Origin: Alopecurus myosuroides
Taxonomy: Eukaryota > Streptophyta > Magnoliopsida > Poales > Poaceae
NCBI GenBank assembly: GCA_028641055.1
Contig: CM054062.1
Coordinates: forward strand, 236,604,376 to 236,668,375
Length of the DNA stretch: 64,000 nucleotides
Direction of reading: 5' to 3'
This document shows positions 1 to 64,000 of this stretch, piece by piece. Position numbers and translations under genes: made by a program. The notes beneath the pieces are model-generated. The model was not told where the DNA came from, searched no databases, and saw only the letters and a list, made by a program, of their open reading frames with translations. Each line of letters opens with the position of its first letter. Within the stretch, counting starts at the first letter, position 1.

Positions 1-468
1 TTAGATGATGGTTGGGAGCCTATCATTAAGATAAAAGTAAATGATTTCGATTGCGATGCTTTGTGTGATCTTGGTGCTAGTATCTATGTTATGCCTCAAA
101 CGCTTTATGATATGCTTGATCTACCACCATTGGAACACTGTTATTTGGATGTTCATCTTGCTGATAATGCTAAGAAGAAACCTCTCGGTAGAATTGATGG
201 TGTTCTTATTATGGTTAACAATAACCTTGCCCCTGTTGATTTTGTTGTTATGAAAATTGAATGCAATGCTTCTTGTCCTATTGTTTTGGGAAGACCTTTT
301 CTTAAAACTGTTGGTGCTATTATTGATATGAATGAGGGGAGTATTAAATATCAATTCCCCCTCAAGAAAGGTTTAGAAAACTTTCCTAGAGAGAAGATGA
401 AGCTACCTTTTGACTCTATTATTAGAGCAAGATATGATGTCGATGCTTCTTCACTTGAAAATACTTGA
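1..468 (+). CDS. Athila-type Gypsy protease domain, C-terminal end of gag-pro (partial)
   Basis: The frame is open from the first base of the window and ends at a stop at 468, so the N-terminal gag part lies outside the window. It encodes a retropepsin-like fold: an active-site motif DLGAS near residue 22 (the family norm is D-T/S-G, but DLGAS is common in grass Athila-type elements), then a flap region, and the typical ILGRPFLKT motif near residue 96. It ends in a basic tail. No reverse transcriptase or integrase follows; about 2.6 kb of non-coding sequence leads straight to the polypurine tract and LTR. The element therefore looks like a pol-less, non-autonomous Athila type (Sabrina- or WHAM-like), or an internally deleted copy. 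The domain is recognised from its motifs; the exact family name is inference. Confidence 0.8.
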   Translation, partial: LDDGWEPIIKIKVNDFDCDALCDLGASIYVMPQTLYDMLDLPPLEHCYLDVHLADNAKKKPLGRIDGVLIMVNNNLAPVDFVVMKIECNASCPIVLGRPFLKTVGAIIDMNEGSIKYQFPLKKGLENFPREKMKLPFDSIIRARYDVDASSLENT

Positions 469-3060
469 GTTGCCCTTTTATGCCTAGCTGAAAGGCGTTA
501 AAGAAAAGCGCTACCGGGAGACAACCCGTTTTATTTCGCTGTTTTCAACCCGTTTCTTTCGTTTTCTTTGGTGTGCTTTGCACTTGGGTGTTGTCTATTT
601 CCTTAGCAACCCCGCTGTATCTTTTCTTTTGTGTTTTTGTTGAGCCAAGTAAAGCCTCTAGTGGAAAGTTTAGGCTACATTTCGGATTTCTGCGCAGGAA
701 ACAGATTTCTGCTGTCCACTGTTTATTCCATAAAAAATCACAGAAAATTCAAATTGACGTGAATTTTTTTTCGCGTAATTCTGAGATATATACGCAACTT
801 TTCTTAGTTGACCACTTTTTGATTTGAGCAACAGAATTGTTTTGAAAAAATCGATCTTTGCCTGCTGTTCTGTTTTGACAGATTTCTGTCATTTATTGCA
901 TTTGCATCTTAATCTCTTTCTTTTGGTGTTCTTTTGAGAAAAAGAGTTTTAAAGAAGTTGTGACTGTAGAAAATGTGGTTTTGAGTGTTAGACATGTGTT
1001 GAAACTGAACCATGTGAATTTATTATTTCGATTGCACTAACGTTGCTAATGAAGAATTGTGAGAATTTTGGTGTGAAGGAAGTTTTCAGTGGTCAGGAGA
1101 AGAGGATGATATGATGTGATCAAGAAGAGTGAAAATCCTAAGATTGGGGATGCCCAAGGCATCCCCTTCTTCATCAACAAATTATCAGGTCACTTCTAGT
1201 GAAACTATATTTTTATTCGATCACATCTTATGAGCTTTACTTGGAGCGTCTTTTATTTTTGTTTTTGGTTTGTTTTTGTTTTTGCTTTCAGTTTGTTTTT
1301 ACTTTTTTAATAAGCTTGGTTGGACACCAGCATTATTTTATTGGAGAGTGACACTCTCCGTTTTTTCATGAGAATACTTTGTATTCTTAATCTCTGTCTA
1401 GCTGCTGCATTTATTTAGCTACTGTTTTGCATGCATCTCTTATTGGAGTTGTTAGTTTTAGTAGTGTTATGTGAGTACTCTCATGTTTGCTTGCTGTATC
1501 ATAAAGAGTATTTTTTTTAAAGCATGTTTTGTATGGTGCTTGTTGGGAGAAGAAAACTGCTGCTTGAAGTAGAATTTATAACAGTGCTAGTAGAAGCTTG
1601 TATAGACCGTGGCTAGAACTTTTTCATGCCATGCTAAATATTATTTTAGTTTTAAAGCCTTGTGGTTATTGGGTAGCATGAATAGCCACAAATAGCTGAG
1701 AGTGTTTAATATGTCTTGAAAGATTCATGAGTTGTTCTTGTCATAGTAAAGCATCAATATATGGTATTCTCTTTCGAATGTATTATTTGGTTGACTTGGC
1801 GCATGCTCACACCATGTTTATGACTACAAACCAGTCACGAATAGTCACCATGACCACTTAGTTTTTGAACTTATGATACTGCTTATGTTTTAATTAATGA
1901 TGCTTATGTCGCTATGCATGATTATGGATCTTATGCTCTCTTGATTTGTCGCTCCCAGTCTTTTGCTAGCCTCCACCTGTACTGAGTACGAGCTCTACTC
2001 GTGCATCCAAACTCCTTAAACTAAAGTTTTCCCATTGTGTACACCATACCTACCTACATGTGGTATTTAACTTCCACTCCAAGTAAATTGCTCATGTGTT
2101 ACCTTTAAATCCTTCAAAATTATTCCTGTTTTGTGTTCTTGTTTTTGCTCATGAGGACGTCAATAGAGAATCTTTATCTCACTTGTTGATTGGATTTCAC
2201 ACCCTGGACTAGTGGCTTCATCCGCTTATCCAAATGATAGAAGAGCTGGCAGCGGGGTGCCCAGCCCCAAATTAATACAAACAAATTCTCTTCACTATTT
2301 TGCCCCTGATTTATCAGTCAAAGCATAATTGTGTAAAAAAAGGAGAAAGAGGGATGACCTTCTACACCAGTTGCGTCCTTCACCATGGGAGCCACTCTTG
2401 TGAATCCAGTTGACTTGTGATGTATTGCATTGTTTGTTTACCATTCGTTGACCTTAACATACACCTCTCCTAAAATACAGACACTCAGTGTCAAACTTTT
2501 AATACCTCTGTTTAATAAAATAAAAGCTCTGGCACATGAGTGATCCCTGCTTCCCTCTGCGAATGGCCTTTCTTTTACTTTTATGTTGAGTCTCCATCTT
2601 CTAACTTTATGCACAGTTGGGAGAGCATTTTTGCCATTCTGAGTTCTATGTGCATTTGTCCCATAAACATCAATAATTACTTCATTATGTGATATTATTT
2701 GTTCTTAAATTATTTGCTCTAGTCTTCCTCATGAACTTTGAAGGTGTCCTAGCATTTATGTTTTGCCCCACTCTTAAGGACTAGCGAAATATCAATTTGA
2801 CATGCTTTCTCTATACCTGAAACAAACATCTACCTTTATTTGCATTATTATTCATGATCCTTTATTTTAGATACTCTTCGTGATGCAAAGCAATTACTAT
2901 GCTTTATTATTAAAGTTCGATTTATCATGTTTGTGTTTGAAGTTCTATGATCCCAGCATGCATATGCTTTTACATTAGATTGATGAAGTTTATGTTAGTA
3001 GCATGTCACCTCAGAAATTTTTGTGTTTTATCGTTTACCTACTCGAGGACGAGTAGGACT
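469..3060 (+). other. Long 3' non-coding internal region of the plus-strand Athila-type element
   Basis: This A/T-rich stretch has no credible coding frame. Parts of it recur, inverted and diverged, at 28493-29741 and 63473-64000, which are the 3' internal regions of two minus-strand Athila-type elements. For example, the segment around 1960-2010 matches the reverse complement around 29560-29620. Shared 3' regions next to related LTR starts show that all three belong to one superfamily. The 84-codon frame at 573-827 has no recognisable motif and I do not treat it as a gene. Confidence 0.8.
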
Positions 3061-3075
3061 AAGCTTGGGGATGCT
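3061..3075 (+). other. Polypurine tract of the Athila-type element
   Basis: The sequence AAGCTTGGGGATGCT lies directly before the LTR start TGATATGTCTCC at 3076, where the plus-strand primer for reverse transcription is expected. Related tracts precede the LTRs of the two minus-strand Athila-type copies (near 28500 and 63480). Confidence 0.75.
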
Positions 3076-3516
3076 TGATATGTCTCCAACGTAGAAAAGT
3101 TGTGCTGGAAACATTCTCGGAATTGGACCCCAGAAAGCCCGAAGTGCCTATTTTCCCCGGAAGCATCCAGAAGACCAAAGGAGATTCAAAGACGGGCACC
3201 AGGGGGCCACACCATAGGGTGGCGCTCCCCCCTGGCCACACCAGCTATGGGTGTGGGCCCCCTGGAGCTCCACCGCCTTTGCCCTTTCGCCTATTTAATC
3301 CCACCGGATGGAAAACCCTAGGCACCTGATCAAAAATCCCCGAAAAGTTCCGCAGCCGCCGTTACCGTCAACCCTAGATCAGGGGGTTATGAAGCTGTCT
3401 CCGGCACCCTGCCGGAGAGGAAATCATCACCGGAGGCCTCTCCATCGCCATGCCTGCCTCCAAAGTGATGCGTGAGTAGTTCATCCTTGACTACGGGTTC
3501 CTAGCTATAGCTAGAT

Positions 3517-4439
3517 TGTCGGGGGGTTACCCCCGAGTAGGGTAAAGACAGGTGGTAAAGGCCGCGTACGGAAGAGAGGTTTGGCCGAGTAGCCGACTAC
3601 CGGGTACTCGCTACCCGGCCGACTGCTACCCGGTCTCACCTCAAGATGGCCAGAAGGAGATATCAATCAGTTTCTACCATGTCGAGTAGAAGGTTTGGCC
3701 CGAGTACAATTGGCGGGAACATTTGGCGGGAAACTACTCGGGCAGGAAGTCAAAGGAGCCGTTCTGACACAGGATCCCGCGTATCCTGGGTCCGTACTTG
3801 GCAGCATTCGAACTACTGTTCACGTGGGGACGGTCTGTCTGACAGTGACAGCATGGAAGCAGTCGGTGGCAGGATAAGGGGGACCTACTCTGTGACTAGG
3901 TACAGTGATACCAGTCTGTCCCCTAGTTTTGCCCAACGACTTTACAGAAGCAGCCAAGACCAACGACCAAAGCTGTCAGCGGGTACTCGGAGAAAGGACA
4001 GTGTGGACACTATGTCGACACTTGTCCAGATTTGGACGTATCCGGCTAGGGCACCATGTATATAAGGTGCCCAGCCGCCTCCTGCGCGAGAGAGACTCAC
4101 AGATGCTCTTAGACGATCTCATTCCAGGCTCATTGAGAACCCTAGAAACCCTAAGTTCTTGACCTAGCTCTACTCGGAGAGGGGCAAGGGGCTACTCGGT
4201 AGCGATATCAGTTGTGTTGTACCTACTCGGAGAGACACCGTAATACATAGAGAAAGGCAGGAGTAGGGGTTTTACCTCCTCACGAGGGCCCTGAACCTGG
4301 GTATATCGTGTTGTTTGTGTTGTGTGGATCTTACCTCACGCGGCTACTGGTCGCGTGATCCCTCCCCGGACACCTCCAGCGTCCATCGTCCCCACATCTT
4401 TAGCCATCCCATGGCATCTGCCGTGACACCACCACGACA
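3517..4439 (+). repeat. 5' LTR of the complete Tat element
   Basis: The LTR begins TGTCGGGGGGTTACCCCC and ends CACCACGACA. The start is itself a short hairpin (GGGGGTTACCCCC). A TATA box lies at 4059-4066. The same sequence appears at 17856-18778 at a constant offset of 14,339 bases. Confidence 0.95.
4059..4066 (+). promoter_or_regulatory. TATA box of the Tat 5' LTR promoter
   Basis: TATATAAG sits about 350 bases before the first ATG of gag, with transcription expected to start roughly 30 bases downstream. The identical box lies in the 3' LTR at 18398-18405. Confidence 0.6.
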
Positions 4440-7400
4440 GTTGGCGCCCACCGTGGGGCCACCAGCGGCGCTGGCTGGGGTTTCTGTTCGGACGGGATCT
4501 TCTTCAGCGGAGCGCGTAGTTTGTGGCCTTGTCCACAGATTCGGCTCTTTCGACTTCGTCACCGACAACGCCGGCTGTTTCGGCGGCAAGGCCATGCCGG
4601 AGGGTGGCTCGGTGATCTCCTTCGGCTCGCATCTCGTCTACGTCGCCACCGTCGCCAACGACGCCTACCCCGAGCTGGTGCAAGACGCGGAGGATCCTCC
4701 CGCGGTTGTTGCTGCTCGCGGAAGGCCTGCATGCAGCTCCGCGTGCTGTGCTGAGGTGATGGTGACGGGCGTGGCGGCAAACGTTGGCGCAGCTGCTACT
4801 GGCGCTGCGGCCGTCGTCGAGGAGGTTGACGACCCGCCCGCGGGTGGCAGGACACGCCGGCCCTACGAGAAGGAGTGCAACCTGCCGCCTTCCACGTCTA
4901 CGGTCATCCCCGCGTCAGCTGCGCGAACCGGGATGCCCACTCCAACCGACCTCGAGCTCCTAGCCGAGAGGGAGCAGCTCGAGCGGCAACGCCAGGAGCT
5001 GCTCGCCGAGCAGGCGGAGTTGGAGAAGATCAGGTTGGAGCTGAGCCTGGACCAGCTCGAGTACAACAAGGCTCACGGCTTCACGCCGGTGGCCAGGAGG
5101 CCCAGCAGGGTAGGCGCAACGCGGCGCAACCTAGGCGCCGAGATGGCGACTGTGGCGGAGGAGCCCGCGCAGTCGGCTACCGCGAACACCTTCACAAGGC
5201 CAAGGTACAGCACACCCGCCAAGACCCTGCGAGCTGCGGAGGCTGTGGCTGCCGAGTTGCCGCGCCTAGAGGGAGAGGCGCGTCGCAGGCAGCAGGAGAG
5301 GCTAGGCGAGCTGGTGCTGGAAGCTGCCAGGCAGAACGAGGAGTTCCGGAAGGCCAACCCGGGAGCTGGAGCTTCGCAAGTGGTTCATTCGCACGCGGCT
5401 AGATCTAACGATCAAGCCTCATCTCCGCATCCTAGCCGCGAGAAGAGCCGCAGCGGGCGTACGGGTAGAGACAGGCAAATGCAGGTGTATGACCCGGCTG
5501 CTGCCGCGAAACAGGTTGCTGTGCCGCAGCAGCCCGGGCAGGAACACAACGCTGCAAGAGCAGGCTCTCAAGCCCACCAAGCTCAAAGCCGTGTCCGAGA
5601 AGCCGCACGTCCGGGTACTTCTCGGCAACCCGCAGCTCCGCCTACTCGGCAGAGGCAGCAGCCACGCCCAGTGGCACCAGTCGTCAACCCGGTGGAGCAG
5701 CCTGCTGCTATGCAGGTGGATAGGTATGATGATGGTTACTCGGCTATGGAGATGGCTGGTTATGACATCCATGACCGTGTGGGTGAGCGCGTGTTGGCGC
5801 CTGGAGATGCAAGGCACCAGCTGGACCGCATCAGCTTGTCGGCGCGGCTTGAGAACACGGGTCCTCCTGGCCCCGAGTGCTTTGGCCCGCGCATCATGAA
5901 CGAGCCGTCCGTGAAGGGCTTTCAGCTCGCGAGAGGCACCAAGAGCTACAATGGTAGCACCAAGCCTGAAGATTGGCTCAACGACTACGTCACCGCGGTC
6001 CATATCGCGAATGGCAACAGGAGATGGGCGGTACGCTATGTGCCGCAGATGCTAGAGGGTCCAGCTCGCACTTGGCTCAACAACTTGCCCAAGAACAGCA
6101 TTAACTGCTGGCTGGACTTCTCGGATGCCTTCATCAGCAACTTCACCAGCACCTACAAGAGGCCGAATAGGCCACAGCAGTTGTCGGCTTGCCGGCAGCG
6201 AGAAGACGAGACGGACCGCGAGTACCTTACTCGGTGGAGCACCTTAAGGAACACCTGTGAGGGTGTGAATGAAGCGCAGGCCATCACTTGGTTTGCGCAG
6301 GGTTGCCGACATGGCAGCATGCTGTGGCAGAGATTGCAGAGGGAGATGCCCAACACCCTGGCCGAGACCATCAAGATCGCGGATCAGTACGCACTCGGCG
6401 ATCCTACTCAGCCACTGATGGATTCCTCTGAGCCGAGAAGAAACTTCAGCAGCGGCAAGCGCAACGAGTTTCGCAACAAGCGCCGAGTAGATACTCGGTA
6501 TGATCCCGAAGAGGTGAATGCAGTGAATGTCGGAGGCGGTGGTGGCCAAAGGCAAAAACCTGCTGGAGCCTACGGGCAGAACCAGAAGCAGGGCCAAGGC
6601 AACAAGAAACCGTTCCGCACTGCGCAGCCGAGTAGCGGGAACTCCGAGCAGCCGAAGAAGTTTGTCTTCGATGACATGAAGGATGGCCCATGCAGCTTTC
6701 ACACTCATCACCCCTCAAGGCCTGCGAACCACACTACTCGGCAATGCGAATGGTGGGATGTGATCAAGAGTGATGGCTTGCCTCCTCCACCTCCTTTGCC
6801 AGCCGCGAATGCCACTGTTCATCCTACTCGCGCTCCTGCAGCTCGGCCGCCAGTGTACCCGAGAAGAGAAAATGTCAACCAGGTGGCTTTAGGAGCCAAC
6901 CAGAACTTCAACAACGAGAGATACCGCAACAACAACAACAACAACTACAACCGCAACAACAACAACAGAGGCAACAACAACTATCAGGGCAACAACAATG
7001 GCAACAATGGGGGCAATGGCCCTAACCAGTACCAAGAGCACCATGAGAGCTATATGATCTTCACTTCCGAGGCAGTCGACAAGCAGTCACAGCACAGGCG
7101 GGCCATGGAGGTCAATGCAGTAATTCCGGCTGTCCCTCACTACATGTACTGGTGCGACCAGGAGATCAGGTGGACTCGGGCAGATCACCCCAAGGTGATG
7201 CCCAATCCGGGTACCTATGCCTTGGTACTGGATCCCACCTTCTTGGGCCCCGAGAAGAATGTGAGGTTCAGCAAGGTGCTGATCGACAACGGCAGCAGCA
7301 TCAACATTGTGTACAAGGACACACTCGAGAAGCTTGGCCTGGCCGAGAACATGATGCTGCCCAGCAAGACCACTTTCCATGGCATCGTGCCCGGGATCTC

Positions 7401-7866
7401 CTGCAACCCGATTGGCCGAGTGTGGATTGATGTGCTATTCGGTACTCGGGAGAACTGCCGCACTGAGCGCCTGCAGTTTGAAGTGGTGGATCATCAGAGC
7501 CCCTATCATGCTCTACTCGGCAGGCCTGCTCTGAGCAAGTTCATGGCCTCCACTCATGTGGCTTACCTGAAGATGAAGATCCCCGGGCCCAATGGCATCA
7601 TCACCATCTCAGGAGATTACAAGAAGTCCATGGAGTGTGCCTCTGCTAGCTCTCAGCTGGCGGAATCGATGGTGATTGCTGCCGAGAAGAAGAAGATGTA
7701 CGAGGTGGTGGCCATGGCTCAGTCCGCACAAGCTGGCGCACAAGGTGTGCCGAGTACTCAGCATGGTACTGCTTTCCAAGCTGCCAAGGAGACCAAGACT
7801 GTCCAGGTTGACCCCGAGTTCCCGGAGCGCGTGGCCATCATTGGTGCCGGGTTGGCGGAGAAATAG
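4411..7866 (+). CDS. Tat gag-protease polyprotein
   Basis: The frame starts at the first ATG (4411), which lies inside the LTR 29 bases before its end, and runs through the primer binding site. An alternative start is the ATG at 4593. The N-terminal third is Ala/Glu/Arg-rich with a likely coiled coil around residues 180-220. The capsid-like retrotransposon gag domain spans roughly residues 500-680 (motifs PEDWLNDY and ARTWLNNLP). An Asn-rich low-complexity run encoded near 6930-7010 precedes the protease, whose catalytic motif reads DNGSSIN with a later ALLGRPAL motif. The frame ends at TAG 7864-7866, and the pol frame continues in the same phase directly after. Assembly into particles and polyprotein cleavage are expected roles from the family. 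Confidence 0.85.
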   Translation: MASAVTPPRQLAPTVGPPAALAGVSVRTGSSSAERVVCGLVHRFGSFDFVTDNAGCFGGKAMPEGGSVISFGSHLVYVATVANDAYPELVQDAEDPPAVVAARGRPACSSACCAEVMVTGVAANVGAAATGAAAVVEEVDDPPAGGRTRRPYEKECNLPPSTSTVIPASAARTGMPTPTDLELLAEREQLERQRQELLAEQAELEKIRLELSLDQLEYNKAHGFTPVARRPSRVGATRRNLGAEMATVAEEPAQSATANTFTRPRYSTPAKTLRAAEAVAAELPRLEGEARRRQQERLGELVLEAARQNEEFRKANPGAGASQVVHSHAARSNDQASSPHPSREKSRSGRTGRDRQMQVYDPAAAAKQVAVPQQPGQEHNAARAGSQAHQAQSRVREAARPGTSRQPAAPPTRQRQQPRPVAPVVNPVEQPAAMQVDRYDDGYSAMEMAGYDIHDRVGERVLAPGDARHQLDRISLSARLENTGPPGPECFGPRIMNEPSVKGFQLARGTKSYNGSTKPEDWLNDYVTAVHIANGNRRWAVRYVPQMLEGPARTWLNNLPKNSINCWLDFSDAFISNFTSTYKRPNRPQQLSACRQREDETDREYLTRWSTLRNTCEGVNEAQAITWFAQGCRHGSMLWQRLQREMPNTLAETIKIADQYALGDPTQPLMDSSEPRRNFSSGKRNEFRNKRRVDTRYDPEEVNAVNVGGGGGQRQKPAGAYGQNQKQGQGNKKPFRTAQPSSGNSEQPKKFVFDDMKDGPCSFHTHHPSRPANHTTRQCEWWDVIKSDGLPPPPPLPAANATVHPTRAPAARPPVYPRRENVNQVALGANQNFNNERYRNNNNNNYNRNNNNRGNNNYQGNNNGNNGGNGPNQYQEHHESYMIFTSEAVDKQSQHRRAMEVNAVIPAVPHYMYWCDQEIRWTRADHPKVMPNPGTYALVLDPTFLGPEKNVRFSKVLIDNGSSINIVYKDTLEKLGLAENMMLPSKTTFHGIVPGISCNPIGRVWIDVLFGTRENCRTERLQFEVVDHQSPYHALLGRPALSKFMASTHVAYLKMKIPGPNGIITISGDYKKSMECASASSQLAESMVIAAEKKKMYEVVAMAQSAQAGAQGVPSTQHGTAFQAAKETKTVQVDPEFPERVAIIGAGLAEK
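4442..4460 (+). other. Primer binding site of the complete Tat element
   Basis: TGGCGCCCACCGTGGGGCC begins two bases after the LTR end. The same site is found in the pol-deleted Tat element (complement at 45171-45189). I do not assign the tRNA species. The site is read in frame as part of the gag open frame (residues QLAPTVG). Confidence 0.7.
7864..7866 (+). other. In-frame TAG between protease and reverse transcriptase
   Basis: This is the only stop separating gag-protease from pol; both sides share the same frame. A CAG to TAG change by deamination of a methylated cytosine (CHG context) would explain it. Programmed readthrough is the alternative. Confidence 0.8.
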
Positions 7867-10800
7867 GAAAGCGCGCTCATCCACTTCCTCCGTGAGAATC
7901 GGGACGTGTTCGCCTGGACCAATGAAGATCTACCAGGGGTCCCGAGGGAGTTGGTTGAGCACTCTTTGCATGTGCGTCCTGACGCCAGGCCCGTGAAGCA
8001 GGCCTTACGCCGTTTCGGGGATGAGAGAAGGAAGGCCATCGGTGATCAAATCACCAAGCTGCTGATCAGTAACTTCATCATGGAGGTGCTGCACCCGGAC
8101 TGGTTGGCCAACCCGGTCATGGTCGAGAAGAAAAAGGAAGATCCCGAGGCTGCCACCGCATGGCGCATGTGTGTCGACTACACCGACTTGAACAAGGCAT
8201 GCCCCAAGGATCCTTTCCCGCTACCTCGCATCGATCAGGTGATCGATTCCACTGCCGGCTGTGAGCTGTTGTCTTTCATAGATGCCTACTCTGGTTTCCA
8301 CCAGATTGCACTCAACCCTGCTGATCAAATAAAGACTGCTTTCATTACCCCGTACGGGGCTTATTGCTATCGTGTCATGTGTTTTGGCCTGAGGAATGCG
8401 GGTGCAACCTATCAGAGATGCATGCAGAAATGCTTGCACGACCAACTCGGCAAGAATGTGCAGGTGTACGTAGATGACATTGTCATCAAAACGAATAAAA
8501 CACATACTCTGCTTGCCGACTTGGAGGAAACCTTTGCTAACCTACGCAGGTACAAAATGAAACTGAATCCGAGTAAGTGCACCTTTGGTGTACCAGCTGG
8601 AAAGCTACTCGGCTTTCTCGTTTCTAGTCGGGGCATTGAAGCCAATCCGTCTAAGATAAAAGCTATTGAAAGCATGTCTTTGCCGAGATCATTGAAAGAT
8701 GTGCAGAAGTTCACTGGTTGTTTGGCATCTCTGAGCCGTTTCCTGGGCCGAATGGGCGAGAAGGCTCTACCTCTGTACCAGCTGATGAAGAAAAGCGACA
8801 AGTTTATCTGGACTCCGCAGGCGGATGTGGCATTCAATGAGCTGAAAGCAATGCTGGCTAGTGCTCCCGTCTTGGCTAGTCCGCTACCCAAGGAGCCTAT
8901 GCTGCTGTACATTGCCGCGACTAACCGAGTAGTCAGCGTGGTGATAGTGGTGGAGCGAGAAGAAGAAGGCAAGAGTGTGCAGCGCCCAGTCTACTATCTC
9001 AGTGAAGTGCTGTCCAGTTCCAAGCAAAACTATCCGCATTACCAGAAGATGACATATGGTGTGTACCTGGGCGCCAGGAAGCTGAAACATTACTTCCAGG
9101 AGCATCCCATCACTGTTGTGAGCTCAGCTCCCATCTCGGACATCATGGGTAACAAGGAGGCGAGTGGCAGAGTAGCCAAGTGGGCGATTGAGCTAGCCGC
9201 GTACGCTCCCGCGTATACGAGAAGAGAAGCAATCAAGTCTCAGGTGCTGGCAGAATTTCTTGTCGACTGGGCCGAGATGCAATATGAACCTCCTGCTCCA
9301 GTCTCAAACTACTGGAAGATGCACTTTGATGGCTCAAAGGTGAAAGAGGGCCTTGGTGCTGGCGTTGTGCTTACATCGCCCAAGCGGGATCAGCTCAAGT
9401 ATGTGTTGCAGATTCATTTCAAGGCATCCAACAATGTCGCCGAGTACGAGGCAGTTGTGCATGGTTTGCGGGTAGCAAAGGAGGTTGGTGTGCAGCGCAT
9501 TATCTGCTATGGCGACTCCGATCTGGTGGTGCAGCAAGTCTCAGGTACCTGGGATGCCTTGGATGCCAACATGGCGTCGTATCGCTTCCTGGTGCAGTCA
9601 ATGACTGGGTTTTTCGAAGGCTGTGAGTTCCAGCACATTCACCGAGCAGAAAACGAAGCAGCAGATGAGCTGTCCAAGTTGGGATCTTCTCGGCAGTCCA
9701 TCCCGGCAGGGATTGCCTTGGAGCATTTGAGGAAGCCATCCATCAAGCCTTCCCCCAACTCGGAATCTATCTTTGTTCCCTCTCTGCCAAGTGAAGAATC
9801 AGACCCAATGGAGATTGACTGGGAGAGTGCTGCAGGGAACCCGGGGACTGCCGTTCCCTACTCGGGGACTGCCACTCCCTACTCGGGGACTGGCGTTCCC
9901 TACTCGGGGACTGCCACTCCGTACCCGGGGACTGCCACTCCCTACCCGGGGACTGCCATTCCTTACCCGGGGACTGCCATTCCTTACTCGGGGACTGCCG
10001 CCCTCAACCCAGAAGCTGTTGCATTCATTGAAGAAGTTCTCGCCAATCGATCTGGGCTGCAGAGAAGCGCTCCTACTCCTCCTGTGCAACCACCAGAGCC
10101 TGTCCCAATGGAAATGGACGAACCAGTGTTTCCCGTGCGGGAGACACCGAATTGGGCAATGCCCATATTATCCTTTCTAAGGGACGGTACTTTACCCGAA
10201 GATGAGGTGACCGCGAGGCAGATTCAGAGAAGATCCAAGGGCTACGCCTTAGTCCGAGACGTGCTGCACAAGAGAAGTGCCACTGGTGTGCTGCAACGCT
10301 GTGTGAGCCCAGAGGAAGGAGAAGAAATCCTGGTGGAGATACATCAAGGGGAATGTGGGCATCACGCCTCTTCTCGGGCTTTAGTCAAGAAAGCTTTTCG
10401 GCATGGCTTCTACTGGCTCACTGCATTGCAGCAAGCTGAGGACATTGTGAGGAAGTGCGCCGGCTGCCAGATGTTCGCAAGTAAGATTCACATGCCAGCA
10501 TCCGAGTTGAAAACAATTCCTATCACATGGCCGTTTGCTGTTTGGTGCTTGGATATGGTTGGTCCTTTCAAGCCGGCTAAGGGCAATATGACACATATCT
10601 TGGTCATGGTGGACAAGTTCACCAAGTGGATCGAGGTGAAGCCTATTCGGAAGTGCGATGGAGTCACAGCTGTGAAGTTTGTGAAAGATGTGATCATGAG
10701 ATATGGCTACCCGCACAGTATCATCACCGACAACGGCACCAACTTTGCAGAGGGGGCAATGGTGCGATTCTGCAGAAATAAGCATATCCGACTAGACGTT

Positions 10801-11418
10801 GCGTCAGTCGCGCACCCTGCCTCCAATGGGCAAGTTGAGAGAGCAAATGGGATGGTACTGGCAGGCATCAAGCCAAGGCTGATTGAGCCATTGCTGAAAA
10901 CACCCGGGTGTTGGCTAGAAGAGTTGCCAGCGGTGTTGTGGAGTCTAAGGACTACCCCTAACCGGTCAACCGGCTACACGCCATTCTTCTTGGTATACGG
11001 GGCTGAGGCCGTGTTGCCAATAGACTTAGAGCATGACTCCCCCCGAGTAGCCCTCTACACTGAGGTGGAGGCGAGAGAAGCTCGAGAAGACGACGTTGAC
11101 CTGCTTGAAGAAGCAAGAGAGCTGACTCTGTCACGTTCGGCTATCTACCAGCAAAACCTGCGGCGTTATCATAGCCGAAAGGTGAACCCAAGGGTTTTCC
11201 GAGAAGGAGACATGGTCCTTAGGCTTGTGCAGCGCACAGCCGGGATGCACAAGTTGTCTCCTCCATGGGAAGGGCCTTTCATTGTCAGCAAAGCGCTGCA
11301 CAATGACGCGTACTATCTTGTAGATGTGCGCCCATCACAGGCGAACAGGGCAGATAAAGCTGGAGAGGAAACCAAGCGTCCCTGGAATGTAGCTCTACTC
11401 CGTCGTTTTCATTCGTAA
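7867..11418 (+). CDS. Tat pol: reverse transcriptase, RNase H, integrase
   Basis: The frame is open without interruption for about 1180 codons. Reverse transcriptase comes first, with DPFPLPRIDQ, the FGLRNAGATYQ motif and the catalytic YVDDIVIK. An RNase H domain related to the RT thumb follows. A second RNase H-like domain with FDGSK and YGDSDLVVQQ comes next, the dual arrangement known in Tat elements. A linker with a 7-residue repeat follows, then an integrase zinc finger (H-H-C-C ending CAGCQMF) and the catalytic core with LDMVGPF, TDNGTNF and the glutamate in GQVERANG. No chromodomain follows. The product would copy the element RNA and insert the cDNA. There is no ATG near the start, so expression depends on passing the preceding TAG. 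Confidence 0.9.
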   Translation, partial: ESALIHFLRENRDVFAWTNEDLPGVPRELVEHSLHVRPDARPVKQALRRFGDERRKAIGDQITKLLISNFIMEVLHPDWLANPVMVEKKKEDPEAATAWRMCVDYTDLNKACPKDPFPLPRIDQVIDSTAGCELLSFIDAYSGFHQIALNPADQIKTAFITPYGAYCYRVMCFGLRNAGATYQRCMQKCLHDQLGKNVQVYVDDIVIKTNKTHTLLADLEETFANLRRYKMKLNPSKCTFGVPAGKLLGFLVSSRGIEANPSKIKAIESMSLPRSLKDVQKFTGCLASLSRFLGRMGEKALPLYQLMKKSDKFIWTPQADVAFNELKAMLASAPVLASPLPKEPMLLYIAATNRVVSVVIVVEREEEGKSVQRPVYYLSEVLSSSKQNYPHYQKMTYGVYLGARKLKHYFQEHPITVVSSAPISDIMGNKEASGRVAKWAIELAAYAPAYTRREAIKSQVLAEFLVDWAEMQYEPPAPVSNYWKMHFDGSKVKEGLGAGVVLTSPKRDQLKYVLQIHFKASNNVAEYEAVVHGLRVAKEVGVQRIICYGDSDLVVQQVSGTWDALDANMASYRFLVQSMTGFFEGCEFQHIHRAENEAADELSKLGSSRQSIPAGIALEHLRKPSIKPSPNSESIFVPSLPSEESDPMEIDWESAAGNPGTAVPYSGTATPYSGTGVPYSGTATPYPGTATPYPGTAIPYPGTAIPYSGTAALNPEAVAFIEEVLANRSGLQRSAPTPPVQPPEPVPMEMDEPVFPVRETPNWAMPILSFLRDGTLPEDEVTARQIQRRSKGYALVRDVLHKRSATGVLQRCVSPEEGEEILVEIHQGECGHHASSRALVKKAFRHGFYWLTALQQAEDIVRKCAGCQMFASKIHMPASELKTIPITWPFAVWCLDMVGPFKPAKGNMTHILVMVDKFTKWIEVKPIRKCDGVTAVKFVKDVIMRYGYPHSIITDNGTNFAEGAMVRFCRNKHIRLDVASVAHPASNGQVERANGMVLAGIKPRLIEPLLKTPGCWLEELPAVLWSLRTTPNRSTGYTPFFLVYGAEAVLPIDLEHDSPRVALYTEVEAREAREDDVDLLEEARELTLSRSAIYQQNLRRYHSRKVNPRVFREGDMVLRLVQRTAGMHKLSPPWEGPFIVSKALHNDAYYLVDVRPSQANRADKAGEETKRPWNVALLRRFHS
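9843..10010 (+). repeat. 21-bp minisatellite in the RNase H-integrase linker
   Basis: Eight units with a 21-base period start at 9843, 9864, 9885, 9906, 9927, 9948, 9969 and 9990. Each begins GGGGACTG and encodes variants of GTAVPYS. The core GGGGACTGC is the same as the polypurine tract next to the 3' LTR (17847-17855). Confidence 0.9.
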
Positions 11419-12095
11419 GCAAAGATGTGTATGTACCCTTTCATCCGAGTTGAAATTCTACTCTGCAATCTAAAATTGTTCTCGGGGACTGCCCTCATCC
11501 AAAATTGCTCTAAGTGTTTTTACTCGGCTTGTTCTTTTGTCTATTCGGTTGCTTCACTTCAGAACTCAAAAGTGCATTGAGTACTGTGTTTAAACCTATA
11601 TGCCAACTCTTCGACTCCGCTGCTGTCCGAAACCCGGCTTCATGGCAAGCAAGAGAACAAGCAAAAGGTCAATGAGCACACGAAAATCACTAAGGAAGAA
11701 AGAGTGCAGGAACCGAGTAGATTGTCGGTTACTTTTTGTTCCCTGTTTTCGTCTTCTCGGCTAGGTGGTGGGCTGCGTTATCATGATTGTTTTCTAGCGG
11801 CTAAGTATTTGCAGTCTTGTTCTTTGATTCTTGTGACTCGAATACCAAACAAGCGACAAGTCGCAGGTAGAGCAGAGATGACAAGACAGGGTGAATAAGA
11901 AAAGCTACTCGGGGACTCGCATGAAAACACAACTCGGCATTAAGCCATTGTCGTGCAAATTGATTAATGTCAACGTAAACCGAGTGGGCATAAAAACTGA
12001 GTAGCAAGCAAGATAAAGGTAGTCTGTTACATCTGCTCCCGGCATCCCGGGGATCTGATAAAATGTTCAAGTGAAAGAAAAGATTGCAGGTTGCT
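11419..12095. other. Convergent spacer between pol and the antisense gene
   Basis: This 677-bp stretch lies between the pol stop and the stop of the opposite-strand gene. It has no convincing coding frame. It carries further copies of the CGGGGACT motif (near 11483 and 11909). Both transcripts should end here, so overlapping 3' ends are possible. Confidence 0.6.
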
Positions 12096-15000
12096 TCAAG
12101 TTGCAGAGGAGATGTTCTCGGCGCTGGCCTTGGCGGCTGTTTCCTCGGCGGCGGCCTTGGCAGCAGTTTCTTCAGTAGCAGTGGCGGTAGCTGCTTCTTC
12201 GGTGCCGGCTTGAGTGGCATCCGCTCCCGTCTGCACGACGGTGGATTCCTCCATCTCGGCATCCTCCTGGGTGGCCGTCTGCTCGGAAGTGGCCGTGGCT
12301 ACCGAGACGGGTCCTGGAGCCGAGGAGGAGCCTGAAGCGTGGCCAGGAGGAGGCACCGTGTCGTCGAGAGCAGCACCTGAGGAGGTGCCAAAGTCGAGTG
12401 GCTCGCTGTCGATGTGCGCCCCTTCGTCTTCATCGCTACTCGCGACGACGGTGGCCTTGCCCTTCCCGGCTTTGCCCTTGGGAGATTCGAAGTACTCCCC
12501 AAGTTCCTCCTCATCGTCATCTTCGTCGTCCTCGTACTCGGTGTCGGGTTCGGGGACGCCATCGATGTAGACCTCCGTCTCGGCGCACTCTGCGACATCA
12601 TATGCAATCTGCTTGCGCAAGGCCACGCTGTCGGCATCAGTCTCCCACTTGGAGTTATTGCGCTTCCCGCGGATGAGCTGCATGTCCAGGTTCTCATACC
12701 AGGACGCAATGCAGAGAAGCATCACATCCGCACCAGCACGGGCTCCGGAGGCTCGCCACTTCTTTAACTCGGCCTTCACGCCTTCCAGCTTGAGGGCGAG
12801 CGCCCGCATGCTTTTTGGCTCAGGATCATGGGGCCAGAACAGCCGGTGGAGCTCAATGCCCGCGTGCATCAAATCAGTCCCGCAGCCGGCCAGCTGTTCG
12901 AAGTAACCTTTGAGCACCACCAAGCTGTCCTCGATATCAGCCCTGGTGTCAATCGGCTCACCCAGTGAAAGGCGAACTGCTCGGGCCTTGGCTATCGAGG
13001 GCGCAGAGGTAGACTCAAGACGAGGCCAAATCTCTGAAATAGCAAGTGGCAAGATCAAAAACCGAGAAAGAAAAGAGGAAGCCGAGAAGGAATAGAACCG
13101 AGAAGAAAAGATGCAATGAAGAAAAGAACTTACCGATTAGTTGGCGGCGCAGCTGCTGCAGCTTGGATCTCCAGGATTCCTCGTTGTTAATCTGCTTTGA
13201 TTGAACCTGGCGCAGGGTGTCCATCTGAGCGAAAAGATCAGCGTTGGTCTTCTTCAGAGTCTCGCACTCGGCCTCGAGGGCCCTCTCCTTGGCCTTAAAG
13301 GTAGTCTCGGCCTTGGCTTTCTCGGCGATGGCCGCGTCCCTCTCGGCGCCAATCTTCACGGCGTCTTGGAGCGCGTTCTGAAGCTGGACCTGCAGCTTCT
13401 CCATCTCGGTGGTGTGGTCCTTAATCAGAGTAATAGCCTGATCGGACAGCTGTTTCTCCACCTCTGCTGGCTGGACGCAATCTTGGTGTGCCTCAGCAAA
13501 TGACTTATAATCTTCTGCGAAAAGATAAGATAAGGTCAGCAGATATGCAGAGAAGAAACAAATTCGAGACAGAACCGAGTAAACAACAAGCTCACCTTCA
13601 AGTCTCTTTATGGTGGCCTCGGAGTCTGCCACAAAAGCACGGCACTTCTCGTGCTCGTCGACTAGGGCCTTCAGGTTAGCTGCAGAGAAGGAAAGGTTAG
13701 TGCCAAAGAAAGCAGGAGCGAGCGTAAAAATAAAACGCAGAAACCGCGTAGCTAAAAGGCCTACCCTGCACTTCAGTCAGCTGCTGGCTGCTCTCATTGG
13801 CGTTTTTGCTTGCGGCCTCGGCATCTGCCTTCTCTTTCTCCAGTGCGGTGATGCGTCTCCTGGCGATGGAGTGGTTCCAGAGAAGGATGCGGTACAAGTT
13901 GGTCCGCTTGAGAACGCTATCCTGAAAACCGAGAAGAAAATGAGTTAGGCAAAGCAGAGAAGATTTGGCCCGAGTAGGAGGCTACTCGGAGAGTGTCCAC
14001 CTACTCGACCCAAATCTCGGGGACTGGGAGTGATGGTGAGAAAGAAGGAAGGCGAGTAGAAGAGAAGAAAATTCAACTCGGAAAAGGCAAAAAGACTTAC
14101 TGCGTAGCTCTGTTCGATATCTTCGGCGTTCTTGCGGTGCAAGAACATCTTGGCTGCGAGGGTGGCGGTGTCGGTGGAGACGGACATGGGCTGGTGTCCC
14201 AAGTCGATCTTGTTCCACTCCACGCGGTAGTGGTCGACGGAGCCAAGGGTCAAGCCATGCCACTTATCCTCTCCGAGAACCCCGCTGTCCCACTTGGCGC
14301 TGATGTAGCCGACAGTATCCAATACCTGCTCAAGACCCTTGGAGGTTATTGGCTTGTCTTGGGGTCCCCGAGAAGCAATATTGACGGGTTTATTCTGGGC
14401 TGGATCGAAGGGAGGAGTATTCCTGGCTACTGCTTTCCTCCCCTTCTGAATAGCTACAGCTTTATCTTGGGGAGGGAAGCCGATGCTATGTTGGTGGCTA
14501 ACCTCAATCATATATTCCGGGTAGCAAGGCTGGCCAGCAGCGCGAGCGCCCGCAGAGAGTGCAGCAGGAATCGGGCCGGAGTCGCGGATCGCGAGTGCTC
14601 CGCCTGCGGATGCGCCTTGCTCTCTGGCCCTTTTCTTCGTCTGCTCCTTCTCGATCTTCTTCTTCTCGGGATCCTCGGGTTTCTTCCCCTCAGTCTTGGC
14701 CTTTGCCTTCTCGGCGACTGCTTCCTCGGCAGCTCGCTTCTCGGCTTTCTTCTGTTCAGCCCTGGCCTTCTTCTGCTCGGCCTTGGCTCTCTCAGCAGTT
14801 TCTTTCTCGGCTTTGGCCTTCTCGGCGGCTTCCTCCTTGGCCTTGGCCTCCTCGACAGCCACCTTATCGGCAGTCTCCTTCTCGGATAGACCCTTCTTGG
14901 AGCAGTAATCCCTCAAAGCATCAAGGGCCTGTTGCTTGGCTGCCCGCCCAGGAGAGCTGAATGTGTCCTTGCTCTGTGGAGACGAGGAAGAGGTTGGTGG

Positions 15001-17172
15001 TGTAGGGCCTTGCGCAGTTGGTGGCGTAGGGCCTTGCGCAGTTGGTGGCGCCGCAGATCCACCGCCTGGCAGTGGGTAGACATCTGCTACGGTAGCGTCC
15101 GCGGCGGGGTCATCTGTCACCAGCTGCTCGGCAGCAACATTCTCTTGTGCGGCAGCCTCGGTGGTGGGCTGCTCTGCCTCTGGCCGCTCAAGGGCGGCGG
15201 CGTCTTGCTTTTCTTGTTCTTGATTCTCCTCGGCGTTGCTAGCCGGAGGAGAAGGGGGTCTCTCGTCGTGGACGGCGGCGTCATGTGATGCTGGTTCAGA
15301 CGCTGCTCCTTGTGCTGGGTTGGCAGCAGCAACATTGGCGTCGCGGTCCTCATCGTCATCGTCCAGGTTGACCAGAGGTACTGGTTTCTTCCGGGCTGGG
15401 TCGGATGCGAGGGCTGCGTTCGCATCCATGGCAGGACTGCAGAGAAGAAAGGAATCAGGAATTGGAAGAAAATGGGGAAAGTGGTACTGCGCGAGAAGAA
15501 AGACGACCGGGAAGGAAGCTTACGCGGTAGTGGAAGAGAGCTGTTTCCTCTTTCTCTTCGTGGTGAGCTTGGTGGGTTTCTTCTTCTCGGGGGTCTCTCC
15601 CTCCTCGGCGGGCTTCTTCTTCTTCTTGGCAGGGGGCGCTCGTGCTTCGCCGCCTGTCCGTTTGCGAGTTTCGGGAGGGGCAACCGACAGAGGCTTGACG
15701 ACAAGGGGCGCATCGCCCTCGTTCTCGTCCTCATCCTCGTCGTCCTTCTCCGCAGCGGCCTCATCTGAGAAATTCAAAGGAAAGAAGAAGTGAATCAGAA
15801 ATAGCAATACAAGGAGTTGATGCTTCCCGGAAACAAGCAAGATGAGGATGCTATTACCGTCAGAGCCGTCGTCCGCCCAAGTGTTAAGGACGTCGCGCTT
15901 CTCGGGAACGGGGCTGCTCTGCTCCGCGTCATCAGAGGGGGGTACATCATCCTCCTCGCGATCCTTGGACGAGTTGTCCTCGAAGACCTCGCTGCTTTCA
16001 GTGAGCTGGCGAGTAAGAGTCTGAAAGGCAGAGAAGGATCACAAGTTAGCCGAGTACCAGAAAAGAACTCTACTCGGGTAGGCGTGCACCCACGAAGCAC
16101 ACTAAGCCTAGGCTTTTTTCTAAATTTCCTACTCGACGAGGCGTGCAGGCACAAAGCACACTAAGCCTAAGGCGATTTAGCTAAGTGTCCTACTCGGTGC
16201 ACGAGGCGATTGCTAGTCGAGGCGGAAAGAGAAGCTATCTACTCGGAAGGCAGAGACGAAAACAGAGTAAGGGAGACGTACCCGTAAGATTGGAGTCCTA
16301 CGGCTGAACGGGAGGAACCCGTACCGCCACTTCTCGTTGAGGCTGGTCTTCAGGATGTTCCTGGCAAGCCGGGGAACGTCAGCGTCGTCGATCTCGACGG
16401 TGGTGGTCCTGGTGCAATCGCGAGGCCCTCCCATGTAACACATGAGGTGGCATCGCTCCTGCAGAGGGAGCACCCGGCGTTTGATCCAGCACGCTACTGG
16501 ATCGTCATTCCTGAGGCCATGCGTCTTCAGCCAGGCGAGTTGCGTCTCTATCTCGGTGGCGTTCTCGTCGTTGACGGGCTTCTCCTTCCAATTCGACCCG
16601 AGTGGAGCACGCTTGCTCCAAGGGGGCAGGTTGATCCGATCGTCGACGGGGGCTCCATCAGCGGCGGCAACGTTCCTCACGTAGAAGAACGTTTGCTGCC
16701 ACATTCGGCAGGAATCCAGCCCCTGGATGCGGGGGTGGTTCGTCCCGTTCCGCTGCACCATCATGGCGCAGCCGACGTCGGTGGCGCGAGGAACGCCCGC
16801 GCCGTCCTTCTTCCCGACGGATTGTTGGCGAAGATGGAAGTAGTGGAGCCACGTCTCCACGGTGGGCCTGATGCCGAGAAAAGCCTCGCACACCACGGCG
16901 TGGTATGCGAGGAAAACGACTGCATTGGGCGGCAGATGGTGCATCTGCAGCCCGAAGTGATTCAGGAACTTACGCATGAAGTCCGATGCTGGCAGCCCGA
17001 ACCCGCGCTCGAAGTGGGACATGAACACCACGCGCTCTCCGTCCCTGGGCTTGGGCACGACCTCGTCGTCGGGTGCCCGGCACTCCACGCCGGGGGGAAC
17101 CCTTCTCTCGTTCACGAGCCAGGCGAGGTTGGCTTGGGTGATGGAGGAACCGGCCCAGCAGGACTTGGCCAT
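12096..17172 (-). CDS. Antisense spliced gene of the Tat element, PF04195-type protein
   Basis: I assembled eight exons on the minus strand: 17172-16282, 16020-15858, 15764-15524, 15436-14101, 13921-13765, 13679-13596, 13514-13134 and 13033-12096. Every junction is GT-AG, every phase matches, and the total is 4191 nt (1396 residues plus stop). Exon 1 encodes the domain named 'putative gypsy type transposon' (about residues 45-210, with HFERGFGLP and FLNHFGLQMHHLPPNAV). Exon 3 is rich in lysine clusters that resemble nuclear localisation signals. Exon 4 holds a long Lys/Ala/Glu-rich coiled-coil-like tract. Exons 5-7 are heptad-rich, and the C-terminus is acidic then Ala/Thr/Glu-rich. The gene lies between pol and the 3' LTR with its own TATA box. 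Its function is unknown. The splice model is my inference from sequence; the intact frame across seven junctions is strong support. Confidence 0.82.
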
Positions 17173-17840
17173 GGTTGCGGGTGGAAGAATCGGAAATCAA
17201 ACGGGGTTGGTGGCGGAGCGAGTCCGCGGCGGCGCAGAGGCTAGCGCGGCGGCGGAGCGCTCGGTGGCGGAGAAGAACGGGAGGAAGAAGAGGAAATGAG
17301 CAGGGAAGGGGAAAAGAAAGTTACCGCGGGGGTATTTATACCTCCTCGGCGAGATTACCGTTACCACCACGGTAGTGGGATCGGCTGTGGCGTGTGGTGG
17401 GTCATGTGGCCGGATAGAAACGCACACAAGCGCGGGCTGCGCGCGTAACGGCCGCATTTGATCCCACCTTCAGATCGTGGCCAGTAATTGCGCGTGATGG
17501 GACATGACGGCCGGTGGGCCCACGGCGTGAAAACTGGACACGTGGCGTCGTGTCCTGGGCAACCAAACGACAAGGTCGTGGATGCTTGACACGTAGGCAG
17601 TGCCTGCGTGAAGGGCTGGATGTTGCTCTGCGCTGCAGAGGCTCAGTCTGCAAAATTTCGCTAAGTCTTTTTACTCGGATACAGAGTAGAAAGCAAGTGA
17701 TACTCGGAAAGAGGAGACTCAAGATACTTTCCGGATAGCTACTCGGAGGACCTACTCGGCATCTTGAGGTTCGATGGCTGAGATGCAAAGGCTGGTTTTA
17801 AGCTGGCAGAGCCTAGTGAACAAGTTCGCAAGACTCAACC
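17173..17840 (-). other. Promoter and upstream region of the antisense gene
   Basis: The segment between the antisense start codon and the 3' LTR holds the TATA box, a purine-rich 5' leader and several CTACTCGG/ACTCGG motifs that also recur in the LTR. No coding frame is supported. Confidence 0.45.
17333..17340 (-). promoter_or_regulatory. TATA box of the antisense gene in the complete Tat element
   Basis: On the minus strand this reads TATAAATA, 160 bases upstream of the ATG at 17172. The same octamer stands upstream of the equivalent gene in the second Tat element (36544-36551). Confidence 0.65.
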
Positions 17841-17842
17841 AG

Positions 17843-17855
17843 CTTCGGGGACTGC
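17843..17855 (+). other. Polypurine tract of the complete Tat element
   Basis: CTTCGGGGACTGC abuts the 3' LTR start TGTCGG. The pol-deleted Tat element has the closely similar GGGGACTAC at the same place. Confidence 0.7.
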
Positions 17856-18778
17856 TGTCGGGGGGTTACCCCCGAGTAGGGTAAAGACAGGTGGTAAAGG
17901 CCGCGTACGGAAGAGAGGTTTGGCCGAGTAGCCGACTACCGGGTACTCGCTACCCGGCCGACTGCTACCCGGTCTCACCTCAAGATGGCCAGAAGGAGAT
18001 ATCAATCAGTTTCTACCATGTCGAGTAGAAGGTTTGGCCCGAGTACAATTGGCGGGAACATTTGGCGGGAAACTACTCGGGCAGGAAGTCAAAGGAGCCG
18101 TTCTGACACAGGATCCCGCGTATCCTGGGTCCGTACTTGGCAGCATTCGAACTACTGTTCACGTGGGGACGGTCTGTCTGACAGTGACAGCATGGAAGCA
18201 GTCGGTGGCAGGATAAGGGGGACCTACTCTGTGACTAGGTACAGTGATACCAGTCTGTCCCCTAGTTTTGCCCAACGACTTTACAGAAGCAGCCAAGACC
18301 AACGACCAAAGCTGTCAGCGGGTACTCGGAGAAAGGACAGTGTGGACACTATGTCGACACTTGTCCAGATTTGGACGTATCCGGCTAGGGCACCATGTAT
18401 ATAAGGTGCCCAGCCGCCTCCTGCGCGAGAGAGACTCACAGATGCTCTTAGACGATCTCATTCCAGGCTCATTGAGAACCCTAGAAACCCTAAGTTCTTG
18501 ACCTAGCTCTACTCGGAGAGGGGCAAGGGGCTACTCGGTAGCGATATCAGTTGTGTTGTACCTACTCGGAGAGACACCGTAATACATAGAGAAAGGCAGG
18601 AGTAGGGGTTTTACCTCCTCACGAGGGCCCTGAACCTGGGTATATCGTGTTGTTTGTGTTGTGTGGATCTTACCTCACGCGGCTACTGGTCGCGTGATCC
18701 CTCCCCGGACACCTCCAGCGTCCATCGTCCCCACATCTTTAGCCATCCCATGGCATCTGCCGTGACACCACCACGACA
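17856..18778 (+). repeat. 3' LTR of the complete Tat element
   Basis: This copy matches the 5' LTR base for base as far as I can read. It is preceded by the polypurine tract GGGGACTGC and followed by the target duplication TAGAT and the resumed Athila LTR. Confidence 0.95.
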
Positions 18779-19773
18779 TAGATGGTTGTCTTCTCCTCAT
18801 ATGCTTCCATGTTTAGATCTCGTGAGCTGCCTATCATGATCGAGATTGATCTGTTGTAATTATGTATGTTGTGTTTTCTCGGATCCGATGAATATTGAAA
18901 TCATGCCAAGTTGATTATAGTCTTTATTGCATATGTTATTTGTGATCTTGCATGCTTTCCGTTGCTAGTGGTTTCTCTGGCCAAGTAGTTGCTAGTGACT
19001 CCAAGGGGGAGAATTTATGCTTGATAGTGGGTTCATGCCTCCTCACCGCCTTGATCGAGTGATAGAAACGTGAAGGGGGAGGATGTGTTGTTGCCATTAG
19101 GGAGAAAACAACGGTGAGAGTGCCCGCGTGCATAATCATTGCTTACATTACACACTTTGTTTAATGCAGTTATCTGTTGCTTGCAACTTAATACCCAAGG
19201 GAGTTTGGATGATAACCTGAGGGTGGATTACTAGTCATAGATGCAGATGGATTTTGGTCTATGTATATTGTTGTAATGCCCGCACTAAATATCATAGTAG
19301 TCCTCATGTTACAATGTGCACTACGGTGCAACCTCTATTTATCAATGGCCCAGCTGTAATTTGTTCACCCAACATGTTATCTTTATGGAGAGACACCACT
19401 AGTGAACCTATGAACCCCGGTCCATTTTCCACAATGTTAAACAAACCACAACAATTTCCTGATCTCTTTACTTCTTGCAAGCATACATCATTTTCCACAC
19501 TATACGTCTAATCTTTGTTTTCAGCAAGACCAGTGAGATTGACAACCTCACTGTACCGTTGGGACAAAATATTTTGGTTGTGTTGTGTGCAGGTTCCACG
19601 TTGTTGCTGACACCGGTGAGGCGCCATCACCACCGTCAGTGGCCTCAACCTTCCCGAGATCCTCTTCCTCCTACTGGATTGATAACCTTGGTTCTTAACT
19701 GAGGGAAATTCTTGCCACTTGCTCATCACATCCTCCTCTTGGGGTTTCCAACACAAAGCAGTCAAGGAATTTC

Positions 19774-19791
19774 TGGCGCCATTGCCGGGGA
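19774..19791 (+). other. Primer binding site after the Athila-type LTR
   Basis: TGGCGCCATTGCCGGGGA matches the tRNA-Asp-type primer site typical of Athila elements. It marks the start of an internal domain that is cut off within some tens of bases by the decayed Tat element. Confidence 0.7.
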
Positions 19792-19796
19792 CTTAA

Positions 19797-20039
19797 AATT
19801 CATCATCATCAAGAAGTCTCCCCGTCAAGACGCCATCACAAGCAGCAGCGCTCGCGTTTGTGCGGTTGTGGCATCCTGATGTGAACTTCAACTCTGTGGC
19901 GCAACTTCCTGAGACCCGAGGAGCAGCCATTGATTTTGTTCCTCATTATGGGGTTGTGCAGCCTGCAGCGGAGCAAATCGTTCGGCTGACTGCTGCAGAG
20001 ACGGAGCGACTGCTCCGAGAGGATACTGCTTGGCGATAG
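19797..20039 (+). pseudogene. C-terminal stub of a Tat antisense gene
   Basis: An open frame with no usable start ends in TAG at 20037-20039. It encodes the pattern WHPDVNFNSVAQLP followed by VVQPAAEQIV, which parallels the C-terminal part of the antisense protein at 39866-40533 (FFPKLDPAKVISGFPEF, then AAVRPSATTL). It lies on the strand opposite the decayed Tat pol, just past the integrase end, where the antisense gene terminates in the complete element. The rest of the gene and the 3' LTR are gone. The first bases may belong to the adjoining Athila internal domain; the exact junction is uncertain. Confidence 0.6.
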
Positions 20040-20347
20040 TTGTGTCTGTTAAGGTGTATGTACCTTCTGTGTTGTTTGAGTCTTTGAAGGTTTGTACCTT
20101 GTAAACTTGTAAAATATTTGTTGTTCATAGACACTCGAAGATTGTTTATGCTAGTTTTGCGTAGCCCCCGTGTGTTGGGGTGTGATCGTTGTTAGTATGT
20201 AAAGCAAAGGAAAAAAGGATGCGACTGAGTAGTCTTTATAGCTTTGGCTGAGAAACCATGTTTGTATTGCGATGACTGAGAAACCATGTATTTGCTCGGG
20301 TTACAGTGTGGCTGGAACACCCTTATTTTGCGAGTAAAAGTACTCTC

Positions 20348-23300
20348 CTAGGGATAGAATTTCCGCAGGTACGCCACGTTCCATGGATTGGAGTAGACGT
20401 CGTCTGTTTTTGGGTTCTTCAAGCAATAGGCGCCTCCAGGGATGACCTCGTGTATGATGAAGGGTCCTTCCCACGGTGGATCGAGGTTGTGTCTACTGTC
20501 TTCCTTGAGTCGTAGCACCAGGTTGCCTACCACAAAGGATCTTCTGCGGATGCGGCAATTGTGGTAATTGCGTAGTGCTTGCTGATAGACGGATGATCTT
20601 GCTAGCGCGACGTCCCTAACCTCGTCTAGTGCATCCATGTCTTCCGCGAGTGCTTTGTTGGAGGCTTCTTTGCTGTATGCAACGACTCATGGAGCACTAA
20701 ATCAAACATCCTCATGCAGGACTGCTTCGGTGCCGCAAACCATGAAAAATGGCGTGTAGTTTGTGAATCTGTTTGGAGTTGTTCTTAGACTCCACAGGAC
20801 GGACAGTAGCTCCTCGGCCGAATGTCCTGCTGCTGGATGTAGTATGTCGAGTAGGCTCTTCTTTAGGCCAGCCGAAACTAATCCGTTGGACCTTTCAACT
20901 TGGCCGTTTTTTGGGGGTGTTCCACTGTGGCGAAGCTGAGAGTTATCCCCTTTTCTTTGCAGAAAGCTTTCGTCTCCTTGGTTGTGAAGTTGGTCCCATT
21001 ATCCGTGATAATATTGTGAGGGACGCCGAATCGGTACACGATGGATTTGAGGAAGTTGATTGTGCACTTCGCGTGTTGCGATGTCACTGGGACTGCCTCT
21101 ATCCATTTGGTAAATTTGTCGACTGCGACTAGTAGGTAAGTATATCCTCCCGGTGTCGCTTTCCGTAGTGGTCCCACCATGTCCAGCCCCCATTTTGTGA
21201 AGGGACAAGACAGAGGGACCATGTGGAGCTCTGTGGCCGGTGCGTGTGGCTTGGGCGAGAATCGCTGACAAGCATTGCATCTGTCGACCAGGTCTTTGGC
21301 GTCTTTGGGTGTTGTTAGCCAGTAAAATCCTGCTCGAAAAGCCTTCCCCAATATGGATCTCCAGCTTGCATGGTGTCCGCAGTCGCCTTGGTGTATGTCT
21401 TGGAGTAGTTACTTTCCATCTTCGGGTGCGATGCACCTCTGGAGGACTCCCGATATGCCCTGTTTGTAAAGCTCTCCTTCTATCTTCTGGGAGCTTCTTT
21501 CTGATCAAGTAGTCAAGGTACTTGTTCGTCCAGCCTGGCTCAACTAGGAAGACTTGTCGCGAGATGTTGTGAGCGAGTTCAATGATGGTGATTTGTCGAC
21601 TCGCCTCTATTTCTGTTGCTACTGGCACCTCCGTGTGCTTCTTCAGTTTGACCGGTCTTTTACTGATTCGCTCGAAGTAAATTCCTGGCGGAACTGGTGC
21701 GTTTGTTGACCCAATGTTTGCCAATCTGTCAGCTTCTTCATTACTTGATCGCGCAATGTGCTTCAGTTTGCACCCTTTAAAGCTTCCTTCAAGCAGATTA
21801 TACATGTCGCGATAGGCAATCATGTTATATGCGACTACCTCACATTCCTTCATTGTCTGCTGTACGATGAGGTTTGAGTCTCCATAGATCATCAGACGAG
21901 TAGCGTTGTAGGAGATAGCCATTTTGATGCCGTGTAGGAGTGCCTCGTACTCGGCGTCGTTGTTCGATGCTGGATCATCGAGGGGGAAGTCGATACGTAG
22001 AACGTACTGGAGCTTGTCACCCCTTGGCGATATGAGGATTCCACTGGCTCCCTCTCCTTCGTTTCTTTTCTACCCGTCGAAGTACATGATCCAGGAGCTT
22101 GTGTACTCTAGGGGTCTTGGAGTTTGCAGCTCTGTCCACTCGCAAAGGAACTCTACGACCACCTAGGACTTGAGGGTGTTGCGTCATGTGTATATTATGT
22201 CCCAGGCGCCTAGCTCGATGCTCCACTTCGCGATTCTGCCGGATGCCATAGGGTTGTTCATGATTGTACCGAGTGATGCGTCGTTTAGCACCGTGATGGT
22301 ATGCTCCTGGAAGTAATGCTTAAGCTTGTGAGTTGTAAGGACCACCCCATACACGAGTTTCTGGTAGTGGGGGTATCGCTGCTTGCACGACAAGAGTACC
22401 TCGCTGAGGTAGTATACTGGTCTCTGAGCACCGTATGCTTTTCCGTCCTCTGGTCGCTCGACCACTATTACTGTACTGACCACTTGATTAGTTGCGGCTA
22501 GGTAAAGGTAGAGGACTTCCCCCACCTGAGGCGTGGCCAGTATTCGCCTGCTCTGCAGTACTCTTTTCAAGTCGATGAACGCCTTTTTTTGCTTCTGTGG
22601 TCCACTCGAACTTATCGGTTTTCTTCAGCAATTTGTAGAAGGGTAGGGCTTGCTCGCCCAACCTTGCGATGAATCTGCTGAGGGCCGCTAGTCTCCCTAC
22701 CAGCTGTTGGACGCCGTGGAGATTTGTTGGCTCTTTCATTGTCAGGATTGCTTGAATCTTCTCTGGGTTTGCTTCTATTCTCGGGCTGAGACCAAATAGC
22801 CGAGCAGCTGGCCGACGGGCACACCGAAGACGCATTTCGTCGGGTTGAGCTTGATTCTATATGTGTTGAGTGCATCAAAAGTTTCTCTTATGTCCTCGAG
22901 GAGTGTGTCCTCCACTCGAGTCTTGATGACGATATCGTAAACGTACACTTGTACGTTCTTGCCAATTAGCTTGGCAAGGCATTGTTGCATGCAACAATAA
23001 TACGTTGCGCCTGCGTTTTTTAGCCCGAAAGGCATGGTCGTGTAGCAGTAGAAACCGCGTGGTGTAATGAATGTTGTCTTCTTCTCGTTTTCCTGTTTCA
23101 TCCTGATCTGATTATAACCCGAGTAGGCGTCTAGGAAGGAGAGGCGTTGGCAGCCTGTTGTGGAATCGATAATCTGGTCAATCCACGGGAGCGGGAAGTT
23201 ATCCTTGGGGCAGTGTTTGTTTAATGAGTGTAGTCGATGCACACACACAAAGGATGTTTGTGTTTTTCTTCGGGACCAGCACCGGGTTTGCTAACTAGGT

Positions 23301-24448
23301 GGAATTCTTGATCTCCCTAATGATCTTGGCGGCTAGGAGTCTGTTCACTTCCTCTCCGAGTGCTCGCTACTTTGGCTCGGAGAAGCGTCGAGTGGTTTGT
23401 TTGACTGGCTTTGCATCTTTGAACACTTCCAATGAGTGCCCAGCGAACTCCCTGGGTATCCTTGGCATATCGGATGGCTGCCAGGCGAAAATGTCCCAGT
23501 ACTCACGGAGGATTTCGATGAGCGCGCTTTCTTATGCCGATGATAGGGTGGTCGACACGATCGCCGTCTTCGCAGAATCTGTCGGGTGGACGTGATGATT
23601 TCGAGTGTCGTTGTTGAGCTAAACTCGAGGTCTGGGGCATTTTTCTTGGTTAGCGGACTCATGGAGTTGTCCATGGTTTTTGCCAGCTCTTCTTGCATCC
23701 CGAAAGATTTTGCGATTTCGTGGAAATCGTTGCCGCACTTATTTGACTTTTGGACGTTGCCGTTTACGGTGATCGTACCGTATTCTCCTGGAAGTTTCAA
23801 CTTGAGGTAGGCATAATGGGGTACTGCCATGAATATCGTGAACGTTGTTCGGCCGAGAATGGCGTGGTACTGTGATGGCCAGTCGACTACTTCAAAGTCC
23901 AGGAACTCTCTCCTATAATTGCTTGGATCTCTGAGTATCACCTCCAAGTTGATTGTCCCGAGTGGTCGGACTGCTTTGCCCGGTCTTATCCCGTGAAAGG
24001 ATGATTCTGATTCTGCGAGTCCCTCCACGTTCCTATTCATTTTATGGAGTGTATCCGCATATATGATGTTTATGTCGCTGCCACCGTCCATGAATACTCT
24101 GGCTAGGTCGTAGTTTCCTATTTGTTCCAAGATGACGAGCGCTGCGTGCCCTGGTCGATACACCCGTGGAGGGTGGTCCTCTCTTGAGAAGGTTATCGGG
24201 TGCTCGAACATCTTCAGGTACTCATTCCTGGATGGTGGAGCTTGCACTGCCATGTTAACGTGGCGAGTGTTGGTCTTCTGAACTCTTCGGGACGGACAAA
24301 CCTTATGTATCATGCCTAGGAGCCCTTGGGGATTCGGGCATCCGTTGCCTCCTTGGTTTGCTGTGGCTGGATTAGCTGGTGCAGGAAGTGCGGCTAGTGC
24401 CATGCTGTGGTGTCCAGCGGGTGGAGGTAGGGGCGGCGGGTGGTGCAC
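20348..24448 (-). pseudogene. Degenerate Tat pol (protease to integrase)
   Basis: Remnants follow the normal order on the minus strand: protease (DGGSDIN, near 24090), reverse transcriptase (22775-23248), RNase H pieces (about 21000-22570) and integrase (20878-21351, with TDNGTNF, and the C-terminal piece 20348-20638). At least six frame changes separate them. The reverse transcriptase active site reads YVYD instead of YVDD, so even an intact frame would lack the first catalytic aspartate of that motif. No chromodomain is present, consistent with the Tat lineage. Confidence 0.85.
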
Positions 24449-24941
24449 AACAGCACCTCCCGATAGTTGCGGCTATCCTTGGTTTATTTCCATCCCGTGC
24501 TTCTTTGTATACGCCTCATTGATGTCTTGGAACTTTCGGCAATCCTTGAGGAAGTGAGTGGCCTTGTGCTTGCCAGTTCGTTTATTTGTGAACATATGCA
24601 AGGAGCAGTATCCATCAAGGTCTTCCTCAAGCATTTTGTCGTCTGGTTTTGGCTTCCACTCGCGATTTCCGCGGGATCCGTTGTCGCGACTTCTTGTGAA
24701 TTCAGTCGCTACCAGCTCCGACTGTCATCCTGATTGTAATGTCGTCTCTTCATTCTCCTGCGATCATCGTTACAATCATCGTCATGCGTGGGTGAGGAGG
24801 ATTTCTCGTTGCGAAGGGGCTCTTCGCCATTTGCCCACTTATTGGATATCGCCATTAATTCACCAATGGTTTTGGGCGCGCATTGTCCCAGTTCCTCTCA
24901 GAAGGCTGCGCGCCGAGCGCCCTTGGTGAAAGCTTCGACCG

Positions 24942-26495
24942 TTATCTCTTCTGATATATTTCCCGCCATGTTTTTGAGCGTAGTCCATCTCTGGATGTAC
25001 TCGCAGGTTGATTCGCCGCTTTTCTGCTTGCAGGCTCGCAGTTCCTCGATAGACGTTGGTCGCTTGTATATTGTCTGGAAAATTTTCTCGAAGTCGCGGG
25101 TGAGATCGTCCCAGGATCTGTAACACGCGCGCGGCGCAGTTTTAAGTACTGCATGGCCGTTACTTTATTTCCGCGCTGGCACTTTACTGCAGTCAGGTAG
25201 TCTGAGAGCCAGGTCTTAGGTTCCTGCGAGCCGTCGTATTTCGGATCTTCCGAGGTGAGCTTGAATCTCTTGGGCATTGGTGCCTCGCGGATGCTGCTGC
25301 TGAAGCACATCGCACCGTAGGATTCCTCGTCGGAGGAGGTAGATAATGAGCGGGCGCGGTTCCTTCGTGCACGGACTCTGTCGACCTTGCTCTGCACGAT
25401 GTATCCTCGCGCATCATATTGGGTCCGGTCGCGGTCGTCTCCCTGTCGTGGTTCTTTGTTGCAATGTCGCGAGCGGCTTCCGTGGTGCCGTGGGCTACTG
25501 TCATGGTGTTGCAGGCTATTGTCATCGTTGCGTGGGTTGTCGCCACGGCGCCTTGCCTCCTTGCCCCTGGGGCGGCGAGGTGATTCCTTGTCTCCTCTTT
25601 TTGGTGACGTACTCCCGCGTCCGCGAGGTGTTCTATCCACATGAGGTGTTTTATCAGCTTCGGGGGTTGCTGCATTTTTGCGAGTTTGAGCGGCGATGGC
25701 TGCTCCGGCCATGCCTAGCCCCTTTTGGACTTGGCGATGTTGCTCCGCGTGGGGGTCATTTTCTGGCGGTTGATTTGCCTGTAAATAGGTGGCAGTGGTC
25801 AAGACCGCGGCGGCAGGAGTTGTCGGGTGCATGTTGCCCTCGTCGTCAACGTGCATGAGGGAAGTATCAATGGTCTTGCTAACCTCGCTGAGGGACCCTT
25901 GATGCATGCGGGCGGTCCTCGAGGCGTACTTTCCCTTCTTGATGGGTTGGTTTCCCGTCGAGTGGGTTCTGGAGAGTGCCGCACGGCGTTCACTTGAAGC
26001 TTCCATCGCCTGTTTACGTAACCCGAGTTCTTTGCGGGCGTCCGATAGCTGGCGGCTTTTCAGCGGCATATGGTAGTGGTACGCAATTAGGTCTTCTTGG
26101 GAGGACCCGGGTTCTATCGGGTGTCCTGTCTGCACCGCTGCCTTCGCTTTGAGCCAGGTGGCTCGGGAAACCTTGGTGTGCTGCCGCGCTGCGAGGCTGG
26201 CCTCCATTTCGGCGGGTTCTTCGACTGGATCTGCCATGTAGACGTGGGCCAGATATGGCTCGTAAGTCTTTGGCATAGTCCAGGGATCCTTAGTCGTGAT
26301 AGTGTGGAAGTCGCGTGTGTTGCAGCAGACGGAGCCATCGTTGAACTCCGAGTTGCGTCTCGTGTCGCGAAGTGGAGATTCCGGGATTGCCGGGCTCGAG
26401 ACGGACTCAGAGTCTGGTTCATCGAGCTCGGTTTGGTGGGGGAAGCGTAGGATTCCTTCCTTGCTGGCGCGGAAGTGGAGATTGTCGAACGTCAT
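24942..26495 (-). pseudogene. Degenerate Tat gag
   Basis: The frame contains an Arg/Asp/His-rich N-terminal part and then the start of the gag capsid-like domain (KYDGSQEPKTWLSDYL), after which the frame is lost near 25130. An upstream open frame through the primer site (26505-26879) is in the same phase and separated by one TAG. Disruption near the capsid domain means no functional particle protein is expected. Confidence 0.75.
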
Positions 26496-26662
26496 GTTGA
26501 CGCCCTACTGGAGTCTGCTGAACACCGGGTGAGATGCCGGCGAGTGGGGCGTGTAGATGAACGACCCGAAGAAGATTCGCTCCGAAGGAGCCGAGGTTTC
26601 CGGGCCCCAGTTGAAACTCGGTGTTGATGAGGCCGATGATGCCGTGGATCCAGCGCTTTCCA

Positions 26663-26681
26663 TTCCCACAGACGGCGCCAA
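26663..26681 (-). other. Primer binding site of the decayed Tat element
   Basis: On the minus strand this reads TTGGCGCCGTCTGTGGGAA, one base inside the LTR. As in the other Tat elements it lies within an open frame (residues RQLAPSVG) in the same phase as gag. Confidence 0.7.
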
Positions 26682-26682
26682 T

Positions 26683-27176
26683 TGTCGATTATGCATGTCG
26701 ACAAATCTCTCGAATGATCCGGTAGGGTTTCGAGTAGGAGAAGGAAATAGGTGCTGGCGACTACGTCGGCTAACAGGGGCACGATTCACCCAGGTTCGGG
26801 GCCCTCGTAGAGGTAATACTCTTACTCCTACTTGTGTCTCTTTGTATAATGAAGATTGGTTACAATGGTAGGTGCACAAGTCGAGAGATTGGATCTCGAG
26901 CTATGGCTATGGTGGTAGAAAACTAAGATTGGATGTCCCCCTCGGGTGGCTCTCCCAGCCCTTAAATAGGTGGTCGGATCTCAAGCCGTACCCGGGGGAG
27001 GGGGTTCAAACCCTAGCCCTAGTCGGTGGAAGCTTTCCATCTTGCCCCGCAAGTCTTGCGGGTGGGCCGCTGTTGGGCCTTCTAGAGCCACATGGTAGTC
27101 CTTTGCACTGGGCTTCAGTGCTGGGCCCTAGACCAGGTAGGCCCACTCGATAGGTCCTGGCGTCATCCCCTCGTCA
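26683..27176 (-). repeat. 5' LTR of the decayed Tat element
   Basis: The 494-bp LTR reads TGACGAGGGGATGACG at its start on the minus strand and ends ATGCATAATCGACA. A TATA-like TATTTAAG lies near 26961-26968. The matching LTR is absent from the window. Confidence 0.8.
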
Positions 27177-28492
27177 AAAAGGTGCAATAAAATAATGGAT
27201 GGAGTGGTGTGTGTGATCTGAAATAATAAAGACAACAAGAGAACAAGTAACAAAAGCATGTAGAAATAGTAGCAACAATAGTGAAAGATGGACCGGGGTT
27301 CATAGTTTCATTAGAGGTAACTCTCCAAGCAATAGAACCGGTGTTGGGGAACAAATTATAGTTGGGCAATTGACTAAAATTGAGACTAACTTATGACAGA
27401 CTTATTTAGCTGGTAAATCATACGTAGGAATGTGTTCCGTATATAGTTGTGTCCACTCACTATGAGAATTCGTACAACATCTTTTGTCCAACCATCCCAT
27501 TGCCGCGGGGCCAAATAAGGAACTTATGGTAATTAAGGTGCTTATTCTACCAAGCACCAGAACAAATCATTAGCACTTAATGAACACATGTGATCCTCAA
27601 ACTACAGCCCTTCCCTCTGATATCCCAACTCGTCACCTTGCGGTCTCGGGTTCCGGACTATAATAGGTTCATACAACTTGCAGGTAGGATCTAGACAACA
27701 ATTATATGCAAGCAAACATAAAGAGTTCAGATTTGAAATCATTCTACTCGTGCACTAGTAACAGGCATTAAGAATAACAAGGTTCCAACAATCGCTAATA
27801 TATCAACTCAACAACTAATCATAATGTACAATTCAATGGATCCCAACAAACACAACACAAATTACATCATATGGATCTCAATTGAGAACATTGTATTGGG
27901 TAACAAGAGAGAGAGAGCACCACCTACTACAGTTATGGACCCATAGTCCAAGGGGGAACTACTCACGAAGCATCATAGAGGAACAACGGTCGATGAAGAG
28001 ACTCCGGGGGTACTTCCCCGTCCCGGCAGGGTGCCGGAACAGAGACTTCTGTCTCCCGAATTAGGCTTTTCGATGGCGGCAGAGCTTGGATGCGTTTCTG
28101 GAAAAATCGTCGCCAGTTCCTCTGTTGTTAGGTCAAGGGTGAACTTATAAGAGAAGATGCAACGCGAGGCCATGTTGGGGGTCTCTAGGGGACCCCTAAG
28201 CGCAGCCAAGGGGGCACGTCTGGTGTCCCTCTAGGTGTCATGGGCCCCACCTTGGGCTGCCCTTCTGGCTCCTGGAGACTTCCGCGGAGTTCGGCCTACT
28301 GGAATTTTTTCAAAATTTTCTGAGAACTTTGATTTTTTTAACCTTTTTTTTCAATGCACAAACAAATAAATGGGAAATGGCAGTAGGCATCTTGTTAATA
28401 AGTTAGTCCAATAAATGATAGAAAACATAGGAAAAACATGTAGAAAACGAGCATGGAGCATCAAAAATTATAGATACGTTTGAGACGTATCA
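27177..28492 (-). repeat. Truncated Athila-type LTR
   Basis: On the minus strand it starts TGATACGTCTCAAACG at 28492, next to the tract AGTTTGGGTATGC, and runs to 27177, where the decayed Tat LTR begins. The region near 27285 (reverse complement of a run containing CCCCGGTCCA) matches the plus-strand Athila LTR near 19410. The 3' end of the LTR is missing. Confidence 0.75.
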
Positions 28493-29741
28493 GCATACCC
28501 AAACTTAACTCCTGCTCGTACTCGAGTAGGTAAGTGATAACAAAATAAATTTTGAGGTGACATGAAGCCAACACAAATTTAATCAATCATAAGTAAAAGC
28601 ATTGTAATCTGAGATCAAAGTAATTTAACAAAGCCATGATAAATATTATTTGAACCAATGTAACTTAGCGACTATGTTACACATGAAAAGTAACACAAAT
28701 AAATGACAATGAACAATAATACATTAAAAGTGATACGTTTGTTTCAGTCGTAAAGAAAAATATAATAAAGTGGTATCCAGTTTGTCCTTCGTGGAATAGC
28801 AAAACATAAATGATAGGACACCTTCAAAGTTCAAATGGTGACTAGATACAAATATTTTGAGGACAAGCAATACCATAATCATGTACCAATCAATAATAAA
28901 TTTTGGGAGTATGCACATTATACTCAGAATGACAACTATGCTCTCTTAACGGGTGCATAAAGTAACAGAGTGAAGACTCAACATAAATGTAAAAGAAAGG
29001 TCATTCGCAGAGGGAAGCAATGATTGCTCATGTGGTAGAGCTTTTTATTTAATAAAACCGATATATTGAAAATATAATTTTGAGAGAGGTGTATGTCTAT
29101 GTCAAAAAATGGTAATAAAAAATTTATCATAACCCATGTCAAGCAAAGTGTTTAGACTTTTGAGAACGGCTTCCATTAACACTTTTTCCTTATGGTTGGC
29201 ACTTTCCCCAATATTGTCTTACACAAACTAGGCCTAGCCGTATCCACGGATGCCCACCAACAATCATCAATTCATGGGAATTGTTTTTTTATTATTTGAG
29301 TTCATTTATTTTGCACTAGCTCTCGGGAAATTTAGATGAGCACAGATTCCATACTCATCGGGTGAAATAAGGGAGAAGAACCTTGCTTGACATAAGACAT
29401 GATAAACTTTAAACTACTTCCTCATTAGCTAAAACAAGAACACAAAACAGGTTTTAAAAATTTGAAGGTTTAAAGGTAGCATACAAAAAAATTACTTGGA
29501 GTGGAGATGAAATACCACAAATAGGTATGTATCGTGGATACATTGGAATAACTTTGATTTTGGGAGTTGGATGCACGAGTAGAGCTCATACTCGGTACAG
29601 GTTGAAGGCTAGAAGGAGATTGGGAGCGACCGACTAAGAGAGCAATAACAGCCATAATCATGCATAGTGACAAAACATTATTAATCAAAATATGAAGTGA
29701 TATTACAAGTCAGAAACTAAATGAGCATGCGCCAAGTCAAC
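28493..29741 (-). other. 3' internal non-coding region of a minus-strand Athila-type element
   Basis: This is homologous, inverted, to about 1790-3075. It stops at 29741, where another Athila-type LTR begins, at a point equivalent to about 1794 in the plus-strand element. No coding frame is supported. Confidence 0.75.
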
Positions 29742-32678
29742 TGATATCCCACAAGTATAGGGGGTCGTGTGTAGCCTTTTCGATAAGTAAAAGCGTCGAA
29801 CCCAACGACGAGCCAAAGATAGGATAAATGTTCTCTCAAGTTCTATCAACCACTTATACAACTCCACGCACACTAAACGTTTACTTTATCTAGGAAATAA
29901 TACTAGAGCAATAATACGGGTATGAGAGATAGCTTTGCAAGATAATAAATACAAGAAAGTAAATGTTAGGGCTGCAGCAATAAAATATACTGAGTAACCA
30001 TAAACTAACAGTACCATGAGTGTGGACAAGTGGTGGTAATTGTGATGGATTTGTCCATGATCAAATAATCAAATACAAGGTTGATATTTATCTTTTATGT
30101 GGGAGAGGCAAAGCTAACAAGCTCTCACTATCCAATGATTGCAAGTACTTATGATTGGAACTCTAGAAAATATCCGTAACTACTAGAAGATACATTAAGG
30201 TAAAAATACCCAACCATATAATTAAGATCAAAAGGTACTCTTTATCCCGTATGCTTTAATCACTAGATTGGGGTTCATGTTTGTGTCACTCAAACAGCCC
30301 TCCCTCTAACTTTCTCCACATACTACAAACCCTATGATGTGATCCATGCGCGCATAAACATATGATGGGCACCACAGTGTTGGGAATATGCCCTAGAGGC
30401 AATCATGTATGATGTAGTTCCTGATGTATTCATAAATTTATTAAGTTGTCCTTGTTTTGAACATCTGATATATATCATTGAATATGTGATTCGATTGTGG
30501 AACTATGTAGTCATGTTGTTCATGCTAAATTGTCCTCGGTCATTAAGGTTGTGCTAGACACACAATCTAGACTAATGTGATTGTTGGGTGATGACTCGGT
30601 TCCACTTGTCATGGGCATGGTGATGCCATTCCAACTTTCACAGACTCGGCTAAAGAGTTTAGCAAGTCGGACTGACCCCTATTGAGATGCAACGAGTAAG
30701 TCGTCATTTGCATCTCTCAATCAATGTAATCCTTAGACCTGAGGTTGTCGCACAATCCGAGTTGTGGATCACCGACTTATGTTCTGTCAAACGTTGTTCT
30801 GTGACAAGGCAGTTATAAAGGCAGAGTTCGGGTCGAATGAGCAGCAAGATGTGCGATGTGGATAATCAAGATGGGATTTTGCCCCTCCGACTGGAGAGAT
30901 ATTCTCTGGGCCCTCTCGAGTGATATGATTCCACACGCATGGCCATGAGCTATTCGGTTAAGTTTTAACCAGGTCTATTGACTAAGAGTTAGTCAGATGA
31001 ATCATATATCACAGACCGATAAGAGAGTTGAGCTATTTAAGGGATGGCGATAATTCGCCTATAGTTCGACAGAGTATATCGTGAGCCAAAAGGGACTCAG
31101 ATGAAAGTCACATCGAAAGGTATGTCATCATGTGTCGCACCCGGACTTCTAGAGGATACTCACAGCCCGCTAAACAGTAGATAAATGGCTTACGGGGCAT
31201 ACCGGCACCCGCATCTCAATATGAGCAGGCCAACACGTAAACGTGTGACAACCATTCTCTACTATCCATCGTCTGCGTAAACCATCCCATAGAAATCCGA
31301 CTATTTCCATTGACGTACTTCATAACATACACACATGGTACGTCAACGGCATTTGAACAAGTGATATCACAACAAATTTCTAAGACACAAAGAAATAGAA
31401 ATAAGTTGCAAATAGCTCTCACTAGAGCAGAGATAGCAAATACAATCATCCAGAGGACACATGTCCCAACAAGTCATCATTACATCACAGAGGAAGCATC
31501 CAAAGTGTCTGAGTACAGACAAGATCCAAATAGGCCTAAGAGGCCGGAAACGAAAAGACGGAGCCCATCAACGATGTCTTGGATACTGCCCGGGTCCGCT
31601 ATCTACTCGTCAGCAGCCTCGTCATACTCCACGTAGTAGCCACCATGGGGATCCTCGGAAACGTAGTCTGCGGAAACCACAGCCCCAAAGGGGTCAGTAC
31701 AGACAAGTACTGGCAAGCAAGACGCACAAGATACCAAAGTGTACCCGGCAACACCAAGTACAGATGCTTTGGGTCCAACGGAAGATAGGTGATATAAAAG
31801 TGCGGCAGCAGGCTGCTCCAACCAACTACAGAGACACGCTAGAACTTCCGGCTAAAAGAAGGGGATAAGATAGCGTATCGAAACTAACTGCTACTAACCT
31901 CAAACAAACCCATCCTGGATCTCGCCCCTTATCCAAAGAAGCAATCCGAGGATAACTCGCACAGTTGGATTAATGAAGGTTCAAGTTATTGTGTCAATAA
32001 GACTATTACTAGTCAAATTGATATTAAATTAGGTGTAAGTTGTCTAATCCTTGTTAGCCAGCCCTATCACCAAGTCATCCATAACCGCGGACAACACGGC
32101 TTCTCGAGAAGATTTAACCCTGCAGGGATGCACCAATTTGGCCGTACACGTAAGAATACCCCGCCAGATGGAAATGCACTTCCACCAAGCGAGGCACTCA
32201 ACACAACCCAACTCTTCTTCGCATCAAGCCCAAAGAACCTCGTGCAATTGAGCGCACGGCTAATCAAGCCCCACGAAGAAAAGGGTACCCTCATAGCACT
32301 CTAAGAACGTGTCTCCCTAAATGCCGACTACAAAAGTTACCACCCTGGCCTCGGGTTCGCACCTGCATATGCATGCGGCAAATGGAAAACCCGAACTCAA
32401 TGAGGCGATTTGGACGAGATGCGAATCGAATCAAATTGAGGGGGGCGCCCATACACGCTTCCCACATGCGGTTAGCGCGCTCATCATGGATCTAGAGGAC
32501 AAGAACTTTTCCTGAGTTCGACACTAGCAGGCCTCAAAACCATACCCGGCCTCCTGCCGGTGCCTTATCATCAAATTAGCATTACCTCAAACATTAACAG
32601 GTTGTTGTTTAACATCGAGCCCCCAGAACATAATAAATATGGTAACAGAAATAACGGACAACAGACTCGAGCATAAAC

Positions 32679-34012
32679 TGTTGGGAATATGCCCTAGAGG
32701 CAATCATGTATGATGTAATTCCCACTGTATTCATAAAGTTATTAAGTTATCCTTGTTTTGAACATCTGATATATGTCATTGAATATGTGATTCGATTGTG
32801 GAACTATATATTCACGTTGTTCATACTAATTGTCCTTGGTCGTTAAGGTTGTGCTGGACACACATCCTAGACTAATGTGAGTGTTGGCTGATGACACGGT
32901 TCCACTTGTCATGGGCATGGTGATGCCATTCCAACGTTCACGGACTTGGCTAAAGAGTTTAGCAAGTCGGACTGACCCACATTGAGATGCAACGATCAAG
33001 TCGTCATTTGTAGTCTCAATCAATGTAATCCTTAGACCTGAGGTTGTCGCACAATCCGAGTTGTGGATCACCGACTTAGGTTCTGTCAAACGTTGTTCTG
33101 TGACAAGGCAACTATAAAGGCAGAGTTCGGGTCGAATGAGAAGCAAGCTGCGTGATGTGGATAATCAAGATGGGATTTTGCCCCTCCGATTGGAGAGATA
33201 TTCTCTGGGCCCTCTCGAGTGATATGATTCAGGAAGCATGGCCATGCGCGACTCAGTTAAGTGTTAACTGTGTCGGTTGACTAAGAGTTAGTCAGATGAA
33301 TCACATATCACGGATCGAGAAGAGAGTTGAGCTATTTAAGGGATGACGATAAATCGCCTATAGCTCGACAAGGTATATCGTGAGGCAAAAAGGACTAAGA
33401 TGAATATCACATTGAAAGGTATGTCGTCATGACTCAATGGAACTTGGGAGTCGGCACGTTCTGCTAGGAGCCGCTACCGATTGATCGATTGAGAGTCGGA
33501 CTCTAATCGTGTCCAAGTCGCCATGAGCCTGCAGGGTCACACACTTAAGAGCGGGAGCAAATATTGGTTGGGTTGGACCCGAACCGGAAATGGACTGAGT
33601 TAGTGAGTCGGACTCACAGAGGGAATGGGCCACAAGTGTTGTGCAGCCCATTACCATACGCTATATAAAGAGGGGCGCAGGTTGCCCAGCGGGCACGTTA
33701 GTCCACTCTCCCATGCGTTGGGAACCCTAGCCCCACTCAGTCCAGCCGCCGCACCGGACCTAGCAGTCCGCCGTCGGAGCTCCTCCTCGTACGTGTGGAT
33801 ACCGGCAGAGGTGCTGTACGTTCAGCACTTCGACGTTCGAGGGATTGGATCGGCCGGACCGGATCGTGGGACTGCACTGCCCCGACCCGACGCGCTACAT
33901 CGATAATCCGCACCTGCGCGTCTAGTGGTAATACTCGTGGCCTTCTACCTCGGCTAGATCTTGGTAGTATCGCGTAGGAAAAAGTTTTCGTTTATCTCTA
34001 CGCGTGCCAACA
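32679..34012 (+). repeat. Intact solo LTR, Angela/BARE1-like Copia
   Basis: This 1334-bp LTR starts TGTTGGGAATATGCCC and ends GTGCCAACA. It is flanked by the perfect duplication TAAAC (32674-32678 and 34013-34017). The uninterrupted chromovirus LTR at 54120-54135 shows the empty site. TATATAAAG at 33663-33671 is the likely promoter TATA box. Confidence 0.93.
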
Positions 34013-35349
34013 TAAACAACCCTAAGCATGCTAGTAAGACACAGGCAACAAGCAACGGGGTTATAGGTGTGGAGGATAGGCTATATCAGGGTTACAGGAT
34101 AACATGTGATAGGATCGGAACACAAGCAACGAATCTTAAGGCTAGCAGAATAGACAATGGAAAGTATCGATATCCAGTGTGGAAAGGACACAATGGTTCA
34201 TGTGAGTGAATACTTGCCTGCAAACTCAGTAGCCTGGTACTGGGCTAACTCCTCAGAAGTAGTGTCGTAAACCTCGTCTGTCTCAACGTCGTCGTCTATT
34301 CGAGAAGAAGCAAACAAAACAATGCAGAGAGACAAACAATCAATAACATGGCATAATGCACAAACAGGGGATGATGCATGACAATTTAATTGATGCATCA
34401 GAATAAGCTAGTTGACATGGTAACATAATTAAATGGGCCCATATGCAATTTGGATTGCATATGGAAAAGCCCATGAATTAAGGTTGAATTAAATGATCTA
34501 CAGCTAACCAACATGTGAAAGTTGATTAGGATGATGCATGGATGAGGAAAACAAAGAGAAAACAACAATAGCTTCAATTTGATATGTTGTTTACCAAGTT
34601 TGGAATTTTTATTTATTAAGTTATAAAAATTGGCTTCTTAAATGAGTTACACAAGCATTTGTTGTTTTCACCAATTTTAAATGTTCAAAATAGATAACAA
34701 AGTTCATATTTGGAAGGAACACAAAATTTTAGGTGGAATACATGTTTCATTTGTTGAAAGAGGAATTAAAATGAATTAATTATGAATTAAACAAGCTTAA
34801 ACAAGGTTTAAATTATTTAACCAATTTTAATTATTCAAAACAGGAAACAAAGTTTATATTTGGAAAGGTGGTTCAATTTTTCATGGAAAACATATTTTAT
34901 ATGTGACATTTGAATTAAATTTGAATTAGTTATGATTTTGACCAAATTTGAAATAGTTATTTGAATTTGAATTTTTGAAAACATTTGAAATGTTCAAAAC
35001 AGTAAACAAATATTTTAAACATGTAGAGAATTAAATTTGGTACAGAAAACATATTTTATTTATGAAGTTTGGATTTGAAATGCAAAAGTTATTTGCATTT
35101 GAAAATTGGGGGCCATTTGGTGATTTTAAAAGTATTAAACTTGTTACAGGGGCCTAGGTGCGAAAAAGAATTACAGAAAGGCCCCTGGGGTGTTTTTCTA
35201 CGCGCGCAGCGCAACCCCTGGGTCACTGGCAGTGGGCCAGTGCCCAGCTGGCGCGCGGCTGGGATCTGGCGTGGCACCCACTGCCTATGGCAGGTGGGCC
35301 CTGCCTGCCCGCGTGGCAAGGAGCAAAAATTGGGGATTTAATCCCGCGG

Positions 35350-35407
35350 GGCGGGGAATCGAACCCACGCCCTCGCGCTGCGCACCGTGCGATTGAGCCA
35401 CTATGGT
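35350..35407 (-). other. tRNA-like pol III box module in the chromovirus LTR
   Basis: On the minus strand the segment reads TAGTGGCTCAATCG (resembling an A box) and then GGGTTCGATTCC (matching a B box) at a tRNA-like spacing. It is repeated at 56505-56560 in the other LTR, and a diverged version lies in the related solo LTR at 60153-60211. It is not a complete tRNA gene. Confidence 0.4.
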
Positions 35408-35688
35408 GTGGATGCGTTTGGTGACAGAGGGGATGCGCGCGGGGGTATGAGGTTCAGATGTCGTCGTTTTAACTGAAACTGAAGAAAGTTTCAGTCTTTC
35501 TGAAACTTGTGTGACAGCGACGGCGCGATGGACGCCGGCGACGAGCTGCGCGTTGTGCTGCTGCTGTGCGTGCTCGTGTGCGTGTGCTGCGTGCTCGCGG
35601 GTTAGAGGATGCAGAGGGGAAAGGGAGAGAGAGAGGAGGGAGGTGATGTGCTCACCGGGGAGAGGCAGAAGGAGCAGGGCTCGGTGGT

Positions 35689-36167
35689 TGTCGTGGGATA
35701 ATCACGGCAGACGTTACCGGGGGTAACTGATCTTGGGGCAAGACGACACAGGTGTTTGGGAGAGGGTTTAGCTCAGAGGAAAACATGGTGCAATTCGATC
35801 TGGCAGCCGACAATCAAAGTCGTCGAGTCTCCGATCTTGATATAACAACTCAACTATGGGATTACACTGGATGCTCGATATCAAGCGATATTGCTAGGGT
35901 TCTTGGATCTCTTCCTAAACTAGACCTGGGGGTCGGTTTATAAAGCACCCGTACCCCCTGGCTTATTCTCCAAGGCGCATCCTGGATCCTACCCGGACAC
36001 GGCGCACAAACCCTAACTTTCTTCTACCATAACCCACAACCCGGGTTACTGGGCCTAGAAGCTGGGGCCTTCACTAGTTTCCTTATCCTTAGCCGGATCC
36101 TGTACATCGTCCTTTGGGCCGGGTTACTCCTTGGAGTTTGGCCTACCGGGTTATCATCCCCCCATCA
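35689..36167 (-). repeat. 3' LTR of the pol-deleted Tat element
   Basis: It begins TGATGGGGGGATGATAA on the minus strand and ends CCCACGACA. The inner flank reads GGGGACTAC, the polypurine tract. A TATA-like TTTATAAA lies at 35937-35944. Confidence 0.9.
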
Positions 36168-36543
36168 GTAGTCCCCAGAATAGCCTGGGCTTCATGGATC
36201 CTTCCTTGAAGCGCTCGCTATTCCCTGCAAAGATATCAAACACACGAGTATGTGGAGGCCGGGTTAAAGCGCCTCAATAAATAGCTAGGCCTTACTCCAT
36301 GGTGGCCATATAGTAACCCGGCTCTTCCTCAATTACCTAAGTTACTTTCCCAGGTAAAACCCCAAAATGTCAAGATTTTACACTTGATAATCGACCTGAT
36401 ATCACGGGATGGATCTCTTTCTCCTTTTCGTTCAGATCCCATGCTCAACATTTAAAGGGCATCTCGCCAAAACTCAAATAAATAGCCGTTTACTTCCGCA
36501 ACTCCCGGCTCCCGCTCACTGAACCGGGCTTATCCATTCGCCC

Positions 36544-36551
36544 TATAAATA
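36544..36551 (+). promoter_or_regulatory. TATA box of the antisense gene in the pol-deleted Tat element
   Basis: TATAAATA is followed by a C/G-rich leader and a probable 5' leader intron (donor GTAAGCC at 36820, acceptor TTTGCAG ending 37341). The start codon follows at 37351. Confidence 0.65.
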
Positions 36552-37350
36552 AGCTCCTTGGGGGTAACCCGAACCCTAACGGCTCATTTCCCCCCACTCC
36601 GCTTCCTTTCTCCCTCTGAGCTCATTCTCGCTGAGCGCCACCACGGAAATCCCGCGCGCATCACTGGAGCCCATCGGCCGGAGGCTGCGCTCCGCCACTG
36701 CTTGCCCCGCGCCGCCGCCAAGATCCGCCGGCGAATCTCCATCCGGCCCGTCAGGAACCGCGAAGGGACACCAGGCCTGCGCCATCTGCCTCCGCAAGGC
36801 TTCACTCAGATCCCCTCCGGTAAGCCTTTTGCACCCATTAATTTGCCCTTGCAACTTTTGATTTTACCTCAGATTAGATCCAAATCAGCCCGCCACGGAT
36901 TTCTCGGCCATGCCGAATTAGGCTACCAATAGTCTTTTCTAGCTCGCCCAATGGATAAAACGTATACTCCAATCCACTCTCCTACTACCTGCAATCATTA
37001 TTCTCGCCACAAATCTTAAGATGGAATTTCCAATCTAGGCTTGAACTACTCGAAGTTTCCGCCTTTGCCTCAATCACCCGGCTGGACCTCCCCTTTCTAG
37101 TTCCTTTTATTCGCGCTAAGTGCCTATGCAGCCATCCATCGCCCTCAAAAGCTCCTTCAACGTTTAGATCCCATAATTTTCGCCATAATGCTCGATACCC
37201 GGATAATTTCGAACTTTACTCTGCGAGCTAACACCCGGATTACGCGCAATTTCTCATGTCTCAATATTACCCTGCCGATACTCGGCCGGCTCACAACTTC
37301 CGTGTCTTGGTCTTCTTATCCTTTTACCTTGTACTTTGCAGGTCAACCAC

Positions 37351-40300
37351 ATGGCTCCCAAAAAGCAGGGGAAAACTCCAACCAAAGCTAAAGCCACCAA
37401 CTCCATATCCGCCAACTGGGCGCGGTCTACGGTCACCAAGGCCAAGTTGGAGGAGCTGGTGGAGCTGGGAGTCCTTCCTCCTCAAGAGGATATCCAGTGG
37501 AGGGTACCGGGCAAGGAGACCCGGCCCACCCCGACAAAAGGCGAGGTAATTTGTTTCGTGGAACATGTGACCCGGGGCTTCCGCCCACCGGGTCACCCTT
37601 TTTTCCGTGATGTTCTAAGTCATTACGGCCTCCGTGTTTTTGACATCGGGCCTAATTCCGTATTAAACATCTCTCACTTCATCGTCCTTTCCGAATCATA
37701 CTTGTGCACTTCGCCAAGTCTAGCTCTTTTCATTGAGCTTTTTCAGTGCAAACCGTGCCGCGAAAGCGGCGACGGGGCGCTCCTTGCTTGCGGCGGGGTT
37801 TCCATCCAGCGCTGCAAGAATTCTTTGATGCCACCCCTCACCCTTAACTCCCATGTCAAGCACTGGCAGCTCTCATATTTTTACTGCCAAGACACCTCCC
37901 CACCCGGCCAAAAGAAGCTGCCGGGTTACTCAGAGGGTCTTCTTGACATCTTTGAGAAATTTAGTGCCTTCGCCTCTGACTCGGATAGGGAGGCAATTCA
38001 ACCTCTACTAGCTAAAATCAACACTCTCACGGCCCAAGGCCTCATCGGGCTCAACCTGGTGAAGACTTGGGTCGACTTCCGGATTCAACCCAATTCCATC
38101 CGCACAAAGTTGATGTGCGAGTATTCGGGACAATCTACAGAACCGCTCCGGTACTCTGATAACATCTTTGCAGCTGGCGATACCCACAAAACCATCAAGG
38201 GTTTTCTGGCAGAAAAGCTTGAGGTAATCCGGAACATATCCGGATTGGAGCCCTTCACGCTCGAGAACCCAGCCCCCAAGGTGAAAACCCGACTTTGGTG
38301 CCTTTACCTTTGCTCTTTCCACTTGATACAGTTGATAACCCTTGCACTGACACTTTTCAGGCTGATGATGATTTTTGGAAAACCAACACCTCTCCTAGCT
38401 CCGAAAGTCCAGAGGAGCAAGAAGTTGTTAACTCGGACGAAGGTACTCTCCGGATTTTATTTGGTTCCTTTAAGCTCACCATAACCCCTTCATTTCCAAC
38501 TATAACTTTGATGATATCCAGAACGAGAAGATGACGAGGAAGAAAACTCCGACGGCAAAGTAGAATCCGCCAGCGACGAGGAGGAACTGGAGCCGACAGT
38601 CAAAGTCGGATCAAAAAGAAAAACTCAAGAGGCCACCTCCAAGGTTTCATATCTCCTCCTCGCATTCAATTCGTATTACTTTAATGATATACTTGAGCTA
38701 CCTTGATGTTATTCCACTGGCCATTTTTGAAGGAGTCGCCCATGACCAAGCGCAGGTCAACTCGAAATCACCCGGGTGATGATGCCCTTAACCCGGGTAT
38801 TTCATCGACCCCGACTCGGCGGGCTGGTAATTACCCTATCTTTTCTCGGTCAAAACATTCTCCTTGAACCATTCCCACATGACATCTAACTTGATAATTT
38901 CCAGCCTCTCCCGAGTCGAGCGACGGATTTCCTTGTGACTTTGCGGTGAACACCGGGTAAAATCCTCTTCCTGATGTTCCACCACATTTCATCACCCTTT
39001 CCTGACTGTGTATTTAGCTGCTCACTGACAACATCTACAGGGCCACGGTCGTTATCAGCGACCAAGAGGATATGGAGACCGAGGGCCCGGGTAAGGGGAG
39101 CCCAACTGATAAGACTACAGCCGCGTCTAGCGGCGAAAAACAAGCATCGCCGGCAAAGCCGGACACACAAGAAGCCGAGTATCCGATTGCTTCCCATGCA
39201 AGCAAGAAGAACAAAGCCACCGTCTTGGGTGCAGAAGAAGGAGCGTCGGATTCCGACACACAAATGACCCGGGTTCCGCCTCCCACTAAGAAGAAAGCTC
39301 CTTCTCGGAATTTCCAAGGCCCAGGGTCCTCTGATACGAGTAAAGACACTTTTGATCAATTGATGAACACCCTCCTCACTATGAAGACTTCGGAGAGCAA
39401 GATCTTGGAGCGCATGGCTGCAGAGCACCAGGTAAGGACACTTGGTATCTCATATTGTATACCTAGTCCCCAAGTTCCGAGTATGACTTGCAAAAGTTAT
39501 GCTTGGAACTTTACGCCATATTCAGCTTACCCTAATATCCAACCAATACTTGCGTTCCTTGCTACCTGCAGGCACAGATAACCCGGTCTGATGAAACTTT
39601 ACTGAAGACCGAACAACTTCTTCTTGCCGAGATAAAACGAAGGGAAACCCTTGAGGATGACATGAAAACTTTGAAGAAGGATGTTTCCAAATACAAGAAG
39701 AAGTGCAATGCCGCTCAGACCGCACTGAAGAAACTATCGGACCAAGTCACCGATACTTATCAGATCTTGCTTAGTAAATTTTTGCTACCGATTGGCTTCA
39801 TGTCTTTTCTTTATTATATTAGACTCGGGATTACTGATACGTTCTCTCTCTTGTTACAACTGGAGGTGCCAACCTTGCGGCCCCAGAGGAGGATGCCATT
39901 GTCAAGGCTAAAACCCTAAAGACCGTGCTCCCGACTTTCTTTGCCGACACAAAATTTATACTGGATGCCGTGAAGTGGCCTACGGAAGTATATCCGGGTG
40001 AAGAAAATCTCATTCAGGCCTGCTCCACTGTGCCTGGCTGGATTGAAATCTGGAAACGCTCGTCATGCCGGATTGGAATGACCCGGGCTTTCACCCTGGC
40101 CAAGGCTTTCTTTCCGAAGCTTGACCCGGCAAAGGTAATATCCGGGTTTCCCGAATTCAAGGCGGACGGTTCCAAATTTAAACCTAAGGATTTCAAAGCC
40201 ATACAAGCCGCAGTGCGCCCCTCGGCTACCACTTTGGCCGATAGTTTGGATCTAAACACAATTATGAGTGCATACGACGCTGATGGCAAAGTTGTTACGG

Positions 40301-40533
40301 AGGAAGCACCCCCGCCCTTTGATATCTTGGAGAAGTGGGTTTCTAACTCGGCCAGGAAGAGGGAGGCGACTGCAAAGAGAGAGGCCGAGCTAGGATCAGG
40401 TCCGTCTGCCTCCACACCAGCCGTCCCTCCACCTGTCCGCCCTGGTGCAGTGAGTCCGGGTAAGGGTGCCGGGAAGGCTAAACAGCAAGCCCAGGACCCA
40501 GAGCCGGAAGACCGTACTCAGGAGGCTGAATAG
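37351..40533 (+). CDS. Antisense spliced gene of the pol-deleted Tat element, PF04195-type protein
   Basis: Eight coding exons assemble on the strand opposite gag: 37351-38280, 38361-38442, 38522-38643, 38733-38826, 38905-38956, 39041-39431, 39572-39773 and 39866-40533. All junctions are GT-AG with matching phases, giving 2541 nt (846 residues plus stop). Exon 1 carries the 'putative gypsy type transposon' domain (about residues 60-200, including HVTRGFRPPGHPFF and LSHYGLRVFDIGPNSV). Exons 2-6 encode short acidic and lysine-rich segments with KKK clusters. Exon 7 is a heptad-rich coiled coil (LEDDMKTLKKDV). The last exon has a conserved globular part ending in a Pro/Ala/Gly-rich tail. The layout parallels the 1396-residue gene at 12096-17172, though the proteins are strongly diverged. 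Function is unknown; the exon model is inferred. Confidence 0.82.
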
Positions 40534-41587
40534 GGCAGTACCATCATAATGCCTTGTTTACGTGATGCTTTGTATTCAAACTATTATGCTTTTGATGGTG
40601 CGCCTGTGCACTCCTGATACTGATGTCGTAACTTGTAACGTACTTTTAGTCCGTGGTATACTTTGCGGCTTTCCTGGCCTTTTGATAACCGTATTGCTTG
40701 TCTATTCGTTGAGCTTTTTCTCGATACCCGACTCTCTATTTTGGCTCCCTTCGTAAGACTCAGTTTTCCGAGTACCAGGGGCTTTGATAAGTGGACTTTT
40801 CTTTAAGTCCCCAAGACTCGGATGCTAGGGTCTTTCGAACTGCGATAGCCAAGTAGTTTGCTTCTGTTTCGAAGTCCCCAGTCCCCATGACCCAAAGTCC
40901 GAGTCATGGGGGTGTGGCCTTTCTCAGAGAACAAATCGTTTTTTACCGAGTCGAAAACCTAAGGCCATTCCGCGGAAGTACTGAAGTTATGCTTGATAGT
41001 CATTGAGTTTCCGGCTATTAGCCTTGTACTCTGCATAAACTTGTGGTTTAGATGACCCTTTTGACTATCTTGTACTGTAAGCCAGCTTTCGCGTGGATAC
41101 CATGTTGTTACATCCATACGAAAACAGGGTCAGACAAGTCCCATTGGGCTTCATGGCTGATTGTAATCGTAAGCGAACAAATCATGCCACTTTAGTGCGA
41201 GTCACATCGAGCTTAAGTAAGAAAAGTCAAGAAAATTTGGCTCCTTTGTCCAGTTATAAGATTGCAGCCGTACTCGTTTGCGAATAATCGGCCCCTATAA
41301 CTTATAGGCATCAAGGCCGGGTCTTTCGGGTTTGTGGCTGGGCTACTTGAGCAACCAGCCCCCGAGACCTATATATGCTCAACGTTCTTAATGATACTGA
41401 AATATTGATGTCACATGGATACTACTTACTTGTAATCAGGCTGTAACGAAATAGGACTTGATAACCATCTCTTTATTGATGCGAGAAAGTTTGGATCAGC
41501 AGGCCGCCTCATTAAAAACCTTCGAGTCCCCTTAGGTACCCTGGGTAGGAAAAGAGCGCGTCTGAAACCTGCTGCCCGTTACATTGT
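40534..41587. other. Spacer between the antisense gene and the truncated pol
   Basis: No coding frame is supported. The segment adjoins the protease frame and represents the region after integrase, brought close by the pol deletion. Confidence 0.5.
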
Positions 41588-42472
41588 TTAGTTCTTCACG
41601 GGCGCCGGTCCCGGACCGGCGTGACCGATGCACATTCTCCACATGTTGGACTTTTTCATGATGAGTACCGGGTTTACCAGCCAACCCGGGTATCGTGTTT
41701 CCATGACATGGCTGGTTGTGAGCGGTCGTGCAGCTTCTTCTTTTATGGCGGATTGTTTGGAGGAGTCATCCTCGATAAAAGCCACCATTTTAGCATCTTG
41801 TGCTACCTTGGATTTTGCTCTTTCGCCTTCAATACTCGGCCTTTTTGATGTGGCCCTGTCCTCCGGGTCTGCTTGAGACCGGTAATGCTTGAGTTCTTCT
41901 TTTCTACAGGCTTGCTCGGCCATTGCTGCATCTCCTTCGTCGCACTCAGCTGCTATGTCTCGGTTTCCATGTATGGTGATGGTCTTCTTGGGACCCGGGA
42001 TTTTTAGCTGTAGATATACGTAACACGGCCTAGCCATGAATTTGGCGTAAGCCGGCCTTCCAAATAACGCGTGATAAGGGCTGCGCAATTTGACTACCTC
42101 AAAGGTAAGCCACTCAACTCGATAGTTATCCTTTGACTCCCCAAAGGCTACATCCAATGCGATTTTTCCCTCGGGGCACGCTGAATGAATTGGCACTATC
42201 CCATGAAAAACTGTTGAGCTTTTTTGTAGCTGAGACTCCTTGAGGCCCATGCGTAGGAAGGTTTCCCAATACAGTATATTGATGCTGCTTCCACCATCCA
42301 TCAAAACCTTTTTCAACTCATACCCATTGACTTGCGGTGCGACTACTAATGCCAAGACTCCCGGGTGCTCCACTCTTTCTGGGTGATCCCTTCTGCTCCA
42401 TGTTACCTCCTGTTCTGACCATCTCAGGTATCTCGGGACAGCTGACGAAACTGAGTTGACCGCTTGCTTCAA
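41588..42472 (-). pseudogene. Tat protease with a stub of reverse transcriptase (pol deletion)
   Basis: The frame encodes the retropepsin-like domain (MDGGSSINILY, later ALFGRPAYAKF) and a charged linker. It then gives the first residues of reverse transcriptase (PGWLVNPVL and WRMCIG) before switching to a short unrelated tail and a stop. The deletion therefore begins within the first reverse transcriptase block and ends near the integrase C-terminus. It is in phase with gag, from which a TGA (about 42497) divides it. Confidence 0.8.
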
Positions 42473-42496
42473 TATCTTTTTGTCCTTGTTAGAGCC

Positions 42497-45289
42497 TCAT
42501 GTGGTATGCACATGATATTGACCCAATTGTTTGGGGTTAGCCTGGAAACCTCCTGCCCCCCCTTGGTTATTACCTTGATTTCCAGCCGCCGGGTTACCAG
42601 CTGGGGGTGGGCCGTTGCCCGGGTTTCCCCCTGGACCCGGTCCTCCTCCCCGTCCTGCACCTCGCATAGCTCTGTTCACTTCCTCATTTTTCCATCTTTG
42701 TAAGTCGGCGCACTGTTCCAGGGAGTGGTTAGCTGGCCTGCCGTTCCTGCTGTGCTTTGGGCATGCCATCCTAAATATGTCCCAATTGTTACCCGGCCTT
42801 GGCGGTCCTTGATAATTTCCTCCATTGTGATTACCTCCGTTGAAATTTCCTTCTGCTCTGGGCTTTGAAGACCCGGCTTCTGTGTTGGCGACAAACTCGG
42901 AGCCTCCTTCAAACGGGCGCTTGTTCTGGCTATTTCCATTATTACCCGGTGCCGATCCATTGCCGGCTCTTCCGTTATTACTTGTGTTTGCTTTTACCTT
43001 CCTGTCATCAATTTCCTCTTCTGTAGTATCTGTCGCGGCGTGTTTGTTGCACGCGTCCATCAATTCTCTCATTGTAACTTCCGACGCATTTCGACTAGAC
43101 TTCATGCGAGTTAACTTTTGCACTAAAGGTATATACTTGCATGTTTTTGCCATGGCCTGTAGTGCATCCTTGGGCTGAATATCCGTGGAAGAGTGAAGTA
43201 TCTCCATAACCCGGCGCACCCAACTGCGCGCCGATTCTCCCTTCTTTTGGACGCATCGCTCTAGATCGTCAATAGTGAACAATTTCCTGCACGTCCCATG
43301 AAAGTGCTTGACAAACGCGGTCTTCAATTCCTCCCAGGACTTGATCGATCCTTCCGGCAAATTGGTGAACCACAACTTTGCTGCTCCTTCTGACATCATC
43401 AAGTACATGAACTTGGCTTGGAGATTCTCGGATGCGTTGCGAATCGACATTGCCATCTCATTACTACTTAGCCATGTTTCTGGATCCATAGTTGGCTCAT
43501 AATTCACTACTTTCCCTGGCTCTTTGAATTTTTCCGGGTAAGGTTCAGCTCTGATGTTGTCCGAGAGACACTTGGGTCCCGCTAGAACGGTTGAGGCCGG
43601 TCTTGCTCTAGAAACGTGTGATATCGCGGGGGGCACGGCTGGGCGCGATGCTGCGGGAAGTCCATGCGCTGCAGACCCGGCCGCGGCCCTTCGGGCTCTA
43701 GAACTGTCCACGACAGCCTGTGCTGCTGATGCTGCCTGAGCGCGGGGAGGAGGCGGCATTTGCTGCTGCTCTTCCCTCCGCCGTGCTGAACTTGTTTGGA
43801 TATTCCCTTGTTGTTGACTGACGTATGGCGTTCCATGCATACCGCTTCTGTGATCCGGAAAATTGGCTTGCTGTGCCACCGCAGTGTGCAACAGATCGAT
43901 GGCTTGCCGAGTCTTCTCTGCATGGGGCGACTCTCCCACGGGGATCTGATTTAACGCGAGTGTCGCCGCATACACATTGTCCATGGGGTTATTGTAGTGG
44001 CCGGCTGGTGTGCGGAATCGTGATGGTGGCGGTGGTGGTAGATCGTTGCCGGTTGTGACTCTGGTCTGTGGTGGGGGTAACCCGGCCCGTTCATTGGCCG
44101 GATGTGTCCCTGCTGTCGCCGGTTGGGGTGCGGTTCCCTGGTTCACCACTGGTATCGGCTGATCCTGAGGTGTGACAAATAAATTAGCCGGATTAATAAC
44201 CCCGCCCGTTGCTGGTAACCTGGTTTGATGCCTTTGATGCACTCTAGACGTTTCCTCTCGGAGCCGAGTTTCTAGCACATCCAGCTCACGCTGCCGCCTG
44301 GCCATCCCTTGCCTTTCTGCCTCTACCTGCCTTCTTTGCTGTTCCAGCGCACGACGAGCTACATCCAGATCCCTGACACGTTCCGCTGCGTTTTCCGGAG
44401 TGATAACCGTTGCAAGAACCGTGGGATCTAGAATCAGATTATTATCGAATAAGGCCGGGTGGCGCGGGTTTGAAGGACCCGCCCCTGGTGTCCGGTTTCC
44501 CAGGAATCCGAACGTGTTTGCGTGCAACTCCTCGTCTGCTGCACGGCTGGTTACAGATGCCGATTCCCCATCAACCCGGGCCAAAACCGGGTCTCCGTTA
44601 GCCGCGCCCTGCTGCTGGGCCACTGCCTGAGCCGCCCCGACTGATGCCGCGGCTGCGTTTCCTTGGTTGAGATTGGCCGCGGGAGCCGCATAGACTGCAA
44701 CTCGGCGTACGATATCCGGTGTAAGTTCATGCTGTTCTTCCTCATCGTTCTCCTCCTCATACCGGTTTTCCAGCAGATCCAGGATAGACCCGGTATCACC
44801 TTCTCTTTCGACCCGGTCGCGCGGGGTCCATGCCAGCTCCTCCGGCTGTTCCCACTCCGCGATGGGTTCTTCTGCCGGATGTGTCGTTCCAATCGATTCT
44901 TCGTCATCTGATCGGATAAAAGTGGCTTCTCCTGGCACAGAATCAGATCCAATATTGTCAGGGATCGAATTGGAAGTACATACCATACCAATGAAGACGC
45001 TGATCCGGCCGATTGTCACGACGGATCCGGATTCGAGGTGATCCGACTCTGGCCCCCAGCCGGAATCGTCCACCATCTTTTCTCCTTTGTGGTCGACGTA
45101 GATTTCGCCGACGATGAGATTCTCCATGCTCTTCCGAGCTTCTCCCGTGATGTAAACACCTTTGGACGCAGGCCCCACGGTGGGCGCCAACTGTCGTGGG
45201 ATAATCACGGCAGACGTTACCGAGGGTAACTGATCTTGGGGCAAGACGACACAGGTGTTTGGGAGAGGGTTTAGCTCAGAGGAAAACAT
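42497..45289 (-). CDS. Tat gag of the pol-deleted element
   Basis: The frame starts at an ATG inside the 5' LTR (45289) and runs through the primer binding site (residues RQLAPTVG). It continues for 930 codons to a TGA. The N-terminal half is acidic and Gln/Arg-rich, with a coiled coil (ARRALEQQRRQVEAERQ). The capsid-like gag domain lies around residues 590-760 (DPETWLSSNEMAM and AAKLWFTNLPEGS). The tail is Asn/Gly-rich. The frame is undamaged up to the TGA, so a structural gag could still be made even though pol is gone. Confidence 0.85.
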   Translation of the reverse strand: MFSSELNPLPNTCVVLPQDQLPSVTSAVIIPRQLAPTVGPASKGVYITGEARKSMENLIVGEIYVDHKGEKMVDDSGWGPESDHLESGSVVTIGRISVFIGMVCTSNSIPDNIGSDSVPGEATFIRSDDEESIGTTHPAEEPIAEWEQPEELAWTPRDRVEREGDTGSILDLLENRYEEENDEEEQHELTPDIVRRVAVYAAPAANLNQGNAAAASVGAAQAVAQQQGAANGDPVLARVDGESASVTSRAADEELHANTFGFLGNRTPGAGPSNPRHPALFDNNLILDPTVLATVITPENAAERVRDLDVARRALEQQRRQVEAERQGMARRQRELDVLETRLREETSRVHQRHQTRLPATGGVINPANLFVTPQDQPIPVVNQGTAPQPATAGTHPANERAGLPPPQTRVTTGNDLPPPPPSRFRTPAGHYNNPMDNVYAATLALNQIPVGESPHAEKTRQAIDLLHTAVAQQANFPDHRSGMHGTPYVSQQQGNIQTSSARRREEQQQMPPPPRAQAASAAQAVVDSSRARRAAAGSAAHGLPAASRPAVPPAISHVSRARPASTVLAGPKCLSDNIRAEPYPEKFKEPGKVVNYEPTMDPETWLSSNEMAMSIRNASENLQAKFMYLMMSEGAAKLWFTNLPEGSIKSWEELKTAFVKHFHGTCRKLFTIDDLERCVQKKGESARSWVRRVMEILHSSTDIQPKDALQAMAKTCKYIPLVQKLTRMKSSRNASEVTMRELMDACNKHAATDTTEEEIDDRKVKANTSNNGRAGNGSAPGNNGNSQNKRPFEGGSEFVANTEAGSSKPRAEGNFNGGNHNGGNYQGPPRPGNNWDIFRMACPKHSRNGRPANHSLEQCADLQRWKNEEVNRAMRGAGRGGGPGPGGNPGNGPPPAGNPAAGNQGNNQGGAGGFQANPKQLGQYHVHTT
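45171..45190 (-). other. Primer binding site of the pol-deleted Tat element
   Basis: On the minus strand it reads TTGGCGCCCACCGTGGGGCC, one base inside the LTR and identical to that of the complete Tat element. Confidence 0.75.
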
Positions 45290-45670
45290 GGTGCAATTCG
45301 ATCTGGCAGCCGGCAGTCAAAGTCGCCGAGTCTCCGATCTTGATATAACAACTCAACTATGGGATTACACTGGATGCTCGATATCAAGCGATATTGCTAG
45401 GGTTCTTGGATCTCTTCCTAAACTAGACCTGGGGGTCGGTTTATAAAGCACCCGTACCCCCTGGCTTATTCTCCAAGGCGCATCCTGGATCCTACCCGGA
45501 CACGACGCACAAACCCTAACTTTCTTCTACCATAACCCACAACCCGGGTTACTGGGCCTACAAGCTGGGGCCTTCACTAGTTTCCTTATCCTTAGCCGGA
45601 TCCTGTACAGCGTCCTTTGGGCCGGGTTACTCCTTGGAGTTTGGCCTACCGGGTTATCATCCCCCCATCA
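45192..45670 (-). repeat. 5' LTR of the pol-deleted Tat element
   Basis: It matches 35689-36167 except for 7 substitutions. TTTATAAA at 45440-45447 is the probable TATA box, about 150 bases before the ATG at 45289, which lies within this LTR. Confidence 0.9.
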
Positions 45671-46538
45671 GTGGTGGTGGCCGGCGACAGAGAGGTGGAC
45701 GACGGTGACGATCCCGGCCCTCTCAGCCTCTTCCCTGGAAACGTGGAGGGAGAGGAAGGTACGGTGAACCCGTTCCCGTGCTTAACCAGGCCGGGAGGTG
45801 ATCATGGCGGCGGCGATCGCCGGGATTTGGTTGCGGTGGCGGTGGGGTTCAGAGGTGGGAGAAGCAGAGGAGGGAGGAGTGAGCTAAACAGCGGCGGCGT
45901 GAGAGAGAAAGGGAGGAGGAGATTTAGGGCAGGAGGAGGAGCCCTCGGGCATGGATATAAGGAGGAGGGGGAGGTGTTGCTGGCCGTCCCCTGCCTCTGT
46001 CTGTCGACGTGGGCACGCTCGATGAGAGGCCGTACAGAGGTAGGGGATGAAGGGGTAAGCAGGCCGTGGGGGCTGGGCCTGGCTGGCTGTTGGGCTGGCC
46101 TGCCCCCTTCTCTCTCTGTTTTTTTTTCTGTTTCTATTTGTTTGTTTTTTTTGCAGAAAAAGAAAAGGGAAGAAAAGAATAGCTTTTGGGGGTTGGAAAA
46201 ATTTGTACTAATTTTTTATAGGTTGTTATTTACAAAAGCCCCACTGTGCCATTTTTGTTTTCCAAAAATTTAAAGTTTGGTTGCTGTTTGTAAATTCAAA
46301 TGAATTGAGCAATGTTTGGTATTAATTGAATAAATGAAACCTAAGCAAATTAAAGTTTTTGATTTCAAGTTTAAAGGAAGCAAATGATTGGTTTGATGTG
46401 TAATTGTCATTTCAAAACTGTAACAGAACAAGTATGAAACAAGAATTTGAAATTTGTTTGAAATTCAAATAGAAAAACAAGGGAAAACAAATGGAAAACA
46501 AAATGCAAAGATTATGATGACATGATGCAAAACATAAA

Positions 46539-48269
46539 TTAACAAGAATCAAACATTGTAAAGGTGTTTTTCATACTTGGGATGTTACAAAACGCCCCCC
46601 CTTGAAGGAATCGCGCCCCGAGATTCCTACTGAGAAGCGAAAAGGTCCGGATACTTCTTGCGAAGATCCTCTTCGGTCTCCATGTTGCCTCTTTATCGGA
46701 ATGATGGGACCACTGCACTTTCAAGAACTTGGTGCTCTTGTTGCGAGTTTTACGCTCGGTCTCATCGAGAATTCGAATAGAGTGCTCCTCATAAGAGAGG
46801 TCTTCTTGCAGATCAATTGAATCATGATCAACTGCACGACCTGGATCTTTGAAGCACCTCTTGAGCTGTGACACGTGAAACACATCGTGCACCTTGGATA
46901 GCTTTTCAGGAAGTTCAAGACGATAGGCATTTTCTGCACGCCTTGAGAGAATGTTGAAAGGACCGATATATCTTGGTGCAAGCTTTCTTTCGACACCAAA
47001 ACGATGAGTGCCTCTGAGGGGAGTTACACGGAGATATGCTTTGTCACCAGGTGCATAGACCATATCCATGTGCTTGCTGTCATAGTAGCTTTTCTGACGA
47101 GACTTAGCAATCTTGAGATTGTCACGAATGATGCGAACTTTCTCTTCGGCTTCCTTAACAATGTCAGGGCCTAAGAGTGAACGTTCACCAGCTCCAGACC
47201 AATTGATTGGACTCCTGCATTTGTGGCCATAGAGAGCCTCAAATGGTGCCATGCCTAGGCTTGCCTGGAAGCTGTTGTTGTAGGAGAATTCAGCATATGG
47301 AAGACATTCTTCCCATTTCATGCCAAAGGAGATACCACATGCTCTGAGCATATCCTCGAGAATCTGATTGACTCTTTCGACTTGCCCTTGAGACTGAGGG
47401 TGATAGGCTGTGCTGAACAGAAGTTTGGTGCCCAAGGCTTCTTGAAAGCTTTTCCAGAAATGAGAAGTGAAGATGCTTCCACGGTCTGAGCTTATTTCCA
47501 ATGGAACACCATGAAGAGGAACAATCTTTGCTGTGTAGATCTCTGCTAACTGACTAGCTGAGATTGTTTCTTTGACAGGAAAGAAGTGAGCGACTTTAGT
47601 GAGTCGTTCAATGACAACGAAGATTGCATCGTTGCCCCTCTTGGACTTTGGAAAACCAGTGACGAAGTCCATTTCAATCATGTCCCACTTCCACTCAGGG
47701 ATATTCAGAGGTTGGAGAAGACCGACTGTTTTCTGATGGACTGCCTTAACACGTTGACAAACGTCGCATTCAGAAACGTATTGAGCAATTTCACGTTTCA
47801 TGCCAGGCCACCAATACAGTGTCTTGAGATCCTGGTACATCTTTGTACTTCCAGGGTGTATGGAGAGAGGAGTTTCATGAGCCTCCTTGAGAATGACATC
47901 TTTGAGACTTTGAATCTGAGGAACTGCAATGCGTCCTTCGAAGAACACGGTTCCCTTGTCATCAATTGAGAAGGACTTAAATTTCTCCTTGCCTTCTTTG
48001 ATGTTCTCTACCATCTTCTTGATTTCAGCATCACGAAGTTGTTCAGAACGAATCTTGTCCTCGAGAGTTGGAATGGCTGTCAAGATTGCAAGATAGCCTT
48101 GAGGAATAAGACCAAGGTTGAGCTTCTGGAATTCTTCATGAAGTGGAGGTTGGCTTTCCATGATCATGAGATTATTGCAATACGACTTGCGACTGAGAGC
48201 ATCGGCCATAACATTAGCCTTGCCTGGAGTGTAAGAAATGGTAAGATTCAAAGTCTTTAATCTTTTCAA
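46539..48269 (-). pseudogene. Tekay pol, second part: integrase and chromodomain (frameshifted)
   Basis: This frame begins in the last part of RNase H. It contains the integrase zinc finger (H-H-C-C ending CDVCQRVK) and the catalytic core with DRGSIFTS and GQVERVNQ. The GPY/F-type region (RYIGPFNIL) and a C-terminal chromodomain start (KFLKVQWSHHSDKEATW) follow. The chromodomain places the element among chromoviruses; with the iMet primer site and long LTRs it is Tekay-like. Near 46690 a single missing base shifts the frame within the chromodomain, so the printed C-terminus is not the original one. It is also one frame away from the preceding part of pol. Confidence 0.85.
46590..46607 (-). 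other. Polypurine tract of the Tekay-type chromovirus
   Basis: On the minus strand the tract ends CAAGGGGGGGCGTTT directly before the 3' LTR start TGTAACATCCC. Confidence 0.75.
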
Positions 48270-51018
48270 TCCATCTCCTTTGTCTGAGGTTTAGATCTGG
48301 TTGAGTTAAGATGTACTTCAGACTCTTATGATCGGAAAAGATTTCAGTGCGATTACCCAACAAGTATTGTCTCCATTTCTTGAGGGCAAACACAACTGCT
48401 GCAAGTTCAAGGTCATGAGTGGGATAATTGAGCTCATGTGCGTTCAACTGACGTGAAGCATAAGCCACAACTTGACGTTCTTGCATAAGAACTGCACCTA
48501 GACCTTGGAGAGAAGCATCACAGAATATTTGGAAAGGTTTGGAAGGATCTGGGCCAACCAGAACTGGTGTAGAAGTGAGTTTAGTCTTCAGGAGATTGAA
48601 ACTTTCATCACATTGTGGAGACCAAACGAACTTCTTGTCCTTCTTTGTGAGGTCAGTGAGAGGTTTGGCAATCTTGGAGAAGTTTTGGACGAAACGACGG
48701 CAATAGCTAGCCAAGCCAAGAAAACTTCTTACTTGCTTCACCGTCTTTGGAGGTTTCCAATCAACAATTGCTCTAACCTTTTCTGGATCAATGGCTATGC
48801 CCTTGGCAGAGATGACATGACCAAGGTAAGCAACTTCTGAAATCCAGAACTCACATTTGGAGAATTTGGCATAGAGACGATGCTCGCGAAGCTTCATGAG
48901 AGTGAGACGAAGATGTTCTTCATGCTCTTCCTCGGATTTTGAGTAGACAAGAATGTCATCAAGATATGCCACAACGAACTTGTCAAGGTATTCATGGAAG
49001 ACAGAATTCATGAGTCGAGAGAAGGTCGCCGGTGCATTGGTGAGACCAAAGGACATGACGGTGAATTCATATAGACCGTAGCGAGTGGTGAAGGCTGTCT
49101 TTGGAATATCCTCTTTTCTGATCTTTATTTGATGGTAACCCATTCTCAAGTCCAACTTGGAGAATATTGAGGCTCCAGCAAGTTGATCAAAAAGATCATC
49201 GATACGAGGAATTGGATACTTGTTTTTGATGGTTTTCTTGTTAAGAGGACGATAGTCAACAACGAGTCTCTTTGTGTGATCCTTCTTCGCAACGAACAGA
49301 GTTGGGCAACCCCAAGCCGAGGAACTAGGTTGAATGTAACCTTTTTCCATGTACATATCAATTTGTTCCTTCAACAACTTCAGCTCGGGAGTTCCTATCT
49401 TATAGGGATGCTTAGAGATTGGAGCAGTACCTGGTTCAAGTTCGATCACGAACTCAACAGCTCTGTCCGGAGGCATCCCTGGCAACTCTTCTGGAAAGAC
49501 GTCAGGGAATTCGCAAACCACCGGAACATTTTCAAGTGAAGGTAGAGGTTTTGCATCGAGGGTGCACAACTGAATGGAACTTGATTCATGTGGAGAATAG
49601 ATTATCTGGCCAGAAGGATGGGACAGAGTTATTGACTTTTGAGCACAGTCAATCCTTGCTTTATTAGCTTTCAGCCAATCCATACCAAGAATGACATCAA
49701 TGTCAGAATTGCCAAGCAACATGAGAGAAGCAAGGAATATGTGGCCTCCAATTAGGATTTGATTGTCCTTACTTATCTTGGAAGTCAACATTTGAGATCC
49801 CGGGGAGTGAACAGTGATTTGATTGCTTAGTGGAACCACAATTAAGTTGTTTGTTGTGGCAAAGGTCTTTGACACAAAAGAATGCGATGCTCCGGTATCA
49901 AACAACACTTTAGCTGGAAAAGAGTTTACGGGTAATATACCGAGAACGACGTCAGGAGCTTCCTCAGCTTTGTCGATCTTGACATGATTCACCCTTGCGG
50001 TCCTCCCGACCGGCCTGTTGTTGGTGTTGAAGGCTTTAGGCGGGGGAGCGCGCACCATTGCCTGGTTTGTGTTAGGACGAGGTGGTGGTGGAGGTAGCTG
50101 CCTCTGCGTGCACTTGTCAGCGTAGTGTCCCGTCTGCTTGAACTTGTAGAATGTGACGACACGAGGAGGCCCTGGCCTTGGCTGCCCCATTGAAGCCCTT
50201 GGATCATGCATCTGAGCAGGGTTGGGTGGGCGGGGAGCGAAGCCTGGAGAAGCTTGGGCGTAAGGAGCCCGAGTGACAGCACCATTTGGCACCCAGATGC
50301 GGCGCTTCTGCAGAGGGGTGGTCATGTTGGAGGAGGAACCACCCTCACGCGAGTGCTTACGAGACTCCTCGAACGCCTTGCGCCCATTTTCTTCATTGAG
50401 CGCGGTGTTAACGAGATCCTCGAAGCTGTTGGCCTTGACGTTTGTGAGGGCATACTTGAGTTCCGGGTTAAAACCTCTGCGGAACCTTGCCATCTTCTTA
50501 GACTCAGTGGACACCTCATCCCCAGCGTATCGAGCGAGGCGATTGAACTCACTCTGATACCCGATGACGTCCAACTTGCCCTGCTTGAGAGAGCAAAACT
50601 CTTCACGCATCCTTTCCATGAGACCATCTGGAATGTGGTGCTTCAGGAAGGCTTCCTTGAAACAATTCCACGTGACTGGTATCCCAGTTCTCATGGCCTG
50701 GAAGTTCTCCCACCAAGTAGCTGCCTGACCCTTCAGCAGATAGGAGGCATACTTGACCTTGTCTTCTTCAGCCACGTGAGCAATCTCCAGAGCCTTAGCT
50801 ATCTCACGGATCCAGTCATCAGCGTCCAGAGGCTCGCGTGTGGCCACGAAAGCTCTTGGGCCCAGACTGAGAAACTCCTTGATGCTGACCCGTGGAGCTG
50901 TCTGGTTGTTGTGCTGATTAGTCTGAAACTGGGCCATCTGCGCCATGACTTGGGTCATCTGAGTCAACAGCTCCGCGATTGGCGGTGGCTCAGGCGCGTT
51001 GTTCCTTGTTGGCGGCAT
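48214..51018 (-). pseudogene. Tekay gag-protease-reverse transcriptase-RNase H (frameshifted)
   Basis: A 934-codon frame starts [13 protein letters not shown]. It holds gag ([12 protein letters not shown]), a knuckle-like site, protease ([10 protein letters not shown]) and reverse transcriptase ([12 protein letters not shown] and catalytic YLDDILVYS). RNase H ([10 protein letters not shown]) follows. Near 48247 one extra base throws the frame, and the protein ends soon after. The knuckle reads [14 protein letters not shown], with Phe where the first two zinc-binding Cys are expected. Otherwise the frame is undamaged, which suggests modest age. Confidence 0.85.
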
Positions 51019-51184
51019 CCTGAATGGAAATGCATTTTAGCACAACAAAATAAAAGGATAGACTTGGCAACCGAAAGAGAGATTATTCCGACGCATGAAT
51101 AGATAACCAACAGGTACATCATCACATGTTCAAATACATCAGAATATCCAACACACCATAAATGGTTCGAATGCCAAAGGATAA

Positions 51185-52042
51185 CTAAACATAGCTAAGA
51201 ATGGATACATCGGTACTCCCATGCTCATCACGCAGGACGGCGACTAGGAGTACGGCGAGAGGTACGGTGAGGAGCACGCCCACGAAAATAGGTAGAACGA
51301 CGATCCACGTAGATCTGACGTGGTCTGAGAGCGACTCTAGGTGTGGTGAAGTACATAGCATCGACTCCCTGTGCTCCAAAGCGTGGAATCCCAGTGTAAC
51401 CAGCACCAAGGTTAAGGAGTGGACCTCTGATCGGCTCGTAACCTCCAGCATCTGGCAGACGACGACCAACTGGCTGATCGAAACGTGCAAAGCGCTCGTC
51501 TCAACAAAGTCTGTGGTGTAAGTCGCTAGACGAGTCAAAGCAAGGTAGAGCTGCTCTCTGACTGAAACCAACTCCTGAGATAGTGTGCTGGCAACTGCGT
51601 CACTGTGCCTCACAAACTGAGCGGTGGTGTGCAGCCTGGAGTTATCATGCTCGTAGACATCCAAGTTGTCATAGAGAGTGAAGTGAGCTCCCTCCAAAGT
51701 GATGTAACCATGGGGGATGTGGCGATAGATAGAATCGTCAAATCCCCAGTAGTCAGCACGAAGGACGATGAGACTCACATAAGCTGCCTGCTGCACAGCC
51801 ATATCCACTATGGAACCTACTGCCTCGTAGCGGTGGACTACGCTCATGCCATCATCTGACAGAATGTAGGCGATAGCCTGGTAGTAGGTCTGGTCAAACT
51901 CTCGCTGCTGCTCGTAGACCTGGTACTCTGGTGCCCAACGGAACCCCAGAAAAGTGACCATGTCCCTCAGCATCTCCGGATAACCGGCAGTGCTCTCGCA
52001 ACGAGTCATACAAACCACCTGCGGGTAGAACCTGAGATCCAT
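51185..52042 (-). CDS. Extra frame between primer site and gag in the Tekay-type chromovirus
   Basis: A frame on the sense strand of the element lies upstream of gag. The ATG at 52042 directly follows TCTGCAG, a good splice acceptor, and the product starts MDLRFYPQVVCMTRC. The sequence is protein-like (AEYIL-type helices, several Arg/Tyr/Trp positions), with no domain I can name with confidence. Near 51480 the reading appears to change frame. Past that point the neighbouring frame, ending in a TGA at 51228, is more protein-like and strongly basic, whereas the open frame becomes hydrophobic. I infer a single indel there. Function is unknown; it could be a leader-encoded accessory protein of this family. 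Confidence 0.5.
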   Translation of the reverse strand: MDLRFYPQVVCMTRCESTAGYPEMLRDMVTFLGFRWAPEYQVYEQQREFDQTYYQAIAYILSDDGMSVVHRYEAVGSIVDMAVQQAAYVSLIVLRADYWGFDDSIYRHIPHGYITLEGAHFTLYDNLDVYEHDNSRLHTTAQFVRHSDAVASTLSQELVSVREQLYLALTRLATYTTDFVETSALHVSISQLVVVCQMLEVTSRSEVHSLTLVLVTLGFHALEHRESMLCTSPHLESLSDHVRSTWIVVLPIFVGVLLTVPLAVLLVAVLRDEHGSTDVSILSYV

Positions 52043-52569
52043 CTGCAGATGATCGGGGAAGCTTTGATTAGACGCCGGTAGAAGAACTGAAGTGGCAAGC
52101 AACAACAAGGTTTCAACGGACGAAAAGGATGTTGAGAAGAACAGGATATCGAAGCAACATTGGGGAAACACGAGACCAAACACTCCTGAGGTACTACGGA
52201 AAACCCATCCGGGCTTCTAAAGGATCAATATCTACTGCTTAAGGAATAGAGGATCTGCTTCCGGGGCTTACACGCCTCCGTTCTCAGTTGTGAGTAGGCA
52301 ACATGATAAATCATGTCACAACCACCTCCATTCCTATGGTCTAGTAGATATAACCATCCTAGAGAAACCAGGATACGTGAAATCCTAACTTGAAAGTTTA
52401 GATGAGAAGAGAAAATAACGTTGCACTTCCTTACCAGAAAAGGGAGGGTGGGTGGGGAAAGAAATAAAAGAACAGAATTCCTACTCTCACGTTTCATTTT
52501 TCCTATATAGCTACAAAATAGTTTCTAGACTCAACTGCGACCAGTAAAAGGGATCCTACAGGCAGACCG
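52043..52569 (-). other. Leader of the Tekay-type chromovirus
   Basis: This stretch lies between the primer site and the extra frame. It holds a possible acceptor at its end (52043-52048) and no convincing coding frame. Confidence 0.45.
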
Positions 52570-52581
52570 GCTCTGATACCA
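52570..52581 (-). other. Primer binding site, initiator tRNA-Met type
   Basis: On the minus strand TGGTATCAGAGC lies two bases inside the 5' LTR. This is the canonical plant iMet primer site. Confidence 0.92.
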
Positions 52582-55250
52582 TTTGTCGCACCCGGACTTC
52601 TAGAGGATACTCACAGCCCGCTAAACAGTGGATAAATGGCTTACGGGGCATACCGGCACCCGCATCTCAATATGAGCAGGCCAACACGTAAACGTGCGAC
52701 AACCATTCTCTACTATCCATCGTCTGCGTAAACCATCCCATAGAAATCCGACTACTTCCATTGACGTACTTCATAACATACACACATGGTACGTCAACGG
52801 CATTTGAACAAGTGATATCACAACAAATCTCTAAGACACAAAGAAATAGAAATAAGTTGCAAATAGCTCTCACTAGAGCAGAGATAGCAAATACAATCAT
52901 CCAGAGGACACATGTCCCAACAAGTCATCATTACATCACAGCGGAAGCATCCAAAGTGTCTGAGTACAGACAGGATCCAAATAGGCCTAAGAGGCCGGAA
53001 ACGAAAAGACGGAGCCCATCCACGATGTCTCGGATCCTGCCCGGGTCCGCTATCTACTCGTCAGCAGCCTCGTCATACTCCACGTAGTAGCCACCATGGG
53101 GATCCTCGAAAACGTAGTCTGCGGAAACCACAGCCCCAAAAGGGTCAGTACAGACAAGTACTGGCAAGCAAGACGCACAAGATACCAAAGTGTACCCGGC
53201 AACACCAAGTACAGATGCTTTGGGTTCAACGGAAGATAGGTGATATAAAAGTGCGGGAGCAGGCTGCTCCAACCAACTACAGAGACACGCTAGAACTTCC
53301 GGCTAAAAGAAGGGGATAAGATAGCGTATCGGAACTAACTGCTACTAACCTCAAACAAACCCATCCTGGATCTCGCCCCTTATCCAAAGAAGCAATCCGA
53401 GGATAACTCACACAGTTGGATTAATGAAGGTTCAAGTTATTGTGTCAATAAGACTATTACTAGTCAAATTGATATTAAAATAGGTGTAAGTTGTCTAATC
53501 CTTGTTAGCCAGCCCTATCACCAAGTCATCCATAACCGCGGACAACACGACTTCTCGAGAAGATTTAACCCTGCAGGGATGCAACAATTTGGCCGTACAC
53601 GTAAGAATACCCCGCCATATGGAAATGCACTTCCACCAAGCGAGGCACTCAACACAACCCAACTCTTCTTCGCATCAAGCCCAAAGAACCCCGTGCAATT
53701 GAGCGCACGGCTAATCAAGCCCCACGAAGAAAAGGGGACCCTCATAGCACTCTAAGAACGTGTCTCCCTAAATGCCGACTACAAAAGTTACCACCCTGGC
53801 CTCGGGTTCGCACGTGCATATGCATGCGGCAAATGGAAAACCCGAACTAAATGAGGCGATTTGGACGAGATGCGAATCGAATCAAATTGAGGGGGGCGCC
53901 CATACACGCTTCCCACATGCGGTTAGCGCGCTCATCATGGATCTAGAGGACAAGAACTTTTCCTGAGTTCGACACTAGCAGGCCTCAAAACCATACCCGG
54001 CCTCCTGTCGGTGCCTTATCATCAAATTAGCATTACCTCAAACATTAACAGGTTGTTGTTTAACATCGAGCCCCCAGAACATAATAAATATGGTAACAGA
54101 AATAACGGACAACAGACTCGAGCATAAACAACCCTAAGCATGCTAGTAAGACACAGGCAACAAGCAACGGGGTTATAGGTGTGGAGGATAGGCTATATCA
54201 GGGTTACAGGATAACATGTGATAGGATCGGAACAAAAGCAACGAATCTTAAGGCTAGCAGAATAGACAACGGAAAGTATCGATATCCAGTGTGGAAAGGA
54301 CACAATGGTTCATGTGAGTGAATACTTGCCTGCAAACTCAGTAGCCTGGTACTGGGCTAACTCCTCAGAAGTAGTGTCGTAAACCTCGTCTGTCTCAACG
54401 CCGTCGTCTATTCGAGAAGAAGCAAACAAAACAACGCAGAGAGACAAACAATCAATAACATGGCATAATGCACAAACAGGGGATGCTGCATGACAATTTA
54501 ATTGATGCATCAGAATAAGCTAGTTGACATGGTAACATAATTAAATGGGCCCATATGCAATTTGGATTGCATATGGAAAAGCCCATGAATTAAGGTTGAA
54601 TTAAATGATCTACAGCTAACCATCATGCGAAAGTTGATTAGGATGATGCATGGATGAGGAAAACAAAGAGAAAACAACAATAGCTTCAATTTGATATGTT
54701 GTTTACCAAGTTTGGAATTTTTATTTATTAAGTTATAAAAATTGGCTTCTTAAATGAGTTACACAAGCATTTGTTGTTTTCACCAATTTTAAATGTTCAA
54801 AATAGATAACAAAGTTCATATTTGGAAGGAACACAAAATTTTAGGTGGAATACATGTTTCATTTGTTGAAAGAGGAATTAAAATGAATTAATTATGAATT
54901 AAACAAGCTTAAACAAGGTTTAAATTATTTAACCAATTTTAATTATTCAAAACAGGAAACAAAGTTTATATTTGGAAAGGTGGTTCAATTTTGCATGGAA
55001 AACATATTTTGTATGTGACATTTGATATAAATTTGAATTAGTTATGATTTTGACCAAATTTGAAATAGTTATTTGAATTTGAATTTTTGAAAACATTTGA
55101 AATGTTCAAAACATTAAACAAATGTTTTAAACATGTAGAGAATTAAATTTGGTACAGAAAACATATTTTATTTATGAAGTTTGGATTTGAAATGCAAAAG
55201 TTATTTGCATTTGAAAATTGGGGGCCATTTGGTGATTTTAAAAGTATTAA

Positions 55251-56289
55251 GGGTGACTTCTTTTAAACTTCTGCTTATGCATAAGCCAGTTTCTGTCTTT
55301 TGGTGGGGAGAAACTGCGGTGGGCGGAAGCTTCAAGAAACTCGTCGGGAGAGTTCTTTTGTGCTATACTATTTTGGCTTATTTGGTAGGATGAGTTGTGA
55401 GATGTCTGTAATGCCCCTTATTTTGATATATGCATTTGCATCTTAACTACATAGTAGTTTTTTCTGGCATTTTGTTTGCCGCTGTTCATTGGCTTGATTT
55501 TTAGTTTTTGCCTGTACCAATTGATCATGGTACTCTGTACCTAAAATTACTACTGCATTTGATACCATGAAACTTGTACCTAAAATTATATGTACTGGAT
55601 ACCATGAAATTGCAGGGTGCAGCCAGGAGGAGAACGAGCATGGCACAACACCAAAAATTATGAGCAAATACATGGAGAGCGAGCAGATGCAACAGCACAC
55701 AAATATGAGTTCTTGCGGTAGCTCCGGACGTGGACATCGTGCAATGGGAGAACCGGGCGGATGGGTAACGGCGGGAATGACGGAACGTCGAGGTACGGTA
55801 GGGACGGCCGAACGTCGGCAATGGCAGGATCGGGTCAACGGGGCCGGGCGACGGCCGAGCCGACGGGGAAACCTCCGGGAATGGATGCGGCGAGGCGGAT
55901 CTGGACGGAGAACGCCGGGATCTGGTGGGAGCAGCGGGAACGGCGGCGGTGGCCGGCTTTGCCGCCGGCGGCAGCGGCAGTGGGGTAGGGTGCAGGCTCG
56001 TTCGCCTCCTTTTCTTTTCCGTACGCCTGCTTCGGTCAAAAGAAGAAGATAACGGAAGGATGGGAGCGGTGGCATTTTGCCGTAAATATTTCGGAAGGAC
56101 ATGACCCTTTTCATATGCCCCTTCGCTGCAGATGTGGAGAAGCTCGGGAAGGAGGTCCCGAGTAGCTTCTCATTTTGTACATAAAAACTGTTTTGCGGTG
56201 GGGAGAAGCAGCCACCAGCTAGAGAGTTCTTTTGGGCTTTTGCTTATTTGGACCTATAAGCAACTCATAAGCCACAAAAGAAGTCACCC
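55251..56289. mobile_element. PIF/Harbinger-like non-autonomous DNA element
   Basis: Terminal inverted repeats GGGTGACTTCTTTT / AAAAGAAGTCACCC flank 1039 bp, with a TAA duplication on both sides (55248-55250 and 56290-56292). The other chromovirus LTR shows the empty site near 35137. A 3-bp TAA target and G-rich ends suit the PIF/Harbinger superfamily. No transposase is recognisable. The middle holds a spaced repeat of ACCATGAAA/GTACCTAAAATTA and a GC-rich part (about 55730-56010) unlike the A/T-rich ends, possibly captured from elsewhere. Confidence 0.8.
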
Positions 56290-56504
56290 TAAACTTGCTA
56301 CAGGGGCCTAGGTGCGAAAAAGAATTACAGAAAGGCCCCTGGGGTCTTTTTCTACGCGCGCAGAGCAACCCCTGGGTCACTGGCAGTGGGCCAGTGCCCA
56401 GCTGGCGCGCGGCTGGGATCTGGCGTGGCACCCACTGCCTATGGCAGGTGGGTCCTGCCTGCCCGCGTGGCAAGGAGCAAAAATTGGGGATTTAATCCCG
56501 CGGG

Positions 56505-56560
56505 GCGGGGAATCGAACCCACGCCCTCGCGCCGCGCACCGTGCGATTGAGCCACTACGG
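56505..56560 (-). other. tRNA-like pol III box module, second LTR copy
   Basis: This is the counterpart of the module at 35350-35407, with the same B-box-like GGGTTCGATTCC on the minus strand. Confidence 0.4.
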
Positions 56561-58755
56561 TGTGGATGCGTTTGGTGACAGAGGGGATGCGCGCGGGGGT
56601 ATGAGGTTCAGATGTCGTCGTTTTAACTGAAACTTAAGAAAGTTTCAGTCTTCCTGAAACTTGTGTGACAGCGACGGCACGGTGGACGCCGGCGACGAGC
56701 TGCGCGCTGTGCTGCTGTTGTGCGTGCTCGTGTGCGTGTGCTGCGTGCTCACGGGTTAGAGGATGCAAAGGGGAAAGGGAGAGAGAGAGGAGGGAGGTGA
56801 TGTGCTCACCGGGGAGAGGCAGAAGGAGCAGGGCTCGGTGGTGGTGGCCGGCGACAGAGAGGTGGACGACGGCGACGATCCCGGCCCTCTCAGCCTCTTC
56901 CCTGGAAACATGGAGGGAGAGGAAGGTACGGTGAACCCGTTCCCGTGCTTAACCAGGCCGGGAGGTGATCATGGCGGCGGCGATCGCCGGGATTTGGTTG
57001 CGGTGGCGGTGGGGTTCAGAGGTGGGAGAAGCAGAGGAGGGAGGAGTGAGCTAAACAGCGGCGGCGTGAGAGAGAAAGGGAGGAGGAGGTTTAGGGCAGG
57101 AGGAGCCCTCGGGCATGGATATAAGGAGGAGGGGGAGGTGCTGCTGGCCGTCCCCTGCCTCTGTCTGTCGACGTGGGCACGCTCGATGAGCGGCCGTACA
57201 GAGGTAGGGGATGAAGGGGTAAGCAGGCCGTGGGGGCTGGGCCTGGCTGGCTGTTGGGCTGGCCTGCCCCCTTCTCTCTCTGTTTTTTTTTCTGTTTCTG
57301 TTTGTTTGTTTTTTTTTTGCAGAAAAAGAAAAGGGAAGAAAAGAATAGCTTTTGGGGGTTGGAAAAATTTGGACTAATTTTTTATAGGTTGTTATTTACA
57401 AAAGCCCCACTGTGCCATTTTTGTTTTCCAAAAATTTAATGTTTGGTTGCTGTTTGTAAATTCAAATGAATTGAGCAATGTTTGGTATTAATTGAATAAA
57501 TGAAACCTAAGCAAATTAAAGTTTTTGATTTCAAGTTTAAAGGAAGCAAATGATTGGTTTGATGTGTAATTTTCATTTGAAAACTGTAACAGAACAAGTA
57601 TGAAACAAGAATTTGAAATTTGTTTGAAATTCAAATAGAAAAACAAGGGAAAACAAATGGAAAACAAATGCAAAGCTTATGATGACATGATGCAAAACAT
57701 GAATTAACAAGAATCAAACATTGTAAAGGTGTTTTTCATACTTGGGATGTTACATCATGACTCTATGGCACTTGGTAGTCAGCACGTTCTTCTAGGAGCC
57801 GCTACCGGTTGATCCATTGGGAGTCGGACTCCATCGTGTCCAAGTCGCCATGAGCCTGCAGGGTCACACACTTAAGAGCGGGAGCAAGTATATTGGTCGG
57901 GTTGGACCCGAACCAGAAATGGACTGAATTAGTGAGTTGAACTCACGGAGGGAATGGACTACAAGCATTGTGGAGCCCACTCCCACTCGCTATATAAAGA
58001 GGGGCACAGGTTGCCCAACGGGCACAAGTTTTTCCACTCCCATGCGTTGGGAACCCTAGCCCCACTTAGTCCAACTGTCGCACCGGACCTAGCAGTCCAC
58101 CGTCGGAGCTCCTCCTCGTACGTGTGGATACCGACAGAGGTGCTGTATGTTCAGCACTTCGACGATTGCAGGATCGGATCGGCTGGATCGGATCGTGGGA
58201 CTACACTGCATCGACGTGCTTCTTCGATAATCCGCACCTACGCGTCTAATGGTAATCCTCGTGGCCCTCTACCTCGGCTAGATCTTCGGAGTACCGCGTA
58301 GAAAAGTTTTTCTTTATCTCTACGCGTTCCAACACATAGGATTGTAACAAATTCAATATAAAGCTCAAACCATCCATAGAGATTCGGCAATCAATCATAT
58401 GACAAAAGGGATCTACACAAACATGACATAGATGCAATAGATCATCTGCAAATAATTTATAACGTCAAAAACCATGTTTACATAGGGTGGTACAGAGGTG
58501 TGTGGGAAGATGAACCAGTGTATACAAGGAGGAATTAGCGATGGAGATGGCGGTGAATACGATGGAGAGGACAGCGCGGGGTGCAGGGCGGCGCCGGTGG
58601 TGGCGCATGGACTCCTTTCCTGCGCCACCGGCATCATGGGGGAGTGCCGCCCCTTAGCACTCTTCCTTCATGGTCCTGGGAGCCCTACCCCATAGAGATG
58701 GGATCCATTGGGGAGGCAAAAACGTGGCTTTGGTGGCTGGAAGTTTGTGGTATGG

Positions 58756-61700
58756 TGTAACACCTGGGGTGTTACCCTAAGTAGAAAGTTGTTTGTTTTC
58801 TTTTTGCTTTGCATCACATGCATCATATGCATTGCACCATGTTTTTTCAAAACAACTCAAAAATTCAAACCAAATTAAACTTTCAAACATTGTCCAAATT
58901 TCCAATTTAAAAATTGCAAACTAAACAACTCAATTTGTTTTCAATAGTTTGAAGTTGATTTATTTAAATTGCTTGTTAAATAAAAACTCCCTTTAATCAA
59001 CACCCTAAATGGCAAATTCAAATTCACTTCAAAATCAATCATAATGGGCATGATCCAATTGTGGTTTAAACATTAAATTCTTGCAAACAATTAAATTCAA
59101 TAATGTTTTCGTAATTGTTTGGGTTTATTGAATAAAATTGTTTAAAAATCAATCTTTATGAAATACTAATGGAAATTCAAATAGCAACTTAAAACTCAAA
59201 TTAATATTTCAAATATTTTGGACTTAATGTTCACAATTGCTTTTAATTACTGTTTTGCAAATTAATAAAAATTCATTCATAAAATAAACACCCCAAAATC
59301 TATTCTTTCTCTCTCCCTCTCTTTTCTCCCAAAAAAAGAAAAAAAAAGGGCAAACAGAAAATAAAAACAACAAAGGTGAGCTGTGGGGGAGGCAGGCCAC
59401 CCCCACGGCCAGCCCATCACCCACAGCTTTCCCCCTCTCACCCCAGCCCACCACGGCCCATCTCCCCTAGCCCAGCAGCCCAACGATCCCGTCTTCCTCG
59501 TACGGACGCAGGGGGAAAAAAGCGTCGGTCGCTGTCCCGAGCTCCCCCACCTCAACTGCTCCCCCTCGCCCTTATCTCCCCCTCGAGGCTCCCTCCAAAC
59601 CCTAGTCTTTCCCCCTCCTCTTCCTTCCGCCGCCACCTCCCTCTCTTCCCCACGATCCCCTCCTTCTTCATCGTTTCTACTCTGAAATTTTTCTTCTGAA
59701 CTTTGCCACCTGCCGCCATGGCCGTGAGTTGGCGGTGAAGCCACGGTGGCCGTGGTCAACGTCGGGGGCTGTTCTCGGTGGGAACGGAATCCCCGTGTCA
59801 ACCTCCCCCTCCTCGTTTCCTCGCCGGGCGCTGGGAGCCACCAGGGAGGCCGCGCCGTCGCCGGGAAGTTGCCGCCGCTGCTGCCATGTCCTTCTGCGGA
59901 TCAGACCCTGCTCCGACCACCACCGAGGTGAGGCCCCCTCCCAGGCCTAGGCCCTCTTTCCCTCCTTGCTCTGTGCCCGTCCTTGCGCGGCGCCGTCGCG
60001 GTTCTGGCCGGAAAACGTCGTGGTCGCCGGGATCTCTCTGCATCGACGAGCAGTCGCAGTCGTTCTTTTCCTCGTCAACGTACGTTCAGTTCGTCGGAGG
60101 TAAAGCCACCTCAAAAACCTGCGCGCGCGAGATCCATCACCAAACGATTCCTAGCCCAGTGGCTCTGCTCCCCCGCGCGCACGGTAGAGACCTGGGTTCG
60201 ATCCCCAGGCGCCGCAAGCCGTGGGGCTTTTTGTCCCCATTTTCCCCCACGCCACCACAGGGCCCACCTGTCATGCTCGCTGGAGGCCCAGTCACCTACA
60301 CCCACGCTCACGTGGACGCCTCTGTGGCGCTGGGCCCAACTGTCATCCAGCACGGGTCCGTCCTCCCCGGGTGTAGAAAGTTTCTGCTCCTAATTCCTTT
60401 TTTTCTTTTCCATAAAATGGCAGAATAAACCCCAATTTTGTAAATGCAATAACCTTGTCAATCCAACTCCCTTTTGGGCAAATAAAATATGTATCCCAAT
60501 CAAAATTTCATGAAATTTTCAAATATGTATTTTGTTTGCTGTTTTGAACATTCCAAATATTTTCAAAACTTCAAATTCAAATAACCCTTATGAATTTGAT
60601 TAAATCCATAACAAATTCAAATATATTTCAAATGGCCCATATAAAATATGTTTTCCAACCAAAATTTCATGCTCTTTCCAAATATAACATTTGTTTTCTG
60701 TTTTGAATAATTTAAATTGCTGAAAACAACTGTTTCTTATTTAATGCAATTTAAATTGCCAAATTCATAACTAATTCATTTTAATTCCAATTTCCATAAA
60801 TAAAATATGTTTTCCAATTAAAATTAAATGCTCTACCCAAATATAAAATTTGTTTACTGTATTGGACAATTAAAATTGATGCAACATTTAATTCCTCATT
60901 TAATTCATTTAATATTGTTAAATTGGCAACTTGCTCAATTAAATTCCAAATTGGACAATTAAAATATGTTTGCATATGAGAAACATGCCATTAACATGTT
61001 CATGCCATTCATATCTCTGGTTGCATCTTATCTTGTGCATTTTAGGTTTTTTTATGCATGTGCATCTATATGACAACATATGGAATGTGTGGGGTAATTA
61101 ATCCCAACTGTTGCCCCATTCCATTTAAATTGCCTAACTCATCTACTTTATTGTTTGCCATGCTAACTAACAATTAAATTGATGGTTAGCTAAACAACTT
61201 GAACCAATTCCTATTTCTCCGGACTCCGGTTCCGATTAAATTGCTTAAGTTGTTTCCCCTGTTGCATCTTGCCATGCCATGCATATAAAATAGGATCATG
61301 CTGGATCTTTTGCCGTAGTAGTAATTGTTGCATCCGGTGTTTGTTCGAGGTTCGTTGCTTCTTCGCGGATAGGACGTTGAGATGATGTGAGCAACGACAA
61401 GTTCTGCTACCTCTACTTGCTGGATCTCAGGCAAGTATACTCACTTGCTACCTATGGCTGCCTTTCATCACTTGTTACCGATTCTTTCTGTTGTCCTTAT
61501 GCTAGCCTTATGATTCGATGCTTGTGTCTCGATCCTATCATATGTTTACCTTGCAGCCATGATATAGCCTTCCTTCCACTTCCTATTACCTGTTGTTTGT
61601 GTACCCCGTTGGCCCTCGTGTCGTAGTTGCATGCTTAGTGTTGTTTGCGCTCAAGTCTTGTTGTCCGTCTTATCACCTGTTTAGTTTGATAGTTGGGTTT

Positions 61701-63017
61701 CAATTCAATCAACAACATGTTAATGTTTTGGGTAATAATAATTTGATGATAAGGCACCGGCAGGAGGCCCGGCGTGGTTTTGAAGCCTGCTAGTGTCGAC
61801 CCTAACTAGGAAAAGGGTCTTGTCTACTGATCCAAGATGAGCGCACTAACCGCATGTGGGAAGCGAGTATGGGCGCCCCCCTCAATTTGATTCGATTCGC
61901 ATCTCGTCCAAATCGCCTCATTTAGTTCGGGTTTTCCATTTGCCGCATGCATGATCTTGCGAACCCAGGCCAGGGTGGAACTTTTGTAGTTGGCATTTAG
62001 GGAGACACGTTCTTAGAGTGCTATGAGGGTCCCCTTTTCTTCGTGGGGCTTGATTAGCCGTGCGCTCAATTGCACGGGGTTCTTTGGGCTTGATGCGAAG
62101 AAGAGTTGGGTTGTGTTGAGTACCTCGCTTGGTGGGTTTGATCCCCGTCTGGCGGGTTATTCTTACGTGTACGGCCAAATTGGTGCATCCCTGCAGGGTT
62201 AAATCTTCTCGAGAAGCCGTGTTTTCCGCGGTTATGGTTGACTTGGTGAAAGTACTGTCTAACAAGTACTCAGAACAACTTACACCTAACTAATGATAAC
62301 TTGACTAGTAATAGTCTTATTGACACAATAAGTTGAACATCATTAATCCAACAGTGTGAGTCATCCTTGGGTTGCTTCCTTAGTAGGGGGTGACATTGGA
62401 TGGGTATTGTTTGGTGAGTAGTTGCAGTTGGTTACGATACGCTATCTTATCCCCCTCTTTTAGCCGGATGTTGTAGTAAGTCTCTGTAGTTGGTTAGTGC
62501 AGCCCGCTGCCGCTTATTTGCAATAATCCTTTTCCTCTCCGTTGAACCCAAAGTATTTGTATCTTGTGATGACTGGTTATGCCGGTATCTTGTGAGTATG
62601 GTTTATCCACTTGCCAGTACTTAACCGTACTGACCCACGAATCCTTTTTCGTGGCTGCATATTCAACATTGCAGTCAACAGGTTTGAAGTCTGACGACGT
62701 TAGCTTGGGAATCCCTCCGGCTTGGCCTGGGCAGGGATTGGACGCTCTCGGTTATCTTCAGGACTCTTAGTCCAATTTGTATCTTGTCCGTAGACGGACG
62801 ATATGTTGTTTCTTCCGTTGTTATTTGGATCTTTGTATTGTATCAGTTGTATCCTTGGCTCGTTGAGTCGTTCTTGTATATATCATTTTCTGTTGTTGTT
62901 GTGGATTATTCGTGAACTGTTGTAATGTTATTAGACATGGCAACCTGGAATCGGTTATTATGTGGATTTTGGCGGGAATGCTGAAATCTGCATAGTGCCC
63001 GATCCCGGGGCGTCACA
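58756..63017 (+). repeat. Solo LTR of a Tekay-type chromovirus, related subfamily
   Basis: A 4262-bp LTR begins TGTAACACCTGGGG and ends GGGGCGTCACA. It is flanked by the perfect duplication TATGG (58751-58755 and 63018-63022). The part at about 61760-62280 matches the reverse complement of the full chromovirus LTR at about 32070-32540, whereas the GC-rich middle has diverged. No internal domain is present, so this is a solo LTR, in the opposite orientation to the full-length chromovirus. Confidence 0.9.
60153..60211 (+). other. tRNA-like pol III box module in the solo LTR
   Basis: CAGTGGCTCTGCTC is followed by CTGGGTTCGATCCCCAG, a perfect 5-bp stem with a 7-base loop like a tRNA T-arm. A T-run (CTTTTTG) follows at about 60225-60231. 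It lies in the sense direction of the LTR, as does the module in the full-length chromovirus. Confidence 0.45.
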
Positions 63018-63472
63018 TATGGGGTGTCTCTCACGACCTAGGTTTCCTCCCTTTATATAGTCTCACGGATTTCCGTCATCGCATCTAGGGCTGCGGTAAA
63101 TCGGGCTTTTCTCGGTCGTCCGGACTTGGATTGGGACAAACATTATGTCTACGACGTTCCTCGCAAAATTCTCCACAAGTTTCACTTTCGCACTTTTTCC
63201 ATTTGACGTTGTCTTCGACCCGTAACATGACAATATCTAAAAAAAACTTTTCAGACAGATTTCAGTAAAGTCCCAATTCGACTCTAATAAGGTTTCCTCT
63301 TGTATTTTTGATAATTCCTACACATCAAAGTGTAAAACAAGAACATTGTGCACTTTTACAACTATCAGTAAGTTAGTCCAAATAAATTATAAATTTAATA
63401 TAAAAACAATTATCAAAAGCATAAAAGTAGCATGGAACTATCAAAAATTATAGATACGTTTTGGACGTAACA

Positions 63473-64000
63473 ACACCATCAAGCTTAGTTACTACTCTTC
63501 CTCGAGTAGGTAAAACAATACAAAGATAATTTTTAAGGTGACATGGTACCAACACAATCTTTATTATCATTATTTGTAAAAAGATTGCAAGCTGAGATCA
63601 AAGTACTCTAAACATAGACATGATAGATATAATTCTAACAATTAAACTTAGCAACCATGTTGCAACATGAAAAGTAACAGAAACAAAATATCATCAATAA
63701 TAATGTACTTGAAAGTTATACGTTTGTTTTGAGCATAAAGAAAACATAGCAAAGTTCTATTCCGTTTGTCCTTAAAAGTGGAGCAAAACATAAATGCCAG
63801 GACACCTTCAAAGTTCAAGTGGTGACTAGAAACAAATAATTTGAGAATAGGTAATAACATATCATGAATCAATCAATAATAATCTTTAGGACTGATGCAC
63901 ATTAAACTCAGAATGACAACTATGCTCTCTTAACTATGCATAAAGTTAGAACATGAAGACTCAACATAAAAGTGAAAGAAAGGCCCTTCGTAGAGGGAAG
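63473..64000 (-). other. 3' internal region of the second minus-strand Athila-type element
   Basis: It is homologous to 28493-29000 and, inverted, to about 2560-3060. The tract preceding the LTR reads AAGCTTGATGGTG on the minus strand. No coding frame is supported and the element runs off the window. Confidence 0.7.

What the first reader, a model, noticed from the sequence alone, without database searches (positions are those of the whole stretch)
12096..17172. Intact eight-exon antisense gene inside a very young Tat retrotransposon
On the strand opposite gag-pol, between pol and the 3' LTR, a gene of 1396 codons can be assembled with seven GT-AG introns. Every phase matches and no stop interrupts it. 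It carries a PF04195-type domain, basic clusters and long coiled-coil regions. Antisense reading frames are known in Tat-lineage elements, but a multi-exon, TATA-driven, fully intact gene in a copy with no visible LTR difference suggests an active second transcription unit of unknown function.
Basis: partly seen in the sequence, partly recalled or inferred. Interest (0 to 1): 0.87.

Follow-up and report, generated by a model that had tools for sequence, protein, structure and literature searches.

The report
Spliced antisense gene in plant retrotransposon
A young plant retrotransposon carries, on its opposite strand, an eight-exon protein gene that natural selection is preserving, and the element is peppered with a short DNA motif that the protein may recognise.

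Summary
The minus-strand model 17172-12096 reproduces exactly: eight exons, seven GT-AG introns, 1396 codons, PF04195 near the N terminus, identical 923-bp LTRs.

An antisense PF04195 gene is a published hallmark of Retand elements. Added here:

(1) One spliced two-module gene. The PF04195 part and a C-terminal helical module absent from Pfam lie in one protein in 51 of 65 held-out grass homologues. A distant second element in the window keeps an eight-exon version.

(2) Purifying selection. dN/dS is 0.125-0.275 in its own family and 0.134-0.198 in the second element's family.

(3) A conserved promoter box. One TATAAATA lies upstream in 13 of 13 genes examined, none in the 101 kb from their start codons on.

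(4) Element-specific dispersed motifs: ACTCGG here, ACCCGG in the second element. The excess survives synonymous-codon shuffling. ACCCGG is the best-conserved of 125 frequent hexamers between copies.

Best reading: a nuclear DNA-binding accessory protein that reads motifs in its own element, working most like VANC anti-silencing proteins. Transcription and binding are untested, and not every related locus shows the motif.

The parts
3517..18778 (+). LTR retrotransposon (element E1), Ty3/gypsy, Retand-like
   Evidence: identical LTRs and TAGAT on both sides; gag, RT, RNase H, integrase by Pfam
3517..4439 (+). 5' LTR, 923 bp
17856..18778 (+). 3' LTR, 923 bp, identical to the 5' LTR
4267..7866 (+). 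gag-side open frame (stop to stop; begins inside the LTR)
   Evidence: PF03732
7867..11418 (+). pol open frame: RT, RNase H, integrase
17333..17340 (-). TATAAATA box of the antisense gene, 168 bp before the ATG
   Evidence: one of two TATAAATA in the window on both strands
16282..17172 (-). antisense exon 1, codons 1-297, PF04195
15858..16020 (-). antisense exon 2, acidic
15524..15764 (-). antisense exon 3, acidic then lysine/arginine-rich (NLS-like by eye only)
14101..15436 (-). antisense exon 4, low-complexity/charged; the variable exon of the family
13765..13921 (-). antisense exon 5
13596..13679 (-). antisense exon 6
13134..13514 (-). antisense exon 7, coiled-coil-like (a TPR/MLP1 match below its cut-off covers residues 931-1058, exons 6-7)
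12096..13033 (-). antisense exon 8, C-terminal helical module (residues about 1085-1245) and acidic tail
16080..16196 (.). 59-bp tandem repeat (2 copies) in intron 1 carrying motif copies
3517..17855 (.). dispersed ACTCGG / CTACTCGG motif: 58 ACTCGG and 26 CTACTCGG, both orientations
35689..45672 (-). second element (E2), LTRs 35689-36169 and 45192-45672 (474 of 481 identical); gag and protease-side frames; tblastn with E1 pol finds only a 52-residue RT-side stub
37351..40533 (+). E2 antisense gene, eight exons (37351-38280, 38361-38442, 38522-38643, 38733-38826, 38905-38956, 39041-39431, 39572-39773, 39866-40533), 846 codons
   Evidence: comparative check
36544..36551 (+). TATAAATA box upstream of the E2 antisense gene

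Best explanation
The minus strand between pol and the 3' LTR carries a second transcription unit of the retrotransposon, with its own TATA promoter and seven introns. Because it is antisense, its introns are invisible to the spliceosome in the sense genomic RNA, so an intron-rich gene survives reverse transcription. The product is an accessory protein with three parts: an N-terminal PF04195 domain, a variable acidic/basic middle, and a coiled coil leading to a C-terminal helical module. It most likely enters the nucleus and binds short ACYCGG motifs dispersed through its own element (ACTCGG in this family, ACCCGG in the family of the second element). There it probably changes the chromatin or transcription state of the element, most likely as an anti-silencing factor that works like VANC. 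Shown here: a spliced coding gene under purifying selection, a conserved TATA box, and a motif conserved at the DNA level. Inferred: transcription, nuclear location (reported only for Grande gene23), protein-motif binding, and the direction of the effect.
For: Gene model and domain. Better than shuffles. Intron/exon composition. Two modules in one protein. Eight-exon homologue in E2, with an intron at the end of the PF04195 exon and one at the start of the C-terminal exon as in E1. E1 family: dN/dS 0.125-0.275, 7 of 7 GT-AG pairs in 4 of 4 other copies, shared exon insertions of 12, 6, 6 and 9 nt, the shared 4-nt insertion in intron 3. E2 family: dN/dS 0.134-0.198, intron ends kept, L022 fully open when cut at its own splice sites. 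Exon 1 omega median 0.085 over 55 pairs of 11 copies. TATAAATA upstream in 13 of 13 genes and 0 in 101,060 nt from the ATG on, same strand. Motif. VANC comparison: PMC5735166 passages and PMC10398659 abstract. Sunflower Retand elements show local CG-methylation loss with CHG methylation kept: PMC12844716 passages.
Against: There are no RNA reads. No experiment links the protein to the motif; the link is co-occurrence. The PF04195 region gave a model of middling confidence (pLDDT 65) with no PDB match, so DNA binding is not shown by fold. Two of three FC loci (L016, L017) lack a clear ACYCGG excess and show other top k-mers; the six FD loci carry PF04195 but no motif, and five of them show no gag/pol match. 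The third FC locus, L014, has the E1 motif but its gag/pol matches lie on the same strand as the gene. E3 (18779-27500), where tblastn found no PF04195 gene, has a raised ACTCG core (33 in 8.7 kb), although its top k-mers are not above controls. In E1 the motif is not in excess in the antisense exons (TACTCGG 1 observed, 0.69 expected), and a variant, TTCTCGG, is in excess there and in gag-pol, so the exact motif is not settled. Unlike VANC targets, most motif copies are not in tandem repeats. Intron phases of E1 and E2 agree at 3 of 7 places, no more than chance. Copies decay: L029 has a one-base exon deletion, L021 and L024 each have a one-base length change in exon 8, L023 a stop in exon 1. 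The sunflower CG dip is also reported for eight other lineages. None of five polyadenylation signals tried lies between the gene and pol.
Confidence: 0.45

Rival explanations
1. Autoregulator: the protein binds the motifs in the LTRs and body to repress or time gag-pol transcription, as an antisense-encoded HBZ-type protein might act on its provirus.
For: The motif is dense in the LTR (TACTCGG 8 in 923 nt). Antisense, own promoter and nuclear product are parallels drawn for Grande (PMC7264820 passages).
Against: The motif is also spread through introns and gag-pol, and ACCCGG is conserved over whole 10-kb stretches, which a promoter switch would not need.
Confidence: 0.2
2. Nuclear import or integration factor: the protein coats element cDNA through the dispersed motif and helps it enter the nucleus or choose sites.
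For: The motif occurs in both orientations all over the element (33 plus, 19 minus for TACTCG), as expected for recognition of double-stranded cDNA. E2, in which no RT (beyond a stub) or integrase was found, still keeps the gene.
Against: The Pfam scan shows no integrase-like domain in the protein; nothing ties the gene to cDNA.
Confidence: 0.2
3. The dispersed motif is read by a host factor, or is kept for another reason, and has nothing to do with the antisense protein, whose function is separate.
For: Only co-occurrence links them. Each variant is mildly raised in the other element (ACCCGG 20 in E1, ACTCGG 18 in E2). L014 shares the E1 motif although its exon 1 is only about 28% identical. 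E3 has a raised ACTCG core without a detected PF04195 gene.
Against: The outer element and the other window stretches show no comparable excess, and the main variant differs between families.
Confidence: 0.3
4. The RNA is the product: the antisense transcript pairs with genomic RNA and feeds siRNA control; coding is incidental.
For: dsRNA is discussed for these elements in PMC7264820 (passages).
Against: dN/dS 0.13-0.28, shared exon insertions in multiples of three and kept splice sites show selection on the protein.
Confidence: 0.04
5. The open frames are separate antisense ORFs or chance, and the spliced model is an artefact.
For: Introns 2 and 6 are not forced by frame. The published survey lists the antisense ORFs separately (PMC11963269, parts read).
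Confidence: 0.03

Closest known systems
TRP28 (PF04195) antisense ORFs of plant Retand elements (Vicient 2025, PMC11963269; parts 1-3 of 5 of the text read)
   Same: Antisense, between pol and the 3' LTR, PF04195 domain, long pol-3'LTR region (6437 bp here, 2933-6566 published range), recent copies, proposed DNA binding.
   Different: That survey lists ORFs of 600 bp or more one by one; the word intron does not occur in its main text. Here they are exons of one spliced gene with a second conserved module, measured selection and a dispersed motif.
Maize Grande gene23 (Gomez-Orte 2013; paper not held, known from PMC7264820 and PMC11963269 passages)
   Same: Antisense accessory gene, own promoter upstream of it, nuclear protein.
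   Different: Experimentally transcribed and located there, not here; I could not compare its sequence or check its exon structure.
VANC anti-silencing proteins of VANDAL DNA transposons (PMC5735166 passages, PMC10398659 abstract)
   Same: Element-encoded protein; short element-specific motif dense in the element and rare elsewhere; conserved parts and a variable region in the protein.
   Different: No shared domain is known to me, and the carrier is a DNA transposon. VANC motifs sit mainly in noncoding tandem repeats, arrayed in one orientation; here they are also in coding DNA, in both orientations, mostly not in tandem. Binding and demethylation are shown for VANC, not here.
Antisense retroviral regulators such as HBZ of HTLV-1 (from PMC11963269 and PMC7264820 text)
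   Same: Antisense gene of an LTR element acting in the nucleus.
   Different: The HTLV antisense promoter lies inside the 3' LTR; here the TATA box lies between gene and LTR. No sequence relation was tested.
Reverse-oriented globin lentiviral vectors (PMC6775231, start of abstract in a search listing only)
   Same: Reverse orientation is used because an intron is needed.
   Different: Engineered; here it would be a natural case (inference).

Membership tests
Retand-lineage antisense TRP28 gene | PF04195 domain | tested here: met
   E 6.6e-20, 71.6 bits, cut-off 26.2
Retand-lineage antisense TRP28 gene | Antisense to gag-pol, between pol and 3' LTR | tested here: met
Retand-lineage antisense TRP28 gene | Long pol-3'LTR region | tested here: met
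   11419-17855 = 6437 bp; published 2933-6566
Retand-lineage antisense TRP28 gene | Reverse transcriptase groups with Retand in a tree | not tested
Retand-lineage antisense TRP28 gene | No chromodomain in pol (non-chromovirus) | tested here: inconclusive
   Pfam scan of pol lists no chromodomain at E 0.01
Grande gene23-type accessory gene | Own internal promoter | tested here: inconclusive
   TATAAATA upstream in 13 of 13 genes examined; activity not tested
Grande gene23-type accessory gene | Antisense transcript | not testable with these tools
   no RNA data
Grande gene23-type accessory gene | Nuclear protein | not testable with these tools
   lysine/arginine-rich runs in exon 3 seen by eye only
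VANC-type anti-silencing system (works like, not member) | Homology to VANC | not tested
   no VANC sequence was compared; PF04195 is the only Pfam match above cut-off
VANC-type anti-silencing system (works like, not member) | Element-specific short motif, dense in the element, rare elsewhere | tested here: met
   CTACTCGG 26 in E1, 0 in E2, 2 in 38,751 nt of the rest of the window; TAACCCGG 11 in E2, 0 in E1, 1 in the rest; 'elsewhere' is this window only
VANC-type anti-silencing system (works like, not member) | Motifs mainly noncoding and in tandem repeats | tested here: not met
   motif also in gag-pol, flanks mostly unrelated
VANC-type anti-silencing system (works like, not member) | Protein binds the motif and lowers methylation | not testable with these tools
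   no binding or methylation data here

The most novel reading that the evidence does not exclude
Retand retrotransposons carry a self-recognition system. A spliced antisense gene, kept intron-rich by its orientation, encodes a sequence-specific DNA-binding protein. Its ACYCGG target motif is written all over the element, even into gag-pol through synonymous codons, and differs between families, so that each family protects or marks its own copies. In the papers I could see, no VANC-like anti-silencing system is described for an LTR retrotransposon; this would be one.
Probability: 0.3. Interest if true: 0.88.

Novelty: new variant of a known kind. Interest (0 to 1): 0.74.

Why it matters
Antisense PF04195 genes are reported in 97% of clusters of recent Retand elements, a lineage abundant in some plant genomes (for example 15,904 copies in maize, from the same text), and their function is an open question in print (PMC11963269, PMC7264820). 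Showing that they are single, spliced, selected genes, and that their elements carry a conserved dispersed motif, turns 'unknown function' into one binding experiment. It also offers a reason why such genes are antisense: only that orientation lets an intron-rich gene pass through an RNA stage (inference).

Tried and rejected
Led nowhere. The C-terminal module alone as a protein query found nothing at E 0.001 among 994 candidates. The viral-contig scan found no relative among 12 pattern matches. The PF04195-region model had no PDB match, and its profile one chance row, a ClpB coiled coil at E 0.084. The exon 8 model has low overall confidence (pTM 0.27) and was not searched by fold. The bacterial promoter scan is not meaningful for a plant gene. 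Gomez-Orte 2013 is not held. Three motif strings searched as whole words were found in one unrelated DNA-code paper (open-licence library only).

Rejected. Chance ORFs. Recent capture of a host gene: module order is shared by many elements; an ancient origin from a host gene is not excluded, since PF04195 loci without gag/pol exist. Motif as a by-product of protein sequence or codon use: synonymous shuffles. Motif as tandem duplication: flanks differ, and the 21-bp pol array was left out of the gag-pol test. Matching intron phases as evidence of homology: 3 of 7 is about what chance gives.

Rows dropped or limited. L023 was left out of the exon 1 dN/dS (in-frame stop), so 11 of 12 copies were used. 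Motif-conservation pairs share copies; one search repeats the test on 5 disjoint pairs, and on the single pair E2-L022, where ACCCGG ranks 3 of 14 behind two hexamers that can overlap it. In the youngest pair, L018-L027, the motif is no better kept than controls (43 of 47 against 714 of 803). 20 of 150 listed PF04195 hits were fetched at 10 kb, chosen for spread of score and open frame; of these the TATA test used 11 (FA and FB) plus E1 and E2. 4 of 40 listed E1 copies were fetched. The HMM was built from 30 of the first 56 proteins, so only the 65 held-out proteins count as a test, and nearly all come from the same few grasses. With a stricter BLAST cut-off only 28 of the first 56 showed both modules; with the HMM 41 of 56 did. 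The protein searches see only proteins of 0.55-1.75 times the query's length.

Full report
What is there. The window holds an LTR retrotransposon (E1, 3517-18778) with 923-bp LTRs identical at every base and TAGAT on both sides. The plus strand carries gag and a pol frame with RT, RNase H and integrase. Its model reproduces exactly: 8 exons, 7 GT-AG introns, 1396 codons plus TGA. PF04195 matches residues 48-116 at E 6.6e-20. The family has multiplied very recently.

Is it more than chance? A splice-aware search for the best spliced frame scores 4339 on this strand. Forty dinucleotide shuffles gave a mean of 539 and a maximum of 853, and the other strand gives 1157. Predicted introns are T-rich (0.397) and exons T-poor (0.154). 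A caveat: introns 2 and 6 carry no in-frame stop and are multiples of three, so frame alone does not demand their removal; the search kept them and chose another donor for intron 4.

A second, distant example in the same window. A second element (E2, 35689-45672; LTRs 474 of 481 identical) has gag and protease-side frames; tblastn with E1 pol finds only a 52-residue stub. On its opposite strand lies a PF04195 gene only about 27% identical to the first. It too can be read as eight exons, 846 codons, all phases matching. As in E1, one intron follows the PF04195 exon and one precedes the C-terminal exon; intron phases agree at 3 of 7 places, which is about chance. The automatic splice search did not find this model by itself; it returned a single exon, and the eight exons were set by hand from splice-like sites and frames. 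Three other copies of the E2 family test it. All seven introns end in GT-AG in L024; in L021 and L022 one donor column read TT, which the alignment shows to be a shift of one column. Cut at its own sites, L022 is open throughout; L021 and L024 each carry a one-base length change in exon 8 and are broken there, while their other exon-length differences are multiples of three.

Two modules in one protein. Database homologues are nearly all from Lolium and Festuca (56 proteins; 115 proteins, of which two are Miscanthus; the lists overlap, and only proteins of 0.55-1.75 times the query length can appear). They match exon 1 at about 42% identity and, many of them, exon 8 far downstream. A profile of the C-terminal part built from 30 of the first 56 proteins finds it downstream of the PF04195 part in 51 of 65 held-out proteins. 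The gene 2 C-exon match to this profile is weak (HMMER 9.4 bits; hhalign probability 18%) but in the right place. In 11 of 11 FA and FB loci from the genome the gene 2 C exon is found on the antisense strand downstream of exon 1; in FC loci neither C-module query found it. Exon 8 has no Pfam match at E 0.1 and is predicted as helices followed by a disordered acidic tail, at low overall confidence.

Selection. In the E1 family, four further copies give dN/dS of 0.125 to 0.275 (10 pairs of 5 copies, 1395-1396 codons). All seven GT-AG pairs are kept in 4 of 4. Three of the four copies share exon insertions of 12, 6, 6 and 9 nt, all multiples of three, and a 4-nt insertion in intron 3; the fourth has no indel. 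One copy, L029, has a one-base deletion in an exon. Most differences between the two subfamilies sit in exon 4, the charged low-complexity exon, so the family looks mosaic or has a fast-changing middle. In the E2 family dN/dS is 0.134-0.146 for five pairs and 0.198 for the sixth, over 842-845 codons. For exon 1 alone, 55 pairs of 11 FA and FB copies give a median of 0.085 (range 0.05-0.50; the 0.50 is a very young pair).

Promoter. TATAAATA occurs twice in the window on both strands together, at 17340 (minus) and 36544 (plus), each upstream of one antisense gene. In 13 of 13 genes examined (E1, E2 and 11 FA/FB loci, many of them related copies) there is exactly one on the gene's strand in the 2.1-2.4 kb held upstream of the ATG, and none in 101,060 nt from the ATG on. 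The 143 nt of the expected E1 leader (start assumed 30 nt from the box) are pyrimidine-rich and hold no ATG. In the FA and FB genes the box is 681-818 bp upstream, so a leader intron is likely (inference). No polyadenylation signal of five types tried was found between the gene and pol.

The dispersed motif. While looking for binding sites I found that E1 is full of CTACTCGG. ACTCGG occurs 58 times in 14,339 nt of E1 (one LTR), against 15 in 38,751 nt of the window outside E1 and E2; CTACTCGG 26 against 2. TACTCGG is densest in LTR and introns, present in gag-pol, and rare in the antisense exons (8 in 923, 7 in 886, 19 in 6979 and 1 in 4191 nt). Both orientations occur and flanks are mostly unrelated. 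A variant, TTCTCGG, is also in excess in E1 gag-pol and in its antisense exons. E2 has its own variant: ACCCGG 51 in 9503 nt, TAACCCGG 11 against 0 in E1 and 1 in the rest. Shuffling synonymous codons shows the excess is not due to protein or codon use. In E1 gag-pol without the 21-bp array TACTCGG is 15 observed, 0.90 expected; in E2 gag and protease ACCCGG is 21 against 5.5; in the E2 antisense coding sequence 18 against 4.4 (each 0 of 500 shuffles). In the E1 antisense coding sequence there is no excess (1 against 0.69). The outer element's gag-pol and the other window stretches show no comparable excess; E3, a decayed relative without a detected PF04195 gene, has a raised ACTCG core but no k-mer above control level.

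Is the motif kept? In the fetched relatives, 8 of 8 FA and 4 of 4 FB stretches (E2 included) show 38-54 ACCCGG per 10 kb, with 16-27 ACTCGG. Of three FC loci, L014 shows the E1 motif and L016 and L017 show other top k-mers; the six FD loci show none. Between copies, ACCCGG is conserved in 178 of 221 cases over five disjoint pairs, the highest of 125 frequent hexamers (overall 0.543; ACTCGG is sixth). In the most diverged pair it is kept in 27 of 47, against 160 of 851 other NNNCGN hexamers, and ranks third of 14. This is the pattern of a functional DNA-level site.

How it probably works. Shown: a spliced protein gene, selected, with its own TATA box, in elements studded with a conserved motif. 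Inferred: the antisense orientation hides the introns from splicing of the genomic RNA, much as globin vectors are built in reverse because an intron is needed (PMC6775231, search listing only). The protein is nuclear, as Grande gene23 is (from PMC7264820 passages). It binds the motif, and binding changes the state of the element. The closest working parallel is VANC, which binds short motifs dense in its own VANDAL element and removes methylation (PMC5735166 passages; PMC10398659 abstract). Sunflower Retand elements show local loss of CG methylation with CHG kept (PMC12844716 passages); other lineages there also show local CG loss, so this fits but does not prove it. Direction (anti-silencing, repression or import) is open.

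What is known and what is new. Antisense PF04195 ORFs are described as a Retand hallmark, in 97% of recent clusters, function unknown (PMC11963269, parts 1-3 of 5 read). Its main text does not use the word intron, and the 2020 review calls for looking at spliced antisense transcripts (PMC7264820 passages). In my 10 paper searches of an open-licence library I saw no spliced model of this gene, no C-terminal module and no dispersed motif; I opened eight of the listed papers, in passages, parts or outline only, and subscription papers were not visible. So: a new variant of a known kind, with a strong and easily tested lead to function.

Noticed in passing
window 35689-45672: A Retand-like element, probably non-autonomous: no RT, RNase H or integrase detected beyond a short stub, yet an open gag and an open eight-exon antisense gene are kept.
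   Followed up: yes
L010, L011, L012, L013 (contig C1, about 541.7-543.7 Mb): Eight of the 150 listed PF04195 matches lie within about 2 Mb. The four read at 10 kb have no gag/pol match and no motif; possibly host genes derived from, or ancestral to, the element gene. L015 on a small contig is alike; L009 (C1 509 Mb) has one gag/pol match.
   Followed up: partly
window 9842-9999: A 21-bp tandem array (7.5 copies) inside pol between RNase H and integrase, coding a PYSGTAT-like repeat and carrying motif copies.
   Followed up: no
L029, L030, L032 against window 14101-15436: In the E1 family most differences between two subfamilies sit in antisense exon 4, with in-frame insertions; the rest is almost identical, as after recombination.
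   Followed up: partly
G000 C7:5165744-5169345 and C4:226252821-226256592: Two E1 copies have exon 1 and exon 8 about 1.1-1.3 kb closer together than in the window, so shortened forms exist.
   Followed up: no
window 31129-57754: What looks like a larger Ty3-type element with LTRs of about 4 kb, split by nested insertions, one of which is E2 (self-BLAST).
   Followed up: no
window 18779-27500: A decayed gag-pol related to E1 (pol about 48% identical) on the minus strand (20354-26504), with a raised ACTCG core that is not above controls as a k-mer.
   Followed up: partly
L016 and L017: These Retand-like loci lack a clear ACYCGG excess but show GGGGGCTA, AGCCCCC and CACCCGA as top k-mers; perhaps a third motif class.
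   Followed up: no
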